Assembly (NCBI RefSeq): GCF_010470675.1
Contig: NZ_VOIQ01000007.1
Coordinates: forward strand, 55,188-119,187
Reading direction: 5' to 3'
From: Desulfovibrio sp. JC010
GTDB taxonomy: Bacteria; Desulfobacterota; Desulfovibrionia; Desulfovibrionales; Desulfovibrionaceae
Length of the DNA stretch: 64,000 nt
Shown: one piece after another, positions 1 through 64,000 of the stretch
Numbering within the stretch: the stretch's first letter is position 1
Layout of the letters: the number at the start of each line of letters is the position of its first letter
Translations under genes and position numbers: made by a program
The notes under the pieces: model-generated
Told to the model about the DNA's origin: nothing
Databases searched by the model: none
What the model saw: only the letters and a program-made list of their open reading frames with translations

Positions 1-74
1 TCCAAAACTTTTATTAGGCTTCGCCGCTTCGTTTGGAAGTTTTAAATAAATTTTGATTTCAGGAGCAAAATTTC

Positions 75-986
75 ATGAGTGGTACCACTAAGAAGAAACG
101 TGATGTGCAGGCCGGGTTGCTGACCTTACGTAAAAGAATGCCTGCGTTGGAAAATATTTTTGATGCTTTCGGCCCGCTGGTGCTGGCTCAGGAAAAGGCG
201 GAAGAAGTGCTGGCGGACTGGGATGGCTATGCCATTCCTGAATCTTATGCTCCGCGTTTTGAGCAGGGTGTGGCTCTGCTGGCGGATATGGAGTTGCCTG
301 AACTCGGCGATAAATATCGCGAAGTGTTCATGTTGATGATTTCTGCTGTTGCTGAGGGGCTTCCCGCTCTGAACGGGCAGGTTGATGGGATTGTGGCGGC
401 GATTGGCGAGGTGGAAAATTTAAATGATCTGGCTAAGGCCATCTGGGACGAAGATGGTAAGCTGCTGCATTCACTTGTGGAAGAGTGGCAGGTGGATGAG
501 CAGATTCTGGCCTTTGTGGGGACTCTGGCCCTGAAACCGTTCATGGTCCGTATTGAGCCGGAAGCAGCCAAGGCGATTGAGAATATGAGCTGGCAGAAGG
601 GGTATTGCCCGGTCTGCGGCACTTTCCCTGATCTGGCTTTGCTCCGTAAGTCCGGTGACGACAATGCTTACCTGAAGTCGCACGGCGGTCAGCGTTGGCT
701 GCATTGCTCCGGCTGCGGTCACGAATGGCGATTCAAGCGCAACACCTGCCCGTGGTGCGAGAATGAGGATCATGAAAAAATGCGTTACCTGCAGGCTGAG
801 GAACGCCAGAATGAGCGGGTGGATATCTGTAAAAAATGCAATCACTATTTCGTGACCCTTGATACCCGCGAGCTTGTGGAGCAGCCCGACCCGCGCGTAG
901 CCCCGCTGGGGCTGGTGCATCTGGATATCAAGGCACAGGAGGAGAATTATCAGCCGCTGGCTGAGACTCCCTGGAATGTGTTGTAG
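75..986 (+). CDS. fdhE: Formate dehydrogenase accessory protein FdhE
   Basis: 303 residues, close to the roughly 300 of E. coli FdhE. Four CxxC pairs are visible at C178/C181, C211/C214, C225/C228 and C252/C255, the rubredoxin-like iron-binding knuckles of the family. FdhE acts in the cytoplasm in maturation of the selenium/molybdenum (or tungsten) formate dehydrogenase, before or during export of the catalytic subunit. The start is supported by AGGAG about 10 nt upstream. No dehydrogenase subunit gene lies inside the window; an fdh operon may end just left of it. A hairpin terminator follows the stop codon. Confidence 0.93.
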   Translation: MSGTTKKKRDVQAGLLTLRKRMPALENIFDAFGPLVLAQEKAEEVLADWDGYAIPESYAPRFEQGVALLADMELPELGDKYREVFMLMISAVAEGLPALNGQVDGIVAAIGEVENLNDLAKAIWDEDGKLLHSLVEEWQVDEQILAFVGTLALKPFMVRIEPEAAKAIENMSWQKGYCPVCGTFPDLALLRKSGDDNAYLKSHGGQRWLHCSGCGHEWRFKRNTCPWCENEDHEKMRYLQAEERQNERVDICKKCNHYFVTLDTRELVEQPDPRVAPLGLVHLDIKAQEENYQPLAETPWNVL

Positions 987-1010
987 AATTTTTAAGGGTT
1001 TAAAAACGGG

Positions 1011-1046
1011 AAACCGCCGCAGTCTTACGAGGTTGCGGCGGTTTTG
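1011..1046 (+). terminator. Rho-independent terminator after fdhE
   Basis: An 11-bp GC-rich inverted repeat (AAACCGCCGCA and TGCGGCGGTTT, loop about 12 nt) is followed by a T-rich run (TTTTGTTGTT). It sits between fdhE and the convergent solute-binding gene and could serve both strands. Confidence 0.8.
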
Positions 1047-1049
1047 TTG

Positions 1050-1808
1050 TTAGTGGGGATGGGGCGTAAGTTTTTTTAGAATTTTTGCTAAAGTTCCGTC
1101 TTTTTTGATCGTATCAAGACCATGCTGCATTCTTTCGACCACGTGATTTTCTGTCTTATTGTTGAAAGCGAAGTAGAATTCAGAGTTATGTAATGTTCTG
1201 ATTACTTCAAGAGTGGATGTATTTATTCCCATTTTTTCGGCAGTGTAGAACACTACGTTTTCATTTGAAAAAATTGCATCAATCCGTCCGCGTTTCAGCT
1301 TTTCAAGCATTGAGTAGATTGAAGAAGATAGGTCAATTTGACTTTCAGGGTATCCGGCCACAAGTAATGTTTCATGAGATATACTGTTGCGCAAAACGGT
1401 AATTCTAAATTGGTTTAGCTTGTTTGTTTTATTAATATCCGCGGTTTTTTTTAAAGAGATTAGAGATATATTGTAATCCGCTATCGGGCCTACCCATTTG
1501 AACATATGCTCACGTTCCGGGCTGCGTATCACACTAAAAGCGCATACATTCTGGGTTGACCTGACAATTTTAAATGCTCTTGCCCCTGGGTAGAAGTGTA
1601 TTGGCCGTGAAGGATTTTGGAGCTTTGCCGCTTTTAATACCGCATTGAGAATTTCAACACTTATGCCCGCCGGGATGCCGTTAAGTTTATAATTATATGG
1701 TGGTAAATCTTCTGTTACAAAGGTCGTTTTCTCGAGTGAATGGGCTTGCGCGCAACCGATTTGAACACAGATTATGGCGATAGTGCAGAGTAGTATTCTT
1801 TTAAGCAT
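1050..1808 (-). CDS. Periplasmic solute-binding protein, family 3 (copy 1)
   Basis: 252 residues. An N-terminal signal peptide (hydrophobic core, then AQA) precedes a type-2 periplasmic-binding fold of the polar amino acid/SBP_bac_3 class: LPPYNYKLNGIPAGISVEIL near the start and a conserved segment with EREHMFKWVGPI. The start is supported by AGAGGAT upstream. No permease or ATPase is adjacent, so it may work with a remote transporter or as a sensor partner. The ligand cannot be inferred. It is one of three paralogues in the first 4 kb and is the most divergent: it lacks the C-terminal tail of the other two. Confidence 0.85.
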   Translation of the reverse strand: MLKRILLCTIAIICVQIGCAQAHSLEKTTFVTEDLPPYNYKLNGIPAGISVEILNAVLKAAKLQNPSRPIHFYPGARAFKIVRSTQNVCAFSVIRSPEREHMFKWVGPIADYNISLISLKKTADINKTNKLNQFRITVLRNSISHETLLVAGYPESQIDLSSSIYSMLEKLKRGRIDAIFSNENVVFYTAEKMGINTSTLEVIRTLHNSEFYFAFNNKTENHVVERMQHGLDTIKKDGTLAKILKKLTPHPH

Positions 1809-1940
1809 ACAAAATCCTCTTTGATTCTTGTATAGCTTAAATAGAGTCTAAATTAAACGCCAAATTAAAATTATTCAAAAAATGAAGTCTATTCGAAAAT
1901 GGCTGCTGTTAATCAAGAGGTGCAGGTAAATACGTTCTGG

Positions 1941-2291
1941 TCAGTCGGCTTGATTTCCATTCATGCATGGGAATGCATTACCCGTTTTTAAGTCCGCAAG
2001 CGTATTCACTTTTTCATCCGTATCATCAAGACCCAATAAATAAATACAGTTCCAGTTTCCTTCCCACAGACAATCGGCCTGCGGAGGGTTTTCGAGTTCC
2101 TTGCGGAAGTTCTCCGTTGCACCGATCAAGAGCATATTGACTTTGAACCCGGCCCGGTGTCCGCGCGGGTGGGTGTAGGCGAGGATGTAGATGCCGCCCT
2201 GTTCTGGGATAGGGCGGGTTTTAGCGAATATGCCGAAATTGTATTCTTTTCCGGATTTACCTGTGAAAGGCCAGTCTTTTTGCTTGAACAT
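1941..2291 (-). CDS. Hypothetical protein, 116 aa
   Basis: A small, probably cytoplasmic protein without signal peptide or TM segment. It starts at an ATG with AGGAAAAAT just upstream. The sequence is rich in aromatic residues and Gly/Pro (WPFTGKSGKEYNFGIF, GGIYILAYTHPRG) and looks like a compact globular domain. I do not recognise the family. It lies between two paralogous solute-binding genes on the same strand, with spacing that allows independent transcription. Confidence 0.6.
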   Translation of the reverse strand: MFKQKDWPFTGKSGKEYNFGIFAKTRPIPEQGGIYILAYTHPRGHRAGFKVNMLLIGATENFRKELENPPQADCLWEGNWNCIYLLGLDDTDEKVNTLADLKTGNAFPCMNGNQAD

Positions 2292-2359
2292 ATTTTTCCT
2301 GTTTAGCTCTGAGGTGTAATTTTATGGTGCAGGGGAATAAACCAATATTCACGCTAAGT

Positions 2360-3151
2360 TCAGTTCAATGGAGTGACCTCAAGAGAAGTTGCCCTTGCTT
2401 TGGGTAGGAACTTTTGCTGAATTTCTTTCAGTTTGCCATTTCTGCGTATTGTATCTATGCCTTTTTGCATTCTGCGGACAACATAGTCCTCTGTGCTGTT
2501 GCTGAACGCAAAGTACATCCGGCCAAAATTAAGCACGTAGTTAATTTTAAATTTATCCCAGTCAAGATTACTTTTCTTTATTACATGGTGCAAAACATGT
2601 TCGTTCTCAAGGATAAGATCAATTCTTCCCTTTTGTAGCTTTTTTATCATTGCTGTGATGTCTGTGGATAATTCTATTCGTGTTCCTTCCGGGGCTTTTT
2701 GCAGTAACGTCTGATGCGATACTCCGGATCTGATGACTCCTACGGAGTATTTTTGGATGTCGGCAAAACTATTCATTTCAATATTGTCTTTTAAAGAAAT
2801 GAGCGCAAAATTCACGTCCCCGATGGGGCCTGCCCATTTGAAAAGATGTTCCCGTTCTTTGTTTCGGACAGTGGCAAAGAGGCAGGTGTTTGGGGTTTTC
2901 AAGGTCATTTTGAAACCCCGTGCCCATGGGTAAACATGTATTTTAATGTTTCGCGGATTTATCCCGGCAGCACGAAGTGTCGCTCTCAGAATATCAACAC
3001 TTAAACCCTGCGCTTCTCCGTTTACAGATGCAGTATATGGGGGCAGGTGCTCTGTTATGAAAAAAGTATTCTCAAGATTCTGGGCTTGTGCTGCTGCGGG
3101 GGCGCAGAGCATAAGCAGCAGTAAAACATTGATAAACGGGCGATTAAGCAT
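2360..3151 (-). CDS. Periplasmic solute-binding protein, family 3 (copy 2)
   Basis: 263 residues. The signal peptide ends near AAAQAQN. The mature part has the same pattern as copies 1 and 3: FFITEHLPPYTASVNGEAQG, a HVYPWARGFK segment, and NKEREHLFKWAGPI, typical of SBP_bac_3 proteins of deltaproteobacteria. The start has GAGG upstream. It is closer to copy 3 than to copy 1: both share a C-terminal extension after a conserved LP (LPKARATS... versus LPETRPAS...). No transporter partners are adjacent. The ligand is unknown. Confidence 0.85.
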   Translation of the reverse strand: MLNRPFINVLLLLMLCAPAAAQAQNLENTFFITEHLPPYTASVNGEAQGLSVDILRATLRAAGINPRNIKIHVYPWARGFKMTLKTPNTCLFATVRNKEREHLFKWAGPIGDVNFALISLKDNIEMNSFADIQKYSVGVIRSGVSHQTLLQKAPEGTRIELSTDITAMIKKLQKGRIDLILENEHVLHHVIKKSNLDWDKFKINYVLNFGRMYFAFSNSTEDYVVRRMQKGIDTIRRNGKLKEIQQKFLPKARATSLEVTPLN

Positions 3152-3210
3152 TTAAGTCCTCACTTGCAGTATATATAACTTAAATGACATTAAAATTGAA
3201 TGGGCATAAA

Positions 3211-3999
3211 TCAGTTAATTGGACCCATGGGGGTTGATGCGGGGCGCGTTTCAGGTAGATAATTGTTTTGGATTCTGCTTAATTCTCCTGATTTGCGTAT
3301 TTTGTCTATGCCGTCTTGCAGCTTTTGCACAATATGATCAGCTGTATTTTTATTGAAAGCAAAGTATGTTTGTCCAAAATTAAAGACATAGTGGATCTTA
3401 TAATTTTTCCAGTCAAATCCGTTCTGCATCATTACATGGTGCAGGGTGTGTTCGCTTTCCAGAATAAAATCAACCCGTTCTCTCTGCAGTTTTTTCAGCA
3501 TAGATAAAATAGTCGTTGATAGCTCAACCCTGGTTCCCTGATGGAATTTTTCTTTCAGAATAAGATGCGAGATGCCTGTTTTCAGTGCACCTACTGTGTA
3601 GTTGTTAATCTCTGAAAGGTCATTAATGGTGAGATCGTTTTTCAGGGAGACCAAAGCAAAATCAACATCAGCAATAGGGCCGGCCCATTTGAAAAGGTTT
3701 TCGCGTTCGGCTTTTCTGACAGTGGCAAAGAGGCAGGTGTTGGGCCTGTTCAGGGTCGTTTTCATTCCTCTCGGCCATGAATAAATATGTATTTTTACTG
3801 ATTCCGGATCTATCTCCGCTGCGCGCAGTGCGGCTTTCAGTATATCTACACTTAGTCCTTTGTTTTCACCGTTTAAGGAGTAGCTGAAAGGAGGAAGGTC
3901 TTCAGTAATGAAGAAGGTGTCTGCTAATTCCTGCGCCAGCACGGAAGTGCAAAGGATTAGTAAAGTAAAAATCGAAGCAGATATCGTTTTCAGCAGCAT
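3211..3999 (-). CDS. Periplasmic solute-binding protein, family 3 (copy 3)
   Basis: 262 residues with an N-terminal signal peptide (ISASIFTLLILCTSVLAQ) and an SBP_bac_3 fold. The start is set by a strong AAGGAGG upstream. Motifs match copy 2 almost position for position (FFITEDLPPFSYSLNGENKG; KAERENLFKWAGPI), so the pair is best explained by tandem duplication. Likely role: binding a small amino-acid-like ligand in the periplasm. Without permease or ATPase neighbours, a sensory role is as possible as transport. Confidence 0.85.
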   Translation of the reverse strand: MLLKTISASIFTLLILCTSVLAQELADTFFITEDLPPFSYSLNGENKGLSVDILKAALRAAEIDPESVKIHIYSWPRGMKTTLNRPNTCLFATVRKAERENLFKWAGPIADVDFALVSLKNDLTINDLSEINNYTVGALKTGISHLILKEKFHQGTRVELSTTILSMLKKLQRERVDFILESEHTLHHVMMQNGFDWKNYKIHYVFNFGQTYFAFNKNTADHIVQKLQDGIDKIRKSGELSRIQNNYLPETRPASTPMGPIN

Positions 4000-4116
4000 C
4001 GAAACCTCCTTGCACTCAATGTTATCTTAAAAACATATAAATATGAAATTAAAATACATATTTGTTTTAAATGCGGGTTCGGTGCTGCAAAAGTATGCGT
4101 GCTGCTTTGGCTTAGG

Positions 4117-4767
4117 TTAATCCTTCATTGCCGCGCGCAGGTCTTTGACCATTCCCCCGATATCATCCGCTCCCACAATCTCGGTGACCAGTGCCACGCA
4201 TTTTGCGCCCCGGTTCATGACCTCTGCAATGTTGTGCTCTTTGATACCGCCGATGGCCACAAAGGGGATGTCGATGTTTTTGACCACCCAGTCGAGGTAT
4301 TCAAAGCCTACCGGATCAACCACGTCGTCTTTGGTGTAGGTCTTGAAAATGGGGCCTACGCCGATGTAGTCCGCCCCGGCTTCCACGGCGGCAAGAGCTT
4401 CTTCCGGTGCGTGGGTGGAAAGCCCGATAGCCATTTTATCGCCGATGAGCTTGCGCACTGCATGGACCGGGAAATCTTCCTGCCCGATATGGATGCCGTC
4501 CGCGTCCACCATCATGGCGAGGTCGATGTCATCATTGACGATGAAGGCGGCCCCGGCTTCGCGGGTCATCTTGCGGATTTCCATGCATTCTTCGTATTTC
4601 TGGCCGGATTTAATTTCTTTTTCCCGGTACTGGATCAGCTTGATTCCGTTATCCAGCATTTCGCGGACCACTTCGATATTGGAACGGCCTTTGGAAAATT
4701 TCAGGGCGGTGAGGCAGTAAATATCAGTATCAAGGATGTTCTGGCGGGTGATTTTTTTCTCGCTCAT
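4117..4767 (-). CDS. thiE: Thiamine phosphate synthase ThiE
   Basis: 216 residues, usual size. It joins HMP-PP and the thiazole phosphate to give thiamine monophosphate (TIM-barrel enzyme). Visible family motifs: LIQYREKE early, the IHIGQED phosphate-binding and Mg-binding strand, AGADYIGVGPIFKT, and the C-terminal VAIGGI phosphate loop. It is the last gene of thiSGHFE, 9 nt after thiF, and is therefore expected to be under the TPP riboswitch at 7.6 kb. thiC and thiD are not in this window. Confidence 0.95.
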   Translation of the reverse strand: MSEKKITRQNILDTDIYCLTALKFSKGRSNIEVVREMLDNGIKLIQYREKEIKSGQKYEECMEIRKMTREAGAAFIVNDDIDLAMMVDADGIHIGQEDFPVHAVRKLIGDKMAIGLSTHAPEEALAAVEAGADYIGVGPIFKTYTKDDVVDPVGFEYLDWVVKNIDIPFVAIGGIKEHNIAEVMNRGAKCVALVTEIVGADDIGGMVKDLRAAMKD

Positions 4768-4776
4768 GGTCGGTTC

Positions 4777-5400
4777 CTATTTGGCTTCCTTAAATTTATT
4801 AAGATAATGCTCAAGTACAATATCGGCCTGCTTGGCGGCGCAGATTGCCACTCTCGGCGAAAAGGGCGGAGTCTCGTCGTTGCACTCGGTCTTCATGTCC
4901 CCGACAATGTAGAAATTGTCGCGGACCTTGCGGGTTTTGATCTCATCGCTGCTGCCTGCTCCGCCCATGCCCGAAGCTGTTATCAGCAGTTTTCCGCCGG
5001 GCAGGAAAGTCTCAACCAGTGCTTTCTTGGCTGCGGCATCGTCAAAGGCTTCGATGATCACATCGCATTCACCGAAAATTCCGGCCATATTCTCACGGCT
5101 GATCTTGGTGGTGTGGGCGGTGATGTCGAGGTCCGGGTTGATGGACTTCAGGTTTTCACACAGGGCTTCAACTTTATTTTTACCGAGCTGGTGCGCGAAG
5201 TAGAACTGGCGGTTGAGGTTGGATTCCTCGATTGTGTCAAAGTCGGCTATGGTGAACTGTTTGAAGCCACTGCGTACCAGATGCATGGCGCAGTTGGAGC
5301 CTAGGCCCCCGGCCCCGGCAATGCCGATGCGGACCGTCTGCAAAAAGCGCAGACAGTCCTCACCGAGATATTTTGCTATGCCTTGTTCCGTGCGGTTCAC
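4777..5400 (-). CDS. thiF: ThiS adenylyltransferase ThiF (short family 2)
   Basis: 207 residues, the short E1-like form found with ThiH-type operons. It activates the C-terminal Gly of ThiS with ATP before sulfur transfer. A Rossmann ATP-binding loop GIAGAGGLGSN is at about residues 26-36 and the DFDTIEESNLNRQF segment binds ATP. A Cys in the TECNDETPP segment could carry the sulfur relay. The zinc-binding CxxC pairs of long MoeB/ThiF proteins are absent, as usual for the short form. The start codon overlaps the thiH stop by 4 nt (ATGA), indicating translational coupling. Confidence 0.93.
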   Translation of the reverse strand: MNRTEQGIAKYLGEDCLRFLQTVRIGIAGAGGLGSNCAMHLVRSGFKQFTIADFDTIEESNLNRQFYFAHQLGKNKVEALCENLKSINPDLDITAHTTKISRENMAGIFGECDVIIEAFDDAAAKKALVETFLPGGKLLITASGMGGAGSSDEIKTRKVRDNFYIVGDMKTECNDETPPFSPRVAICAAKQADIVLEHYLNKFKEAK

Positions 5401-6518
5401 GATGCTTCCTGCAGGGGATGCCAGTCTTTGAAAACTGGCTGGTAGCCGTGTTTTCTGAGAACTTCACACATTTCATCCACACTGCGTTCATCGCTGATAT
5501 CGAACTGGCCTACCTTTTCTTCTTCCTCGCAGGTATGTCCTCCCACTTCGGTGGAAACTCCTGCGGACATGCGGGTTACGCCCAGCGGGAGGATATTTTC
5601 CCGGAAATCCGGGGCCTCACGGGTGGAAATGGTGATTCCGCAGCGGGGCAGGAAGATACGCAAAGCGAGCATGTTCTGCACAAGAGCGGTGTCGCTGACC
5701 AGTGATTTCGGAGTGAAGGCGTCACCCACATGGGTGCGGATGCGCGGCAGGGATACGGCAATGTCCACTTCGGGATACTTGTTCTGTAAGTATGCAGCGT
5801 GGATGCCTGTTTTCAGGGCGTCGTGACGCCAGTCGTCCAGACCGAGCAGGGCACCGATGTTGACCACACGCATTCCGGCTTTGCAGGCCCGTTCCGGGGC
5901 ATCGAGGCGGAAACGGTAATCATGCTTGGGGCCTGCGGGATGCAGTTCCGGGTAGAGCTCTTCATTGTAGGTCTCCTGAAACATGGTCATGCCGTCCACT
6001 CCGGCCTCGATCAGCCGGGCGTATTCTTCTTCGGTCATGGCGTAGATTTCAATGGATACGGACGGGAAGTGCTTGCGCAGGATTTCCACCGCGGATTCAA
6101 TGTATTCCGGGGAGGATTTGGCCCGGGCATCCCCGGTGAGGATGAGCAGGTGTTTCAGCCCAGTGGCGGCAATGGCCTCGGCTTCCTTTTCCAGCTCTTC
6201 CGGTCCCAGTTGGGAGCGGGGGATTTTGTTCTTGGTATTGAATCCGCAGTAGACACATTTGTTGGTACAGAAGTTTGCCATGTACAGCGGAGTGAACAGC
6301 TGGATGGTCCTGCCGAAGTGCTGCAGAGTCAGTTGACTTGCCTTGGCGGCCATTTCTTCGAGAAAGGGCACAGCTGCCGGACTTAACAGGGCAAGGAAGT
6401 CTTCGGGGCTTAAAGTTGTCTTGTTAAGGGCGCGCCTGACATCATGTTCAGTTACGGAGCCGAATTGCTCGGCAAGGGGGGCGTCGTTGTATTCGGCGCA
6501 GATGGGATAGAAACTCAT
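5397..6518 (-). CDS. thiH: 2-iminoacetate synthase (tyrosine lyase) ThiH
   Basis: 373 residues. Radical SAM enzyme with the CxxxCxxC cluster C84, C88, C91 (FCTNKCVYCGF). It cleaves tyrosine to dehydroglycine (iminoacetate) and p-cresol, supplying the glycine-derived part of the thiazole. Use of ThiH rather than the oxygen-dependent ThiO fits an anaerobe. It lies 6 nt after thiG and overlaps thiF by 4 nt. Confidence 0.95.
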   Translation of the reverse strand: MSFYPICAEYNDAPLAEQFGSVTEHDVRRALNKTTLSPEDFLALLSPAAVPFLEEMAAKASQLTLQHFGRTIQLFTPLYMANFCTNKCVYCGFNTKNKIPRSQLGPEELEKEAEAIAATGLKHLLILTGDARAKSSPEYIESAVEILRKHFPSVSIEIYAMTEEEYARLIEAGVDGMTMFQETYNEELYPELHPAGPKHDYRFRLDAPERACKAGMRVVNIGALLGLDDWRHDALKTGIHAAYLQNKYPEVDIAVSLPRIRTHVGDAFTPKSLVSDTALVQNMLALRIFLPRCGITISTREAPDFRENILPLGVTRMSAGVSTEVGGHTCEEEEKVGQFDISDERSVDEMCEVLRKHGYQPVFKDWHPLQEAS

Positions 6519-6524
6519 TTTATT

Positions 6525-7301
6525 TTATCCTTCGTGCAGGAATCCGGTAAGGGGTGAGGAAGCCTTGGCATGGCTGTGTTTTGCTCCGGGGCCGGAAAGG
6601 TATGCCTCGCGTCCGGCTTTCACTGCCCGGCCGAATGCCCTGCCCATGAGCGCGGGGTCGGATGCGGTGGCGATGGCGGTGTTGACCAGACAGGCATCCG
6701 CGCCCATTTCCATGGCCTCGCAGGCTTCGGAAGGGCGGCCGATTCCGGCATCCACGATGATGGGCAGCTCGATTTCATCGATCAGGATGCGGACCATTTC
6801 GCGGGTTTTGAGGCCCCGGTTGGTTCCGATGGGCGCGCCCAGCGGCATGACTGCTGCGGCCCCGGCATCCACCAGTGAGCGGGCGATGTACAGGTCCGCG
6901 TTCACGTAGGGCAGGACCACGAATCCTTCCTTGGCGAGGATTTCGGTTGCCTTGGCGGTCTCATAGCCGTCGGGCAGCAGATATTTGTTATCGGAGATTA
7001 CTTCGATCTTGATCCAGTTGCCACAGCCCATGGCCTTGGCAAGGCGGGCGATACGCACTGCTTCCTCGGCAGTGCGCGCGCCGGAAGTGTTGGGCAGCAG
7101 CTGCATGTGCTTGGGAATAAAGTCCATTACGTTTCCGGTATCGGATTCCAGATCAACGCGCCTGAGGGCCACGGTGATGATCTGGGAGCCGGATGCTTCA
7201 CAGACATCCGGGATTACGGAATCATCGGCGTATTTGCCTGTTCCGGTGAGCAGACGGCTTTCAAATTCAAGGCCGCCCAGTTTAAAGATATCATTGTTCA
7301 T
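6525..7301 (-). CDS. thiG: Thiazole synthase ThiG
   Basis: 258 residues, TIM-barrel. It condenses DXP, dehydroglycine and ThiS-thiocarboxylate into the thiazole phosphate. LLTGTGKY lies near the N-terminus, the Schiff-base Lys sits in the GNWIKIEVI strand, and the conserved ends [11 protein letters not shown] and [12 protein letters not shown] are present. It is 5 nt after thiS and 6 nt before thiH; ThiG and ThiH act as a complex. Confidence 0.96.
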
Positions 7302-7306
7302 TTTAA

Positions 7307-7507
7307 TCAGCCTCCGCCTACAAAGCGCAGTATTTCGAGGTGGTCCCCGTCATTTATTTTTGTGGAGCCGTAACTTTCCGCAGGGATGATTTTCATGTTG
7401 ATTTCAACAACTACGGTTTCAGGTGGGAGATTCTTGGATTCAAGAAGGTCCAGAACGGTTGTTCCTTCGGACAGTTCGGCATCTTTGCCGTTCAGTTTTA
7501 CGATCAT
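7307..7507 (-). CDS. thiS: Sulfur carrier protein ThiS
   Basis: 66 residues from the ATG at 7507, chosen because ACGGAGT lies 7 nt upstream and the protein then begins MIVKLNGKD as usual. A longer frame to 7552 would run into the terminator hairpin. Ubiquitin-like fold; the C-terminus ends in GGG, giving the Gly-Gly tail that ThiF adenylates and that becomes a thiocarboxylate. First gene of the thi operon. Confidence 0.95.
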
Positions 7508-7518
7508 TTTAACTCCGT

Positions 7519-7550
7519 AAAAAAAAAGCTCACCACAGGACAGGGCGAGC
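7519..7550 (-). terminator. Riboswitch-controlled intrinsic terminator before thiS
   Basis: On the minus strand a 7-bp stem (GCTCGCC with GGTGAGC, one G-U pair) is followed directly by nine T. It lies between the TPP aptamer and the thiS ribosome-binding site, so TPP control is probably by transcription attenuation. Confidence 0.8.
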
Positions 7551-7588
7551 ACAGGAATAGATTAAGATATGAGAATATAAATCTATTT

Positions 7589-7677
7589 CAGCTTCCCTAC
7601 GGCGGGATTACCCGCATCAGGTTCAAAGGGACAGGCGAAAAACGCCATCTCAGCCAGATAAGGCACCCCCAGCGACA
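7589..7677 (-). promoter_or_regulatory. TPP riboswitch (thi box)
   Basis: On the minus strand the conserved aptamer parts appear in order: GGGGTGCC, GGCTGAGA, then CCCTTTGAACCTGATGCGGG, TAATCCCGCC and GTAGGGAAGC. These form the pyrimidine-binding and pyrophosphate-binding arms closed by P1. About 38 nt separate it from the intrinsic terminator. It should switch off thiSGHFE when TPP is plentiful. Confidence 0.96.
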
Positions 7678-7680
7678 AAG

Positions 7681-7709
7681 AGAGTATGAAATTAGACGGG
7701 CGGTGTAAA
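7681..7709 (-). promoter_or_regulatory. Probable sigma-70 promoter of the thi operon
   Basis: Minus-strand TTTACA (7704-7709) and TACTCT (7681-7686) with exactly 17 nt between them. A start about 7 nt downstream would place the transcript 5' end at the first base of the TPP aptamer, which supports the call. Not proven. Confidence 0.5.
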
Positions 7710-7873
7710 GGGGAAAAGAAAATCCAGTGTCCGGGCTGTTTAAAAAGATTGGTAAGTTAATATTAATTTGTTTTGCGCAATAGGGTGATTGTTGATATGG
7801 ATTATAATTAAGGTATGGATTTCAGTTCCAGTGACTTTCCATGCCGGAAGAACACCTTAAATCGGGGGAGAAA

Positions 7874-9475
7874 ATGATTAAAAGATTACTCATAGCTATT
7901 TGTATTTCGCTGTTTTTGGCAGGGTGCACAACTAATGTTGCGAATGTTTATCCGGTAAGTATGATTGCTAAAAACAGTACGTTGGCGCAGGAGATGGTTA
8001 AAAATAAATCTCAGGGTTTTTTTTACGCGCTTCCCAAGACTGTTTTGAATGTTGAATTTAAAGTTAAAAAAGTTGTAGAGACTCCCGGTGTTTTTTGGAA
8101 GTACAAAGATGGAATAATATCTAATTGTACGAGTGTTGTTGAAAAGCTGAAAAATTCAACTATAAATGATGACAAACTAAAAATCATTCTTCAGTGTGAA
8201 GGTATAATGGAATTGTTAAGATCCAAAGATGCTGTAAAGAAAGATAATACAACATATAAAATAGCAGAGTCATCAATTGTTACTGTTGTTGAACCTGATC
8301 ATGAAAATCAATTCTATGTTGACATAAGTGCGGATGCCTTCACTGCTAATAGTCTGCAGATGACCCTTTCTGAATATGGTATAGTTTCAGATGTTGCAGT
8401 TACTGCCGAGGATAAGAGTATTGATTATGCTGTTGCAGGACTTAAAACTACAGCTTCCATTGCAGGGGCTTTTTTCGGATTAGGTGGCGGCACTAGTTGG
8501 GGTAAAAGCATGGATCAAGATGATGTTACGACTCTGGATAATATCGGGCTTTCATTGGAATTCAGGAAAGCCTTGTTCTGGTATGATAAATATCTTGAGG
8601 AAGAAGAGGCTTTTGGTGAATTCTTAACTTTCAGGAGCTACAGCCAAGGTGAAATGACCAAGGAAATGTTCGATATTGCCAAAGCCAACTATGAAGCGCG
8701 TATTAACAGATATAAAGGTATGTTTATCGGGACCAAGAATGAAAAAGTTAAAACATTTTCTGTTAAGTATTGTCCTGAAACCAGTTTTGCCAATGCAAAT
8801 GACAGCATCAAGCTTTTCAGTTTATTCAATCATGTAAAGTCCGGCGGTGTAATATACTCAAATTCTACAAGGCTCCGCTTTGACCAAAAAGTATTCGCAG
8901 TATCTAGCAACGCAAAGGATGTAACAGATGTTGTTTTGACCGTGAGTCCGGCAATGGATGGCGGTGTAGAAAAGTTGAATAGTCTTTCCAAAACTATGCT
9001 TGCTCTGGCCGGCAAGAACAGTGCAACCGGGGGCACATCTGAAACTTTTTGCTCATCACCTCCCTGCGGTCTTGCTTACCGCATTCCGGGTAGCGCACAT
9101 GTTTCAGTTGCTACCAACAGCACGGTCCTGAAGAATGCTGAAGTTGCAATTGCCCAGAGCGGATTGGTGGCATATCTGCCGCGTACTATCAACGGGAGCA
9201 AGTCCGGTTTGATTGCTGAGTATTATGGCGAAAGCGGTGCTCTCAAGATTGTAAACATTACTAAGGTGCTTCCCGAAGGGGCTTCGGTTTCAGCGGGCGG
9301 CGACGCTGCGGCATCGGCAATGGGCGTGTTTGACAAAACCAAGAATCTTCAGAACGCAGCTGCACAGGCAACGGCCAAAGCAGATATAGCCACGGCTAAG
9401 TATAACGAGGAAGAGGCAAAACTTAAATTGCAGAATATTGGAGAATCATTTAGCGCAGGATCCGGCGAAGAATAA
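7874..9475 (+). CDS. Large putative lipoprotein, unknown function
   Basis: 533 residues from the ATG at 7874, preceded by GGGGGAG. The start 33 nt earlier lacks a ribosome site and spoils the signal peptide. Lipoprotein signal: positive start, hydrophobic core, lipobox LAGC with Cys18. The middle contains a Gly-rich segment (TTASIAGAFFGLGGGTSWG) that could be a short membrane or fold element. The C-terminal 60 residues are Ala/Lys-rich and probably helical. I do not recognise the family. It is monocistronic: the thi leader diverges upstream, and a long hairpin separates it from phoU downstream. Confidence 0.75.
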   Translation: MIKRLLIAICISLFLAGCTTNVANVYPVSMIAKNSTLAQEMVKNKSQGFFYALPKTVLNVEFKVKKVVETPGVFWKYKDGIISNCTSVVEKLKNSTINDDKLKIILQCEGIMELLRSKDAVKKDNTTYKIAESSIVTVVEPDHENQFYVDISADAFTANSLQMTLSEYGIVSDVAVTAEDKSIDYAVAGLKTTASIAGAFFGLGGGTSWGKSMDQDDVTTLDNIGLSLEFRKALFWYDKYLEEEEAFGEFLTFRSYSQGEMTKEMFDIAKANYEARINRYKGMFIGTKNEKVKTFSVKYCPETSFANANDSIKLFSLFNHVKSGGVIYSNSTRLRFDQKVFAVSSNAKDVTDVVLTVSPAMDGGVEKLNSLSKTMLALAGKNSATGGTSETFCSSPPCGLAYRIPGSAHVSVATNSTVLKNAEVAIAQSGLVAYLPRTINGSKSGLIAEYYGESGALKIVNITKVLPEGASVSAGGDAAASAMGVFDKTKNLQNAAAQATAKADIATAKYNEEEAKLKLQNIGESFSAGSGEE

Positions 9476-9502
9476 TAGTTCTATCTCGAACGTGAAAAAT
9501 CA

Positions 9503-9536
9503 AAAGGGTGGAAACGCAGCTGCGTTTCCGCCCTTT
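9503..9536. terminator. Bidirectional terminator between lipoprotein gene and phoU
   Basis: A long nearly perfect inverted repeat: AAAGGGTGGAAACGCA pairs with TGCGTTTCCGCCCTTT. It lies between two convergent genes, with A-rich flank on one side and T/A-rich on the other. Confidence 0.75.
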
Positions 9537-9556
9537 AAATTATCTGTATTCCGAAT

Positions 9557-10225
9557 CTATTTCTTTCCGGCAAAAAACTCAGCGTACTTGATGAAATAGA
9601 TATGCTCGGCAATGTTGGTGATATGGTCACCGACACGTTCAAGGCAGCGCATGGTGAAGAGCAGGGAAATAAAGCCCTTGCCTTCTAGATCTTCTGCTTC
9701 CACACAATCTTTCATGCCGGATACGCCTTCCTTGAACAGGGCATCCACATTGCTGTCGCTATGCCAGACATCGAGGGCCTTTTCCACGCTCAGTTCCTTG
9801 AATGCCACAAGGATGCTGCTCAGCATGGCATTAAGTTCCTGTCCCATATGCTGGACATAGCCCAGATGCTGGGTGTGTTCCTCGGCAAAACCGCGTTTGC
9901 CTTTCTTGGCAATGCTTTTGGCGTAGTCGGCAATGCGTTCGAGGTCTGACGCGATTTTGCTGGCGGTCAGTACATAGCGCAGGTCTTCGGCTTTCGGCTC
10001 CATCTTGGTGATGATCATCAGCGAAGCTTTGTCCACTTCATGTTCAAGGTCATTGATCTTCTCGTCCATATCAATGATGGCCTGCGCTTTTTCAGGATTG
10101 CTTTCTTCGAAAGTATCAATTGCCTTATTTAGCTGTTCAAGGGCCATGTTGCCTAGTTTAAGGACAAGTCCCTGAAGTTCGGCAAGCTCTTCCTGATAAA
10201 CTTTCAGGGGGTGGTGCATATCCAT
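9557..10225 (-). CDS. phoU: Phosphate signalling protein PhoU
   Basis: 222 residues, the usual length, made of two three-helix bundle repeats. Metal-binding E/DxxxD motifs of the family are visible (DMDEKINDLEHEVD in the first half, the RCLERVGDHITNIAEHIYF segment in the second). PhoU mediates between the Pst phosphate transporter and the PhoR/PhoB system. No pst genes are adjacent; it stands alone between a convergent lipoprotein gene and panF. Confidence 0.94.
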   Translation of the reverse strand: MDMHHPLKVYQEELAELQGLVLKLGNMALEQLNKAIDTFEESNPEKAQAIIDMDEKINDLEHEVDKASLMIITKMEPKAEDLRYVLTASKIASDLERIADYAKSIAKKGKRGFAEEHTQHLGYVQHMGQELNAMLSSILVAFKELSVEKALDVWHSDSNVDALFKEGVSGMKDCVEAEDLEGKGFISLLFTMRCLERVGDHITNIAEHIYFIKYAEFFAGKK

Positions 10226-10365
10226 ATCTTCTACTCCTGTGCGGCGGGTTTATATTCGGTGACAGTTTTCTTAAAACGTATTCAGCTGTATGCAATTACG
10301 TGATTTTTGTTACGAAAGCATGTCGACCCTGTTGCAGAAGGGTGGATATAGAGTGCCTATCCTGT

Positions 10366-11838
10366 TTATCCAGCTGCCTGCCCTGTTTTGCTGCGGGAGA
10401 GTCCGGCATATGAACCGAGTACAAATGCTGTCAGGGAAGCAAGGGTGGTCGGTACAATGGCATGCACCCCGCCCATGGCCGGTTTCATGATGGTCAGCAC
10501 GATGAAGGTTCCCACTCCGATGATGATGGATGAGATTGCCCCGGTACTGTTGGCTTTCTCCCAGTACAGCCCGATGACAATGGGGCAGAGGAAGGCCGCT
10601 TCCAGCCCGCCGAAGGCGAAAAGGTTGATCCAGACCAGCAGGTCCGGAGGCTGGATTGCAGCCACGAAGACCATCAGCCCTACCACCACGGTACAGACCA
10701 GACTCATTTTTTTGATGCTGACCAGAGTCATGCGTGAGGCATCACCTTTGAGGCGGTAATGGATGTAGAGGTCCTTGATGATGGCGGCGGAAACCAGCAG
10801 GAGCATGGAATCCACAGTGGACATGATTGCCGCCAGCGGTCCGGCAATGAATACCCCGGCCCAGACCGGGGAAAGCAGTTCCACGATAAGTGAAGGCATG
10901 GCCAGATCGCCTGCCGGAAGTTCGGGCAGGATGGCCCGGCCCAGTGTTCCCGCAAGGTGGGCGCAGAGGATCATGAAACCGATAAGCAGGGTGCCGATGA
11001 TCATGGCGTCATGCATGGCTTTGGAATCGCGGTAGCCCATACAACGCTGGGTGGTCTGGGGCAGGCCGAGGATACCGATACCCACCAGCACCCAGAAGGA
11101 AAGCACGAAAGGCTGCGGGACTGCGTCTTTCGGTCCGGTGGGGGTGATCAGGCCGGGGTCGATTGCTTTCAGGGACTGGATGCAGTTTTCCATGCCGCCG
11201 CCAGCATTGATGACCGCCAGCAGGATGACCACCACGGCCACAACCATGACAATGCCCTGAATGGCATCGGTGAGCACCACAGCCCGGAATCCGCCGATGG
11301 CGGTATAAAGGACCACGCTGACCCCGAAAAGAATGAGACCTACTATGTAAGGATATCCGGTCACGGTCTGGAAAAGCCGCGCCCCGCCGATGAACTGGGC
11401 CAGCATGGCAGCCATGAAAAATACGATCAGGGCCACGGAGCAGAGAATTACCACCGCGTCACTCTTGTAGCGGGCACGCAGGTAATCGGTGATGGTTACT
11501 GAGTCGGTGCGCCGGGCCATGATGGCGAACCGTTTGCCGAGGATACCCAGGGTAAGAAAAGTGGTCGGAACCTGAATCATTGCCAGCAGAACCCAGCTTA
11601 AACCCAGCTTATAGGCCACGCCGGGACCGCCCACAAAGCTGCTGGCACTGGTGTAGCTGGCGATGATGGTCATTGCCAGCACCATGCCGCCCATGGAGCG
11701 TCCGCCGATGAAATAATCTTCAAGGAATCCCTTGGAGGAGCCGCTGGATTCGGACTTTTTGCGTGCCCAGAGAGCCACGCCGAAGGACATTGTCAGATAA
11801 AGGATTACCGGGATGACGGTCATCATGGTGTTGTTCAT
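10366..11838 (-). CDS. panF: Sodium/pantothenate symporter PanF
   Basis: 490 residues from the ATG at 11838. A longer frame to 11967 lies wholly inside yhdT and is rejected. A sodium:solute symporter (SSS family) with about 13 TM segments in the inner membrane. The call rests on the overall SSS pattern (ASYTSASSFVGGPG sodium-site helix, GFRAVVLTDAIQG, STVDSMLLLVSAAIIKDLY) and on the yhdT neighbour, as in E. coli. Stop and start overlap as TAATG, so it is coupled to yhdT. Confidence 0.9.
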   Translation of the reverse strand: MNNTMMTVIPVILYLTMSFGVALWARKKSESSGSSKGFLEDYFIGGRSMGGMVLAMTIIASYTSASSFVGGPGVAYKLGLSWVLLAMIQVPTTFLTLGILGKRFAIMARRTDSVTITDYLRARYKSDAVVILCSVALIVFFMAAMLAQFIGGARLFQTVTGYPYIVGLILFGVSVVLYTAIGGFRAVVLTDAIQGIVMVVAVVVILLAVINAGGGMENCIQSLKAIDPGLITPTGPKDAVPQPFVLSFWVLVGIGILGLPQTTQRCMGYRDSKAMHDAMIIGTLLIGFMILCAHLAGTLGRAILPELPAGDLAMPSLIVELLSPVWAGVFIAGPLAAIMSTVDSMLLLVSAAIIKDLYIHYRLKGDASRMTLVSIKKMSLVCTVVVGLMVFVAAIQPPDLLVWINLFAFGGLEAAFLCPIVIGLYWEKANSTGAISSIIIGVGTFIVLTIMKPAMGGVHAIVPTTLASLTAFVLGSYAGLSRSKTGQAAG

Positions 11839-12128
11839 TACCGCTTCTCCCCGGTCTTTTCGTCCAGTTCTTCGTCTAAAGGCATATCCTTGAATTTGAA
11901 GCGGACCACTGCCCAGAGCAGGATGGTGATCAGCGGATAGCCCACAATGCAGCTGTAGAAGAACCATTCCGGCAGTCCGAATACGTATTCATATTGTTCC
12001 GGGTCCCCGCTGCCCATGCCGTAAGCACAGACGTACCACCAGATAAAGTAAAGGGCATAGGCTCCCAGTGTAAGCAGGGCTTCTTTGTTGGCCTGCGCAA
12101 ATCGCCAGTCCTTGGGATGTTTGTCCAT
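11838..12128 (-). CDS. yhdT: YhdT family small membrane protein
   Basis: 96 residues from the ATG at 12128, chosen because GAGG lies 9 nt upstream; a TTG 15 nt earlier is less likely. It has two TM segments (TLGAYALYFIWWYVCAYG; WFFYSCIVGYPLITILLWAV) and a charged C-terminus, matching the small protein encoded with PanF in many bacteria. Probably an accessory subunit of the symporter. The stop overlaps the panF start. Confidence 0.85.
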   Translation of the reverse strand: MDKHPKDWRFAQANKEALLTLGAYALYFIWWYVCAYGMGSGDPEQYEYVFGLPEWFFYSCIVGYPLITILLWAVVRFKFKDMPLDEELDEKTGEKR

Positions 12129-12287
12129 GGTGATCGGCCTCAAGGTGATATGTTTATGGTTGAGTGCAGAAATATTCGGCTGATGCCGCGGGTTGAGTGC
12201 CTTATGGATGGGATAAATGCAAGTTTTTTGTGCAGGAATGTGAGTATTAAGGTCCCGGCTGAATCTCTTACGTCCAGCCGTGGCCTT

Positions 12288-13634
12288 TTAATCGTTTATT
12301 GCTTTCATCTTTGCTGCCGCTTTGCTGACCGCTTCAGCTGGCGGAGTGTCCAGTTGCAGGGTTCCATCAATCATTTCCGAAATGATGCCTTGCTCCGAAG
12401 CCTGCGCGGCCTGCGGGATGAGCACTCCGTCTATGAGGCTGAAGCTTCTTATATTTTCAAACCCGGAGACAATTTCCTTGACCCGTTTGCGGGAATATTT
12501 TTGAAATACTCCCTGTGCGTCGCGGTAGAAAGCCGGAGTTGAGGCAATATGCTTCAGCATGGGCAGCATGCCGCCCGGAACCATATGCAGCCAGGTTATG
12601 TAGGCATCATCCTGATACAGGAAATTTGCGAAACGCACTGCGGCTGCCTGTTTTTTCATGTTTTCGCTCTTTAATAGGCCGAGGGCGTGGATGACCCCGA
12701 ATGCAGCCTTGCGGGTTCCTTTGATACTTGAAACCATGCCGGTATTTCTGAGCAGCATGCCGTCATACTCCGCACCCTGCAGTTCATTAAAGTTGTCCGG
12801 GCTGAGGGAATTGGCGGCAACGGCCGGGATGGCCAGATCATCCATGATGAATGTGGAGTAGAACATCATGGCCAGCCGTCCCTGCATGTAAAAGTCGCGG
12901 CCCCGCCACCATTGGGGACCCGGCGGAGTGTACTTGGAAAGCTGTTTGTAAAACTTAAGGGTGGCAGCTGTTTCCGGGGAATCAAAGACAACCTTGCCGT
13001 TTTTATCGAACTCCGTAACCCCGGCGGAAAGGGCCAGATGGGTAAAGACCTGTTCGGCGTATGAGTCGTTGCGGGTTCCCACCAGAATTCCGTATTTTCC
13101 GTTTTGCGGATCATGGAAAGCGCGGGCCGCATTGAGGATGTTCTCCCAGCTGTCCGGCGCGGGGAGTCCTTTTTTTGCGAACCAGTCCTTGCGGTACCAT
13201 ATGCCCTGCACCCAGCCGTTGAAGGGCAGGCCGCAATATTTTCCGTCAGCCAGACGGAACTTGTTCAACGGGCCGGAAAAGAAATTATCCTTACCCACAT
13301 GGTCGAGAACTTTCTGGGTGCCGCAGCAATTGATCCAGCCTTTTTTGCTGAAAGCAACCATAAGATCGGATGAACAGCTGATGATGTCCGGTGCTGTCCC
13401 GTTGGCGTGGGCGGCTGCAAGTTCTGCTGCAAACTTATTCTCTTCCACTCCCCGGACGGTCACTTTTATGGATCGGTTATGAATCTGAAAGGCACGGATA
13501 AGGTATTCAATCACCGCCTGCCTGTCCGGAGCGATTTCGGTGGTCCAGAAGCTGATGGATGTTTTGGCCTGCGCGCTGGCACTGAACAGGCAGAACAGCA
13601 GGGCCAGTGTGAAGATGCGGAGTTTATTTTTCAT
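12288..13634 (-). CDS. Extracellular solute-binding protein, family 1
   Basis: 448 residues. The signal peptide ends ASAQA, then a type-2 periplasmic-binding fold of the carbohydrate class (SISFWTTEIAPDRQ start; APDIISCSSDLMVAF; GVQGIWYRKDWF-like hinge segment). No transporter genes accompany it. Its start overlaps the 3' end of the upstream adenylate cyclase gene by 11 nt, so the two are co-translated and the binding protein may present a ligand to the cyclase Cache domain. That is inference; sugar uptake with a remote permease is the alternative. Confidence 0.82.
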   Translation of the reverse strand: MKNKLRIFTLALLFCLFSASAQAKTSISFWTTEIAPDRQAVIEYLIRAFQIHNRSIKVTVRGVEENKFAAELAAAHANGTAPDIISCSSDLMVAFSKKGWINCCGTQKVLDHVGKDNFFSGPLNKFRLADGKYCGLPFNGWVQGIWYRKDWFAKKGLPAPDSWENILNAARAFHDPQNGKYGILVGTRNDSYAEQVFTHLALSAGVTEFDKNGKVVFDSPETAATLKFYKQLSKYTPPGPQWWRGRDFYMQGRLAMMFYSTFIMDDLAIPAVAANSLSPDNFNELQGAEYDGMLLRNTGMVSSIKGTRKAAFGVIHALGLLKSENMKKQAAAVRFANFLYQDDAYITWLHMVPGGMLPMLKHIASTPAFYRDAQGVFQKYSRKRVKEIVSGFENIRSFSLIDGVLIPQAAQASEQGIISEMIDGTLQLDTPPAEAVSKAAAKMKAIND

Positions 13635-15780
13635 TGAATATCACCTCTCCCTGCCAGCTTTTATCCGGAGGATCAGTCATAAATCTCCGTGACATATTGA
13701 GATAGTACTCCGCCAGTTGGTCCGGGCCGTGCTTTCCAATATATGTTTCAAATGATTCCACTGCTTCCGGGTATTTGCAGGCAAGCAAGGTGCTTAGAGC
13801 TTCTTCCCAGTGCTCCACTCTGGATTCCTCTTCCGCACTGACCGCAAAGGGACCGTATTCCCCGTTGCATCCGGGACGGGTTCCCAACAGTTCATATACG
13901 CCGGAACTCTGGGTGGTTCCTTTTGCTATGACCTTTCCGGCAAAGCGGAACATGAATTTGTCTCCGGCAAGATTTCTGGTCTCTTCGCTGACCAGAATTT
14001 CGGTTCCCAGATATTTGTTCAAACCTTCAAGGCGCGAAGCAAGGTTCACCGCAGCACCGATGGCCGTATAATCCATGCGGTCGGATGAACCTATATTGCC
14101 CACAACCGCTTCCCCGGTATGGACGCCCAGCCGGGTCAACATCTGGGGTTCGTTGCATTCCCGGCAGCGGGAGTTGAATTCATTGATGGCATTTTGGCAG
14201 CTGAGTGCGGCCAGACAGCCGTTGCGGGCATGCTGTTCATCATCCACCGGGGCATTCCAGAAAGCCATGATGGCGTCCCCGATGTATTTGTCGATGGTGC
14301 CGCCGTTTTCAAGAATGACCCGGCTCATGCATTTCAGGTAATCGGTAATGGTTCCGGTCAGTTTTTCCGGGGTCATTGTTTCCGAGATGCTGGTGAAGTC
14401 CTTGATGTCGGTAAATAGAAAGGTCAGTTTTTTTCTTTCGCCGCCAAGTACGGGGACGATCTTGTTTACAATCATGGATTGCACCAGCGGGCGGGGGATG
14501 TATTTCCCGAAGGAGTTCAGTGTTTCGCGCATTGTTTCAGTGGCATTGGAAAGGTCGCGTACTTCAACGATGTTCGATTTTACATCGATGGGAGTATCCA
14601 GCTTGAATTGGCGGATGTTGTTGACACTTCTGGTCAGTTGAATCAGCGGATGGCTGAGTTTTTTAGCGATCATGTGGATTACCGGCAGGAACAGCAGCAT
14701 GATCCCGAGTGAAGCAAAAAGAGTTCTTGTTCCGATTTTTGCGATGGGGCCGGTGAAAAATGATTCCGGGACCGTGATGGCGACAAAGAGTTCTTTCCCG
14801 TATTCTTTGGGCAGAGGATCGACCAGTGAGATATAGTCTTTGCCCTCAACCTCCAGCTGATGGATGTGCAGGTCGTCCCCGGTATTTTTTGCGTGGTTGG
14901 CGACCAGTGATTTCAGTACTTTGTTTTCCAGCCCTCCGACATGCGGTTTGTTTGAACCTCGGTCTGCGTTCCAGTGTATGCTTGCCTCCAGTTTTTGCAT
15001 GTCGTGGTATCCGTAAAGATCCCCTGAAGGTCCGTAGATCATTATTTCGCAGTTTTCTCCCACCAATTGTTTTTTCATGAAGTTGGAGAGGTTTGCCAGC
15101 GAAATATCGACTCCCATTACTCCGGGGATTTTGCCGTCGAATCGTTTGGATACTGTGATCCCCGGTTCCCTTGAAAGAGCGAAGAGATATACATCGCTCA
15201 GTTCGGCATTGTCCGATTTTCCGGCCATGTCGTACCAGCTGCGCATTCTGGGGTCATAGCCGGGGTTGGTGTCGGAGCTGGAGCCGATGGTCACAAATCC
15301 TGCATCAAGATATTTATTCAATTCATATCTTCGTCCGCTGGGCAGGTGCCCGATGGTCTGGGTGTACCATTGGGCTTCTGCAGGAATGTTTTTTTCTTTT
15401 TTCAGCTGCTCCCGGCCGCGCAGTGATGAGACAAGAAAAAAATCTCCATCCGCGTAGCCGATGAAAATGGACGTGAAATCATCGTGTTCCTGAAGGCATT
15501 TGAAAAGAGCATTGCTCATGGGGTGCGAATGCAGGGAAGGTTTTTCTTCAATTTCATTAAAGCCCACGTAGGTATTCACAGTCATGAAGGCACTGTCGAA
15601 AATATTCTGGGTGCGCTCACCTATGGCCGCCCCGGTCTGACTGACCAGCTGTTTTGCTGAAAGCAGTGCTATTTGGGAATTTTGAATATAGCCGTAAACT
15701 ACAATGCAGATAACTATCGTACATGTTAGTGCTGAGAATATTGTCAGTATATTGATATACAGTGGGATATGCTTTTTCAT
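13624..15780 (-). CDS. Membrane adenylate cyclase with Cache and HAMP domains
   Basis: 718 residues. Order: TM near residues 8-28; a periplasmic double-Cache sensor (about 40-330, with the Cache-type motif YDPRMRSWYDMAG); second TM (LFASLGIMLLFLPVIHMIA); HAMP; class III cyclase domain; a C-terminal tail of about 80 residues. Catalytic features: both metal Asp in FTDIKDFT, the Lys in DKYIGDAIMAFW, and the Asp in MDYTAIG. Lys plus Asp favour ATP over GTP. Product cAMP, cytoplasmic. The gene overlaps the downstream binding-protein gene and is divergent from a second sensor operon. Confidence 0.9.
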   Translation of the reverse strand: MKKHIPLYINILTIFSALTCTIVICIVVYGYIQNSQIALLSAKQLVSQTGAAIGERTQNIFDSAFMTVNTYVGFNEIEEKPSLHSHPMSNALFKCLQEHDDFTSIFIGYADGDFFLVSSLRGREQLKKEKNIPAEAQWYTQTIGHLPSGRRYELNKYLDAGFVTIGSSSDTNPGYDPRMRSWYDMAGKSDNAELSDVYLFALSREPGITVSKRFDGKIPGVMGVDISLANLSNFMKKQLVGENCEIMIYGPSGDLYGYHDMQKLEASIHWNADRGSNKPHVGGLENKVLKSLVANHAKNTGDDLHIHQLEVEGKDYISLVDPLPKEYGKELFVAITVPESFFTGPIAKIGTRTLFASLGIMLLFLPVIHMIAKKLSHPLIQLTRSVNNIRQFKLDTPIDVKSNIVEVRDLSNATETMRETLNSFGKYIPRPLVQSMIVNKIVPVLGGERKKLTFLFTDIKDFTSISETMTPEKLTGTITDYLKCMSRVILENGGTIDKYIGDAIMAFWNAPVDDEQHARNGCLAALSCQNAINEFNSRCRECNEPQMLTRLGVHTGEAVVGNIGSSDRMDYTAIGAAVNLASRLEGLNKYLGTEILVSEETRNLAGDKFMFRFAGKVIAKGTTQSSGVYELLGTRPGCNGEYGPFAVSAEEESRVEHWEEALSTLLACKYPEAVESFETYIGKHGPDQLAEYYLNMSRRFMTDPPDKSWQGEVIFNEK

Positions 15781-15926
15781 GAATTGTACCGTCTTAGTTT
15801 ATTTCAGCCCAAAATACTGAATATTACGGTTATACATATGCTACAAATAATCTCAATATTTAATTCAGTTCCGCGCCTGTCTATGGCATGTTTAAGTTGT
15901 ACCCCAATTTGTCCGGAGGAATTCAT

Positions 15927-16718
15927 ATGCGACCCCGCTGCTCTGATATGTTCATGAAACTATGCATTTTGCTGGTTTTTTTTATTGTTCTGCCCGGCTG
16001 CAATGAAGAAAGGCCTGAGCGGAAAAAGGAACTGCTGGTTTATTGCGGTATAACCATGATCAAACCCATGACCGAGATCGCGGCTTTTATTGAGCAGGAG
16101 TATGATTGCAGGATACTTATCACCAAGGGCGGGTCGGGAAATCTTTTGAAATCCATCAAGGCCAATAAGGTAGGCGATCTTTATCTGCCCGGTTCCGGGT
16201 CTTATATTCAGTCTGCTCTTGAACAGGGGCTCATTACCGATACTGTCCATGTCGGCTTCAACAAGGCGGCTATGATGGTTAAAAAGGGGAATCCCAAGGG
16301 GGTTTCCGATTCTTTGGATAGTCTTGTTGATAATCGTTACTTTGTTGTTATCGGTAATCCTGAAAGCGGCAGCATCGGTCGTGAGACAAAAAAGATTCTG
16401 GATAAAAAGGGTATTTTCAGCGACGTCGTGAACAATGTGCAGACGATGACGACTGATTCCAAGGATTTGTCCCGTTGCCTCAAAAATGATGAAGCTGATC
16501 TGGTGGTGAACTGGTATGCAACATCTATGTGGCCGGAAAATAAAGATTATGTCACAGTTCTGCCCATCAGCAGCGAATATGCCGGGAAGAAAAAATTGAT
16601 TATCGGATTGCTGCGGTTTTCCCGTTATCCGGAAATAGCAGAGGCTTTTATGAAATATGCTGCCAGTGACAAGGGCAGGGCTGTGTTTGATAAATACGGA
16701 CTATATGATGTTAAATAA
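15927..16718 (+). CDS. Substrate-binding lipoprotein (ModA-like fold)
   Basis: 263 residues from the ATG at 15927, set by GGAGG 7 nt upstream. Lipobox LPGC. The mature part is a type-2 periplasmic-binding protein resembling molybdate/sulfate-type anion binders (LLVYCGITMIKPM opening, TKGGSGNLLKSIKANKVGDL, GNPESGSIGRETKKIL). No permease follows. Instead the 3' end overlaps a sensor kinase gene, so it probably works as the ligand-binding partner of that kinase. Ligand unknown; an oxyanion is a reasonable guess from the fold only. Confidence 0.82.
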   Translation: MRPRCSDMFMKLCILLVFFIVLPGCNEERPERKKELLVYCGITMIKPMTEIAAFIEQEYDCRILITKGGSGNLLKSIKANKVGDLYLPGSGSYIQSALEQGLITDTVHVGFNKAAMMVKKGNPKGVSDSLDSLVDNRYFVVIGNPESGSIGRETKKILDKKGIFSDVVNNVQTMTTDSKDLSRCLKNDEADLVVNWYATSMWPENKDYVTVLPISSEYAGKKKLIIGLLRFSRYPEIAEAFMKYAASDKGRAVFDKYGLYDVK

Positions 16719-19344
16719 AAAGTTACCCGGATTTTTCAAGGAGCAGATTACCGCCAAGGTGATTTTTCTCTGCTTGATCTTTCTTGCGGGCTTTGCGGTA
16801 AACTATACCGTGGACCGGGTCCAGCTCAATACGCTTGCCCGTTATGATCGCGCAATACATAACCAGCAGGCCCGTTCCGAACTCGGAAAAGCTGTTATGC
16901 ACCGGCTGCTCATGATTGAACTGGGCGTGGCGCGGATGGTTGATTCCACTGACCTGCGCAAAGTAGACCTGCTCATGGGCGATATAAACCATAGCCTGGA
17001 CAAGCTGGTGACTGCTTTGAACGTTCTCCAGCATGGCGGAACTTTTAAGAATACTTTTCCGGCCAATTTTTATGAAACGGACGAAGTGCGCGAGCAGATT
17101 GATTTTTACCGGGATGCAGACGCCGGATACGCCATGGAGGTCATTGATCTTAATCCCAAGGTTTTTGAGCTGGAAGAGGTCATAACCAGTGTTTCCTTTA
17201 CGATGAGAAAGCTGCTTATCGGGGATGAACTTCCCACCCTTGAGCGGGTTCATAGTGCTTTGAATTTCCGGACTATGCAGATAGATGCACTGATTCTGCG
17301 GGCTAGGGAATCGGCAGGGAAGATATTCCATGAAACCCAGATAGAGATAAAGCAGTTGAAGGAGCTCAGGCAGAATGCTTCCGACAGAATGGACAACCTG
17401 AGGCTCGGAGTATTGATTTTCACTCTCCCGGTTTGTCTTTTTATTTTTTTTCGTATCCTCTTTAACATACGCTCCATTCTGGCTGACCGGGAAAACAAGG
17501 CCCGCAACCTTGAAGAAGCCAAACTGGCCATTGAAACTATCCTGGATTCCATTCCGGTGGGTATGGCTATAGTCAATTCCAAGAGGGAGATAATCAGGGT
17601 CAATTCCGAGGCATTGAAAATTTTTGATGTGGATTCCATGGAAATGATCCTTGGCGAGCGTTGCAACAAGGTTTTCTGTCTGTCTTCTTCGGAAGGGTGT
17701 CCTTTCGGGCGCGGGATTGCGGGCAATTACGTTAATGAAGTTAAGATCGAGACTGCAACGGGGCGTGAAATTACTGTTCTGAAAAACGCGACTTATATAT
17801 CCCTTTCCGGCGAGCGGGTGATTCTTGAAGCTTTCATGGATATCAGCGACCGTATTGAGATGGAAAAGCGGCTTCAGGAGCAGCAGGATTATACTAATGC
17901 TGTCCTGCAGGGCGTGCAGGCCGGGGTGGTGGTGATTGCCGCTGAAAGCCATACCATTGTGGATATGAATGAAACTGCGGCCCGGCTCATAGGTGTGAAC
18001 CGGGAAGAGGCTCTCGGTGCTATCTGCCATAAATACATCTGCCCTGCGGAAGTGGGTAAATGCCCGGTTACCGATCTGGGACAGGAGATCGACCATGCCG
18101 TGCGCAGGCTGTCCAACGGCAAGTCTGTTCTTAAAAGTGTTGTCCCCTTTAAAAGAGGTGATAAAACCTATCTGTTGGAGAATTTTGTAGATATCACTGA
18201 CCGGATCAATGCCGAGGAGAAGCTTAAGACTGCCCTTAAGAATGCGGATTCTGCCAGCAGGGCCAAATCAGAATTTCTCTCCCGTATGAGCCATGAATTG
18301 CGGACTCCGCTTAACGCCATTGTCGGATTTTCCGATATTCTGTTGACTGAGAAAGATGATCCTCTTGCAGGTAAGATGCGTTCTCAAGTGGAGCATATCA
18401 GAGAGGCAGGACACCACCTGCTGCAGATGATTACTGAGGTTCTTGATTTTTCCATGATTGAATCCGGCAATTTTTCCATTTCCCTTGAGTCAGTCCCTGC
18501 CGCCGGGCTGATTACAGAGTCGGTCAAGCTTGTGGAGCAGGCCGCTGTTGATAGTGGGATTATGATTAATGTGCATGAAGATGTTCATTCCCTGCCGGAA
18601 TTGAAAGTGGACAGGACCAGATTCAAGCAGGTCCTTATCAATCTGTTATCAAACGGAATCAAATTCAATTATGAGGGCGGCAGTGTTGATATTTCCGGTA
18701 CGCATTCCGGTGGCAGGGTGGTTTTGACTGTAGCGGATACCGGTATCGGTATTCCCGCGGGACGGCAGGGCGAACTTTTCAAGCCTTTCAGCCGTCTGGT
18801 GGATAATGATTCGGGCATCGAAGGTGCCGGAATCGGGTTGGCTATTTCCCGCCAGCTGATCGAGGCCATGGACGGAAGTATAGATGTCAGCAGCGGTCAG
18901 GGGGAAGGTACTGTCTTTACCCTTTACGTGCCTGCTGCCGGAGCCGGGAAAGAAGATTCTTCACTTGCTGCAGCGGAAGACAGTGAGGCTGTAAATCTGC
19001 CCACACTTCTGTATGTCGAGGATCATGCCGGGAGCATTGAAGAATTGAGAAAGATTGTTTCCGATTGGAATAAGTGTGCCCTGATTGTTCGTAAAACAGT
19101 TGAGAAAGGTCTGCGGGCATTGCCGCTGCTCAAGCCGGATGCCGTGCTGCTCAGCGGGGAATTAGCCGGGGATGAACTTGGACAGATAGTTGCTGAAATC
19201 CGTTCTTTGGGTTCAGATGAATGGATGCCGTATATCGCAGTGCTCGGTAGCGGGGATGCGCAGGGGGCTGATAGAGTGATGCCCTTGCCTGTGACTCTGG
19301 ATGGGCTGCAGAGAATTGTGATGGAAAGTAAGGAAGAAAAATGA
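16705..19344 (+). CDS. PAS sensor histidine kinase with degenerate receiver
   Basis: About 880 residues; the start is at 16705 or 16708 (tandem ATG), overlapping the upstream gene by up to 14 nt. Order: TM, periplasmic helical domain of about 200 residues, TM (GVLIFTLPVCLFIFFRILF), two PAS domains each containing a Cys-rich loop (CNKVFCLSSSEGCPFG; CHKYICPAEVGKCPV), HisKA with phospho-His about 530 (MSHELRTPLN), HATPase (DTGIGIP, GAGIGLAIS). The C-terminus resembles a receiver (LLYVEDHAGSIEEL) but the phospho-acceptor position reads VLLSGEL in place of LLD, so it is probably a pseudo-receiver. Inner membrane; likely partner is the HD-GYP protein next door. Confidence 0.9.
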   Translation: MMLNKKLPGFFKEQITAKVIFLCLIFLAGFAVNYTVDRVQLNTLARYDRAIHNQQARSELGKAVMHRLLMIELGVARMVDSTDLRKVDLLMGDINHSLDKLVTALNVLQHGGTFKNTFPANFYETDEVREQIDFYRDADAGYAMEVIDLNPKVFELEEVITSVSFTMRKLLIGDELPTLERVHSALNFRTMQIDALILRARESAGKIFHETQIEIKQLKELRQNASDRMDNLRLGVLIFTLPVCLFIFFRILFNIRSILADRENKARNLEEAKLAIETILDSIPVGMAIVNSKREIIRVNSEALKIFDVDSMEMILGERCNKVFCLSSSEGCPFGRGIAGNYVNEVKIETATGREITVLKNATYISLSGERVILEAFMDISDRIEMEKRLQEQQDYTNAVLQGVQAGVVVIAAESHTIVDMNETAARLIGVNREEALGAICHKYICPAEVGKCPVTDLGQEIDHAVRRLSNGKSVLKSVVPFKRGDKTYLLENFVDITDRINAEEKLKTALKNADSASRAKSEFLSRMSHELRTPLNAIVGFSDILLTEKDDPLAGKMRSQVEHIREAGHHLLQMITEVLDFSMIESGNFSISLESVPAAGLITESVKLVEQAAVDSGIMINVHEDVHSLPELKVDRTRFKQVLINLLSNGIKFNYEGGSVDISGTHSGGRVVLTVADTGIGIPAGRQGELFKPFSRLVDNDSGIEGAGIGLAISRQLIEAMDGSIDVSSGQGEGTVFTLYVPAAGAGKEDSSLAAAEDSEAVNLPTLLYVEDHAGSIEELRKIVSDWNKCALIVRKTVEKGLRALPLLKPDAVLLSGELAGDELGQIVAEIRSLGSDEWMPYIAVLGSGDAQGADRVMPLPVTLDGLQRIVMESKEEK

Positions 19345-20402
19345 TTGATGAAAAGAAGCTGCTGGAATCAAGCATACTGATAGTTGACGATAACCCGACG
19401 AATATTGTCCTGCTGGAGAATATTCTTGAGCGCAAGGGGTACGAAAACTATACCTCGACCGCTGATCCGCGTACCGTAGCTCCCCTGCATGCAGAGGAAG
19501 ATTTTGACCTGATCCTGCTGGATATCAGGATGCCGCATATGAGCGGGATTGAAGTTCTGAATGTCCTGCGGGAAAAGGGGACCGACGAGTTTCTTCCGAT
19601 TCTTGTGCTTACGGCCCAGACTGATCAACAGACCCGGCAGGAGGCCCTTGAAGCCGGTGCCACTGATTTTCTGACCAAGCCCTTTGAGTACTGGGAAGTG
19701 CTGCTGCGGATCAGGAATATGCTGGAAACAAGGTATTATTATAAGAGGCAGGTCGAGCGCAGAGGGCAGCTTGAAGCCGAGGTCCGGCGCAGGACAAAGG
19801 CTATCCGCGAAACCCAGTTTGAAATCGTGCAGCGGCTGGGCCGGGCCGGGGAGTTTCGTGACAACCAGACCGGAGCTCATGTTCTCAGGGTCAGCAAAGT
19901 TGCTGAAATCATTGCCCGCGCAATGGGAATGGATGATGAGTTTTGTGAGTTGATCCTTTACGCCAGCCCCATGCACGATGTGGGGAAAATCGCAATTCCG
20001 GACTCAATTCTGCTCAAGCCCGGATCACTTACTCCCGAAGAATGGGAGATCATGAAAAAGCACTGCGCATCAGGCTGCGAGATTATGGGTGATCATCCGT
20101 CAGAAATTCTCTGGGTCGCGTCTCAGATTGCCCTTTACCATCATGAAAGATGGGACGGGAAAGGTTATCCCGAAGGCTTGAAAGGGGAAGATATCCCGCT
20201 CTATGCGCGTATAACCGCAGTGAGTGATGTGTTCGATGCCTTGATGTCGGAACGTCCGTATAAACAACCGTGGACTGTGGACAGGGCCATAGAATATATC
20301 ACTCAGGAATCCGGCAAACAGTTCGATCCCAATGTCGTCAGTGCTTTTCTGGGCAATCTTTCGGCTATTGTTGCTGTGCGTGATGAGTTTCCGGATGAGT
20401 AG
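19341..20402 (+). CDS. Response regulator with HD-GYP phosphodiesterase domain
   Basis: 353 residues. Receiver with phospho-Asp61 (DLILLDIRMP) and switch Lys in DFLTKPFEYW; a linker helix; HD-GYP domain with H212-D213 (HDVGKIAIPD) and G275-Y276-P277 (HHERWDGKGYPEG). Expected to hydrolyse c-di-GMP when phosphorylated (RpfG type). The start overlaps the kinase stop (ATGA), making a cognate pair very likely. Together with the upstream binding lipoprotein it forms a three-gene sensory operon. Confidence 0.94.
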   Translation: MIDEKKLLESSILIVDDNPTNIVLLENILERKGYENYTSTADPRTVAPLHAEEDFDLILLDIRMPHMSGIEVLNVLREKGTDEFLPILVLTAQTDQQTRQEALEAGATDFLTKPFEYWEVLLRIRNMLETRYYYKRQVERRGQLEAEVRRRTKAIRETQFEIVQRLGRAGEFRDNQTGAHVLRVSKVAEIIARAMGMDDEFCELILYASPMHDVGKIAIPDSILLKPGSLTPEEWEIMKKHCASGCEIMGDHPSEILWVASQIALYHHERWDGKGYPEGLKGEDIPLYARITAVSDVFDALMSERPYKQPWTVDRAIEYITQESGKQFDPNVVSAFLGNLSAIVAVRDEFPDE

Positions 20403-20409
20403 GATTTGT

Positions 20410-21228
20410 TTACAGGACAAATTCTTTTTTGAATAAAACCTCGTCCTTGCCTTTCCCGTAAGGCTGAATTTCAAGAAGTACTTTTCCCCCGTTGAATTTA
20501 TCGTCAACAATAGGAATGTCGGCTACCCTTTGTTTCAGGGGGATGTATGTGACAATGCGCGGATTCGTGGCAATTAGTGTTTTTTTGCCTTTGTTGAGCG
20601 AATACACATTCAGCTTCACAATGCTGGACATGTTTCCCTTGCGGTGCAGAGTGGCTTTGAGGACTTTTGTGTTTCCGGCGGCGAGACCTTTTTTCAGGCC
20701 GGAGACAGTTGTTTCCACATGGGTTTTACCGCAGTAGATAACAACCGGAATGCGCATGCCGAGCAGCAGGTTGACCCCCGTGTTGATTTCATTGGCTGCA
20801 GCGGGGGCATTCTTTTTGTCCGCAGCAGGGGAAGCGGCGGGATTCACTGAAAGATAGGTAAAGTATTCACCGTCCGGTATATTGGCCGGGCGGCGGACCA
20901 TAATGCGGATATTCTGCGTTTTTGCCGGGCCGAGATTGGAACGTCTTGGGGAATATTTAATCATGGTGCGGGCCAGTGCCTCGCGTTTGGTTAATTTTTT
21001 GGGAGCAAATACAGATCCGTCTTCACGCATTCTAAGTGCAGCGGTTGTTACTGAATATTGTACGGGTTTTGTAGAGGAACTATTTTTTACACGTACATCC
21101 GCGTACCGTTTACCCGATTCTATCTCCAGTCTTTGAGGGTCTAAAGCTATACCGTCCAAAGCAAAAGCGGTTGAGGAGAATAGAAGCAGAAAGCAGGTGA
21201 TGTGCAATACCAAAGCTGATTTTTTCAT
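20410..21228 (-). CDS. Pilus assembly chaperone (PapD-like)
   Basis: 272 residues. The signal peptide ends STAFA; then an N-terminal Ig-like domain of the pilus chaperone type (LDPQRLEIESGKRYADVRVKN) and a second beta domain with an insertion rich in Ala/Lys. Periplasmic; would hold the two DUF4402-like subunits encoded upstream. Last gene of the usher-pilin-subunit-chaperone operon. The gene order (chaperone last) and subunit family fit an alternative (non-Pap) chaperone-usher class. Confidence 0.8.
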   Translation of the reverse strand: MKKSALVLHITCFLLLFSSTAFALDGIALDPQRLEIESGKRYADVRVKNSSSTKPVQYSVTTAALRMREDGSVFAPKKLTKREALARTMIKYSPRRSNLGPAKTQNIRIMVRRPANIPDGEYFTYLSVNPAASPAADKKNAPAAANEINTGVNLLLGMRIPVVIYCGKTHVETTVSGLKKGLAAGNTKVLKATLHRKGNMSSIVKLNVYSLNKGKKTLIATNPRIVTYIPLKQRVADIPIVDDKFNGGKVLLEIQPYGKGKDEVLFKKEFVL

Positions 21229-21256
21229 GTTTTCTCCTCCTGAGATGGGCAGTAAT

Positions 21257-21745
21257 TTATATCAGGGTAACCTGAAGATTGATAGTTCCTGTTAACTGGA
21301 TGTTGTATTCGTCTACAGTGAGATTTAATTTTCCGCCGATTCTGGCATATTTTCTTCCCGGAGTCATGGGGTCCGGCAGGGCCACAGTGTCGCTGCATGT
21401 GTCCATCTCCAGTAAATGTCCTTTGGGGACTCCGCCACTGGTATAAAAGACTACATCGTCCGGATAATCAATAATAATTTCGGAAATACCATAATCGTAG
21501 AAATATAGAAGTCCCATGGTGCTTCCCGTAACTTCGCAATCCCTTTGCGGTACGCATTGCGCGGGTTGGGAGTTTTTCACATCATATACAACTGTAATTG
21601 TATGGCGGGCAGGGGTTATTGTTCCGAAGATAAGCGGCGATGATTTAACTATATTCAATGCGCATTGGGCGGGGGTAGCGAAAATAAAAAAAATCAGGGC
21701 TGCACACATTACGTATGCAGCCCGTTGTTTTTGTAGATAAAACAT
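21257..21745 (-). CDS. DUF4402-like pilus subunit (minor or tip)
   Basis: 162 residues from the ATG at 21745. The longer frame to 21796 would overlap the upstream pilin gene and add residues before the signal peptide. The signal peptide ends PAQC; the mature beta-rich chain resembles the neighbouring subunit (GGKLNLTVDEYNIQLTGTIN at the C-terminus, like DUF4402 proteins). It has two Cys pairs that could form disulfides (CVPQRDC; a later CSD). No strong ribosome site, so translation is probably coupled to the upstream gene. Confidence 0.7.
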   Translation of the reverse strand: MFYLQKQRAAYVMCAALIFFIFATPAQCALNIVKSSPLIFGTITPARHTITVVYDVKNSQPAQCVPQRDCEVTGSTMGLLYFYDYGISEIIIDYPDDVVFYTSGGVPKGHLLEMDTCSDTVALPDPMTPGRKYARIGGKLNLTVDEYNIQLTGTINLQVTLI

Positions 21746-21749
21746 GAAG

Positions 21750-22346
21750 TTAGATGACGGTGATTTCAACCGGAATGTCGCCTTTAAATGTATCAAAGCT
21801 TGCGCCGCCCTTAACAGTGATAGATGCGCCTACGGAAAGAGTCGTGTGGGGATTGGTCGAATCTATAGTTGTAAGCAGGTTGATTTTACTAACATTGGTT
21901 TTAAGTTCGTTCACGGTGATTGTTTCACCGGTGGTCTGACCTGTCAGATCAAAGGTGCCGCCTTTAATGGCTACCTGCAGTTTCATACCGAATATACCGA
22001 ACTCCAAATCAATTTCGCCGATAGTGGGCTTATTTGCAGAAGCTCCGGAGGGAGTCACTGTTGCTCCGTCTACTTTCAGTGTTGCAGCACCATAACCGGC
22101 ACTTGGGGATGCCGCACTGTTGGCAGCAACAGGGACAATGGGTTCAGCATCAAAAATTACAGTCTGAGCATTAGTTCTGGTGACGAGTTCTCCGAAGTTC
22201 AGGTTCTGGATCTTTGACGCACCTGTAAGCGGTGACTTGATAACTACCTGAGCGGGCAGTGGTACATCTGTTCCGGAAAATGCACTGCCGGCCATTACCA
22301 GCAGCATCAGACATGCTAAAGTGACTGAAATTACATTTTTTTTCAT
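21750..22346 (-). CDS. DUF4402-like major pilin subunit
   Basis: 198 residues from the ATG at 22346, set by CGGAGGGGG 5 nt upstream. Signal peptide (MKKNVISVTLACLMLLVMAG..AFS), then a beta-rich secreted domain with GTAFS-type start, FGELVTRTNAQTVIFDAEP, and the C-terminal GDIPVEITVI strand. This pattern matches DUF4402 proteins, commonly fimbrial subunits. The strong ribosome site suits an abundant structural protein. Confidence 0.75.
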   Translation of the reverse strand: MKKNVISVTLACLMLLVMAGSAFSGTDVPLPAQVVIKSPLTGASKIQNLNFGELVTRTNAQTVIFDAEPIVPVAANSAASPSAGYGAATLKVDGATVTPSGASANKPTIGEIDLEFGIFGMKLQVAIKGGTFDLTGQTTGETITVNELKTNVSKINLLTTIDSTNPHTTLSVGASITVKGGASFDTFKGDIPVEITVI

Positions 22347-22589
22347 TGTCCCCCTCCGTTTGTTGTACAATTAGGATTTTAATTTAGAAAAAGATTAAAC
22401 GTTGTATTGTTTTCGGTTAAATACTCATTTTCTTTAGAGTTGTAAATTTTTTTGTAGTGAATAATATCTGCGTTATAACTACGCATATTGAGCCGTAATA
22501 TTTTTTAAATTCAGATATTTGATTTGTGGAGTGTGATGTGCTGTTTTTTTTTAAAGTTAAAAAAAAGAACACGTTTTTGGTCTCGTTTT

Positions 22590-25500
22590 CTAAATAGGAC
22601 ACAGCAGGGCTTCTGCTATGTTTTTGAGGGTGGCTTTGTTTGAAATATTCTGCACAACAACAAGATAATTCCCTTGTTTCTTCTTATAAGTAACCGGATG
22701 GCCGCGGAGGGCTTCGGGGTAGCGGTCCATGTAGTGTCTTACGGCGCGTTGCGCGCTTTTTTGTGAAGTGAAACGGTCGACAATAAGAGTGTAGATTTTT
22801 CGCGGTGTTGCGGCTGCGGTCCGTTTTGCAGGCTTTTGCGGCTTCTTGTCAGCAAGGAGAGTGCTGGCCTGCGCCGGGCGCAAGGCATTTTCCGAGTCCA
22901 GTACTGGGGAATCCAGATCATCAAGATTTGCAAAGAACTGAACATCTCTTTTTTCCATAATCGCTCTGCGGTGCGCGTCTGCGGTGGCTTCCACCACTTC
23001 TTTCTTTCCGTAAAAAAGCAGAGTGTCAACAACAGCGGATTTGGCGGGATCAATCTGAATGTCTTCTGATACGGTGGCGGTTTTGAGTCTGGATTTCAGG
23101 TAATCCGGGGCAACGCGTACGCTGTATGTTCCGGGGTCAAGTTCACTGAAATAGAAATAGCCGTCGGATTCGCAATAAACGCTGTCAATGACCGCATTTT
23201 CAGCGTTAAGCAGTTCCAGCGGAACATTGCGTGAGGGCGAGGCGACATTTCCCTTGATATGGAGAATCTGTCCTTCAATTTCCCCGGTCATATGGACCGG
23301 AAATTCCAGCTCATAAAATTTCCCCTGTCTCGGCGTAATGGCATGGCCTGTCTTGCAAACCATTTGCGGGTCAGGGAGACTGGCGGAAATAACCTCAATG
23401 TCTGTGGGCTGCATGGGAGTCAGGCGATACAAAAGCGCGTTGCCGTTCTCATTGGAAAGTGCTCCTTCAAAGTTATGAAGACTTTCAACTTTGGCTCCCT
23501 CAATGGGTTCATCACCCGCATCAAAGGTGTTGGAGTAGTTTTTATCCAGATAAACGAAACAGGATGCGCCGCTGAAGGAATGGCCTGATCCTATTTTGGG
23601 AAGTACGCTGCCGGGAGTAAACCCAAGATTTATGGAGATTCCCACTTCTGCCGACATGGTGGATTGGTCCGTGCCGGTAAATTTCGCAAATACTGTTCCC
23701 GGTTCCCATGCATAGTTCCATTGGTTTGAAAGGCTCAGTGTCTTTTTATCGATAAGCTGTTTGGAGGCGGTGACAGAAGTAGATATTTTTTCAGACACTG
23801 GCGTACTTGCAGTGGCGGAAACAGTGTTGAGGCCCATTTTATCACCCGGACTCAGCGTGTAGGACGCGGTTCCGCGTGTGGTTATTTTGTCGATCTTTTT
23901 GTACACGGAAGCCGAACCGTCAATGGTCGTGGGGTTTGTTCCGTCTTCGTAGTAGATCGCCGAAAGGTTGTTGTGAATGTTTATGTCCGGGTTGTTGAAG
24001 CCAAGACCGGCACTTAAAGAGTCGTAGGTCTGGGTTGAAAGTTCTGAGCGTGAAGCAGACAGTGAGTATGAGCCCCGGCTTTCAGGGGACAGTTTCACTG
24101 AGTCGCTTATGGACATATCAATGCTGTTTTTGAGGGGATTGACATCGTATCTGTCGGAAATCTGATGTTTTGCGGAAATGTTGTAATTCTGGCCTGTGGG
24201 AAGGATTCCCTTGGCATTTCCGGATATTATGTCCACCCCGGTATTGTGGGAGGTATAGTCAACTTCTGTCAGAACCGACTTGATGCTGCCACTAAGCCCC
24301 ACTGAGCCGGAGACTCTATCTTTTCCGTTTCTGACATCCCGGCCTATGTTTCCCTTAAGCAGCATTTCTCCCGGCAAACCTATGGCGGTGCGGGCATTGA
24401 CGCGCACTTTGTTGTTGTCTTCAGGGTACCAGTCCGGGTTGGCAGCGGTTATTTCGTCATCAAAGACACCGGTTCCCTGTTGAGAAACAGATAGATCATA
24501 GGTGACTTCTCCCGGCGGAACGGCTCCGCCCTCAACGAGGATGTCTTCTTCGCGTACTTCCTCCTGTCCTTCTGTTCCGTAGATTATAAGCTTGAGATGG
24601 TTGTTGCCGTAGTGCAGGGAAATGTCTGGGAAAAGATACTGGCCGTTTTCGCCCACTGTTTGAAAGCCGACAAGGATTCCGTTGTTGTAGAGCTCTACAT
24701 CCCATCCGGGGATGGTTTTTCCGGAGAATGTGCGTGTATCGTAGGTCGAGGAGCTGAACAGGTCTTCATTACTGAGGACTACCCCCATTTCAATTCCGCT
24801 GCCTGAGCCTAAAGCTGTGGGCACAGGGGTAATGTCACCGATGGTGACTTTGCTGAGTAAGGGGTTGTCCGTAAACATGCGTTCCCCGGTAATCGAAAGA
24901 TTATTAAGCTTGATTTTCGAGGAAGAGCCGGTCTGCTTTGTTATGCGGGCGTTACCGAAAAATGAGGTAGTCATGAAAAGAATATCGCCCTGGTAGAGTA
25001 CCGAGGTGTCCAGTTCCGTGGTTTCGGTGTCCTTATTTTTGCTGTAGCTCGCCTGCGGTCTGATCTGCATGCGCGGCGGCGCAGCCATGGCATAATCCAG
25101 ATCCCTGAGCGGGTAGCGCAGTTCGTTTTTGGACTGCAGGAAACGTGAATGCTTGCGGTTTTCCGCTGTTTCGTGAGGCATCATGTAGGGCGGAGTCAGT
25201 GTTAATTCAAGAGTCAGGTAATTCGCAGTTGCGTTCAGATCAAAAAGTTTATTAATCATCGGCAGCGAGAAATACGGCTCATCCTCAAAATCCATATAAT
25301 CTTCAGGACCCAACTGGTATTTTTTCTGCGCGGCAACTACTGTTTTTGTTTCAGCATCAAAATTGAATTTCTGACTCTCCCGAATAAACCAGCCTTTTGC
25401 CCCGCCGGAAGTAATTTCAATGGGGAACTGAACTGCCGAACAAAGCTCGCTGAGGGGGATATAAAGCCGGTTGTTTTTGGCCTGACAGAGCATCCCCTGA

Positions 25501-26339
25501 TATATGATCCGGCCGCGCAGGATCACGTTCATAATGTAGTCGCCGTCGTAAATATCACCTGAATCGGTTGCAGAAGATGAATCGATAACCTGATCAAGGG
25601 GATCTGTTTTTTCCTCTATGGTATTGACTGTTGACCTGCCGATAATAGCCGGGGCTGATTGTTGCGGTACGGCTTTTGGGGTTTGTACTATTGTCGGAGC
25701 TGGAGAAGTGGTTGTTTTTCCAGCTCTTTTTATTGTTTTCGGCAGTGAAATGATCTCCGCAAATTCCCCGGCTTTCCATAGGGGGCGCGCAGCCTTTAAA
25801 GCTTCTCTTATTGTTGCGAAGGGGCCGATGGCAATGCGCAGCAAGTCCCCATTACCATTGGGATTCTTGATAGGCAGGTAGATATCCTTGGAGGCAGGCC
25901 TGTCTACCAGTCCGCGAAAACGGAGCTGAAACATATGCTCCTTTCCACCTGCCTTGGAGGCATAAGAGGCAACGTGCACCCCGAATGGTGGTGAAAGATT
26001 TCCGTATGGATCTCGTGATTTCTTTTTGCGCTTTGGTTTTGGTTTATTTGATTCTTGGGGAGCAGAGATTTTATTTTCTACAGGTTGAATCTGAACGGTC
26101 TCGTTTTGTACCTTTTCAGGGGATGGTTCCTCATCTTTTAGTTTTTGTGTCATTTTTTCGGCATTGGGGGAAGGAGTTGTGATCGGGGCGCGATGCATCG
26201 CGCTTGGTGCGGACTGCTCCTGTGCCGGGAGTGCTGATGAAGCCTTGTCTTCTGTCTTTTGCCCACCACTATAGAGTGCTATCCCTGCGGCAGCACTAAG
26301 TATTCCTATGGTTGCTATGATATACAGAATTGCCTTCAT
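22590..26339 (-). CDS. Outer-membrane usher-like protein flanked by SPOR domains
   Basis: About 1249 residues from the ATG at 26339 (signal or anchor helix follows at once; the open frame runs further into the tRNA fragment, which cannot be coding). Order: TM/signal (4-24), Pro/Lys-rich linker, SPOR-like domain (about 119-205), a beta domain, then a usher-type barrel (middle-domain hallmark PGWDVELYNNGILVGF followed by GNNHLKLIIYG), a CarboxypepD_reg-like beta domain near DGYFYFSELDPGTYSVRV, and a second SPOR-like domain in the last 75 residues. Would export and assemble the pilin subunits encoded downstream. SPOR domains bind denuded peptidoglycan, unusual for an usher. The exact start is uncertain (weak ribosome site). 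Confidence 0.75.
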   Translation of the reverse strand: MKAILYIIATIGILSAAAGIALYSGGQKTEDKASSALPAQEQSAPSAMHRAPITTPSPNAEKMTQKLKDEEPSPEKVQNETVQIQPVENKISAPQESNKPKPKRKKKSRDPYGNLSPPFGVHVASYASKAGGKEHMFQLRFRGLVDRPASKDIYLPIKNPNGNGDLLRIAIGPFATIREALKAARPLWKAGEFAEIISLPKTIKRAGKTTTSPAPTIVQTPKAVPQQSAPAIIGRSTVNTIEEKTDPLDQVIDSSSATDSGDIYDGDYIMNVILRGRIIYQGMLCQAKNNRLYIPLSELCSAVQFPIEITSGGAKGWFIRESQKFNFDAETKTVVAAQKKYQLGPEDYMDFEDEPYFSLPMINKLFDLNATANYLTLELTLTPPYMMPHETAENRKHSRFLQSKNELRYPLRDLDYAMAAPPRMQIRPQASYSKNKDTETTELDTSVLYQGDILFMTTSFFGNARITKQTGSSSKIKLNNLSITGERMFTDNPLLSKVTIGDITPVPTALGSGSGIEMGVVLSNEDLFSSSTYDTRTFSGKTIPGWDVELYNNGILVGFQTVGENGQYLFPDISLHYGNNHLKLIIYGTEGQEEVREEDILVEGGAVPPGEVTYDLSVSQQGTGVFDDEITAANPDWYPEDNNKVRVNARTAIGLPGEMLLKGNIGRDVRNGKDRVSGSVGLSGSIKSVLTEVDYTSHNTGVDIISGNAKGILPTGQNYNISAKHQISDRYDVNPLKNSIDMSISDSVKLSPESRGSYSLSASRSELSTQTYDSLSAGLGFNNPDINIHNNLSAIYYEDGTNPTTIDGSASVYKKIDKITTRGTASYTLSPGDKMGLNTVSATASTPVSEKISTSVTASKQLIDKKTLSLSNQWNYAWEPGTVFAKFTGTDQSTMSAEVGISINLGFTPGSVLPKIGSGHSFSGASCFVYLDKNYSNTFDAGDEPIEGAKVESLHNFEGALSNENGNALLYRLTPMQPTDIEVISASLPDPQMVCKTGHAITPRQGKFYELEFPVHMTGEIEGQILHIKGNVASPSRNVPLELLNAENAVIDSVYCESDGYFYFSELDPGTYSVRVAPDYLKSRLKTATVSEDIQIDPAKSAVVDTLLFYGKKEVVEATADAHRRAIMEKRDVQFFANLDDLDSPVLDSENALRPAQASTLLADKKPQKPAKRTAAATPRKIYTLIVDRFTSQKSAQRAVRHYMDRYPEALRGHPVTYKKKQGNYLVVVQNISNKATLKNIAEALLCPI

Positions 26340-26496
26340 AATTTTTACCAAGGCAGTGTTTTTCAAGAAATGTTCCAACATGTTAAGTTGGTTGGATATA
26401 TATGTGTCCGGGCTGCCATGTTTGCTTTCTTTCGCCAACACAAAAAAAGGGTCCACATACAAAATAAAATTTGCATGTAAACCCTTGATTTTCTTG

Positions 26497-26555
26497 TGGT
26501 ACCCAGAGCGGGACTTGAACCCGCACAAGCGTAAGCTCGAGGGATTTTAAGCCCG
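26497..26555 (-). pseudogene. 3' fragment of tRNA-Leu(UAA): ICE attachment site
   Basis: Read on the minus strand: the TAA anticodon within CTTAAAA, 3' anticodon stem, long leucine-type variable arm (TCGAGCTTACGCTTG), complete T arm with GGTTCAAGTCCC, acceptor 3' strand and CCA. The 5' half (acceptor, D arm) is absent: the sequence beyond 26555 does not fold as tRNA. This is the copy left at the distal end when an integrase uses a tRNA 3' end. The intact tRNA-Leu is predicted beyond the right edge. Confidence 0.85.
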
Positions 26556-26694
26556 TAGAAAAAGAATCAGCCATGTGTGATTTAACGTCCCTAGACGCTT
26601 TGAATCCAAGGGATTCATTGGATATTACTCTGTCCTTACCGCCGGTAAAGTCTATTAGTGTATTTGAAAAAAGTGGGACAGGAGTGGGACAGAT

Positions 26695-27882
26695 ATGGCA
26701 ACAGGCAGATTCGAAGCAACCAAGTATACCGGAGTCAGATTCCGCAGTCACAAGACACGCAGACACGGAGTCCAGCCCGACAAGTATTATGTGATCCGCT
26801 ACAAGGTCAAAGGCAAGCTCAAGGAAGAGGGACTCGGCTGGGCATCGCAGGGATGGTCTCCGGCCAAGGCTCATAAAATTAGGTCCGAAATCACCGCCAA
26901 CATCAAGGTTGGAGTCGGCCCGCAATCCCTTGAGGATTTCAGGACCATCAAGCAGAACGAAGAACTCGCCAGAGCCATGGCAAGACAGGCCCGCAAGAGT
27001 TTTTCCGAAGCCGGTGAAATTTACATCGAAGAGTACGCCAGAAACAATAAGAAAAGCTGGAAGCATGACCGCACGCGCTTCAGGCTGCACCTTGAGCCGG
27101 TCCTTGGAAATATCATGCTTGATGACCTTTGCTTCGAGCATATGGAAGAACTCAAGGTCACGGTCGCCGGAAAGGGACTTGCCAAGGCTACGGTCTCGCA
27201 ATGTCTCGCTCTTACCCGCCAGATTTGCAATTACTCCATCCAACGCGGATGGCTCAAGAACGGCAACCCGGTTAAAGGAGTTAAATTCCCAAAGCTCAAT
27301 AACCGCAGGCTTCGTTACTGTTCCGCTGACGAGGAAATCGCTTTCTTCAAGCTGGCGGTGAAAAGGGGATACTCCGACTGCCATGATATCTGCCTGCTCA
27401 GTCTTTACACCGGCATGCGGATGGGGGAAATTTTCGCGCTCACCAGACAAGACATTGATCTGGTGGAGAACAGGATCATTATTAAGGGTGAAGCCGGAGC
27501 TGATGACGGACCCAAGTCCGGAATCAGCAGGGTTGCTTACATCACTGAAAAGATAAGGCCGATGCTGGCAGCCAGAATCCTGAAGCTGAAAAGTGTGGAA
27601 GCCTTGCTCTTTCCCGGACCTTCTGGAGAGATGCGCAGGGAGATCGGACAGAACTTTAAAACCATGATGAAGCATCTGGGATGGAATAAGGGCGTCACCG
27701 ACAGACGCTTGCGTTTTTGTGCTCATTGTTTCCGTCATACTTTTGCTTCCCGTCTTGTTGCCAAGGGTGTTCCGCTTCCTGTTGTTAAAAAAATGATGGG
27801 TCATGCCACTATCCAGACTACGATGCGCTACACTCACACTCATGATGAGCAGTGCCGTAATGCCGCGCAGATGCTGCTCTAA
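26695..27882 (+). CDS. int: Tyrosine-type site-specific integrase
   Basis: 395 residues. N-terminal arm-binding and SAM-like core-binding domains, then a catalytic domain with R242 (TGMRMGE), H344 and R347 (HCFRHTFASRL), H370 (MGHA) and nucleophile Y379 (MRYTHT). Integrates the element at the adjacent tRNA-Leu 3' end, 140 bp away. The start has a GGGACAG-type site upstream. It overlaps the convergent small regulator gene by 4 nt. Confidence 0.96.
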   Translation: MATGRFEATKYTGVRFRSHKTRRHGVQPDKYYVIRYKVKGKLKEEGLGWASQGWSPAKAHKIRSEITANIKVGVGPQSLEDFRTIKQNEELARAMARQARKSFSEAGEIYIEEYARNNKKSWKHDRTRFRLHLEPVLGNIMLDDLCFEHMEELKVTVAGKGLAKATVSQCLALTRQICNYSIQRGWLKNGNPVKGVKFPKLNNRRLRYCSADEEIAFFKLAVKRGYSDCHDICLLSLYTGMRMGEIFALTRQDIDLVENRIIIKGEAGADDGPKSGISRVAYITEKIRPMLAARILKLKSVEALLFPGPSGEMRREIGQNFKTMMKHLGWNKGVTDRRLRFCAHCFRHTFASRLVAKGVPLPVVKKMMGHATIQTTMRYTHTHDEQCRNAAQMLL

Positions 27883-28109
27883 ACCAGCGGCTCCGATTCT
27901 TCGATGAACCAGTTCACAAAGTGTTCCCTTGAGTAAAAGACCTTGCGGCCGCGCTTGAAGCGGCCCTCAAGGGGGCCTGCGCCTTGGCAATCGAGCATGC
28001 GCATGGTTTTAGCCTTGATTAAACCGCCGGTATGCTTTTCAACTCCCTGCCTGCTGAGAACAGGGGGGAGTGTTTTGAGCATGTGTTCTTTGAGTTCGTC
28101 TTTTGTCAT
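27879..28109 (-). CDS. Small winged-HTH protein, possible excisionase (AlpA/Xis-like)
   Basis: 76 residues. A central helix-turn-helix region (LSRQGVEKHTGGLIKAKTMR) followed by a wing-like GRKVFYSREHFVNWF, the pattern of AlpA or MerR-type Xis proteins. GGAG lies upstream of the start. Its position tail-to-tail with the integrase supports a directionality-factor role, but a transcriptional role is equally possible. Confidence 0.6.
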   Translation of the reverse strand: MTKDELKEHMLKTLPPVLSRQGVEKHTGGLIKAKTMRMLDCQGAGPLEGRFKRGRKVFYSREHFVNWFIEESEPLV

Positions 28110-28126
28110 GGCATCACTCCAGAAAA

Positions 28127-28567
28127 TTAAACCTGAGAATGGCTTTTGCCGTTGTTATCCAGTCCGCAGAGAAGTTCCTGAATGGCTGTCATGGCTTCTT
28201 GGCCTTCCTTGCGGATTAGTCTTTTATCCTCATCGTCCAACTCACCATCCTCTATCGCTTCGCCATAAACCGATATAAGATCTCCAAACTCTTTTACTGC
28301 CTTGACCAGTGTGGAGTTGGGGCAGTTCTCGTCAGGTATCATTATAAAAAGACCGCCCATTTCTGCTGCCAGCAGATGCATGGGGGAGTCGGAGCCGCAG
28401 GCTTTCATCAAAGGGACAAGAAGTTCAGCACCAAGCTTGTGGCTGGTGTTCTCAAAATTCAGTTCGTTGAGAAGGACGTGGTGTTTCTTCTTTACCTTGG
28501 CAGCAACTGCCCTTGTTCCGATGTCTGAATCAATAACCATTTTGCGAACTGTTTCTGTCAACTTCAT
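28127..28567 (-). CDS. Phage CII-like regulatory protein
   Basis: 146 residues. The N-terminal helical part (KKHHVLLNELNFENTSHKLG) and the following LLVPLMKACGSDSPMHLLA match the phage regulatory CII family found in Mu-like and P2-like phages. Likely DNA-binding regulator of integration or early genes of the element. AGGAG upstream sets the start. Same strand as the neighbouring Cro-like gene. Confidence 0.72.
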   Translation of the reverse strand: MKLTETVRKMVIDSDIGTRAVAAKVKKKHHVLLNELNFENTSHKLGAELLVPLMKACGSDSPMHLLAAEMGGLFIMIPDENCPNSTLVKAVKEFGDLISVYGEAIEDGELDDEDKRLIRKEGQEAMTAIQELLCGLDNNGKSHSQV

Positions 28568-28650
28568 GAAATCTCTCCTGAAATTTACACCGCGCTTAAC
28601 GTGACCATGAACGTGAATAGACGTAATTTTCGGCTGACTGAATTCCGGCC

Positions 28651-28926
28651 TTAATCAATCTTGCGTTTGGGACCGGGCTTTTCTGCGCTACGAACCGGGA
28701 GAATCTCTTCCGGCATCTCGTATTCGTCCCGTAAAATGTCGATGTACTTCTGTGGGCATTCGCCGCTGCGCATGATTATCGAAACTCTGGCGGCAGTGAG
28801 GTCAAACCGTTTTGCAAGAGCAACGTTAGTGAGGCCGTTTTTCTCCATCCACGCCCGGCGCAGGAAGTGATCGGGGATAGATTCAGTAGTAAAAGCTTGC
28901 GCTGAGTCTTTAGTTTGGTTAATCAT
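28651..28926 (-). CDS. Small HTH regulator (Cro-like)
   Basis: 91 residues from the ATG at 28926, chosen for GAGG upstream; the longer frame to 29097 would overlap the divergent repressor gene. A central helix-turn-helix (NVALAKRFDLTAARVSIIM) followed by a Lys/Arg-rich C-terminus. Divergent from the CI-like gene at 29042 across a 115-bp region with two inverted repeats, so the pair looks like a Cro/CI switch. Confidence 0.65.
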   Translation of the reverse strand: MINQTKDSAQAFTTESIPDHFLRRAWMEKNGLTNVALAKRFDLTAARVSIIMRSGECPQKYIDILRDEYEMPEEILPVRSAEKPGPKRKID

Positions 28927-29000
28927 TAACGGAACCTCAATCAGTTGATGGTTATTTTGATTTAATGTGTTTGGTTTAATGAATGTATAAGGTAAAAATG

Positions 29001-29038
29001 AAAACTGAGTCAACAGTTTTTGAAGGAAGTTTTCAAAA
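29001..29038. promoter_or_regulatory. Candidate operators between divergent regulators
   Basis: Two overlapping inverted repeats: AAAACTG-N6-CAGTTTT (29001-29020) and TTTTGAA-N7-TTCAAAA (29018-29038). They lie just before the CI-like start codon in the shared promoter region, the expected place for repressor binding. Confidence 0.55.
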
Positions 29039-29041
29039 TAA

Positions 29042-29449
29042 ATGTCTGTGGAAGGTTTTAAAGAGCGATTACAAGAGGTTATCCATCGTCTTCGCATAGA
29101 GGATCAAGACTTTGCGAAAGCCGGGGGAATCTCAAAAGCTACATTGTCAGGCTATTTTGGTAGCGATCGTCAACCGAAGCAGGAGACAATTGCGAACTGG
29201 ATTGTCAAATATAATATAGATGCAAACTGGCTGATGCTCGGTGTAGGGGATATGTTTCGGGGTGTCGAAACTGTATCTAACTTAAGATTGCCGAATATTA
29301 CCAAAAAACTGATGGACGTTGAAAAATCCATGGATAAGGCAGCTCAACTCGCCAAACTGGAGGCTATGAAAGCCGTCATTGAGGGCGAGATACTCGCTGA
29401 AAAAAATATGCAACCCATAGACGGCGACGATCGAGCCGCAACTGGATAG
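29042..29449 (+). CDS. CI-like HTH repressor without protease domain
   Basis: 135 residues. N-terminal HTH of the phage CI type (FKERLQEVIHRLRIEDQDFAKAGGISKATLSGYFGSDRQP as the overall pattern, with ANWLMLGVGDMF ending the domain), then a long helix, probably for oligomerisation. No S24 autoprotease domain, so RecA-driven self-cleavage is not expected; induction must work another way. A strong terminator follows. Confidence 0.75.
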   Translation: MSVEGFKERLQEVIHRLRIEDQDFAKAGGISKATLSGYFGSDRQPKQETIANWIVKYNIDANWLMLGVGDMFRGVETVSNLRLPNITKKLMDVEKSMDKAAQLAKLEAMKAVIEGEILAEKNMQPIDGDDRAATG

Positions 29450-29464
29450 AGCGCAATTCTGATT

Positions 29465-29503
29465 GGCCCACATTTATTAAAGGTATGTGGGTCAATTTTT
29501 TTT
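29465..29503 (+). terminator. Rho-independent terminator after the CI-like gene
   Basis: GGCCCACAT pairs with ATGTGGGTC (9 bp, loop 11) and is followed by AA and a run of T. Closes the repressor transcript. Confidence 0.82.
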
Positions 29504-29558
29504 AGCTAAGAGCTGTGTGATTTTAAGAATTGAGTTCTTGGTTTGAGTTTTTGAATAT

Positions 29559-30380
29559 TTGAGGGGTGGAGTGTTGCCGGATTTTTCAATTCTATTGCTG
29601 CTAGTCATTCTAGTTGTTGCTTACCGTTTTCTAAAGCCCAAGAAAAATGATTCTCAGGTTACGAAGAAGGTTGCGGAAAAAGAGGAGGTTTTCAATGAAA
29701 ATCCAAATTCCGCGACTTTGTTGCGCTCTGAGGAATATATCGAGCGGATGCGCAGGTTTAATAATCTCTGCTACAAAAATCTGACCGGGCAGGACCGAAT
29801 CAATCATTATGGAGAAGAGGGTGAGCTAGTCGTTCTCGGACACTGTGAGCTGGTAGGGAAATCTGCTGTATACAGCAACATCGGTTTGGCTCACAACGGC
29901 GAAAAGTGCGAACTGGATATTCTCGCCCTCTGTAAATACGGCCTCGTTCACGTTGAGGTTAAGAATTTTTCAGGCTGCTATTGTCCGGCAGACGATTGCA
30001 CCTGCTACCGACCAGAGAAATGGCAGAAGGAATGGAAAGGCCAGACCAATGTCCTCAGGTCGCCGGTTGTTCAGGCTGAAAGGTCTAGAGAAATCCTTTC
30101 CGATGCTCTGCCTGTTATAATTGATGAATCACTCCCTGTTTTTTCAGTAATCGTTTTTACCAATGGAACCTTCAAGCTCTCCAGAGTTGCCGAGGATCGT
30201 ATGGTTATGTGCACGGCAGATACTTTTCAGGAAGTCTTTGATGAATTCGTGAACGGCAGGAATCCCGAATTTTCAGAAAAGATTGATCCGGTTGTTGCGG
30301 CAAAGTTTTTGGCCGGGATGCAAGGAAGTGGACAGTATCCTGCTTTTTATGCTCCAGAAACATTTAGGTGTCACAGGTAG
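29559..30380 (+). CDS. Membrane-anchored NERD-domain nuclease
   Basis: Up to 273 residues; the exact start is uncertain among TTG 29559, GTG 29571 and TTG 29574 within a GGGGTGGAG-rich stretch. One N-terminal TM (FSILLLLVILVVAYRFL), basic linker, then a NERD domain whose restriction-nuclease-like core is visible (CELDILALCKYGLVHVEVKN: D, then E-x-K). A Cys cluster CYCPADDCTC follows. NERD proteins occur in DNA-processing and defence contexts; the target here is unknown. Cytoplasmic face of the membrane. Confidence 0.75.
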   Translation: MRGGVLPDFSILLLLVILVVAYRFLKPKKNDSQVTKKVAEKEEVFNENPNSATLLRSEEYIERMRRFNNLCYKNLTGQDRINHYGEEGELVVLGHCELVGKSAVYSNIGLAHNGEKCELDILALCKYGLVHVEVKNFSGCYCPADDCTCYRPEKWQKEWKGQTNVLRSPVVQAERSREILSDALPVIIDESLPVFSVIVFTNGTFKLSRVAEDRMVMCTADTFQEVFDEFVNGRNPEFSEKIDPVVAAKFLAGMQGSGQYPAFYAPETFRCHR

Positions 30381-30381
30381 A

Positions 30382-30615
30382 ATGATGATTGATATTTGGG
30401 GATGGCGAAAGACGAAAGGTCTTAGCGATAAGCATGAGAACATGGAAAGCTATAAGCAGGGCTTTAAAAAAACTCTGCTTGAAGGGATGTTTCACGATGG
30501 AGATCCGAAGTCAGATAAGCTGACGGGAAGCTATTTTTGCCGGGCCGATGAGCTTTTGGATGATCCGGTTGTCGTAGTTCATGATGCTGATGATGAGTTT
30601 GTTCATATGATGTGA
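30382..30615 (+). CDS. Hypothetical protein, 77 aa
   Basis: Starts at tandem ATG codons directly after the NERD stop, so probably coupled to it. The C-terminal half is acidic (DDPVVVVHDADDEFVHMM). No recognised domain, no TM. The longer open frame to 30283 overlaps the NERD gene and is not supported. Confidence 0.5.
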   Translation: MMIDIWGWRKTKGLSDKHENMESYKQGFKKTLLEGMFHDGDPKSDKLTGSYFCRADELLDDPVVVVHDADDEFVHMM

Positions 30616-30929
30616 AGAGTTATGTGCTATGTTTTTGGAATATGGGTGGGAACTAATTAGTATAAAGTTCTGTTAAGGACGGTGTCTGTAATTTTTAGGA
30701 GGATATGTTGTGCATGTGTTGTCATTCGTAGTCGACACTGCGATAATTCTCAAGTCGTGGCTCAAGTGTCCTATCTAAAAAGGTGCTCTATGGTGGGGCT
30801 TAGGCAGTGGTAACTACTTTGTCCTAAGGGTGTTTTCTGCTATCAAGGAATTGTTTTTATGGGAATTGAATTGGCCGTTTTGTAGTATGATTTGATAATT
30901 ACAGGCGCACATTATTTAGGAGATTTGTA
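30616..30929 (+). other. Non-coding spacer before the PARIS-like pair
   Basis: 314 bp without a gene. It contains one strong Shine-Dalgarno (AGGAGG at 30698) followed by an 8-codon reading frame at 30705-30731 (MLCMCCHS), and near its end TTGAAT and TATGAT hexamers separated by only 14 nt, a poor promoter. Ribosome site for the next gene: AGGAG 7 nt before the ATG. Likely holds the promoter for the AT-rich genes that follow. Confidence 0.4.
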
Positions 30930-32252
30930 ATGTTTATTAAGTCGTTTCGTGCTTCAAAAGTATATGGAGTCTTGGATTTTGATGTGAAGTTTAATCGAGA
31001 TCTAACTTACTTGATTGGTGCTAATGGGAGTGGAAAAACAACTGTTTTGAAGCTTATTCATTCACTATTATCTCTTGATATTGGCGGTCTATTAAGAATC
31101 CCATTTTCTCGAATTGAACTTTGTATTGAGACAAGTAAAGAGATGAAGCTTTATTGTTTCAAATCTACAGAGAAGATAGAAATTGGTATGGGAGATGATG
31201 TTGTAAATTTTAAAGTGCCTACAATTACAAGTAAAAATAGCAGGAAGTATCGCTATGAATATGATTTTGATGATCTGTTAAGTGCTGAGGATAGAGTAGA
31301 TGTTTTTGAAATTAGAAAGAAAATTCCAAATGTTACTTTTTTAAGTTTGAATAGAACTTATTTAGGGCGGGATTTAGATCTTGATTATGAAGCAGCCGCC
31401 ATGGAGAGGTATCATTACAATAGTAGTAAACGACAAGCTAAATTCGAATCAGATAGTTTTGCGAATATAACTGATGCCATTTTTATAATTCAAGATAGTT
31501 ACAGAGTTTTAAAAGTTTATGAAGATAAGAAAAATGTTAAGTTGAGAGATAATATTTTAAAATCAGCATTTCAATATTCAGACGTTTCTTATAGCCGTTT
31601 TAAAGGTGGTAATGTCGAAGATGAAATCGCGTCAGTGTTGAACCGTGAGGTTGAAATTACAGAAGCAGTTCACTCATTAGGGTCAAAGACTGCCAGTCTT
31701 CGCAATGAAGTTGAGCATTTTTTTAAAAAACTTAAGGTACTTTATGATTCGATTCATGGAGTCGAAGAAACTGCTTTTAGTCTTGAATTGTTAATGAATA
31801 AAGCGCAGATTGATCGGTTTTTGTCTCTTATAGATATTATTGATGAACATAAGTCCACAGTCGATAAGCTCTTTGAACCAATTAATTTATTTCTTGAAAC
31901 TATAAATGAGTTCTTCCAAGATTCAAACAAATTGGTCTCAATAAATACTATTGGTCGTTTAGGTATTGTAAATAGCTATGGCGATGAAGTTCCTATTGAG
32001 GGGTTGTCCTCAGGAGAAAGACAACTTCTAGTTATTTTTGCTCACGCAATTATTAAAACTGTACGTAAGCCTTCGTATCGAAAAGGATTGTTCTTAATTG
32101 ATGAACCTGAATTGTCACTTCATATGAAATGGCAAGAGAGATTTTCTGAGAAAATTGTGGAAGTAAATCAAGGGGCTCAATTTATAATGGCTACCCATTC
32201 CCCTGAAATTGTAGGTGAAAATACTGATAAGTTTGTTGCAGTGGATGGTTAG
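30930..32252 (+). CDS. AAA ATPase, PARIS AriA-like
   Basis: 440 residues. ABC/SMC-type ATPase: Walker A at G30-T38 (GANGSGKTT), long coiled middle, signature GLSSGERQLL, Walker B with D391-E392 (LFLIDEPELSLH), and MATHSPEI switch His. Paired 2 nt upstream of a DUF4435 gene. That combination is the layout of the PARIS anti-phage system (AriA ATPase, AriB TOPRIM nuclease), in which AriA senses phage anti-restriction proteins and releases AriB. OLD-type or other overcoming-lysogeny systems are the alternative. AT-rich compared with flanking transfer genes. Confidence 0.68.
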   Translation: MFIKSFRASKVYGVLDFDVKFNRDLTYLIGANGSGKTTVLKLIHSLLSLDIGGLLRIPFSRIELCIETSKEMKLYCFKSTEKIEIGMGDDVVNFKVPTITSKNSRKYRYEYDFDDLLSAEDRVDVFEIRKKIPNVTFLSLNRTYLGRDLDLDYEAAAMERYHYNSSKRQAKFESDSFANITDAIFIIQDSYRVLKVYEDKKNVKLRDNILKSAFQYSDVSYSRFKGGNVEDEIASVLNREVEITEAVHSLGSKTASLRNEVEHFFKKLKVLYDSIHGVEETAFSLELLMNKAQIDRFLSLIDIIDEHKSTVDKLFEPINLFLETINEFFQDSNKLVSINTIGRLGIVNSYGDEVPIEGLSSGERQLLVIFAHAIIKTVRKPSYRKGLFLIDEPELSLHMKWQERFSEKIVEVNQGAQFIMATHSPEIVGENTDKFVAVDG

Positions 32253-32254
32253 TC

Positions 32255-33118
32255 GTGATGATCTTTGAAAGAAATTCAATTGCTAAAGCTACGAAGTCTA
32301 TTTTTTTTGAAAATGATAATGAAATAGATATATTTGTTGAGGATACTGCTGTTGGTTTTAAGAAATTGTATTTAACTTTGTTTAAAAGAGTTTTTGACGG
32401 TGTATATAAGGTTGAGAATGTTTATCCATTAGGGCAAAGGTCGGCAGTTTTAAATCGATGTCAAAGTGATCAAAAGCGTATAAAGCCTCGTCCTCGCTTG
32501 TATGTTGTGGACGGAGATTTAAATTTGTTGCATGGCAACTGGGATGTGCCGTGGGAAGGTTTATATCAGCTTCCTCGATATTGTATTGAAAATTTTTTGC
32601 TAGATGAACAGGCAATACTTGAAATACTTGATGAGGAAGATCCTGAACAGACTTTAGAAGATCTACGGAACCAATTTGACTTTGGTAATTGGATTAGCGC
32701 GAATAAAGAGCTTATGGTCGATTTGTTTGTCGAATATGCTGTGTCCATAGTTTTAACTCCAGAAGAGAAGACAATTAGTCTTGGTGTTAACGAATTGAAA
32801 TCAGATTCATCTGGTATTGTCGACCAATTTAAAACAACTGAAAGAATAGATTTTATAAAGCAAAGAACTATAAATAAGGCTGGTGAAGATTCTTATAGTA
32901 TAGTTAAAGAAGAGATATCCTCTATTGTCAGCGATGAAAACGTTATGCTTATCAAATATGCTTCAGCTAAGGATTACCTTTTTCCTCTTTTAAAAATATA
33001 TTTAAGAAATAAAAAGTGTGATATCAAGCATACTCAATGTAGTTTAAGGTTACGAATTGCAAAGAAGTGCAATTTGGATTGTTTGATGGACAGCATTGAT
33101 TATGTAAATGTAAACTAG
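32255..33118 (+). CDS. DUF4435 TOPRIM-like protein, PARIS AriB-like
   Basis: 287 residues. The acidic motifs of the DUF4435/TOPRIM fold are visible in order: E29 in DIFVEDTAVG, D86 and D88 in YVVDGDLN, E112-N113 in YCIENFLLD. In PARIS the AriB nuclease cleaves host tRNA when released, causing abortive infection; that function is transferred by analogy. It follows the ATPase gene with a 2-nt gap. Confidence 0.66.
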   Translation: MMIFERNSIAKATKSIFFENDNEIDIFVEDTAVGFKKLYLTLFKRVFDGVYKVENVYPLGQRSAVLNRCQSDQKRIKPRPRLYVVDGDLNLLHGNWDVPWEGLYQLPRYCIENFLLDEQAILEILDEEDPEQTLEDLRNQFDFGNWISANKELMVDLFVEYAVSIVLTPEEKTISLGVNELKSDSSGIVDQFKTTERIDFIKQRTINKAGEDSYSIVKEEISSIVSDENVMLIKYASAKDYLFPLLKIYLRNKKCDIKHTQCSLRLRIAKKCNLDCLMDSIDYVNVN

Positions 33119-33136
33119 TGCGGAGTTCATTTCAAT

Positions 33137-34546
33137 ATGAACGAATATAGCCGAAGGTTGTTTTTGAAGAGTGGTATGTCATTGCTCTGTGGTTTTTCAG
33201 CCCTTACGACAAGCTCTTATGCAGACGAAAGATACATGTCCATCCCAAAAGTAAAATTCCAAAACGGCATAACAACAGCCGCCCACTACGCCAGCACTCT
33301 AAAGGAAGGATCCTTCATAGAGTTCACAGATACTGACGCCCAAAGCCGCATAATGCTGCGCGCTTATGGCTTCTACTTGGTGAACCAAACCGAGAATGGG
33401 GCAGTCTTCCATTTCTCCCCATCCCGAAATCAGGGAATAGAAACCATAGGTGGCATTCTCTACGATGACTCAAAGGTCGCAACCTATAAAATTGCTCTCC
33501 TAAAGGCTCTCGTGGACATCACATCCGGGCTGGAGAATGAACGAATCCATTATGACACTGAAGCCGAGCAGGATTATGCCTATGTGCCATATGGCCTGAT
33601 AGCCTTCAAATGGGTGGTATATTACTGGCCGCTGGTGGAAGCTTCTATCCGGCAGATATCAAGCCCGAAGATGAGTTTTGAGGACGAGCTGCTTGAGCTG
33701 CAAGAAATTTACTCCAAGATTAATAAAGTAAATCCGCTGGCGCAGTTTCAGCAGGATTTCATTGCCGGTTACAAGCCGGATAGTCCTATTTACGATGTCG
33801 TGCGCCGACTTATGCGCAGCGTGGTGACTACTATCAAAGACGGTCCTGTAGAGCATTCCGGAGCCAAGAATACTTTTGAGACATCTGATCGATTTAACTC
33901 AGGACGACTCACACGAACAAAGCGGTCTCTGTCTGATTTTGCTGGCTGCATGAAGTGCGTGCGGTTTAAGACCGGGCTGCTGTTTGAAATGCAGATGTTC
34001 GGCAGCATGATGTCTGATGCGATTGCAGTTCAGTGGGGCAATGAGTGTGTGCGGCTCCAGAAAAAGCAGAATAGAAACTTAGCGGAGATCCTTCCGTATT
34101 TATTCGTGGACGCTTTTGAAGAGCGCAACCAGAACGAGGCTCGGAACCTGATAAAAGAGATCCTGCGGCATGGCGAGAAGGTTTTCTGTATTTATTCTGG
34201 AAGCCCATTACCCAAGAAATACGACATGGATCATCTGCTGCCGTATGCGATCTTTTTCAATAACGACTTGTGGAACCTCGTTCCAAGTCTGCCAACGGTA
34301 AATAACAAGAAGTCGAACAAGATCATCACGCTGGACACCTTGGAGGAATCCAAGCCAAGGCTGTTTGATTTTTGGAACCAGACTCGCAGCGTGGCTGATG
34401 AGCAATTCTGTTCAGAGCTTGAAGCCACCTTGCAGATCGATCCACTCAAGCCGAACTGGGAGCATAAGACATTCTCAGTAGTCAGCAAGCAGGCTGAACT
34501 AACCGCAAAATTCAGGGGGTTACCACGATGGACCTACACCCCCTAG
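33137..34546 (+). CDS. HNH endonuclease-like protein with Tat-like N-terminus
   Basis: 469 residues from the ATG at 33137 (GCGGAG about 11 nt upstream). The C-terminal half holds an HNH nuclease signature: CIYSGSPLPKKYDMDHLLPY (His366), then WNLVPSLPTVNNKKSNK. The first 30 residues read like a twin-arginine signal (YSRRLFLKSGMSLLCGFSA, then SSYADE), unexpected for a DNA-cutting enzyme. A start at M34 (33236) would remove it but has a poor ribosome site. Base composition also shifts at about 33.22 kb. It overlaps the following methyltransferase gene by 19 nt, suggesting a two-gene module. Confidence 0.68.
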   Translation: MNEYSRRLFLKSGMSLLCGFSALTTSSYADERYMSIPKVKFQNGITTAAHYASTLKEGSFIEFTDTDAQSRIMLRAYGFYLVNQTENGAVFHFSPSRNQGIETIGGILYDDSKVATYKIALLKALVDITSGLENERIHYDTEAEQDYAYVPYGLIAFKWVVYYWPLVEASIRQISSPKMSFEDELLELQEIYSKINKVNPLAQFQQDFIAGYKPDSPIYDVVRRLMRSVVTTIKDGPVEHSGAKNTFETSDRFNSGRLTRTKRSLSDFAGCMKCVRFKTGLLFEMQMFGSMMSDAIAVQWGNECVRLQKKQNRNLAEILPYLFVDAFEERNQNEARNLIKEILRHGEKVFCIYSGSPLPKKYDMDHLLPYAIFFNNDLWNLVPSLPTVNNKKSNKIITLDTLEESKPRLFDFWNQTRSVADEQFCSELEATLQIDPLKPNWEHKTFSVVSKQAELTAKFRGLPRWTYTP

Positions 34547-35109
34547 AATTCTACAACGCCAACGCTGAACAATACGCTGAACAAACCATGGCGTTGGACG
34601 TCTCCCACCTTTACGACAAATTTCTCCCGCATCTACCTGCTGGAGCGCACATCCTTGATGTCGGATGTGGCTCCGGTCGTGATTCTCTCCATTTTATCAA
34701 GCAAGGCTACAAAGTAACCGCTTTCGACGGATCTCCAGAGATCGTAGAGCAAGCAAATACGATCCTGCCAATTAAGGCAAAGGTCATGCTCTTTGATGAA
34801 ATGGATTTCGCACCCAAGTCATTTGATGGCATATGGGCCTGCGCAAGCCTGCTGCATCTTATGGCGGAAGAATTGCCCGGAATGCTGAAGCAGCTACGGA
34901 CCTATCTAAAAGATGAAGGAGTCTTCTTCTGTTCATTCAAGCTGGGCAAAGGTTTGCGCACAGACAATCGTGGCCGCCGTTTTCTGGATATGAGCGAGCA
35001 AGGATTGCGAAAGGTGCTTGAAGAATGTGGATACGGCGGGATTGATGTTTTCACCAATGACGGTGTTGGTGGCGAGGTTTGGGTTAATGGGGTTGGGGGG
35101 ATGTTTTAA
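34528..35109 (+). CDS. Class I SAM-dependent methyltransferase
   Basis: 193 residues. Motif I ILDVGCGSGRDS at about residues 42-53, acidic loop VTAFDGSPE, and motif IV-like FDGIWACASLLHLM. Size and pattern resemble small TehB/UbiE-like methyltransferases and not a DNA methylase (no DPPY or NPPY). The start overlaps the HNH gene, so the two may act together. Substrate unknown. Confidence 0.8.
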   Translation: MDLHPLEFYNANAEQYAEQTMALDVSHLYDKFLPHLPAGAHILDVGCGSGRDSLHFIKQGYKVTAFDGSPEIVEQANTILPIKAKVMLFDEMDFAPKSFDGIWACASLLHLMAEELPGMLKQLRTYLKDEGVFFCSFKLGKGLRTDNRGRRFLDMSEQGLRKVLEECGYGGIDVFTNDGVGGEVWVNGVGGMF

Positions 35110-35194
35110 TGGGGCTGATTTATTTTAAAGAGAATTATAATTGATGGATATTGATTAGCTGCTTTGTGTTTGTTGTCAAAGTGAGTGGGGTTTT

Positions 35195-35911
35195 ATGTTA
35201 GTAATTCGGAATATTAGCAAGTCATTTGATGGTAATGATGTTTTGCGTGGTCTTTCGTGTTCTTTTAGTCATGGTAAAGTCGCTGTTATGGGGGCTAATG
35301 GAAGTGGAAAAACGACTTTGCTAAATATTATAAGTGGGTTTATTCATCCAGATAAAGGAAGCATTGAAGTTGATGGTCGTAACACTAGCTATGTTAGCCC
35401 TGAAAAAATTATCGATATGGGAGTAGCTAGAACCTTTCAAGATTTGCGTGTTTTTCACTCTTTAAGTGTTGAAAAAAATATTTACCTTGCGGCTAATAAT
35501 AAAAATGATGAATCCTTTATAAAATCAATATTTCCCAAAATAGATAGCATCGCTATGGAGAAAGTTAATTCTGTTATGAAACATGTAGGAATAACAAGTA
35601 TTAAAGATAGCCTTGCTGGAGAGATTTCGTTTGGACAACAAAAATTATTAACTTTAGCACTAGCTCTTGTGAATGAACCAAAAGTGCTTTTACTTGACGA
35701 ACCTGTCGCGGGGGTTGAACCTAAGTTTAGGGAAAGAATAGCTGAATTGCTTTTAAGTTATAGTGGGCTTATTTTGTTTATTGAACATGATACAAATTTT
35801 GTGAAAGAAGTAAGTGATAGAGTGGTTTTTATCAATTCTGGAAAAGTGTTAATTGAGGGGGGGTATTCGGAAGTTATGTCAAAATCAGCCGTTCAGGAGG
35901 CCTATTTGTGA
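35195..35911 (+). CDS. ABC transporter ATP-binding protein, LivG-like
   Basis: 238 residues. Walker A GANGSGKTT, Q-loop in ARTFQDLRVF, signature EISFGQQKLL, Walker B VLLLDEPVAGVEP, switch His in FIEHDTNF. The MGVARTFQ and FGQQ variants are typical of the branched-chain amino acid (HAAT) subfamily. First gene of an eight-gene operon with a second ATPase, binding protein, membrane protein, small peptide, prenyl synthase and two permeases. A TATAAT hexamer at 35136 without a clear -35 box may mark the promoter. AT-rich like the rest of the operon. Confidence 0.88.
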   Translation: MLVIRNISKSFDGNDVLRGLSCSFSHGKVAVMGANGSGKTTLLNIISGFIHPDKGSIEVDGRNTSYVSPEKIIDMGVARTFQDLRVFHSLSVEKNIYLAANNKNDESFIKSIFPKIDSIAMEKVNSVMKHVGITSIKDSLAGEISFGQQKLLTLALALVNEPKVLLLDEPVAGVEPKFRERIAELLLSYSGLILFIEHDTNFVKEVSDRVVFINSGKVLIEGGYSEVMSKSAVQEAYL

Positions 35912-36609
35912 TGGAGCCTATTTTAGAGCTTATCGACGTTGCGGCTGGATATGCTAATCGAAAAGTTCTTACTAATATTTCGTTTGATATTTCTTCTGGG
36001 GATATTGTGGTTCTTGCTGGTGCAAATGGAGCTGGAAAATCAACGATTCTTAAAGCGATCTTTGGTTTGGGTAGTGTATGGCATGAAGGTGTAGTAAAAT
36101 TTTCTGGAGGTGTGCTTGATGGAAACACTCCCGAGGATTTGATTAGAAAAGGTGTAGTGTATATACCTCAGAAGAATAATGTTTACGAAAGCTTAACTGT
36201 TTTAGAGAATTTGCAGCTAGCAAGTTTACGGACTAAGGGGGGGCAGAGTCGCAGCATTGATCAAGTTTTAGAGACGAATAATGTTTTGAATAAGAAGGCG
36301 AAGCTTGTAGCAGGCAATTTGAGTGGTGGAGAGAAGCAGTTGTTGGCTTTGGCAATGGGTTTTCTGCACTCCCCCCGGCTAGTACTATTTGACGAACCCT
36401 CAGCTGGACTTGATGTTAAAAATTTTCGTCAGTTGTTGGGGCAGATTAAGCTTCTAAATAGTACTGATAACGTGACTTTTTTGCTGGTAGAGCATCGGTT
36501 GCGTGAGGTTTGTCAGATAGCAGACTGGTTAATTGGGATTAAACTTGGCAAAGTTGAATTGATAACTAATGAATTTAACATTGAAAAATGTTTAAAACAG
36601 ATATATTAG
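35908..36609 (+). CDS. ABC transporter ATP-binding protein, LivF-like
   Basis: 233 residues (GTG 35908 or ATG 35911; AGGAGG upstream fits either). Walker A GANGAGKST, LivF-type RKGVVYIPQKNNVYESLTV, signature NLSGGEKQLL, Walker B LVLFDEPSAGL, switch His in LVEHRL. Overlaps the LivG-like gene by 4 nt. Energises the permease pair encoded at the end of the operon. Confidence 0.88.
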   Translation: MMEPILELIDVAAGYANRKVLTNISFDISSGDIVVLAGANGAGKSTILKAIFGLGSVWHEGVVKFSGGVLDGNTPEDLIRKGVVYIPQKNNVYESLTVLENLQLASLRTKGGQSRSIDQVLETNNVLNKKAKLVAGNLSGGEKQLLALAMGFLHSPRLVLFDEPSAGLDVKNFRQLLGQIKLLNSTDNVTFLLVEHRLREVCQIADWLIGIKLGKVELITNEFNIEKCLKQIY

Positions 36610-36637
36610 GATTGATATTAAAGTTAAGGGAGGAAGC

Positions 36638-37741
36638 ATGAAAAAAATTACTATTGGTGTTGTTCTGATTGCTGTTGTTGCCACTGCCTTGTTTGCTGTT
36701 GCTCAAAATAAGAAAACGCATATTGAAGAAATTAAAGTTGGAGCTATCCTTCCGCTTAGTGGAGATGCTGCAATTTATGGAGAGTATACCAAAAAAGGTA
36801 TTTTATTGGGATTGGATAAGATAAATGGGCAGTTGGCAAAAGAAAATAAAAAAATAAGTGTAATTTTTGAAGACAGCAAAGCTATGGCTCGGTATGGGGT
36901 CTCGGCAGCTAAAAAATTAATTTCCAGTGATAACGTAGTTGCTATAATTGATGATAGTGTTAGCTCTGTGACTTTAGCAGTTGCTCCGATCTGTGAAAAA
37001 AATAAGGTTGTTTTGCTTGCTACGGGGGCGACAGCTCCCGAAATTTCAAATGCGGGTACCTTTATATATAGGATTTGGAATTCTGACTCCTTAGAAGGGA
37101 AGGTGGTAGCTGATTATGCGCACGACAAATTAGGCCTTAAAGATGTAGCTATTCTTTACGTCAATAATGCTTACGGAAAAGGTTTGAAGAGCGTTTTTGA
37201 GCAAAAATTTCGGGAAAATGGTGGTTCAGTTATTGCGTCAGAAGCTTTTGACCAGGGCGAAAATGATTTTAGGTTAATACTCAGTAAGGTTGCGAAGAAA
37301 AGTCCTTCAGCAATCTATTTAGTCGCGTATCCAGAAGAAGCTGCAGGGATATTCAAGCAAGCTAAAATTTTAAATATTAATACTAAATGGATTGGAACTG
37401 TTGCTATTGCAGATAAGGCTTTGCTTGCAAAAGTTAAAGAATATGGATTTAGTCTTTACTATCCATTCCCCAGTCAAGCTGACTCTAGTAATCCCTTTGT
37501 TGCTAATTTTCTTTCCTCTTATAAGAAGAGGTACGGTCATGATGTGACGCCACTTGCCGATGTTGGATACGATAGTATAATACTTATTGGATCTTCCTTT
37601 TTAGGTACAGCTAATGGAGCAGGCGTGGACGTTAAAAAATATTTCGACAAGATGAGCGAAAGCTACATGTCTTCAGGACTGATAGAATTTGATGAAAATG
37701 GTGATGTTAATAAGCCTATAGAAATCAAAAAAGTTGACTAG
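36638..37741 (+). CDS. Periplasmic binding protein, Leu/Ile/Val-type (Peripla_BP_6)
   Basis: 367 residues behind a strong GGGAGG. Signal peptide or uncleaved anchor (TIGVVLIAVVATALFAVAQ, no lipobox). Type-1 binding fold: IKVGAILPLSGDAAIYGEYT, AVAPICEKNKVVLLATGATAP, VAILYVNNAYGKGL, the usual sequence landmarks of LivJ-class proteins. Family ligands range from amino acids to amides, urea and aromatic acids, so the ligand cannot be assigned; the operon context suggests something unusual. Confidence 0.87.
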   Translation: MKKITIGVVLIAVVATALFAVAQNKKTHIEEIKVGAILPLSGDAAIYGEYTKKGILLGLDKINGQLAKENKKISVIFEDSKAMARYGVSAAKKLISSDNVVAIIDDSVSSVTLAVAPICEKNKVVLLATGATAPEISNAGTFIYRIWNSDSLEGKVVADYAHDKLGLKDVAILYVNNAYGKGLKSVFEQKFRENGGSVIASEAFDQGENDFRLILSKVAKKSPSAIYLVAYPEEAAGIFKQAKILNINTKWIGTVAIADKALLAKVKEYGFSLYYPFPSQADSSNPFVANFLSSYKKRYGHDVTPLADVGYDSIILIGSSFLGTANGAGVDVKKYFDKMSESYMSSGLIEFDENGDVNKPIEIKKVD

Positions 37742-37749
37742 GTTTTAAG

Positions 37750-38802
37750 ATGAGTCCACAAAATATTTTGTTTCACTCTACAGTAAGTGTTTTTGCAAAA
37801 ATTGCGTCAGCTTTAGAGAATAGAATGTTTAAATTGGTCTTCTCTGTTTTTTTCTCTATTTTTGTAACATATATACTCCATAAAGTTAAATTAATGGATT
37901 ATGTTCAAATCAATATATCTCATGATAGCTGGAATGGGTTTTATTCTGATGTTATCCTGACGGTATTTGTGATGTCAGTTATCCATAATTTATTGTCGTT
38001 GTGTTCAACCTTATGCGTAAGCTTTTATCATTTTAGAATGAAGACAAAGCATCGCAAGTCTGCTCAAAGTTTCTCAAGTCAGCTAATGTCTAGTAATAAT
38101 AGGTATTTAATTAAGTCTTTTGATTTCATACATCAAAAGATATTTGAGACTACTTACAACGGTAGTAGTCAGGGAATGGTTTTAAATGAGCCTTTAAACG
38201 TTTCATTGAAAAATATTGATAGTGGCGCGGCTATTAGCACCGATATGTATTATAGCATGCTTGGAGTTGTAGTAATCCAGAAACCCAAAAATGTTCTTGG
38301 CATTTGGGATCTAGACATACTCCCAATCGAAAAGGCTGACAGTCCTATCGAAGGTGTAGCAGATGATGTTTCGTTTGGACCTTCTAGACCTGTCCGTTTT
38401 AACGTTGATGAACAGGGTATAGTTACCCATGAATTGCGTCATGCCTGCGTGTTTAATAATTATACAGGAATGTACGAGTGTGTTGAGCAGAATAGTTGCG
38501 ATAGAATTTTTCTTCATTCATGGGATTGCAGTGTTCTTGACGATGAGCTTGCCAAACTTGCTCCTTTTGTTGAGTACCTTAAGAAAGAATGGAAACTCCG
38601 GGATGTGTATTTTTTAAATAAGAAAATGATGAGTGAACCTTTAAAGTTATCAGATGGAATATTACTTGATGAAAAATACTATCTCAGCCGCAATGGCGAG
38701 GAGAAAGTAGTGTTTAACAGTGATGCTGTAGATGTAGCAAAAGATATACGTGACTTGTTAAGTAAAAGAACACCAAACCTTCATGGTAAATTTATAAATT
38801 AA
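37750..38802 (+). CDS. Unknown two-TM membrane protein with Cys-rich domain
   Basis: 350 residues, no recognised family. TM segments at about 28-46 (KLVFSVFFSIFVTYILH) and 68-92, then a basic loop and a soluble domain of about 240 residues. This contains an HExxH sequence (H227-E-L-R-H231) followed by several Cys (CVFNNYTGMYECVEQNSC, then WDC). The HExxH could be a zinc protease site, but surrounding residues look more like beta strand than helix, so chance is possible. It lies inside the Liv-like operon, 8 nt after the binding-protein gene, directly before the small peptide gene. Confidence 0.6.
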   Translation: MSPQNILFHSTVSVFAKIASALENRMFKLVFSVFFSIFVTYILHKVKLMDYVQINISHDSWNGFYSDVILTVFVMSVIHNLLSLCSTLCVSFYHFRMKTKHRKSAQSFSSQLMSSNNRYLIKSFDFIHQKIFETTYNGSSQGMVLNEPLNVSLKNIDSGAAISTDMYYSMLGVVVIQKPKNVLGIWDLDILPIEKADSPIEGVADDVSFGPSRPVRFNVDEQGIVTHELRHACVFNNYTGMYECVEQNSCDRIFLHSWDCSVLDDELAKLAPFVEYLKKEWKLRDVYFLNKKMMSEPLKLSDGILLDEKYYLSRNGEEKVVFNSDAVDVAKDIRDLLSKRTPNLHGKFIN

Positions 38803-38812
38803 GGTGGAAATA

Positions 38813-39007
38813 ATGGGACAGATGTTTTTAAAAGATAAACCAAGTAATGCGTTGTCAGATAAATCAAAAGACAAGAAGGATAGCATGGGGGCTTTAGTAA
38901 AAAAACATAAATATCGTAAGTTAAGTTTTTCTGGTGATGAACTTGTAGGGATGCTTTCAGATGCAGGTGACTTAAAGAAGCATTTGTGCGATGATTATAC
39001 CACATAA
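38813..39007 (+). CDS. Small 64-aa peptide gene in the prenyl-synthase operon
   Basis: Starts at the ATG at 38813 with AAGGTGG 6 nt upstream, a good ribosome site. Strongly basic first half (SDKSKDKKDSMGALVKKHKY), a middle GDELVGMLSDAGDL helix, and one Cys at position 59, six from the end (LCDDYTT). No signal peptide, no Trp. The end overlaps the prenyl-synthase start by 17 nt. Such a peptide next to a prenyl-synthase-fold enzyme recalls the ComX-ComQ arrangement, but there is no sequence match and the idea is only a hypothesis. Confidence 0.6.
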   Translation: MGQMFLKDKPSNALSDKSKDKKDSMGALVKKHKYRKLSFSGDELVGMLSDAGDLKKHLCDDYTT

Positions 39008-39923
39008 TATATTAAAACATGCGGAGAAATTGCTCAATTTTGAGAATGAAACCGTCCATATGTTGACTTTGCTTTATGGGATGGCAGTGAAAGATGAAGA
39101 TGATAACTTTCATCTTGAGGTAGCGAAAACAATTGAATTACTTAAGACTTCAGCCCTTACAATGGATGATTTTTTGGATAAGTCGTCTATGAGAAATGGG
39201 GTTGAGTCTTTTTTTTCGGCTTATGGTTCAGAAACGACTGTTTTGTTTTCTGAGATATTAAAGTCAACCGCTAGTTTGAAATTTAATGACCTTGTATATG
39301 AGTTCTCACCACATAATTTAAAAAAAGCTAACGCTATTTTTGAAGAAACGTACAGGGCTATCTGTTTAGGCCAGTTGTTGGATATTGAGCTTGAGAAAAG
39401 AGTGTTGTCTTATGATAGTCCGACTCTTGATGAATGCTTGAAGGTTGTGGAGTTCTCTACTGCTTCTTTTATTCAGATGCCGCTTGTTCTGGGTGGAATA
39501 TTGTCGGATAAAGATCACGATACTATTAGTGGTTTTTCAGATTTTGGTTACAATATCGGTATGGCTTATCAGTTGCGGGATGATGTTATTGACTTTGTTG
39601 GTGACACCGCAAGGATAGGAAAACCTAAATATGGAGATTTAATTCGTAAAAAGAAAAAGGCTATTTTGGCTATATTAAAAAACTCACTAAGCGATTCGGA
39701 ACTAAATGGTCTGTGTGCAATTTATAATTCTCCTGAAGAAGTTAGCAAGGAAGACCTTGACTATATGTTAGGCCTCATTTCAAAATATTCCGCTGTGGAT
39801 AGAGTTAAGGATCTTGTTAAGGAGTACTGTGCTAAAGCTCTCGATAGTTTAGATAGAGATAAATTTAGTGTTAATGAAATTTCTGATTTTAGAGAATTGT
39901 CTTCAATGGTTTCATCTTTCTAG
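38991..39923 (+). CDS. Isoprenyl diphosphate synthase homologue
   Basis: 310 residues. Both Asp-rich motifs are present: D59-D60-F-L-D63 followed by MRNG (normally RRG), and D197-D198-V-I-D201 (YQLRDDVIDF). The N-terminal GGKxxRP isopentenyl-diphosphate-binding motif cannot be found: there is no Arg before residue 68. So substrate choice may differ from chain-elongating synthases; ComQ-type peptide prenylation or a terpene-related role are options. It lies between the peptide gene and the permeases, an unusual place for this enzyme. Confidence 0.78.
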   Translation: MIIPHNILKHAEKLLNFENETVHMLTLLYGMAVKDEDDNFHLEVAKTIELLKTSALTMDDFLDKSSMRNGVESFFSAYGSETTVLFSEILKSTASLKFNDLVYEFSPHNLKKANAIFEETYRAICLGQLLDIELEKRVLSYDSPTLDECLKVVEFSTASFIQMPLVLGGILSDKDHDTISGFSDFGYNIGMAYQLRDDVIDFVGDTARIGKPKYGDLIRKKKKAILAILKNSLSDSELNGLCAIYNSPEEVSKEDLDYMLGLISKYSAVDRVKDLVKEYCAKALDSLDRDKFSVNEISDFRELSSMVSSF

Positions 39924-39937
39924 ATATATTAACAATA

Positions 39938-40807
39938 ATGCAATTTTATCTTAATTTATTATATACATTTTCAATTGTGTATCTTGGTGCAATATCTTTC
40001 TGGATTGTCTACCGTCCGTCTAATATTTTGCACTATGCTCATGGTGCCTCTTTTGTTTTAGGAGGATATTTTCTTTCCTCATTATATTTAGGGCTAGGCC
40101 TACCGCTTTTTATGAGCTTACTTCTGTCTTTGTTAGCTGTTGCACTGATCGGATCTTCTTTTTATTCTTTTTTCTATAAGCCTCTACTCAGTTATGACAA
40201 TAATTTAAGTTTATTAGTGTGCTCATTAGGTCTGTATATTGCAATTGTCGCTTGTGTGGCAATATTTTATGGAAGTGGCACGACTCATTTAGATGAAACG
40301 ACTACTGTTGTTGGTATTGAAGTTCTTGGAGGATATATTTCTTCGGTTCAAGTTATATCTGTTTGTATTGCTTTTTTTGTGTTGCTTCTTTTGAAGATAT
40401 TTATGTCATATAGTCCTTATGGGTTATATTTTCGTGCTGTAGCTGATGATAGTATTTTGAGTTATATATACGGTTTACCTCGTGAAAAAGTTATTGTCAC
40501 GGCATATGCCTTCGGTTCAGGGCTTGCAGGTCTTGTTGGGATTTTAGTCGGTTTTGATTCAGGTATGAGACCAACGATGGGATTCTCCTCGCTATTATAT
40601 AGCGTGGTGGCTATGATCGTTGGAGGAGGCTATAGTGCTGGAGGGGTGCTTTGTGGGGCTGTTTTAGTCTCATTATTACATAATTTGGTTGGATTTTATT
40701 TTGATACAAAATGGATTGATACTGCTACGTTTTTTTTACTCGTTTGTTTTTTGATAGCCAAGCCTAAAGGTGTTTTTGGGGTGACTTTAAAAAAGGTAGA
40801 AATATGA
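39938..40807 (+). CDS. ABC transporter permease, LivH-like
   Basis: 289 residues, about eight TM segments. LivH-family pattern: an N-terminal YRPSNILHYAHGASFVLGGY helix, FRAVADDSILSYIYGL cytoplasmic loop that contacts the ATPase, and SSLLYSVVAMIVGGGYSAGG near the end. Inner membrane half-channel of the importer. No clear ribosome site, 14 nt after the synthase stop; overlaps the next permease by 4 nt. Confidence 0.86.
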   Translation: MQFYLNLLYTFSIVYLGAISFWIVYRPSNILHYAHGASFVLGGYFLSSLYLGLGLPLFMSLLLSLLAVALIGSSFYSFFYKPLLSYDNNLSLLVCSLGLYIAIVACVAIFYGSGTTHLDETTTVVGIEVLGGYISSVQVISVCIAFFVLLLLKIFMSYSPYGLYFRAVADDSILSYIYGLPREKVIVTAYAFGSGLAGLVGILVGFDSGMRPTMGFSSLLYSVVAMIVGGGYSAGGVLCGAVLVSLLHNLVGFYFDTKWIDTATFFLLVCFLIAKPKGVFGVTLKKVEI

Positions 40808-41664
40808 TGGCATATATTGAGCATTTGTTTGTTATGATTTCTATATATGCATTGCTCGGGCAGAGTTTGAATTTTTTTTCTGGATTTACTGGGTTGATCT
40901 CAATTGCACATGCAAGTTTTTTTGGTATAGGTGCCTATAGCTCTGCCTTAATAACTATACATTATACTGATTCTTTTTTTGTTAACATTTTACTGCCATC
41001 CATACTTACTGGCTGCATTTCGTTCGTTATTGCTAGAATTAGTTTAAGGTCTTATGAAGACTATTTCATTTTGATGACTCTTGGCATTCAAATCGTTCTT
41101 TTCTCTTTGTTTAATAACTGCACTGCATTAACTAATGGTCCGATCGGCATCTCAGGTATAAGTAATTTTTCTACTGTTGAACAATTCATCCCCCAACCGA
41201 TATTAATTTTTCTGTGTTATTTGTTTTTTAGTACAATTATGATTGTAATCTCACGCTCGTCTTGGGCATTGAACCTAAAAGGCATTAATGATGATGAGAT
41301 TTTAATGTTATCGTTAGGGAAGAATGTTCAACTTATCAAAGTTACAGCTTTTACATTTAGTGCAATGACTGCTTCGGTGGCAGGGGTCTTATATGCCCAC
41401 TATATGACATACATAGATCCCTCAAGTTTTTCTCTCGATGAGTCAGTATTTATCGTAGCTATAATGGTTCTTGGGCGAGGGAGCTATGCTGGTATTTTTC
41501 TTTCAGCTACTTTTATGATTATGCTTCCCGAGTGTTTACGTTTTATAGGGTTGTCTGGTTTTGATGAGGCTAACATCAAACAGTTAGTGGTTGGAATGAT
41601 GATCGTTGGTGTTGTATTTTGGGGTAAGCTATCAAGTCGTTTAGCTGTTTGGAAAGTAGCATAA
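40804..41664 (+). CDS. ABC transporter permease, LivM-like
   Basis: 286 residues, multiple TM segments. LivM pattern: GQSLNFFSGFTGLISIAHAS near the N-terminus, GINDDEILMLSLGKN coupling loop, FTFSAMTASVAGVLYAHYM, and the MVLGRGSYAGIFLSA helix. Completes the importer. No coding sequence follows for 497 bp. Confidence 0.87.
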   Translation: MMAYIEHLFVMISIYALLGQSLNFFSGFTGLISIAHASFFGIGAYSSALITIHYTDSFFVNILLPSILTGCISFVIARISLRSYEDYFILMTLGIQIVLFSLFNNCTALTNGPIGISGISNFSTVEQFIPQPILIFLCYLFFSTIMIVISRSSWALNLKGINDDEILMLSLGKNVQLIKVTAFTFSAMTASVAGVLYAHYMTYIDPSSFSLDESVFIVAIMVLGRGSYAGIFLSATFMIMLPECLRFIGLSGFDEANIKQLVVGMMIVGVVFWGKLSSRLAVWKVA

Positions 41665-41866
41665 GTATCGTTCAACTGTCGCAGTTCATCAATTCTACAA
41701 AACTATAACTGACCTCACTCTTTTTTCTTTCTTTGTGAACCATTGAAGTATAAATTCAAATCAGGAGCAGCACCGCTTTAATCCTTTCTTTCAGGGCAGC
41801 TCCAGCCCCTTTCAAATTGCATCTTATTGCCATACCGAGTTGGACTCTAATTTAACAAGAATTTTT

Positions 41867-41930
41867 AAGACGCAAACAGTATTCAGCGAGAATTATCAAG
41901 AACAAACAATACTCACCAAGAACCAACAGT
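41867..41930. repeat. Three short direct repeats in the pre-mob non-coding region
   Basis: Copies of AAGAaCaaACAgT begin at 41867, 41898 and 41918 (for example AAGACGCAAACAGT, AAGAACAAACAAT and AAGAACCAACAGT). Spacing 31 and 20 bp. Could be protein-binding sites of an origin of transfer or a promoter. Confidence 0.5.
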
Positions 41931-41972
41931 AATAATTAAATAAATTGAAATTTTTCCGCTAAATCGCTTATA

Positions 41973-42080
41973 CTCCTGCGGAGTCCGAAGGCAGGACAGG
42001 TAAGGTAGGCCCACCTTTTCAAGGTGGTCTCCCTTACGTCCTGCACAGCCTTAGGGCTGAGGTTGGCTTATTCGCCTTCG
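41973..42080. other. Long hairpin in non-coding region: candidate oriT
   Basis: Nested inverted repeats: GCAGGAC (41991) with GTCCTGC (42038), GTAAGG with CCTTAC, and CCACCTT-TTC-AAGGTGG at the tip, about 20 bp of stem in total. CTCCTGCGGAG lies just before it and AGCC-TTA-GGGCT just after. It is in the only long gene-free stretch near mobC and the relaxase, which makes an origin of transfer plausible; a structured RNA is the alternative. The 41665-41866 part shows nothing notable. Confidence 0.5.
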
Positions 42081-42161
42081 GCTCAACGTATGTTGCTAAC
42101 GAAATTCAGGACTGCTGAATTTTGCGCTGGTATCAACTGTAAACTATATGGAGTATATGAG

Positions 42162-42989
42162 ATGAGTAAAAAAGGTTTTAAAAACAAAGAAGTGACAACG
42201 GTTGTGGAGTTGGTGATGGAAAACAATCAGCCCATGGTTTCTTCCTTGTTAGTGGCTGAGTTGTTTGAAAAACAGCACAAAGATGTTCTGAAGGCTATCC
42301 GTAATCTTGAAATTCCAAACGATTATTGCGAGCGCAATTTTGCGCCCACATCAATTGATGTAGCTCAGCCAAATGGAGGAATCAGAAAAGAACCCTCATT
42401 CAACATGACCCGTGACGGATTCTCCCTTCTCGCCATGGGGTTTACCGGCAAGAAGGCTATGGAGTGGAAAATTAAATTTCTTGAAGCTTTCAACGCAATG
42501 GAAGCTAAACTGACGGTCCCGCCGGTGGAGGGGAACATTCAGTATAAGAAGGCAGCTCCGGAGGCCGTGCGATCATTTGAAGGTGTTGCGCGTTACTGGT
42601 GCTTTTTGGAAGGGATCAGTTGGGAGCAGGGCAAAAGGCAGATTGAAGGGGCTATCCGTGTTCCGGATCTTTATGAAATGGATGCCTTGGCCATGAGCAG
42701 TGCATGGACGTATCTCAGGATATGCATGCAGGTTGTTCCTCCTAAAATGCGCGGCAAGGATATCTGCTCCAAAGAGGAATTGTCTCCGGTCAACGGGCTG
42801 CTTGATTATTGGGCTTATTGTGGCCAATCCACTCGTGACGATCTGCTTGCAAATTTATGTGGAGACATGTGTATTGAATCACTGGATGATCTGCCTAAAT
42901 CTTATATTCCCCATGCCGTCAGTCTTGTCTGGGAAGGCATTAACAATGAATCCGGTAGAAATAATGCCAAGCAAGAAACAAGTCATTAA
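42162..42989 (+). CDS. Rha-family phage regulatory protein
   Basis: 275 residues from the ATG at 42162 (GGAG 8 nt upstream). The N-terminal Rha domain is clear: PMVSSLLVAELFEKQHKDVL, ending MTRDGFSLLAMGFTGKKAME with WKIKFLEAFNAME. The C-terminal 150 residues have no recognised domain. Rha proteins are phage and element regulators that interfere with growth in some hosts. Here the gene is just after the candidate oriT and overlaps mobC, suggesting control of mobilisation genes. Confidence 0.85.
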   Translation: MSKKGFKNKEVTTVVELVMENNQPMVSSLLVAELFEKQHKDVLKAIRNLEIPNDYCERNFAPTSIDVAQPNGGIRKEPSFNMTRDGFSLLAMGFTGKKAMEWKIKFLEAFNAMEAKLTVPPVEGNIQYKKAAPEAVRSFEGVARYWCFLEGISWEQGKRQIEGAIRVPDLYEMDALAMSSAWTYLRICMQVVPPKMRGKDICSKEELSPVNGLLDYWAYCGQSTRDDLLANLCGDMCIESLDDLPKSYIPHAVSLVWEGINNESGRNNAKQETSH

Positions 42990-43281
42990 AACCTACGTTT
43001 CCGCAGAGGAATACGCCCAGATCAGCAAGACTGCGCAGCAGTGCAGTCTTTCGCTGTCCGCTTTTGCCAAGGCCGTGTGTCTTGGGCATGAGATCAAAAG
43101 CAAAACTGACCAGCAGGCCCGGCGGGATATGTTGAAAGTCAATGCAGATCAGGGCCGTCTGGGTGGGCTGCTCAAGATGTTTATTATGGATGATACCCCG
43201 CAGCGGAAAGATGCGGAAAGACTGCTTGATGAGATACACCAGCTTCAGAAAGAAATAGTTCAGAAGGTCCGAACCATATGA
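42946..43281 (+). CDS. mobC: Relaxosome accessory protein MobC-like
   Basis: 111 residues from the ATG at 42946 (AAGG 8 nt upstream); the ATG at 42964 is an alternative. YVSAEEYAQISKTAQQCSLSLSAFAK is the ribbon-helix-helix region typical of MobC proteins, followed by a helical tail. It binds oriT and helps the relaxase. Overlaps both the Rha gene and the relaxase gene (ATGA). Confidence 0.8.
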   Translation: MNPVEIMPSKKQVIKTYVSAEEYAQISKTAQQCSLSLSAFAKAVCLGHEIKSKTDQQARRDMLKVNADQGRLGGLLKMFIMDDTPQRKDAERLLDEIHQLQKEIVQKVRTI

Positions 43282-44897
43282 TTAGTCGCAGGATTTCTTG
43301 CAAGCCGCAGAATGACAATTATCGGCGATTGGCCGATTACATTGCCGACGCCAAGCACAAGGGTGAAAAGACCTTGATGTCTTGGTGTGCCGGTTGTTGG
43401 GCGGGTGAAGATTATGAGTTGGCGATTCAGGAGGTCCTCGATACTCAGGATCTGAATCAGCGCACACGCAAGGAAAAGACCTATCATCTTATCGTGTCCT
43501 TCAGGCCAGAAGATGAATCCGTCCTTACGGAGAAGGACTTCAAAGAGATCGAGCAGGAGTTCTCCAAGGCCTTGGGCTTTGAGGAGCACCAACGGCATTG
43601 TGGTGTCCACAAGAATACTAACAACATCCATATGCATATCGCATACAACATGATTCATCCAGATAAGTTGACCCGTTACGAGCCTTACCGGGATTTCTAC
43701 AAACGCGACCGGCTGCACCGTGAGCTGGAGCAGAAGTTCGGCTTGCAGTTCGATAACGGCAGGCAGAAGGATCAGGAGCCGAAGCGTAGCAATGACCGGG
43801 CTGCTACCTATGAAGCTCATTCCGGCCAGCAGTCTTTTGATTCATACGTGAAGGAGCGCAAGGACTTTATTTTGGAGGCCTTGGAAAAGGCGCAGGACTG
43901 GCACGAATTTCATATGTCCTTGGCTGAGATCGGTATCGAAGTCCGTCTGCGCGGGAATGGTTGCAGCATCAAGGACCGTCATTCCAAGACGGCCATCAAA
44001 GCCAGTCGGCTTGATCGTGATTTTACCAAGTCCAAGCTTGAGGCGCAGCTTGGCCGCTACCAGTATACCAAGGGCATAGTGGTGAATGAGAAGGATCGGT
44101 ATGTTGCCCGGCCTCTGCATAAACATCGGGGAGAGCTTTACGCTGAATACCGGGCTGCCGTTGCCGGGAGGAAAAAAGCATACGAGGATCTGCGCGAAGA
44201 GCAGGATGGCCGCTGGCAGCAGGCCAGCTCCTATTGGGACGGTAAGATTAAGGCTCTCAGGAATGACAAAAAGCTCAGAATCAAAGATCGTAGCCGGCTA
44301 ATTGTTCTCGCTGCCGGCAGAAAGACTGAGGCCATTGAAGCACTCAAAAAAGAAATGTCCGGAAAGCGAGCGGAACTGCGTCAGGAAACGCCGTTCAACC
44401 GCTGGAACGACTTTTTGAAATGGAAGGCTGAGAGCGGTGATGAAAAAGCTCTTCAGGTCCTGCGCTCGAAGAAAGAGCCGATCCAAAGCAATCCTTCTCC
44501 TGTTTTTGATGTGCCGGCATCAAAAGTTTCTGAGCTGAAGCTCAAGCAGAGCAATTTTAGATCTGATCCAAGTTTGGCGTGGAAGGATAAGCGCAGGTTG
44601 TTATCCATTTCCAAAATGCTTCAGTTGCAGGCCGAAGAAGCCAAACGCACGGACGATCCCAGAAAGCGTAATCTGGATCAAATGACATGGCGTGTTGATT
44701 CGTCAGGGAACGTGCTTTACACATTGAAGAATGGTTCCATGGTCAAGGACAATGGAGATAAGATATTCTTCAGTGTGAATGATCCTGCGGCTGCTCATGT
44801 GGCGCAGGGATTTGCGCGGATGATGTTTGGGCGGAATGTTAAGGTTTCTGGGAATGAGATTGGGCGTAGGAATATTACTAGAAATATTATGAAATAG
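43278..44897 (+). CDS. Conjugative relaxase, MOBP-type
   Basis: 539 residues. The N-terminal relaxase domain has the metal-binding three-His signature (HKNTNNIHMHIAYNMIHP). A catalytic Tyr near the N-terminus is likely among the tyrosines of NYRRLADYIADA. The C-terminal half is basic and helical without a primase domain. It nicks oriT and pilots the strand into the recipient. Start overlaps mobC by 4 nt. Confidence 0.9.
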   Translation: MISRRISCKPQNDNYRRLADYIADAKHKGEKTLMSWCAGCWAGEDYELAIQEVLDTQDLNQRTRKEKTYHLIVSFRPEDESVLTEKDFKEIEQEFSKALGFEEHQRHCGVHKNTNNIHMHIAYNMIHPDKLTRYEPYRDFYKRDRLHRELEQKFGLQFDNGRQKDQEPKRSNDRAATYEAHSGQQSFDSYVKERKDFILEALEKAQDWHEFHMSLAEIGIEVRLRGNGCSIKDRHSKTAIKASRLDRDFTKSKLEAQLGRYQYTKGIVVNEKDRYVARPLHKHRGELYAEYRAAVAGRKKAYEDLREEQDGRWQQASSYWDGKIKALRNDKKLRIKDRSRLIVLAAGRKTEAIEALKKEMSGKRAELRQETPFNRWNDFLKWKAESGDEKALQVLRSKKEPIQSNPSPVFDVPASKVSELKLKQSNFRSDPSLAWKDKRRLLSISKMLQLQAEEAKRTDDPRKRNLDQMTWRVDSSGNVLYTLKNGSMVKDNGDKIFFSVNDPAAAHVAQGFARMMFGRNVKVSGNEIGRRNITRNIMK

Positions 44898-44969
44898 AAT
44901 TCATTCCTATATTGACTTCTTTCTTTATATTCACCTATGGATATAGGGAATAATAATGGAGTCTGTATT

Positions 44970-46037
44970 ATGGAAAATGAATTAAATTTTGAAGATGTTG
45001 AAGGTTCGGAAGAAAGTGAACACGTGCAGTATGATATTGCATCATATCCTTCTGACTTAACACTCTCCGGTATAAATGAAATGTGGGACCGCGAGGCATT
45101 GGTGATACCCAAATTTCAAAGAAAATTTGTATGGAAAATTTCTCAAGCTTCACTGCTTATTGATTCGTTTTTAAGCGGCTTACCTGTTCCTCCTATTTTT
45201 TTGTATATTAATCGCAAAAATGAAAATCTTGTCATTGATGGGCAGCAACGGATTATGTCTATTGTTTATTTTCTCAATGGCTATTTTGGACAAGAGGATT
45301 CCAAATCAAGGAAAAGAGTTTTTCGTCTTAAGCTCTCTGAAGGACATCCATACAATAATATGTCTTTTGAAGATCTTCCTGACGACGAACAACGCAAATT
45401 ACAGTATTCTACAGTTCTGCGTGCGATTAACATTAAACAGTTAGACCCAGATGATGAGGGGTCGAGTGCTTATCATATTTTTGAAAGATTGAACACTGGT
45501 GGTACTCCGCTGAGTTCTCAAGAAATTCGTAACTGCGTTTTTGAGGGTGCCCTTGCGAATAAACTTGTTGAAATGAATAAGGATGAGGATTGGAGGAAAA
45601 TTTTAGGCCGAGAAACTCCTGATGCACACCAGAAAGATGTTGAGCTTCTGTTGCGTTTGTTTGCCTTTTACGAAAACAGGGAAAATTATGAAAAGCCCAT
45701 GAAAGAGTTTTTAAATAAAGCAATGAAGCGGCATCGTAATGCTGGAAGTGAAATAGTCTCTCGTTTTGAAAAATGTTTTTATGATGTGACAGCAGAAATA
45801 GTGGAACATTTAGGAGAAAAACCTTTTCATGTTAGAGGGCCATTGAATGGATCTGTGCTTGAGTCTGTAATGACGTGGTGTCTTTTGAATTATGATGATT
45901 ATGATGGTGAAATAAAAAAATCCTTCAAGGAAATGAAAACAGATCCATCTTTTGCTCCACTGACAACAAAAGGAACAACAGATACTAATACTGTTGCACA
46001 ACGCTACGCATTGGTTAATAAATATTTTTTGAGATAA
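44970..46037 (+). CDS. DUF262 protein (GmrSD/ParB-like nuclease fold)
   Basis: 355 residues from the ATG at 44970 (GGAG 8 nt upstream). DUF262 motifs: IPKFQRKFVWK, VIDGQQRI, and FERLNTGGTPLSSQEIRNC. DUF262 domains form the GmrS-like half of modification-dependent restriction enzymes and are common in defence islands. No GmrD-like DUF1524 domain is seen. The next gene, 9 nt away, encodes a HEPN-type protein, so they are probably a pair. AT-rich. Confidence 0.83.
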   Translation: MENELNFEDVEGSEESEHVQYDIASYPSDLTLSGINEMWDREALVIPKFQRKFVWKISQASLLIDSFLSGLPVPPIFLYINRKNENLVIDGQQRIMSIVYFLNGYFGQEDSKSRKRVFRLKLSEGHPYNNMSFEDLPDDEQRKLQYSTVLRAINIKQLDPDDEGSSAYHIFERLNTGGTPLSSQEIRNCVFEGALANKLVEMNKDEDWRKILGRETPDAHQKDVELLLRLFAFYENRENYEKPMKEFLNKAMKRHRNAGSEIVSRFEKCFYDVTAEIVEHLGEKPFHVRGPLNGSVLESVMTWCLLNYDDYDGEIKKSFKEMKTDPSFAPLTTKGTTDTNTVAQRYALVNKYFLR

Positions 46038-46046
46038 TTGGTAGTT

Positions 46047-46556
46047 ATGCCTTATTCAGCTAGGTTTACGCATGCAGATGATTTAATCGCAGATATTAGT
46101 AATCTACAGAGATCTTCTGAGCCTATGCTAAAGTCTAAATATGCCGGTGTGGTTTCGGTGCTAGCGGCAAGCGTCTATGAGTGTGCAGTAAAGAAAATAC
46201 TTCTTTCTTTTGCTAGGTCACGAGACCAAGTTTTTTTTAATTATGTGCAAAAGAGTTTTTCAAAAATCAATGCTAGAATCGCGATAAAAAGTCTTAAAAA
46301 TGATTATTTAAAGAATTTTGGTGATGCGTATAGAGATGCATTCAGTGATTTGCTGGAGACTGAAGATGATTTGTATTTGAGGAATACAGGGAAAAGCATA
46401 ACCAGTTCATATTCAAACTTAATTATTTGGAGACATGCTTTTGTTCACGATGCAGAATGTCCCATTAATGCGACGTTAGAGGAAGCTATTGAAAGTTATG
46501 AGCTGGGGAAGAAAGTTATTGAGTGCTTTTATGTTAGCACTACTTCTATTTCATGA
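46047..46556 (+). CDS. HEPN-like protein (RiboL-PSP-HEPN type)
   Basis: 169 residues from the ATG at 46047. Helical protein with an R-x4-H sequence (RHAFVHD), the RNase signature of HEPN domains, and the SVLAASVYECAVKKILL helix typical of the RiboL-PSP/MAE_28990 group. Likely an RNase toxin or RNA-binding effector working with the DUF262 protein. Confidence 0.68.
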   Translation: MPYSARFTHADDLIADISNLQRSSEPMLKSKYAGVVSVLAASVYECAVKKILLSFARSRDQVFFNYVQKSFSKINARIAIKSLKNDYLKNFGDAYRDAFSDLLETEDDLYLRNTGKSITSSYSNLIIWRHAFVHDAECPINATLEEAIESYELGKKVIECFYVSTTSIS

Positions 46557-46577
46557 AATTTAACATGTAACAAATGG

Positions 46578-46607
46578 AGCAGGAATCCCCCCTCAGAGTT
46601 TCCTGCT
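46578..46607. terminator. Hairpin between convergent gene blocks
   Basis: AGCAGGAA pairs with TTCCTGCT (8 bp, 14-nt loop) between the HEPN gene and the end of the minus-strand transfer operon. No long T run, so a weak or bidirectional terminator. Confidence 0.4.
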
Positions 46608-47163
46608 ACCTAGCAATACCCTTGCCCTTAGCATTCCCAATGCCGAGGGCTTTTTTCTGTAGTTTGATGTAAGTTTCGTTTGCAATTTTGAGATTGGTTT
46701 TGCGCTGTCGGAGGATGTTTTTTTCTTCGTGGGAGCCGTCAGACTTGAGGCGGTTGGTCAGTCTGGCCTGATGGCTTTTGATGAATTCCCTGAAGCCGTC
46801 CATCGGCAGGCCGCCTTGCTTTCTTTTGCCGGAAAATGCAGCAGTCACTTTTTGATATGTTTCACTGTCATGGACAAGCTCCAGCGATTGTCTGGCTTCT
46901 TGGAGCTGAGTTAAGCCCGGCTTGATGCTGTTGACCATTTCAGCCGAGTTGGCGAATTCTTTTTCTTGAATCAGGGCAATCTGTTCAGCTTCCAAGATGG
47001 CTTTAGGATCTTTGGCTTCGGCCAGCTCCTTGAACATGTCTAATGTGTCTTTAAGGCCATTCTGGAAAGCGAGAGCCTCAGGGGTATTTTCCTTTTGTTG
47101 GTACGATTTCCAATCATCACTCAGTTTTATGGAGAGTTTAATTAATAAGCCAGTCTTCGCCAT
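46606..47163 (-). CDS. Hypothetical protein, 185 aa
   Basis: Soluble, helical, Lys/Glu-rich; the C-terminus is basic (ALGIGNAKGKGIAR). No recognised domain. Its start overlaps the previous gene by 26 nt, so it belongs to the long minus-strand transfer operon, at its very end. A role in DNA transfer or element maintenance is only guilt by association. Confidence 0.6.
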   Translation of the reverse strand: MAKTGLLIKLSIKLSDDWKSYQQKENTPEALAFQNGLKDTLDMFKELAEAKDPKAILEAEQIALIQEKEFANSAEMVNSIKPGLTQLQEARQSLELVHDSETYQKVTAAFSGKRKQGGLPMDGFREFIKSHQARLTNRLKSDGSHEEKNILRQRKTNLKIANETYIKLQKKALGIGNAKGKGIAR

Positions 47164-47365
47164 ACTTTTCTACAGCCTCCGAAAGGTCTACTTTTGATTT
47201 TTTAAGTTCTTCTAATCCAATAACATCCTTTAATGCCTGAGCTAAATGAGGAGCCATAGGAAGCTTGTAGCGCAGCTCGTAAGCTTCATCATGTTTTCCT
47301 TCAGCATCCAGTCTTCTGATTTCCTGAATGATTTTGAATTCTTCTTCACGGGTGTATTTTGCCAT
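47138..47365 (-). CDS. Hypothetical protein, 75 aa
   Basis: Small helical protein (TREEEFKIIQEIRRLDAEGK, then LPMAPHLAQALKDVIGLEEL) with AGGAG upstream of the start (reverse of TCTCCTG). No TM, no known family. Overlaps the downstream 185-aa gene. Could be a small DNA-processing or partition factor; nothing in the sequence decides. Confidence 0.6.
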   Translation of the reverse strand: MAKYTREEEFKIIQEIRRLDAEGKHDEAYELRYKLPMAPHLAQALKDVIGLEELKKSKVDLSEAVEKYGEDWLIN

Positions 47366-47384
47366 ACGTTTCTCCTGTTATGGG

Positions 47385-48254
47385 TTAGTCGGCGGCAGGG
47401 AAGTATTCCTGAGCCTTGTCTGTTAATTCTTGTTGCCTTGGGCGTTTGTCGTCAGGGTAATTCATTAGATTCTGAAAGTAGTCATGGTCAAAGTCAATTT
47501 TTTTACTGAAAAAAGTTTTGCCATTGTATGTGAGTTTCAATTCCATACTCTCAGTAAGGCCATTTTCCGAAGTCATGGTCTGGCGGTGTTTGGTAAACCA
47601 GAATTCGATTTCAGAATATTTTTTAGTTTTTACCCATTCTCCTTCGAATATGATGTTTGGACAGTGCTTTTTGATTGTCTCGCGTAGATTTTGGTCTACT
47701 ATTCTTTGTCCATATAGAGAGTGGTTGTTGGCCATGTATGCGAAGATCCATGGAACGTTCATGGCGTTGGCCCCGAAATAAAGATAGCCTTCAGATGATT
47801 TGTACTCTTTAAGCATTCTGCCTGCCAGCTTTCCGGTTATATATATTCCTGTGGACTTGGAAAGTATGAATGCTATCTGATCAAAACAATTGCGAATGAT
47901 TGATATTATTTGTTTTCCCTTTTCGCCCTTGGATTTTCTTTTCATGTCTTTGGTCAAAGAGCGGTTGGGATTTGCTAGACTACAATATTCAAATGCCTGA
48001 GCATCGTAGTCTGCAACGTCAGAAATTGAGCGTGTGCAATGCTTCCCATAAGGATAGTCTGTGTTCTTCAGTCTTTTGTATAGGCCGATAATTTGGACAG
48101 GGTTATTGCAATCTGGACATACTGCGTATTGCACTATTTCACCTTTGTCATTGGGTTGGTAGAAAGGGTAGGCCTTTCTTGTCATGCTTTCGAATTTATT
48201 AATCGAAATGCGTTCATATCCACGTTCATCGGTGTACAATTTGAATATATCCAT
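47385..48254 (-). CDS. Hypothetical protein with CPDC zinc-knuckle-like N-terminus
   Basis: 289 residues from the ATG at 48254 (a GTG 6 nt earlier is possible). CPDC at about residues 46-49, followed by GLYKRLKNTDYPYGKHCTRS, may bind zinc. The rest is soluble and mixed alpha/beta. Not recognised. The start is 2 nt after the stop of the upstream small gene, so it is translationally coupled. Confidence 0.6.
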   Translation of the reverse strand: MDIFKLYTDERGYERISINKFESMTRKAYPFYQPNDKGEIVQYAVCPDCNNPVQIIGLYKRLKNTDYPYGKHCTRSISDVADYDAQAFEYCSLANPNRSLTKDMKRKSKGEKGKQIISIIRNCFDQIAFILSKSTGIYITGKLAGRMLKEYKSSEGYLYFGANAMNVPWIFAYMANNHSLYGQRIVDQNLRETIKKHCPNIIFEGEWVKTKKYSEIEFWFTKHRQTMTSENGLTESMELKLTYNGKTFFSKKIDFDHDYFQNLMNYPDDKRPRQQELTDKAQEYFPAAD

Positions 48255-48256
48255 GT

Positions 48257-48523
48257 TCACTCATCTTGTTCGTCCAGAGCAGGGAATTTTAAGCCATGCC
48301 TGTTGTTAACACTGATCCACCATTTTGATGGCAGCGGAGGAATATTCCCGTTTGACTCTGCAAACTTAAGGCAATGTAGTACCGTCCGCAAGCCGAGTGA
48401 AAATTTGTGCTCATTGTCCTGCATGGCAAAGAACAATTCCTCTTCGCAATTTGCACATCCTTCATGAGGAGTTTTTCCAGAAATATTATCAGCCCTATTT
48501 GCGAGTATTTTTGTATGATCCAT
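48257..48523 (-). CDS. Hypothetical protein, 88 aa
   Basis: From the ATG at 48523; the longer frame runs back into the 3' part of the primase-like gene and is less likely. GCANCEEEL gives one CxxC; the C-terminus has WWISVNNRHGLKF. No TM, no known family. Part of the minus-strand transfer operon. Confidence 0.5.
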   Translation of the reverse strand: MDHTKILANRADNISGKTPHEGCANCEEELFFAMQDNEHKFSLGLRTVLHCLKFAESNGNIPPLPSKWWISVNNRHGLKFPALDEQDE

Positions 48524-48572
48524 TTGTTTGTCCCTTTTATTTAAGCGGCCCCCCTCAGGCCCGCTTGTTAAT

Positions 48573-50876
48573 TTACATTGCCATTGCCTTGGCTTGTTCC
48601 TGTTTCTGAGCCGTTCTTTGCTGCCTCTTAAAAAGCCCGGCAAGCTGACTTTTCACTTCCTCAAGTCCACTGGACTGATGCAGGTCGTTGAAGTCGCTCA
48701 GGCCTTGCTCTCTTTCTTCCGCTGTGAATTTGGGAACAATTGCTGTCCCGCCAACAGCCCAAGCTGCTTTCTCGGCTTTTTCGACACCTATATTGTTTTT
48801 AAGGTGATGATCATTGTCGCCTACGATGGCAATCTGGCATTGCGGATAGGTTTCTTTCAGGGCTTTGGCGACCGGCTTAAGATTTGAAGCATCAAAAGCC
48901 ACAACTGTCGGCTCTTTGGTTGCCATGTGCACACTTGCAGCTGTGGCGTATCCTTCAGCGATGAGGATTTTATTACTCCCGTTGAACTTGCTTTCAGGAT
49001 CAATGGCATGGAACATCCCCGCCTTCAGGCCGCCTTTTTCGAAGAGCTTGCCTTCCGGGGTGATGGTTTGCAGGGTGTGGATATGTCCGCGCACATCGTG
49101 ACCGGGTACAAGCAGATCTCCGCGCTCGTTGACCTTGACCCCGTATGCCGGAACACCTTTTTTTACGAGGTATTCCTGCTGCCCGGTGGCCCATTTGGCG
49201 TTGGTAAACTTGGCAAAGGAACGTTTGGAGGCCTTCTCACGCTGCTCGGCGAGAGCTTTTTCACGCTCGATCTTTTTTTGGGCTGCCTGTGCTTTGAGCT
49301 GGGCCTTTTGTTCTTCGGTGAGCTCAAGGCCATCAGCTTTCCAATTCATTTTCAGGCCGGTCTTGTGATTCTGAATGAATCCTGCTGGATGGGCATCAAG
49401 GAATCCTTTGTATGCACCGTCTCTTGAATTGGGCTTGCCATCGATGACCGGCACGCGCTGGAGCGTTCCGTCCATGATCGGCTGCTGGCCTTGAAGATCA
49501 AGTTCGGCTTCCTGCAGGGCTTTGGCGAACTCCTGCACGGCATTTGTCTGCGGAGCATGAACTTTTTCTTTGGGCAACCATCTCTCAAGAGGTTTGAGGT
49601 CTGTCCCGCTGGCAGCGAACCAGAGTTTTTCGGACTTGTCCCAGCGTGCGCCGAGCTTTTTGGCCTGCCCTTTCTCCGAGTACGGAACATTGAGATAGGT
49701 CTTTTCAGTGGCTGGCTTCGGTTCCTGCACTTCTTCTTTCTGCTGTGCTACGGCTTTGTTTTCCGGCAGCCATGCATTGAATTTTTGCAGGTCGGTTCCT
49801 TCAGGAGCGAACCACATTTTTTGATCCTTGTCCCACTTGGCACCGAGATTCTTTGCTTCGTTCTTTTCAGAGAAAGGAACTTTGAGCCAAGTCTTGCCGT
49901 TCTCCGGAACCCCGTATTTTGCTTCGCGCTGCTCCAGTTTTTCCTTACCCGGACCGGAAACCGACATGCCTTGCTCCTTGGTTGTTTCCATGCTGCGTTC
50001 TTTTTCAAAGCCGAGGGTGTAATCCTTGATCTTTTCTGCTCCTTGGCAGGCGCGGACGATCTCAAAAGGATCTTCCTTCAGTACTTTGACCCAGCTTTTT
50101 ACATAGCTGGCATGCTGATTCGGATCATGACTGAGGCCGATTTCCGCGCTGGTCATCCAGCTTGCGATTTCTGCGCGGAGTTCTTCCTTGGCGTAGATTT
50201 CCGAGCCGAAAGGGCCGAACTCACGGTCCAGCCGGGATTCATGGCCGGTCCAGTGTCCCAGCTCGTGCAGGGCGGTGCTGTAGTATTTGTCCGAGCTGTC
50301 AAAAGCAGCCTGCGGCGGCATGTGAATCTCATCTTTTGCCGGGGTGTAATATGCCCGGTCACGTTGATCATGGGTGATGTTTGCTCCGGAGTTCTCCAAA
50401 ATGGCTTCCGCGCGGTCGTCCGGATTCCATGAGATCTCCCGGCCATCCCATTCAGGAATGCCGTCAATCTGGCTGGCGTGGAAGACATTGAAGAATCGTT
50501 TGACCGGCTTGGCGTTCTCAACCCGTTCTGTTTTTACGTTTCCGTCCTCATCGAGCACAGGTTTACCGTTTTCATCTTTAACCTCATTTATTGCGTCATA
50601 TTGCCAATAAACAAGCGTCTGGGATTTGGCTCCTCTGCGGACCTGCCAGCCCTGTGATTCCGCCTGCTTGTAGGTCATGAATCTGGGATCATTGAGGCCG
50701 TCGGAACTGAGCATGACCTGATTGAATCCCCGGTAGACATTCCCTGTTACCGGGTTGAAGGCGGGCTGATATTCTCCCGCCTTCCATGGCCGCTGCCACG
50801 GTGCGGTTCCATTCTCCAGCTTTTCGATGATCTTATCAGCGAAACGTTGGTAGTAGTCTGATTTTCCTTTAGCCAT
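48573..50876 (-). CDS. ArdC-zincin-TOPRIM fusion (anti-restriction/primase-like)
   Basis: 767 residues from the ATG at 50876 (GAGGC upstream; a longer frame overlaps the small upstream gene). Order: ArdC-type ssDNA-binding N-terminal domain (PWQRPWKAGEYQPAFNPVTG), zincin-like domain with H204-E-L-G-H208 and HESRLDRE, two DUF5710 repeats (LGAKWDKDQKMWFAPEGTDL and LGARWDKSEKLWFAASGTDL), then a TOPRIM domain (ILIAEGYATAASVH, AIVGDNDHH). ArdC and TraC-like proteins protect or prime the incoming single strand in the recipient. Both roles may be joined here. Confidence 0.85.
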   Translation of the reverse strand: MAKGKSDYYQRFADKIIEKLENGTAPWQRPWKAGEYQPAFNPVTGNVYRGFNQVMLSSDGLNDPRFMTYKQAESQGWQVRRGAKSQTLVYWQYDAINEVKDENGKPVLDEDGNVKTERVENAKPVKRFFNVFHASQIDGIPEWDGREISWNPDDRAEAILENSGANITHDQRDRAYYTPAKDEIHMPPQAAFDSSDKYYSTALHELGHWTGHESRLDREFGPFGSEIYAKEELRAEIASWMTSAEIGLSHDPNQHASYVKSWVKVLKEDPFEIVRACQGAEKIKDYTLGFEKERSMETTKEQGMSVSGPGKEKLEQREAKYGVPENGKTWLKVPFSEKNEAKNLGAKWDKDQKMWFAPEGTDLQKFNAWLPENKAVAQQKEEVQEPKPATEKTYLNVPYSEKGQAKKLGARWDKSEKLWFAASGTDLKPLERWLPKEKVHAPQTNAVQEFAKALQEAELDLQGQQPIMDGTLQRVPVIDGKPNSRDGAYKGFLDAHPAGFIQNHKTGLKMNWKADGLELTEEQKAQLKAQAAQKKIEREKALAEQREKASKRSFAKFTNAKWATGQQEYLVKKGVPAYGVKVNERGDLLVPGHDVRGHIHTLQTITPEGKLFEKGGLKAGMFHAIDPESKFNGSNKILIAEGYATAASVHMATKEPTVVAFDASNLKPVAKALKETYPQCQIAIVGDNDHHLKNNIGVEKAEKAAWAVGGTAIVPKFTAEEREQGLSDFNDLHQSSGLEEVKSQLAGLFKRQQRTAQKQEQAKAMAM

Positions 50877-50880
50877 ATGT

Positions 50881-51093
50881 TTATGCCTCCATTTCTGCGT
50901 CTTCAGGGTCAAAGGGATCGAAAGACGCGTCTTCCGCTTCTTCAGCCGAGATTGCGGTTTCCTCAAAAGCCCCCATGTGGTCGGCCAGCTCTGGATCAAC
51001 TTCCATGGCCGCGCCGGGGTTTTCTTCCAGCTCTTTAACGAGCAGGTTCGCCTGTTCATTCATGTGTGTTTTGATTTCATCAGTTTCGGGCAT
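50881..51093 (-). CDS. Small acidic protein, 70 aa
   Basis: From the ATG at 51093 with AGGAG 6 nt upstream; a longer frame to 51150 overlaps topB. Very acidic, especially the end (AEEAEDASFDPFDPEDAEME). No known domain. An acidic DNA mimic or chaperone for the neighbouring DNA-binding protein is conceivable but unsupported. Lies 4 nt before the ArdC/primase gene and 22 nt after topB. Confidence 0.6.
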   Translation of the reverse strand: MPETDEIKTHMNEQANLLVKELEENPGAAMEVDPELADHMGAFEETAISAEEAEDASFDPFDPEDAEMEA

Positions 51094-51115
51094 GGTTTCT
51101 CCTTGGTTTTGTTGG

Positions 51116-53275
51116 TTAATTTTCCAGTTTGGGTTTTCCTTTCTCGTCAAAGCAGCGGAATTTGCATTCCGGAAATCCGCTGCAACCCCACCAGAACATG
51201 CCCTTACGCTTGGCGGGCCTGCGGATCAGACCTTTGCCGCAATCAGGGCATTTGTGTTCTTTGGATGCTTCCAGTTTTTTGGCCGGCTTGGCCTTGAGAT
51301 CCGGCTTGCCGGCTTTGTTGGGAAAGGTTGCTTTGCAGTCGGGATAGTTGGAGCAGCCCCAGAATTTGGTTTTGCCCTTGCGGGGCTTCAGGAATCCGGT
51401 TTTGCATTTGGGGCATTGCACAGCATTACTCTTAATATTGATGCCTTCGCGCTTGACGCGCTCGATCTCCAGAGCAACGGAATCGTCCACCTCTTCGATG
51501 AGCTGGAGGTAATTGAGATCTCCGGCTTCGATCTGCTTTTGCTTCTCATGCCAGAGGGCGGTCATGTCCGGCTTCACTGCGAATTCCGGCAGGGCATCGT
51601 GGAATTGCCGGCCCAGTTCGGTGCTGATGACCTTCTTGTTTTTCTCCGCCACAAAGCCACGCCTGAAGAGCGTTTCAATATGGGCATCACGGGTGGCCGG
51701 GGTTCCGATTCCGCCGGCTTCGTCCTGCTTGTCGCTGTCCTTGTCCAGAAGCAGCTTTTTGATTTCCGGGTCGCTTACATACTTAGCGACCGCGGTTAAA
51801 TCCTTGAGCAGGGTTTTCATGGTGTAGAGTGCCGGGGGCTTGGTGAAAGCCTTCACCGATTCAGCGGATTCAACGGTTCCGGAATCATCCTGCAGGAGCT
51901 TGTGAAGTGCTGTTTGTTTTTCGGCTTTCTCGTATTCTTTGAGATACTTTTCATCCAGCAGCTGCCAGCCCGGGGAGCTGTTCAGTCTTCCTTCAGCCTT
52001 GAATCTGTGGCCGGCTATTTTCAGTTCCACTTTTGTGGCCACAAATTCTGCCGGAGGATAAAACTGGGCAATGTAGAGCTTGACGATCAGCTCATAAATG
52101 CGCCGCTCGTCCTGATTAAGCTTGTCCAGCTCCGGCACATTCATGGTCGGGATGATGGCGTGATGTGCGGTGACTTTCTTGGAGTTGAAAGCCTTTGATT
52201 TTCGATTGGGTGCGGCATACTCGGCCATGTCTCCGAAGGCCGGGGTCAGGGCCAGCAGCAGTTCTGCCGCTTCTTCATGTCGTTCGTCATTGAGGTAACG
52301 GCAATCACTGCGGTTGTAAGTGATGGCCTTGTGCTGGTCGCGCAGCCGCTGGGTGATCTCCAGCACCTTTTTCGGCTTGTAGTTCCAAAGCCCGGCAGCA
52401 TCGGCCTGCAAGGCCAGCAGGTTGTAGGGCAGGGGAGGGTCATTCTTGCGCTCAGAAGTCTGCACTGAAAGAACCGTTGCCGGCTTTCCCTGAACTTCAT
52501 TGGCAATCTTCTTGCCGAATACCGCATCCACGATCCGCCTTTTCTCATCCATGGGCGCATCATCGGCGGGGATATATTCGGCTTCCACCAGCTGGCCCGG
52601 CATATCAATTTGGGCTTTGACAGTGTAATAGGCTTGCTTCTCATGTCCTTCATGTGCGCGATCGCGTGCCACAACCAAGCCGAGGATAGGAGTCTGAACC
52701 CGGCCTACGGAAAGCACACCATCATAGCCCTTTTTCTGGGCCAGTATGGAATAGCAACGGGTCAGATTATATCCTAAACGCTGATCACAAACCGCACGGG
52801 CCAGCGCAGACATGGACAGCCCATGATATTTTTTATTCTCCTCCATATTCTTCATGGCCTTGAGAATGGCTGAGTCGGTGTTGTCGTTGATCAGCAACCG
52901 TTGGGTCGGTTTGCCTGTCAGGCCGGCAAACTCGATAACCTCATCTACCAGCCGCTGACCTTCCGGATCAGGATCACCCGCGTTGATCAGCTCGTCTGCC
53001 TGATGGGCAAGCTCGATGATTCTTTTGAGATGGTCGGCGTGTCTGGCTTCAGGCGCATAAGTCACTGGCCATTTCATGGGCAGGGTGTTGAGATCCCAGA
53101 GCTTGTAACGCTCATCGTGCTCTTCAGGATCAGTAAGCCGCAGCAGATGACCCCAGAGCCATGTGATGCGGTCACCGTTTACATGATAGGCGGGACCGGT
53201 CGGTTTAGCCGGGCCGCCGAGGGCTTGGGAAATGGCTTCCGCCACATCCCGTTTTTCCGCGATTATTAAACGCAT
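51116..53275 (-). CDS. topB: DNA topoisomerase III (type IA)
   Basis: 719 residues. TOPRIM at the N-terminus (MRLIIAEKRDVAEAISQALG), GDPDPEGQRLVDE, SVGRVQTP, catalytic Tyr320 (ITYNRSDCRYL), GIGTPATRDAHIE. The C-terminus has two topoisomerase zinc fingers (CPKC...CSNYPDC and CPDC...CSGFPEC). Conjugative elements often encode such TraE/TopB enzymes to resolve transfer or replication intermediates. It begins immediately after the traF stop (TAAATG). Confidence 0.94.
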   Translation of the reverse strand: MRLIIAEKRDVAEAISQALGGPAKPTGPAYHVNGDRITWLWGHLLRLTDPEEHDERYKLWDLNTLPMKWPVTYAPEARHADHLKRIIELAHQADELINAGDPDPEGQRLVDEVIEFAGLTGKPTQRLLINDNTDSAILKAMKNMEENKKYHGLSMSALARAVCDQRLGYNLTRCYSILAQKKGYDGVLSVGRVQTPILGLVVARDRAHEGHEKQAYYTVKAQIDMPGQLVEAEYIPADDAPMDEKRRIVDAVFGKKIANEVQGKPATVLSVQTSERKNDPPLPYNLLALQADAAGLWNYKPKKVLEITQRLRDQHKAITYNRSDCRYLNDERHEEAAELLLALTPAFGDMAEYAAPNRKSKAFNSKKVTAHHAIIPTMNVPELDKLNQDERRIYELIVKLYIAQFYPPAEFVATKVELKIAGHRFKAEGRLNSSPGWQLLDEKYLKEYEKAEKQTALHKLLQDDSGTVESAESVKAFTKPPALYTMKTLLKDLTAVAKYVSDPEIKKLLLDKDSDKQDEAGGIGTPATRDAHIETLFRRGFVAEKNKKVISTELGRQFHDALPEFAVKPDMTALWHEKQKQIEAGDLNYLQLIEEVDDSVALEIERVKREGINIKSNAVQCPKCKTGFLKPRKGKTKFWGCSNYPDCKATFPNKAGKPDLKAKPAKKLEASKEHKCPDCGKGLIRRPAKRKGMFWWGCSGFPECKFRCFDEKGKPKLEN

Positions 53276-53791
53276 TTATCCTCCGATTTTAAAGGTTAGA
53301 ATGGGTATGACCCTCCGCACCTGATCCATATCCACCAGCCCGAAGTAACGGCCATCAAAGCTGTTTTCGGTATAGGTGGACAGGGCCAGACCTTTGGCAG
53401 AGGGAATAACAGTAGACTTCAGGAAAATTGGCAGTTGGCGTCCGTGTCGGTCGCAGGTTTTGGCTTTTGTACGTGGAAGTAGTTTGGAATTAACACGCAC
53501 ACCTTCAGCGGAGATCTCAACCGAATCTCCGGGAAGGCCGGCTAAAGTTTTGAGCAGCGGCCTGTTACCGTTCAGGCCCAGATAGTGCCGCTCAAGTGAA
53601 ATTTGGAAATAGGGATTGTCTTCAGCAAGACTGAACGTGACCAGATCGTGCCGATCAGGCTTGCCCGGCACGATCTGGTAAATTCCATGGGGCATGGAAT
53701 CGGTAAAGTTACAGCGAAAGCCAAGTTCATGCAGCAGGTAGATGATTCCTAGCGCATGGAGAAAGAAAAGGATTAGCAGCATTTTTTTCAT
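53276..53791 (-). CDS. traF: Conjugal transfer signal peptidase, TraF-type (S26)
   Basis: 171 residues. One N-terminal TM, then a S26 peptidase with Ser32 (TDSMPHGIYQI) and Lys81 (LLKTLAGLPGDSV), and the SFDGRYFGLV box. In RP4, TraF cyclises the pilin or processes it; here it may act on a conjugative pilin encoded beyond the edge. Overlaps the upstream gene by 4 nt. Confidence 0.88.
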   Translation of the reverse strand: MKKMLLILFFLHALGIIYLLHELGFRCNFTDSMPHGIYQIVPGKPDRHDLVTFSLAEDNPYFQISLERHYLGLNGNRPLLKTLAGLPGDSVEISAEGVRVNSKLLPRTKAKTCDRHGRQLPIFLKSTVIPSAKGLALSTYTENSFDGRYFGLVDMDQVRRVIPILTFKIGG

Positions 53792-55410
53792 GCCGCGCCC
53801 TTATTGATCTTGTTCCAGTATGTCTTACGCCATGCACGTTTTGTTGTTTCTGTGCTGACGCGCTGGGAACAAAGGGCGTCAATGGCTTCCAGTTCTTCAG
53901 GAGTGTGGCCTGCCAGCCATGCTTCAAATTTTTTGTTCTGGGCAGCCTGATCAGCTTCTTTGGCTTTCTGCTTGTCCAACTCCTTCAGCTCACGGATAAC
54001 GGCTTTTTCTTTCTTGGCATTGGCAAGGGCCTGTTCATTGGGAGTCAGAAAGCCAACGGGCCTGCGCCATGTGCCTTTGCTTTTCAGAGTGGCAAAGAGG
54101 TAATTGCAGGGGCCTTTACGGGCTGGCGGGAAAGTTTCGTGTTCCAGTTCCCATTCAGCAGCGTGAAGAGAGTTCTCGATATCCAGAATTGTTTCATCAA
54201 AGGAAAAACGATGCTGAATGATCTGGCGAATCTGATCCGGCCCAAACCTTTCATCATGGAGCCGGGGCCAGAGGATTTGAAATTCGTCTGTGCTGATTGA
54301 AAGCAGCCTTTGCGCCCAGCGTTCCTCTTCATTCTCTTCAGAACCAGATAGATTTTTTATCTGTCTATCTAATAGTACCGGGTTTTGATACCGATCAGCA
54401 TTGGTATCAGGCTGTGATATGTGATTGCCGCCAGCCCTTGATTCGCACTGTTTAAGGGCCTGTTTTGCCGGTAAATCGGCATTGGTAACCTGATACCGAT
54501 CAGGTCTGGTATCAGGATTGGTATCATTACGGTCATGATACCGGTCATGTTTGGTAACACCCTGCTGATACCGATCAGCATTGGTAACATCCTGAGCGGG
54601 AAAGGTTTGCACAAGCTCCTTGATCCGTTCCATGGGCGTGGCATTGAGCTTAAGGATTACACCGAAGCGGGGGCCGCGTTCGTGTTGTCTTTTGGCGTAA
54701 ATCCCGGCTTCATGGCCGTGCTTGAGTACCCGTCTTGCGGTTACTTCGCTGCAAGCGGCCTCTCTGGCAACAGATTGGATTACAAGGGATATTTCATCCT
54801 GCTCTGTTTCGATTGCAAGTGCTGAGATGATACCGAACACACGTTTGCCCTGATCGGATAAGCGGGAAAAAAGTGCGTCCGTAGTATCGGATAAATTTAA
54901 TGAATGGATGTTGTTCTTTGGTTTCTGGTCATCCATGTTACCAAAGTTGATTTGATACCGGTCAGCATTGGTAACAACTCTCTCCTGATACCGATCATGA
55001 TCGGTATCAAGCAGTAGTCCATATTCCTGTTTGTACAGGCTCAGGAAGAACTCGCAGCGTTCCTTATATAAGGTAATGATGCTGCCGTGCCTGCGGCCAG
55101 CTTCGTGATCCTTGCGCTTGAAAAGGCCAGCCTCTTCGCCCTTGGGAATAGTGCGCAGCACGCTTAGTTTGCTGCATTTCACACCATGTTGAAGACTGGA
55201 GATAACAAAAGGAAACGGCTCATCCATTGCCGGCGCAGCTTGGATGAGAGTGGCAAGAATCCTCCTGCCGACAGCGGAAAGACGGTTGTAGAATCCGGTA
55301 ATATCACGGCGCATGAGCTTCTTCAGATGATCGGTATCAGCAGGGGCCTGATACTGATCACCGCAGTTACCAGAGCCTTGAGGGTCGTATTTTTGTGCCG
55401 TTGCAGTCAT
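53788..55410 (-). CDS. Putative replication initiator with in-gene iterons
   Basis: 540 residues, no certain family. Two similar helical segments with winged-helix look (FYNRLSAVGRRILATLIQAA; LFSRLSDQGKRVFGIISALA, each followed by a basic YKER/KRQHERGPRFG strand pair) suggest a duplicated DNA-binding domain. A variable middle encodes repeated TNADRYQ-type peptides; these come from 24-bp palindromic DNA repeats lying inside the gene. The C-terminal part is Lys/Glu-rich. Initiator genes that contain their own origin iterons are known in phages such as lambda (gene O). Location in the transfer operon fits a replication or oriV role. Confidence 0.55.
   Translation of the reverse strand: MTATAQKYDPQGSGNCGDQYQAPADTDHLKKLMRRDITGFYNRLSAVGRRILATLIQAAPAMDEPFPFVISSLQHGVKCSKLSVLRTIPKGEEAGLFKRKDHEAGRRHGSIITLYKERCEFFLSLYKQEYGLLLDTDHDRYQERVVTNADRYQINFGNMDDQKPKNNIHSLNLSDTTDALFSRLSDQGKRVFGIISALAIETEQDEISLVIQSVAREAACSEVTARRVLKHGHEAGIYAKRQHERGPRFGVILKLNATPMERIKELVQTFPAQDVTNADRYQQGVTKHDRYHDRNDTNPDTRPDRYQVTNADLPAKQALKQCESRAGGNHISQPDTNADRYQNPVLLDRQIKNLSGSEENEEERWAQRLLSISTDEFQILWPRLHDERFGPDQIRQIIQHRFSFDETILDIENSLHAAEWELEHETFPPARKGPCNYLFATLKSKGTWRRPVGFLTPNEQALANAKKEKAVIRELKELDKQKAKEADQAAQNKKFEAWLAGHTPEELEAIDALCSQRVSTETTKRAWRKTYWNKINKGAA
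54386..55372. repeat. 24-bp iteron-like repeats inside a coding gene
   Basis: Consensus TGATACCGATCAGCATTGGTAwCA, itself an imperfect palindrome (TGATACC...GGTATCA). Clear copies start at 54386, 54491, 54536, 54566, 54953 and 54986; a degenerate copy is at 55349 and half-sites at about 54481, 54516 and 55331. Not CRISPR: spacing is irregular and the repeats are translated in frame. Confidence 0.85.
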
Positions 55411-55552
55411 GGGCTGATTCCTTGGGGATCAGGTTCAGTTGAAAAGTGATATTTAAGAGTCCTAAAATTCAGGGAGTTCTCCCTAAATAAAATTATCGCT
55501 TTGAGAACGGACATGAAAAAGCTTGCTCATGTCCGGAACGCTTGAAATTTTG

Positions 55553-55975
55553 TCACGAAATTGCGGTGAGTGGGTGGGGCGCATAGTTCCTCCTTTCTTT
55601 CAAATCAGTTGAAATAAGATCCCCTGCGTTGATCCCTTCAGGCATTACGCAGAGGTCGTCACAGCCGGGGCAGCGCACCTGTTCGCCCATCTGCATGGCC
55701 CGGTGTTGACCTGGCTCTTTGCATTCTCCAAATATGGGCTTCAGGAGCGGAATTAAATCCCTTTCCACTTCCACCAGAGCGCGACCGGAAACTTGTTCCG
55801 GCGGCAGAAACATGTATGGAACTCGGCCATCGCCATGGCAGACCGGACAGCCGGGGCGACCTGTTTTTCTGGTCCTATGTGTAGCCATCCATGCGGCGCA
55901 GGCCGGACAGGTCCGGCAGGCTTCACGCGGGAAGCGTACCGGGAGCAGGGTTTCAATCTTCTCAGCATTCTTCAT
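55553..55975 (-). CDS. Hypothetical zinc-binding protein
   Basis: 140 residues from the ATG at 55975. Three Cys pairs: CRTCPAC near residue 20, GCPVCHGDG, and CPGCDDLC. The spacing is reminiscent of DnaJ-type zinc fingers (CxxCxGxG). Soluble. Overlaps the end of the VirD4 gene by 14 nt, so in the same operon. Function unknown. Confidence 0.65.
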   Translation of the reverse strand: MKNAEKIETLLPVRFPREACRTCPACAAWMATHRTRKTGRPGCPVCHGDGRVPYMFLPPEQVSGRALVEVERDLIPLLKPIFGECKEPGQHRAMQMGEQVRCPGCDDLCVMPEGINAGDLISTDLKERRNYAPHPLTAIS

Positions 55976-57905
55976 AGTCAGTGGTCTCTTCAATGAGTTC
56001 ATCCATTTCAGCGTCCAGATCTATTTCCGGTTCGCTGATGGTCTGTATTGCTTCAGCAGGTTCATGAAGCAGGTCTGATTTTTCCGGAGCCGGAATCATC
56101 GACCGCTCAAGGAATTCCGGATCAAGGAAGAACAGAATCTGTCTGCCGTAGATGGGAGCAAAACCGGCGGGGAAGATGAGCATATCCCCGGCCTTGGTGA
56201 TTTTGCCGTGACGGTCCTTTTCCGCGCCGGGCAAGCGCATGCATTCATCGGGAGTGAGCAGGGCGCGTTTGGCTTCAGAAATGCTCACGCTGGCCCTGTT
56301 CATATGTCCGTTGCGGGTGCCGGAAAGAGATGTCTTTTTTTGGATGATGGTGGTTTTACCGCTCATTTTTGAAAGGACTTCGGCGGTTTCTATCTTGTTA
56401 GGCGCGTATGCAATGCGCAGGTGGCAGTTGCTCATGATTGATTCTTCCTTGCCGTAAGCGGATTGGAGCTGGGCGAGATCCTGCACGATGATGTAGGCCT
56501 TGATGCCGTAGCCGGCCATGAAGGCCAGAGCGCGTTCAAAGATTTCCATCTTGCCCAGTGAAGTGAACTCATCGAGCATGAGCAGCAGACGGTGCTTGTA
56601 ATTAGCTTTGACCTGACCGCCTGAAAATTCCATTTCTTCGGTCAGTCGGCGCAGGACAATATTTAGGATCAGCCGGACCAGCGGCCGCAAGCGGTCAATG
56701 TCTGAAGGACGAATGACCAGATAAAGGGAAACCGGCTGCTCGGAATTCATAAGGTCTGCGATGCGGAAATCGCATCCGGAAGTGGCCCAGCTGACCACCG
56801 GATCACGGTAAAGAGCCATGTTGGCCACTGCGGTTGAAACAACCCCGGAAAGTTCGGCATCTGCCTTGTTGAGCATTTCTCGGGCTGCAGCGGCAATAAA
56901 TTTTCTGATGGCCATCATGGATTCATCGTTCATGGAGTCGCCGAAAAGGGTTTGAAGATCTGCAACATGGTCGTTGGTCAGCATCTCTTCAAAAAGCTCC
57001 GACATATCCCGGTCTTCATCGGCAAGCATGAGCGAAAGGTCATTCAATGTAGCGTGACGGCCTTCATTGATCTGGAAATGGATCAGGCAATGCAGCATTG
57101 TACCGCCGAGGAACGAGAACGCGGCTTTGTTCCAGTAGTCCTTGAGGCCCTTGCCGTCAGGGTCAACAATCATGCTGGCAATGTTCTGGGCATCGGGTAT
57201 GGCATAAGGTCCGCCAAGCCTGATTTCAGACAGGGGATTGTACCGGGCGGAGCTTGCCGTTGTATCCGTGGGATCAAATTTCATGACCTTATGGCCCTGC
57301 GCTTTGCGCCAGCCGGAGGTTAAAGCCCAGTTTTCTCCCTTGATGTCGAGAACGATGGAACTTTCGCCCCATGAGAGCAGGGTGGGCAGTACCAGTCCGA
57401 CACCTTTACCGGAGCGGGTAGGGGCAAAGGCCATGATGTGTTCGGGACCGCTGTGGCGCAGGTAGTGGAGGATTTGTTCTTCCTGCCAGCCGCCGACATA
57501 TACCCCTGAACCGCCGAGCAGACCTGCCTGCTGGATTTCTTCTTTCTTGGCCCAGTGCGCGGTGCCGTGGATGTCTTCAACCCCTTTGGGCCTGCCTGCA
57601 AAAAGGAAGACTATTGCCAGCACTACAAACTGAGGGGCAACAAAGATAATCAGGGAAATTGAAATGATACGGTTTAGATGCTCACTGGGCTGAACAATTT
57701 GTACCCAGTGGAAGATCATCCACGGCCAGTAGAACTGTTTGTATACGGTTTGACCCAATGCTTTATGATGACCGTAAAGTGCGGCTGTGTTCTGGGTGGC
57801 GTAGCCCATGGCAAAGCAGGTCAGCAGTATAAGGAAAAAGAGGTATAGTAAGCCGCTTTTCCCACGACCTTTCTTTTTACCGAGTCCGTAATCGTTATTA
57901 CTCAT
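55962..57905 (-). CDS. virD4: Type IV coupling protein VirD4/TraG
   Basis: About 647 residues from the ATG at 57905. Two N-terminal TM segments (LYLFFLILLTCFAMGYA and ISLIIFVAPQFVVLAIVFLF), Walker A FAPTRSGKGVGLVLP, Walker B LLLMLDEFTSLG, the TraG motif IIVQDLAQLQSAYG. Hexameric ATPase that links the relaxosome to the mating channel. Overlaps virB10 and the downstream zinc protein gene. Confidence 0.94.
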   Translation of the reverse strand: MSNNDYGLGKKKGRGKSGLLYLFFLILLTCFAMGYATQNTAALYGHHKALGQTVYKQFYWPWMIFHWVQIVQPSEHLNRIISISLIIFVAPQFVVLAIVFLFAGRPKGVEDIHGTAHWAKKEEIQQAGLLGGSGVYVGGWQEEQILHYLRHSGPEHIMAFAPTRSGKGVGLVLPTLLSWGESSIVLDIKGENWALTSGWRKAQGHKVMKFDPTDTTASSARYNPLSEIRLGGPYAIPDAQNIASMIVDPDGKGLKDYWNKAAFSFLGGTMLHCLIHFQINEGRHATLNDLSLMLADEDRDMSELFEEMLTNDHVADLQTLFGDSMNDESMMAIRKFIAAAAREMLNKADAELSGVVSTAVANMALYRDPVVSWATSGCDFRIADLMNSEQPVSLYLVIRPSDIDRLRPLVRLILNIVLRRLTEEMEFSGGQVKANYKHRLLLMLDEFTSLGKMEIFERALAFMAGYGIKAYIIVQDLAQLQSAYGKEESIMSNCHLRIAYAPNKIETAEVLSKMSGKTTIIQKKTSLSGTRNGHMNRASVSISEAKRALLTPDECMRLPGAEKDRHGKITKAGDMLIFPAGFAPIYGRQILFFLDPEFLERSMIPAPEKSDLLHEPAEAIQTISEPEIDLDAEMDELIEETTDYEEC

Positions 57906-57907
57906 TT

Positions 57908-59113
57908 TCAAATCCTGTATGGCTTGTAAGGACGTGCGAAAACGATGTCTTTGGTCACGACCATGTTGAAACGCTTGCCCGGCGCAGTGCTGATGGCCGG
58001 CTTGATACTCATGTTGTTTTGCAAAAGAGAGAGTGTGGACTGGCCGAGTTGACTGGAGAGGGCCGAGCCGAGTTCATCCTGCAGGCTGGGATTGTCACTT
58101 GATGATGAGCTTTTATTAAATTTATCCATGGCATAGGCCATGCCGCCGCTGATCACGCTCATGATGGCTGAAGAACCGAAGATGCGCAGATAGTGGTTGT
58201 CTACGTCTCCGGAATAACCGGCATAGCCGCCGACATCGGTACCGGGCATGATTCCGAGGGTGATGGACGAGCCGTCAGGAAATATAATCCGATTCCATGC
58301 AACAAGTACGCGGGTCTGCCCGGCGGCAACTCTGGAGTCATAAACCCCGACCATACGTGACCCTTGCGGGATGAGCAGATTTTGTCCGCTGGCGGTGTCA
58401 TATATATTCTGGCTGACCTGTCCGATGATTTGCCCGGGCAGATCAGAATTAATGCCGGAGATCATGATCCCGTTGATGACCGAGCCGGTCTTAAGCTCAA
58501 ACGGTTTGCCGGGGACACGGTCATAAGGCAGCTGCCATGAGCCATCCTTGGCCGCACGGGTGGAAAGGAACTCTTCCTTGTCCTTCCGGTCATTGCCTTC
58601 AGCCGGAGTAAGGGCAGACATTCCGGGCATGGTCAGGGGATGCCGGGAGCGCACATCATCCATGGATGCTTGTACTATTTGGGCCTTTTTTTCGGGGATA
58701 GCGGCTTGAACTTTCAGCGGAGCAGCAAGAGCCGCTTTCATGCGTTCAAGCTTGAAAGTCCGCAATTCCTGAAGTTCTTTCAGCCTTTGCTTTTCGGCTT
58801 CGGTGGGTTCAGTCGGTCGGACAACCGTAACCAATGGCTTTTCCTGAACCGGAATTTTTTCAGGTTCTTTTTCTTCCTTTGGGGGGAGTGAAAGGCCGAA
58901 GGTCTCAGGAGCATTAAGCGGCTGCTTGATATCTGACTCGGCTATTGTGCTGGGACCGGTATCAGTTTTCTTTTTTCGGTTCATGGATTTGGATACGGAA
59001 TAAATCATGACCGCGACCAGAATTACCGCAACCACCACCGCAATGAAGAAGATACGGTTGTTTCCCTTTATTCCCTTTGAAGGACTTGCAAGGCTGTTAG
59101 GAGAATCTGACAT
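57908..59113 (-). CDS. virB10: Mating-channel protein VirB10/TrbI
   Basis: 401 residues. Short cytoplasmic N-terminus, TM at about 21-42 (FFIAVVVAVILVAVMIYSV), Pro/Glu-rich periplasmic linker, then the VirB10 beta barrel: LKTGSVINGIMISGINSDLP, LLIPQGSRMVGVYDS, RIIFPDGSSITLG, GYAGYSGDVDNHY. Spans both membranes in the T4SS core. Other core genes (virB7, virB9) are not adjacent. An 9-nt gap follows the tail-collar gene. Confidence 0.92.
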   Translation of the reverse strand: MSDSPNSLASPSKGIKGNNRIFFIAVVVAVILVAVMIYSVSKSMNRKKKTDTGPSTIAESDIKQPLNAPETFGLSLPPKEEKEPEKIPVQEKPLVTVVRPTEPTEAEKQRLKELQELRTFKLERMKAALAAPLKVQAAIPEKKAQIVQASMDDVRSRHPLTMPGMSALTPAEGNDRKDKEEFLSTRAAKDGSWQLPYDRVPGKPFELKTGSVINGIMISGINSDLPGQIIGQVSQNIYDTASGQNLLIPQGSRMVGVYDSRVAAGQTRVLVAWNRIIFPDGSSITLGIMPGTDVGGYAGYSGDVDNHYLRIFGSSAIMSVISGGMAYAMDKFNKSSSSSDNPSLQDELGSALSSQLGQSTLSLLQNNMSIKPAISTAPGKRFNMVVTKDIVFARPYKPYRI

Positions 59114-59122
59114 GATGAAATC

Positions 59123-59764
59123 CTACTGCGCCTTGATGATGTACATGAGGGCTACATTGCGGGGCCTGTTTTCGCTTCCGTCTCCAGCTGAAGTCGAGGT
59201 TCCGGTTCCGGTTGCTGTCATAGTCCCCCCAGCATAATTACCTAAATATCCGGGACCATGACCAATATGAATACCATACGGATAAGCTCCACCCATGCTA
59301 GAGTCTCCATATTTCACTGTTATATTATAACTTCCCGAAACAGTAAGCGTCGTATCATGACGATGTTCTTCCATCGCATCCGCCTGTGTACTTCCCAATG
59401 TTCGTCCAGTGTCGACACCACGACCACTGTCCAATCCTCTGATAAACTCCCCACGCAGGTCCGGCACATTTGCGCCGACAACTGCAGCCAGTTCCGGGTA
59501 TCCGGCAGTTGATTGACCGTTGCATTCCAGCCAGCCGTCCGGAACGGAACTCCCTCTATAAGGAATAACTCCTCCTATGGGCGTGTCGCTGGCAGCACGA
59601 GCTTGGACAGCAACAGAAGTCGGGTTGAAACTTGTGGCATCCCCGGCAAACGCTTCGGGGGTATAAGAAAGTACGATCAAGACTGCCGCCAGCAGGCATA
59701 TGCAGGCGGAAATAACCATCATTAGAGTTTTAAATGACATTGGTTTCTTTTCTTCTATCTTCAT
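59123..59764 (-). CDS. Tail-collar-domain protein, probable pilus tip adhesin
   Basis: 213 residues. An N-terminal signal or TM segment (TLMMVISACICLLAAVLIVL, then AFA) precedes a phage tail-collar domain (GGVIPYRGSSVPDGWLECNG; PDLRGEFIRGLDSGRG; end RPRNVALMYIIKA). AGGAG 7 nt upstream sets the start. It follows pilV by 9 nt. PilV forms the thin-pilus tip and chooses recipients, so this is probably a second or exchangeable receptor-binding subunit. The central part (about 59.22-59.50 kb) is visibly AT-richer with other codon choice than its neighbours. Confidence 0.75.
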   Translation of the reverse strand: MKIEEKKPMSFKTLMMVISACICLLAAVLIVLSYTPEAFAGDATSFNPTSVAVQARAASDTPIGGVIPYRGSSVPDGWLECNGQSTAGYPELAAVVGANVPDLRGEFIRGLDSGRGVDTGRTLGSTQADAMEEHRHDTTLTVSGSYNITVKYGDSSMGGAYPYGIHIGHGPGYLGNYAGGTMTATGTGTSTSAGDGSENRPRNVALMYIIKAQ

Positions 59765-59773
59765 GATTTTCTC

Positions 59774-60913
59774 CTAATTACAGGTGGTCAGCACCATTAC
59801 CCGTCCGTATCCGGCGGGAGGCGATACCCATGTGTCAGTAACGTCTTTGATGCGCAGATGAACGCGCCAGTTGTCGCCTTCGTCCGTCGCCCATGACTGG
59901 ACGGCAACGAAGGCCTGCGACTCTGCACCCTCGGCAAATACAGCCGGGGCCACGAAAATCTGCGGAACTGAAGTCACGCCCGGGGGGCAGGTCGGTTTGG
60001 GGATCAGCTCACCGTCTGAAGCGTAGGTGGCATCTTTGAAAAGCTGGGAATTGCCGGTGTCGGCGAGGATCTGCGGTTCGCCTTCACGGCAGATGTAAAG
60101 ACCAACTGCAGGATCAAAGAAGATACGTCCTTCTTTCTCCGGATCTCCGCAAAAGCCGGTCGCATCGATGTCGGCGATGGTGTGCTCGTCGAATTGGATT
60201 TCCTTCACATTCTCAATGGCGTGATCGGTCATGTCCAGCTCAGTGGACATTTCGTTCAACTCAGGATGGCCGGGAACTTCCACGCGATAGAGGAAGTCTT
60301 GGCTGAGATCTCCTTCACGCAGGAAAGCGCGACCACCGATGTGGCCGGGGCTGGGAACCGGAATGTTGGTTCCGGCAAGATTGACGGTCCAACCTCCGTA
60401 GGAGCCGCGCAGCTCGGTAGAGCTTTGACCGGGAAGATCTCCGGTGGGGATGTAGCCCCCGGCACCGCCGACCATAGCCGCAGCTGACGGAGCAGAAGCA
60501 GTGCCGAAATGTTTGTCATTTGCGGCCGTGCGTCCGCCATAGGTCAGGACGATGACTTGCAGGTCGTCCGCGTTGGGTTCGAGCACGTAAATTCCGTACT
60601 GCTGGCCCCAGCCGTTGCGATCTTGGAATCCGGAAGGCAGGAAGTTTCCGGAGCGGAGCTGGGCCATGGTCACAGCGGTGGCACTGCTGGCCGTGGAAGA
60701 GCTGATCAGATCTGCATAATGTTCCTTGGCATAGTCGGAAGCCGCATCAAGGACAGTGGCAAGATGCTTGCTGACACTCTTCTGCTTGATATTTTCAAAG
60801 CCTTGGTGCTGCATGTTTGAGAGCATTGGTGAAATCACGGCAAGGATGAGTAATGCCGCAAGAGCATCCATCATGCCGAATCCGGATTGTTTATTTTTAG
60901 GATTGATTTTCAT
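59774..60913 (-). CDS. pilV: Thin-pilus tip adhesin PilV
   Basis: 379 residues. Prepilin-like N-terminus KQSGFGMMDALAALLILAVI, cleavable after Gly11; residue 5 of the mature chain would be Asp, where pilins usually have Glu. The shaft region resembles R64 PilV (DRNGWGQQYGIYVLEPNAD, FLREGDLSQDFLYRVEVPGH). The C-terminal receptor-binding part ends in GRVMVLTTCN. No shufflon repeats or rci recombinase gene are seen here. Confidence 0.86.
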   Translation of the reverse strand: MKINPKNKQSGFGMMDALAALLILAVISPMLSNMQHQGFENIKQKSVSKHLATVLDAASDYAKEHYADLISSSTASSATAVTMAQLRSGNFLPSGFQDRNGWGQQYGIYVLEPNADDLQVIVLTYGGRTAANDKHFGTASAPSAAAMVGGAGGYIPTGDLPGQSSTELRGSYGGWTVNLAGTNIPVPSPGHIGGRAFLREGDLSQDFLYRVEVPGHPELNEMSTELDMTDHAIENVKEIQFDEHTIADIDATGFCGDPEKEGRIFFDPAVGLYICREGEPQILADTGNSQLFKDATYASDGELIPKPTCPPGVTSVPQIFVAPAVFAEGAESQAFVAVQSWATDEGDNWRVHLRIKDVTDTWVSPPAGYGRVMVLTTCN

Positions 60914-60921
60914 CTTTGCTC

Positions 60922-61359
60922 CTATGGTCTGATCACGCTGACGATATTACCGTTGGGGATGAAGGATGGCAGGGCTATTCCGGTCCCATGAGCTGTGACC
61001 AGTGATCCACTGCGTTTGATTCCAATGGCGTAGGACTCCATGAATAAATCCATGATTTCTCCGGCTTCAGCTCCTTGAACCGGACCCCAGACATAGATGT
61101 TCCCGCCGTCCGGTCGGTTGGTCCATGCACGCATGGATTTCCAACCGGACGGCAGGTCAAGGAGTGATATGGGGATGGGAATTCCTCCGAAAGCATTGGG
61201 GCGTGCTATGGCAAAATCGTTCACAGCATTACGGTAGGTGCCGAAATTAACGGCAACAGCTTTAGCTTTTCCCTGCTTTACTTCATGCTGAAGAAAGGAG
61301 TCCGGTGTCAGCATTGCCAGCAACCCAAGCATGGTGAAGAGAACTGCGAACATCTTCAT
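60922..61359 (-). CDS. pilM: Thin-pilus protein PilM
   Basis: 145 residues, the length of R64 PilM. One N-terminal hydrophobic segment (MFAVLFTMLGLLAMLTP), then a periplasmic domain with FGTYRNAVNDFAIARPNA and LPSGWKSMRAW. Exact role in pilus biogenesis is not established. Overlaps the ATPase gene by 4 nt. Confidence 0.82.
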   Translation of the reverse strand: MKMFAVLFTMLGLLAMLTPDSFLQHEVKQGKAKAVAVNFGTYRNAVNDFAIARPNAFGGIPIPISLLDLPSGWKSMRAWTNRPDGGNIYVWGPVQGAEAGEIMDLFMESYAIGIKRSGSLVTAHGTGIALPSFIPNGNIVSVIRP

Positions 61360-62336
61360 ATCTTTTGTATCCCGTAGAAGTTGATGATGTTCTCTTGGTC
61401 ACGCATCTCTTCTTCCAGAGCGATCATTTCATTGTTTTTAATCTTGGCGCGTAATCCGACGTATTCATCTGTGAAGGGTGCCAGCAGGAATTGAGGGACG
61501 TTGAGAACTTTCTGTCCGTTTTCGTCTTCCTCAAGTTGCTGATGAACGACCGCAAGCAATCCTTGAGCGAGGTTTTGACTGGCGATTTCCCCATCTATTT
61601 CACGGGCCATAGTCACCAATCTTTCAAGAGCGGTTACAAGGTCGAACCCATGCATGGTGGCAACGACAATCTGTTTGTCAGAACCTAGGCAGACCCGCAG
61701 AGCTTCGCTTGCCGCGTATTTGCTGCGGATTTCGCCGATGTAGATGATGTTGGGAGAGGCAAAACGATGGGACCTTTCTATGCCTTCAGCCAGATCTTCT
61801 TCGCGTTCAATCTCGGCCTGAAAGCAGAAACCGTATTCTCCATGCTTGCCGTCAAGAGGCATTTCTGCAGGATTTTCAAAGCTGACAGCATGGCCGCCGA
61901 GAGTTGAGAGTCGTGTCCCTACCAGAGATGATGCGCTGTAAGTTTTACCTGAAGCCTGAGCACCGGTGAAAAGCACCAGACCTTTGCTCTGTTCCGCAGA
62001 AAGAAGCCATTCTGCAATTGGTTCAGGCATTCCGATATTATTGAAGTTTTCGACCTGCTCCTGAATGCGGCGCAGGAAGAAAACTTTACCACTGCCCCAA
62101 TCCACACCTTCATAAAGGGCGACCCTGTAGCTGATTTCCTCATGGATGACTCTAAAAGTGTGTCGTCCAGTCTTTTCATGAACTTTGAGGACTTCCTTGT
62201 GCAGGATTTCAATTTCCTTTTTGATGTCCTCTGTACAGGGAACGAGTTTTTGGCCGCAGGAATCGCAGCCTTTCATAAAAGCCTCCCCGCTTTCATGAAG
62301 TATAAGATCTGTGAATGATGCACTTTTGAGTGTCAT
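61356..62336 (-). CDS. Pilus ATPase, PilT/GspE superfamily
   Basis: 326 residues. Walker A LFTGAQASGKTYSASS, Asp box with EREEDLAEGIERS, Walker B-like IIYIGEIRS, His box MHGFDLVTALERL. Short like PilT retraction ATPases. R64 itself encodes PilQ for assembly; the tail of a second ATPase gene is at the right edge, so this one may be the retraction or accessory motor. The N-terminus has CDSCGQKLVPC, possibly zinc-binding. Confidence 0.85.
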   Translation of the reverse strand: MTLKSASFTDLILHESGEAFMKGCDSCGQKLVPCTEDIKKEIEILHKEVLKVHEKTGRHTFRVIHEEISYRVALYEGVDWGSGKVFFLRRIQEQVENFNNIGMPEPIAEWLLSAEQSKGLVLFTGAQASGKTYSASSLVGTRLSTLGGHAVSFENPAEMPLDGKHGEYGFCFQAEIEREEDLAEGIERSHRFASPNIIYIGEIRSKYAASEALRVCLGSDKQIVVATMHGFDLVTALERLVTMAREIDGEIASQNLAQGLLAVVHQQLEEDENGQKVLNVPQFLLAPFTDEYVGLRAKIKNNEMIALEEEMRDQENIINFYGIQKI

Positions 62337-62348
62337 GTGACCCCTCTA

Positions 62349-62831
62349 CTAGTTGGAGTAATCGGAGGTGAAAGCAATGGTGTTGCTGTCTTGGAGTTGC
62401 CCGGTAATGGCTGCAACCATTCCGCTGCCTTGAGTTATTTCAACTCCATTTACTGAAAGGCTTTTCCATGATTCAAAAGTGGCCAGCTTTACGCAGGCAT
62501 ATTCTGGAATTTCGTTTGAAGTAATTATGTAGGTGCTGGGATCGGTTCCTGTTTCAACGGTAACTGCACCATCCCATACGTTGCGCACTTCACCGTTCCC
62601 TTTGACCATTGATGTTGGAACGATTTTGTTTTTGACGGCAATATTGGTGGTGAGTCCTGTAAAATCCGGTTCGCCTTTGTAGAGATTTTTAACTTCAAGC
62701 TTAAAGGTAGAAATGTTCTGTTGCGCAGTCGTGATCATCTCGTTTTCCCTTCCAGACTTGATCCTGAGTGCTGTTGTTCCAAGAAGTACTGCGATGATAA
62801 CCAGAACGCCTGTGAGTTCGAGTAAGTTCAT
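62349..62831 (-). CDS. pilS: Major type IVb pilin PilS-like, leaderless
   Basis: 160 residues. Starts MNLLELTGVLVIIAVLLG, a pilin helix with Glu5, but without the usual leader peptide. An in-frame TAG lies 12 nt before the ATG, so no leader can be added in this frame. The C-terminal domain resembles R64-type PilS (NKIVPTSMVKGNGEVRNVWDG; CVKLATFESW). Second gene after pilR in the visible pil cluster. Confidence 0.83.
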   Translation of the reverse strand: MNLLELTGVLVIIAVLLGTTALRIKSGRENEMITTAQQNISTFKLEVKNLYKGEPDFTGLTTNIAVKNKIVPTSMVKGNGEVRNVWDGAVTVETGTDPSTYIITSNEIPEYACVKLATFESWKSLSVNGVEITQGSGMVAAITGQLQDSNTIAFTSDYSN

Positions 62832-62842
62832 TTTTTTATCTC

Positions 62843-63913
62843 CTAGTAGGCCATGTTCAGGCCGGATTGTTGTTGAATGTCGGACATTGCCAGAACAATG
62901 TTGGACACCAGATAAGCTATTGTGATGATGCAGCCGTAATTGATAATTTTGGCTTGCGTCTGTACCTTTTCAACCCCTTCTGCCAGCATTTCTTCAGCTA
63001 TGAGATAGAGCTGGCTGTGGAAATTGCTGAGTCTTGAGTAAATACGCAGGTCCTCGATGATTTCTTTGGTTGGGAACTGGTATCCGGAGTCGTCCAGAGC
63101 CGGACCTAATTTTTTACCTTTGGTAAGTTGAGCTAGGACTGACTGGAGTCGTTCTCTGAGCCACGGACCTGTGTCTGGAATAGCCAGCATTTTTTCTATT
63201 GCGGTAGAAAGCTGGATTCCTGATTTCATGAGAATGGCGAGAGTAAACAGCCAAAGGCTGCCGATGATCAGTCGGTAGAATGACCATGGCGGAATGGAGT
63301 CAAAGCGGACGCGGATATTCCCGGTCCAGATTTTGATGGTGGCTAAGGAGAGCAGGCCCGAAAGTATGATTACGGCAAAAAGAATCGTTCCTGCGGTGGA
63401 ATCAATAAAGCAGGAGACCCGATAAAGAAGTTTTGCTCCGTCACTCCAGTTTTCCGGGTTGGATATCTGGATATAATTGGGCATGGCATATCTTGAGAAT
63501 ACAATCAGCAAAGTGATGAGTGCGCTGATCAGTAATGCAGGATAGGCTAAAGCCTTACGCATGGAGCCGATAATCTTCATTCTTGCCTGAATCAGCTGCA
63601 CTGCAAGATCAAGCGATTCGTACAGTTTACCGGATGTAATCCCACTATCGATGAGCATTACTTCTTCGGCAGGGATGAAACCCTGCATGGCTTGATGGAG
63701 TTTACTTCCGCCATCCAGACGGCTGGATATTTCTGCCAGAACAAGAGACAGTGGGCTTCGTTGCTTGGCGTATCTTTCCTGAAGTTCAGCAACGCTTTCT
63801 GCCACGATGACACCATGCCGGGTCAGTGCTGCCAGTTTTCTGTAGAACCTGATTCGCACAGGAGCATTGAAGAAGAGCTTGGCAAGTATTCTATTCAGAT
63901 CAGGACGCTGCAT
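62843..63913 (-). CDS. pilR: Pilus inner-membrane platform protein PilR (GspF/PilC family)
   Basis: 356 residues from the ATG at 63913; an in-frame ATG 36 nt earlier gives a longer form. GspF-type domains repeated twice: FYRKLAALTRHGVIVAESVA and LWLFTLAILMKSGIQLSTAI; three TM segments including ALAYPALLISALITLLIVFS. Anchors the assembly ATPase in the inner membrane. Overlaps the end of the upstream ATPase gene by 14 nt. Confidence 0.88.
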   Translation of the reverse strand: MQRPDLNRILAKLFFNAPVRIRFYRKLAALTRHGVIVAESVAELQERYAKQRSPLSLVLAEISSRLDGGSKLHQAMQGFIPAEEVMLIDSGITSGKLYESLDLAVQLIQARMKIIGSMRKALAYPALLISALITLLIVFSRYAMPNYIQISNPENWSDGAKLLYRVSCFIDSTAGTILFAVIILSGLLSLATIKIWTGNIRVRFDSIPPWSFYRLIIGSLWLFTLAILMKSGIQLSTAIEKMLAIPDTGPWLRERLQSVLAQLTKGKKLGPALDDSGYQFPTKEIIEDLRIYSRLSNFHSQLYLIAEEMLAEGVEKVQTQAKIINYGCIITIAYLVSNIVLAMSDIQQQSGLNMAY

Positions 63914-64000
63914 TCGGCCTCTCCACGATTTTAGAACCTGCCATTTCATCGAAGCCGGTTGCGGAAATACCCTTGCTGAAATCGTCAGAGACTTTGGCGT
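63900..64000 (-). CDS. C-terminal end of the upstream pil gene (likely assembly ATPase PilQ)
   Basis: Only the last 32 codons and stop are in the window (FSKGISATGFDEMAGSKIVE, then RPNAAS). Frame is open to the edge, overlaps the pilR start, and position matches R64 gene order (pilQ-pilR-pilS). No ATPase motif is visible in the fragment, so the identity is by position. Confidence 0.55.
   Translation of the reverse strand, partial: AKVSDDFSKGISATGFDEMAGSKIVERPNAAS

Follow-up and report, generated by a model that had tools for sequence, protein, structure and literature searches.

Among the closest described systems are those of ComQ and PalQ, enzymes of the trans-IDS kind whose genes adjoin the gene of a precursor peptide (PMC5331326, PMC13290415, and PMC10853753, each in the part accessible). 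According to the accessible part of one of these sources, the ComX precursor measures 53–58 aa in six Bacillus strains, and ComQ requires NDxxx or GDxxx as its pseudo-SARM, DDxxD being reported as unsuitable for ComQ chemistry (PMC5331326). As far as the passages available from PMC13290415 state, Trp is the acceptor for every peptide prenyltransferase of the trans-IDS-like kind characterised so far. The sections available on the ComQ (PMC5331326) and PalQ (PMC10853753) clusters describe kinases and no importer. ChrPC is a third example of a peptide prenyltransferase of this fold, and the comparison of kinases and importers covers the ComQ and PalQ clusters.

We analysed a window of 64,000 nucleotides from Desulfovibrio sp. 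JC010. An earlier, sequence-only reading had described eight close-set, AT-rich genes on one strand, and its coordinates, strand, and gene content proved to be correct. The genes lie on the + strand at 35195–41664, with gaps of −4, 28, 8, 10, −17, 14, and −4 bases between successive genes. The Pfam content in gene order is PF00005 twice, PF13458, no family for a 350-aa protein, no family for a 64-aa peptide, PF00348, and PF02653 twice, giving the order ATPase–ATPase–binding protein–three extra genes–permease–permease. This is one tight operon with a complete importer gene set. The eight genes have a GC content of 0.347–0.396 (GC3 0.244–0.343), and the flanking HNH, methyltransferase, Rha, and relaxase genes one of 0.457–0.500. 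As other nearby cargo is equally AT-rich (AriA, AriB, NsnA-like, and HEPN, GC 0.330–0.364), low GC by itself is no distinguishing mark of the operon. Chance or mis-called genes are ruled out by spacing, composition, and codon score. Neither the promoter scan (19 sites, shuffle mean 24.0) nor the terminator scan (5 sites, shuffle mean 5.6) gave an excess, and no Rfam element in 34500–42500 reached the gathering score.

Judged from the comparison of sibling ICEs, the operon is one cassette of an ICE cargo slot. The sibling ICE L068 shares DNA with the window on both flanks of the cassette and differs in between, and from it we infer borders at about 35,090–41,913. Movement of the cassette via a short direct repeat was considered and dropped, the border regions sharing just one word of at least 9 bases. 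The ICE setting assumed earlier is confirmed by the relaxase, NikA, coupling protein, and TrbI genes within the window, with relaxase matches (E ≤ 1e-60) in 15 of the 17 genomes of the genus, own genome included. Spacing, composition, and the borders derived from the sibling likewise support the view of one operon as one mobile module.

The neighbours of the cassette are a PARIS pair (30930–33118) and an HNH gene on one side and a GmrSD/NsnA-like plus HEPN pair (44937–46556) on the other. For 20 sibling slots, one large ORF per slot was scanned (the largest in 19, the second largest in L086), and a PADLOC match (E ≤ 1e-30) was obtained in 12 of them, including seven of the nine siblings that carry a Rha match. 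These surroundings would suit an uncharacterised anti-phage or competition system. Sensing or positioning would then fall to the importer and the two-TM protein, and the enzyme, once triggered, would modify a molecule or act on the pool of prenyl diphosphates in the host. We consider such a system rather unlikely: the scanned ORF had no PADLOC match in the other 8/20 slots, sibling slots also contain families such as DUF554, SpoIIE, Fe-ADH, and DsbD_TM, and PADLOC (E ≤ 0.1) gave no match for the four operon proteins scanned, namely the binding protein, the two-TM protein, the peptide, and the enzyme. Moreover, we know of no defence system that includes a full importer.

The importer is encoded by a LivG/UrtD-like ABC ATPase gene (35195..35911, +; Walker A GANGSGKT and signature SFGQQ, by eye), a LivF/UrtE-like ABC ATPase gene (35908..36609, +; Walker A GANGAGKS and LSGGE, by eye), the gene of a periplasmic substrate-binding protein (36638..37741, +; Peripla_BP_6, HAAT type, with an N-terminal hydrophobic segment at residues 4–22), and the genes of a LivH-like (39938..40807, +; PF02653) and a LivM-like permease (40804..41664, +; PF02653). 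Together they make up the Liv/HAAT gene set of a PF13458 binding protein, two PF02653 permeases, and two PF00005 ATPases, split around the trio of two-TM protein, peptide, and enzyme. Known Liv/HAAT importers (LivJHMGF, UrtABCDE) contain the same families, but their gene order differs, as three extra genes are inserted here before the permeases. In NCBIfam, the top or near-top matches of the importer proteins are to Urt and Liv models, all scoring under the respective cut-offs. The best 11 other LivM loci are only 32–37% identical to the operon LivM; at this distance, no synthase match was seen in the short stretches around them, nor in three longer LivM-locus stretches of 16–17 kb (L041–L043), which also belong to distant relatives. 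The search yielded no close relative of the importer.

HAAT binding proteins bind small ligands, and the substrates of Liv/HAAT importers are amino acids, urea, or molecules of similar size. Aligned with LivJ (1z15), the binding protein matches Ser79, Thr102, Asp121, Tyr150, and Tyr202 and carries Val in place of Glu226. All six residues have roles in LivJ, Glu226 being the ligand of the amine. As the Glu226 position is Val here, the imported ligand may not be a plain α-amino acid.

With its complete gene set, the importer could also be part of a metabolic cargo, in which it supplies the cell with an amide or a small carboxylate. The enzyme would then be an almost ordinary prenyl synthase or prenyltransferase belonging to a metabolic route, with accessory roles for the peptide and the two-TM protein. 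An extra set is plausible cargo, the host genome having 11 further PF02653 matches beyond the operon's two and two further synthase matches. Nevertheless, a metabolic role appears unlikely to us because no catabolic enzyme was recognised in the operon and because the IPP site of the enzyme is lost.

The enzyme (38991..39923, +) matches PF00348 with 126 bits (cut-off 27). Its match to a synthase profile starts only at position 50 of 324, its N-terminal region being short. We compared its active site in an alignment of 28 rows, consisting of the window enzyme, 2 ComQ, and 25 other synthases. L008 and L009 duplicate the genes of L048 and L047 and were excluded, and L007, L010, L055, and L088 were unused. 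The ComQ rows L053 and L054 were named via adjacent ComX matches (for L054, 25.5 bits vs the Pfam cut-off of 25); a third ComX locus, L052, contributed no row, as its 2.4 kb showed no synthase ORF.

Aspartates D1, D2, and D5 are kept in both motifs, which read DDFLD (FARM) and DDVID (SARM). Where GGKRxR has K, R, and R, the enzyme has E, T, and H, and at the second R of RR it has N. Of the 25 other synthases, 24 retain the K of GGKRxR, 24 its last R, and 24 the second R of RR; both ComQ lack these residues. The GGKRxR and RR residues have roles in IPP binding. As the enzyme lacks any Arg before residue 68, the loss of the IPP site is independent of the alignment. The enzyme is a trans-IDS family member that keeps both metal-binding motifs and lacks the IPP-binding residues, and it probably transfers a prenyl group to something other than IPP. 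In addition, the K of the KT motif, which is kept in 24/25 others and both ComQ, is S here, so donor binding is perhaps also changed. In the tree, the enzyme is not grouped with ComQ and sits on a very long end branch (6.61), which makes its position unsure. The best NCBIfam match is the polyprenyl transferase cargo of family 2 encapsulins (NF041169), with 137 bits far under the cut-off of 450, and no encapsulin was recognised among the operon genes.

The 64-aa basic peptide (38813..39007, +) overlaps the enzyme gene by 17 bases. It contains no Trp, a single Cys (Cys59), and two tyrosines (Tyr34 and Tyr62), and it ends in CDDYTT. The frame scores as coding (+0.37 bits/codon vs −0.66, −0.89, and −0.54 in three other readings), and no Pfam match was found at E ≤ 1, ComX (PF05952) included. 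As its frame overlaps the enzyme start and the enzyme matches the synthase profile only in part, the peptide could be a detached N-terminal part of the enzyme, arisen by a gene split or frame change, instead of a separate product. We regard this as very improbable: the peptide scores −1.9 bits against the synthase profile, with 211 of the 321 scoring shuffles (500 made) as high or higher, so that a split-gene origin has no sequence support, and its gene is preceded by a ribosome-binding-like AGGTGG of its own (by eye).

The 350-aa protein (37750..38802, +) has hydrophobic segments at residues 26–44 and 64–82 and no Pfam family. HELRH at residue 227 is a weak instance of HExxH, the motif that zinc metalloproteases carry in a zincin fold; HExxH occurs in 281/20000 shuffles too, and the motif was picked after being seen. 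Two weak matches of the protein in the 395 phylum genomes (E 3e-4 and 7e-4) contain internal stops and were dropped as chance. Among the operon genes in which no exporter or kinase was recognised, this two-TM protein is one of no known family.

A second operon was searched for with the enzyme in 348 genomes of the class, 395 of the phylum, and 204 of another phylum, and with several of the proteins in plasmids, phages, and viral contigs; none was found. Hence, conservation provides no test of the genes belonging together. A scan of genome contigs with the enzyme gave 3 weak loci. A plasmid match for the enzyme (H1) was rejected, being an unannotated Phocaeicola record with ordinary housekeeping neighbours (by eye) and an intact GGKR. 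A Chloroflexota IDS-like protein (L051), also without IPP residues, was set aside; it lies beside pgk and tpi (by eye), and its stretch L056 has no tblastn match (E ≤ 0.01) for any operon protein, enzyme included. The gene combination of the operon is found nowhere else among the places searched. That no described system has this gene set, as claimed earlier, holds among the open-licence literature matches listed.

Tentatively, and with a confidence short of even, we propose that the operon is a self-contained ICE cargo cassette in which prenyl transfer is coupled to a complete importer of the Liv/HAAT type. The enzyme would ionise an allylic prenyl diphosphate (GPP, FPP, or GGPP) drawn from the host and hand the prenyl group to a non-IPP acceptor. 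This acceptor could be the importer's ligand or, in the peptide with the overlapping gene, Cys59 or Tyr62; at the membrane, the product would be retained or processed by the two-TM protein. Since no peptide exporter was recognised in the operon, we think it more likely that the peptide serves the enzyme as partner or acceptor than that it is a free pheromone. The coupling is favoured by the unity of the operon, the cassette borders, the active site, the 17-base overlap of peptide and enzyme genes, the ComQ/PalQ precedent, and the change in the LivJ site. It is weakened by the Trp-only precedents, the peptide without Trp, the K to S change in the KT motif, the tree placement, and the single copy of the operon. 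With its IPP site emptied, its second motif intact, and a Trp-free peptide and a full importer beside it, the enzyme offers a direct biochemical test for other acceptors of the fold. The operon further widens the range of candidate functions for the cargo slot of this ICE family, 12/20 of whose slots have an anti-phage match.

Compared with ComQ/ComX, which prenylates Trp in Bacillus, the locus has in common the trans-IDS family, the kept first aspartate motif, the lost GGKRxR and RR, and a small peptide gene adjoining the enzyme gene. Gene order is no difference either, the peptide gene being first here and in L053 and second in L054. The sequence-only reading had suggested a prenylated signal that is made and re-imported, or else the import of an isoprenoid precursor. 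In a ComQ/ComX-like pheromone system, the enzyme would prenylate the 64-aa peptide, the mature signal would exit, and the Liv importer would retake it. The synthase fold with its IPP site lost as in ComQ stands, and the overlapping peptide gene and the length of ComX precursors given above agree with a pheromone, but the ComX-like signal itself is not supported, and we judge the whole scheme improbable. ComX (PF05952) has a Trp near its C-terminus, whereas the operon peptide has neither Trp nor a match to this family. The ComQ locus includes the kinase ComP and the regulator ComA, whereas no exporter, kinase, or response regulator was recognised among the eight genes, which instead include an importer gene set; its binding protein belongs to a class that binds small ligands. 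The second motif is DDVID where ComQ, in the accessible part of the source, requires NDxxx or GDxxx (PMC5331326).

PalQ of the Paenibacillus RiPP system, compared by description only, is trans-IDS-like, keeps the aspartates of the second motif, and has an adjoining precursor peptide (PMC10853753, part accessible). According to the same passages, PalX begins with a leader of the NHLP type and has a Trp at its C-terminal end, and the three-gene cluster includes a histidine kinase (PMC10853753), whereas the operon here has no recognised kinase and a peptide with no Trp, no Pfam match, and the ending CDDYTT in place of PalX-type features. At its most novel, this would be the first trans-IDS-like prenyltransferase with a non-IPP, non-Trp acceptor (Cys59/Tyr62 or the imported ligand). 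It would be functionally linked to an ABC importer of its own, spread by ICEs through a slot in which anti-phage modules are often found, and perhaps itself act as a defence or competition module; for this combination as a whole, our confidence is low.

All eight genes of the operon were confirmed as open reading frames on the plus strand at 35195-41664. By Pfam, the two ATPases match ABC_tran, the binding protein Peripla_BP_6, the enzyme polyprenyl_synt, and the two permeases BPD_transp_2; the 350-aa protein and the 64-aa peptide have no Pfam match. In NCBIfam, the importer proteins score best against the UrtD, UrtE, UrtB, LivM, and branched-chain binding protein models, none of which reaches its cut-off. 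Successive genes are spaced by −4, 28, 8, 10, −17, 14, and −4 bases, and all eight are AT-rich (GC 0.347-0.396, GC3 0.244-0.343), as are the neighboring AriA, AriB, NsnA-like, and HEPN genes. The peptide gene scores as coding in its frame. Hydropathy gives two hydrophobic segments for the 350-aa protein, eight for LivH, six for LivM, and an N-terminal segment plus a weak second one at 100-118 for the binding protein.

The active site of the enzyme was compared in an alignment of 28 trans-isoprenyl diphosphate synthase (trans-IDS) sequences: the window enzyme, two ComQ (L053 and L054, named from adjoining ComX matches), and 25 others, including two from the same genome. The scored aspartates of both aspartate-rich motifs (DDFLD and DDVID) are present in the window enzyme, as is the Gln preceding the second motif. 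At the IPP site, K, R, and R of GGKRxR are replaced by E, T, and H, and the second R of RR by N; the K of KT is Ser. Four of these positions (first K and last R of GGKRxR, second R of RR, K of KT) are conserved in 24 of the 25 others, the one exception being the Chloroflexota sequence L051, in which several of these residues are lost. The middle R of GGKRxR is R in 22, K in two, and I in one. The first Arg of the window enzyme does not occur before residue 68, and a profile of 24 synthases matches the enzyme from position 50 of 324. Judged by these residues, the enzyme would bind an allylic diphosphate and would not bind IPP in the usual manner. We tentatively favor the operon as a prenyl-transfer module coupled to the importer, a reading that is possible rather than probable. 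A split synthase subunit is a very improbable explanation. In the Chloroflexota gene itself (9442-10467 of its stretch, L056), the first motif is degenerate and most IPP residues are gone; its neighbors look by eye like pgk and tpi. It is another non-canonical member of the family.

Relatives of the operon proteins were sought. The two-TM protein found only itself among 98 relatives and, in 395 genomes of the phylum, itself and two matches attributed to chance; plasmids, phages, and viral contigs gave none, and there was no PDB sequence match. Searched against 348 genomes of the class, the enzyme recovered a single match besides itself (82.6 bits; E ≤ 1e-22). Among the 395 genomes of the phylum it matched its own and 18 others (E ≤ 1e-20; best other 87.9 bits), and in a second phylum one of 204 (82.1 bits). 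It also matched 141 plasmid records (identity at most 29.2% among the 30 of 141 listed), 26 phage records (E ≤ 1e-3), three weak loci in genome contigs, and no viral contig. Matches in other genomes, plasmids, and phages, a portion of which was inspected, are taken as ordinary synthases. Viral contigs gave no match for the peptide, the binding protein, or either permease, and plasmids none for the peptide or the cassette DNA. Many plasmid records matched the binding protein and LivM, every one below 60% identity. LivM was matched in 123 of 148 relatives' genomes, its own included (E ≤ 1e-25). Since the other matches listed are 30-37% identical, the importer is a divergent member of a common kind. 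Alongside the nearest LivM relative (L041, 7993-12012) lie a gene for an ABC ATPase and two that look by eye like carboxynorspermidine biosynthesis genes; that importer is perhaps polyamine-linked.

The window also carries conjugation genes (relaxase, NikA, coupling protein, and TrbI), and a Shufflon_N-domain protein lies in the conjugation region (59774-60913, minus strand). At E ≤ 1e-60, the relaxase was matched in 38 of 197 genomes searched, among them 15 of 17 of the genus, counting its own genome, which has four matching sites. The three further matches there, on contigs 10, 19, and 21, are 71-81% identical, and the genome seems to house several ICEs of the same family. Stretches of 19.9 kb from 20 sibling copies, each reaching to the relaxase gene or close to it, were compared. 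Common DNA starts at 41,850-41,961 in 13 of them (unchanged on re-alignment of ten) and at 42,964-42,973 in the remaining seven (L074-L078, L080, and L081). L068 shares HNH and methyltransferase genes from 33,939, where its stretch begins, to 35,089, then carries 16.6 kb of different cargo before the shared DNA picks up again at 41,914; the operon thus fills a single cassette at about 35,090-41,913. None of its eight proteins was matched in the 20 sibling stretches (tblastn, E ≤ 1e-6).

What the siblings carry instead bears on whether the operon is a defense system. In each of the 20 siblings one large ORF, the largest everywhere but in L086 (there the second largest), was scanned with PADLOC, and 12 of 20 slots were positive at E ≤ 1e-30: type I restriction or methylase (L068, L070, L073, L084, L085, and L086), DndD/Pbe (L069), RT-Cas1 (L071), SoFic (L078), type III restriction (L079), C3a139/DrmD (L082), and an Avs4-like protein (L087). 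The scanned ORFs of L072, L074-L077, L080, L081, and L083 had no match at this threshold. Nine siblings (L068-L073, L079, L083, and L086) have a Rha match, seven of them PADLOC-positive. Near the operon are an AriA/AriB-like pair (30930-33118; PARIS anti-phage system, with AriB represented by a DUF4435 protein), an HNH gene directly after it (33137-34546), and a GmrSD_N protein (NsnA and PD-T4-2_A model matches) with a RiboL-PSP-HEPN protein (44937-46556), likely a second defense pair, adjoining the relaxase. However, PADLOC gave no match for the four operon proteins scanned (binding protein, two-TM protein, peptide, and enzyme), and the 100 slot ORFs (at least 150 aa, at most 9 kb from the border) include DUF554, SpoIIE, Fe-ADH, and DsbD_TM proteins, which we take to be non-defense families. 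The link to defense is an association only, and a defense role appears rather unlikely. Metabolic cargo is likewise an unlikely description of the operon.

The preferred reading, prenyl transfer coupled to import, joins parts of known kinds; what is new, within the material searched, is how they are combined and the pattern of active-site residues. The sequence-only reading knew of no described system with this gene set, and among the matches listed in open-licence literature, titles and abstract beginnings likewise describe none. It had also suggested, alongside the prenylation of ComX by ComQ, that the operon may make and re-import a prenylated signal, or else import an isoprenoid precursor. 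The loss of IPP-site residues upholds the likeness to ComQ, but a ComX-like signal is not supported, and a pheromone of this kind is quite improbable. No exporter, kinase, or regulator was recognized by Pfam among the eight genes. In the available text of the comQXPA census, which places relatives in Bacillus and Clostridiales genera, there is no lead to the operon (PMC4008528). A review gives Trp as the target of all characterized trans-IDS-like peptide-prenylating enzymes (PMC13290415). The 64-aa peptide has no Trp; its nucleophiles are likely Cys59, Tyr34, and Tyr62. For Trp prenylation by ComQ, the second motif must be NDxxx or GDxxx, and DDxx(D) is unsuitable (PMC5331326), whereas the window enzyme has DDVID. 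PalQ is described as having the aspartates of the second motif (PMC10853753), so an intact motif alone does not exclude peptide prenylation, although PalQ is still Trp-specific. In the tree, the window enzyme sits on a very long branch not joined to ComQ. The IPP-site residues missing from the window enzyme are missing from both ComQ as well, but both retain the K of KT, which the window enzyme lacks.
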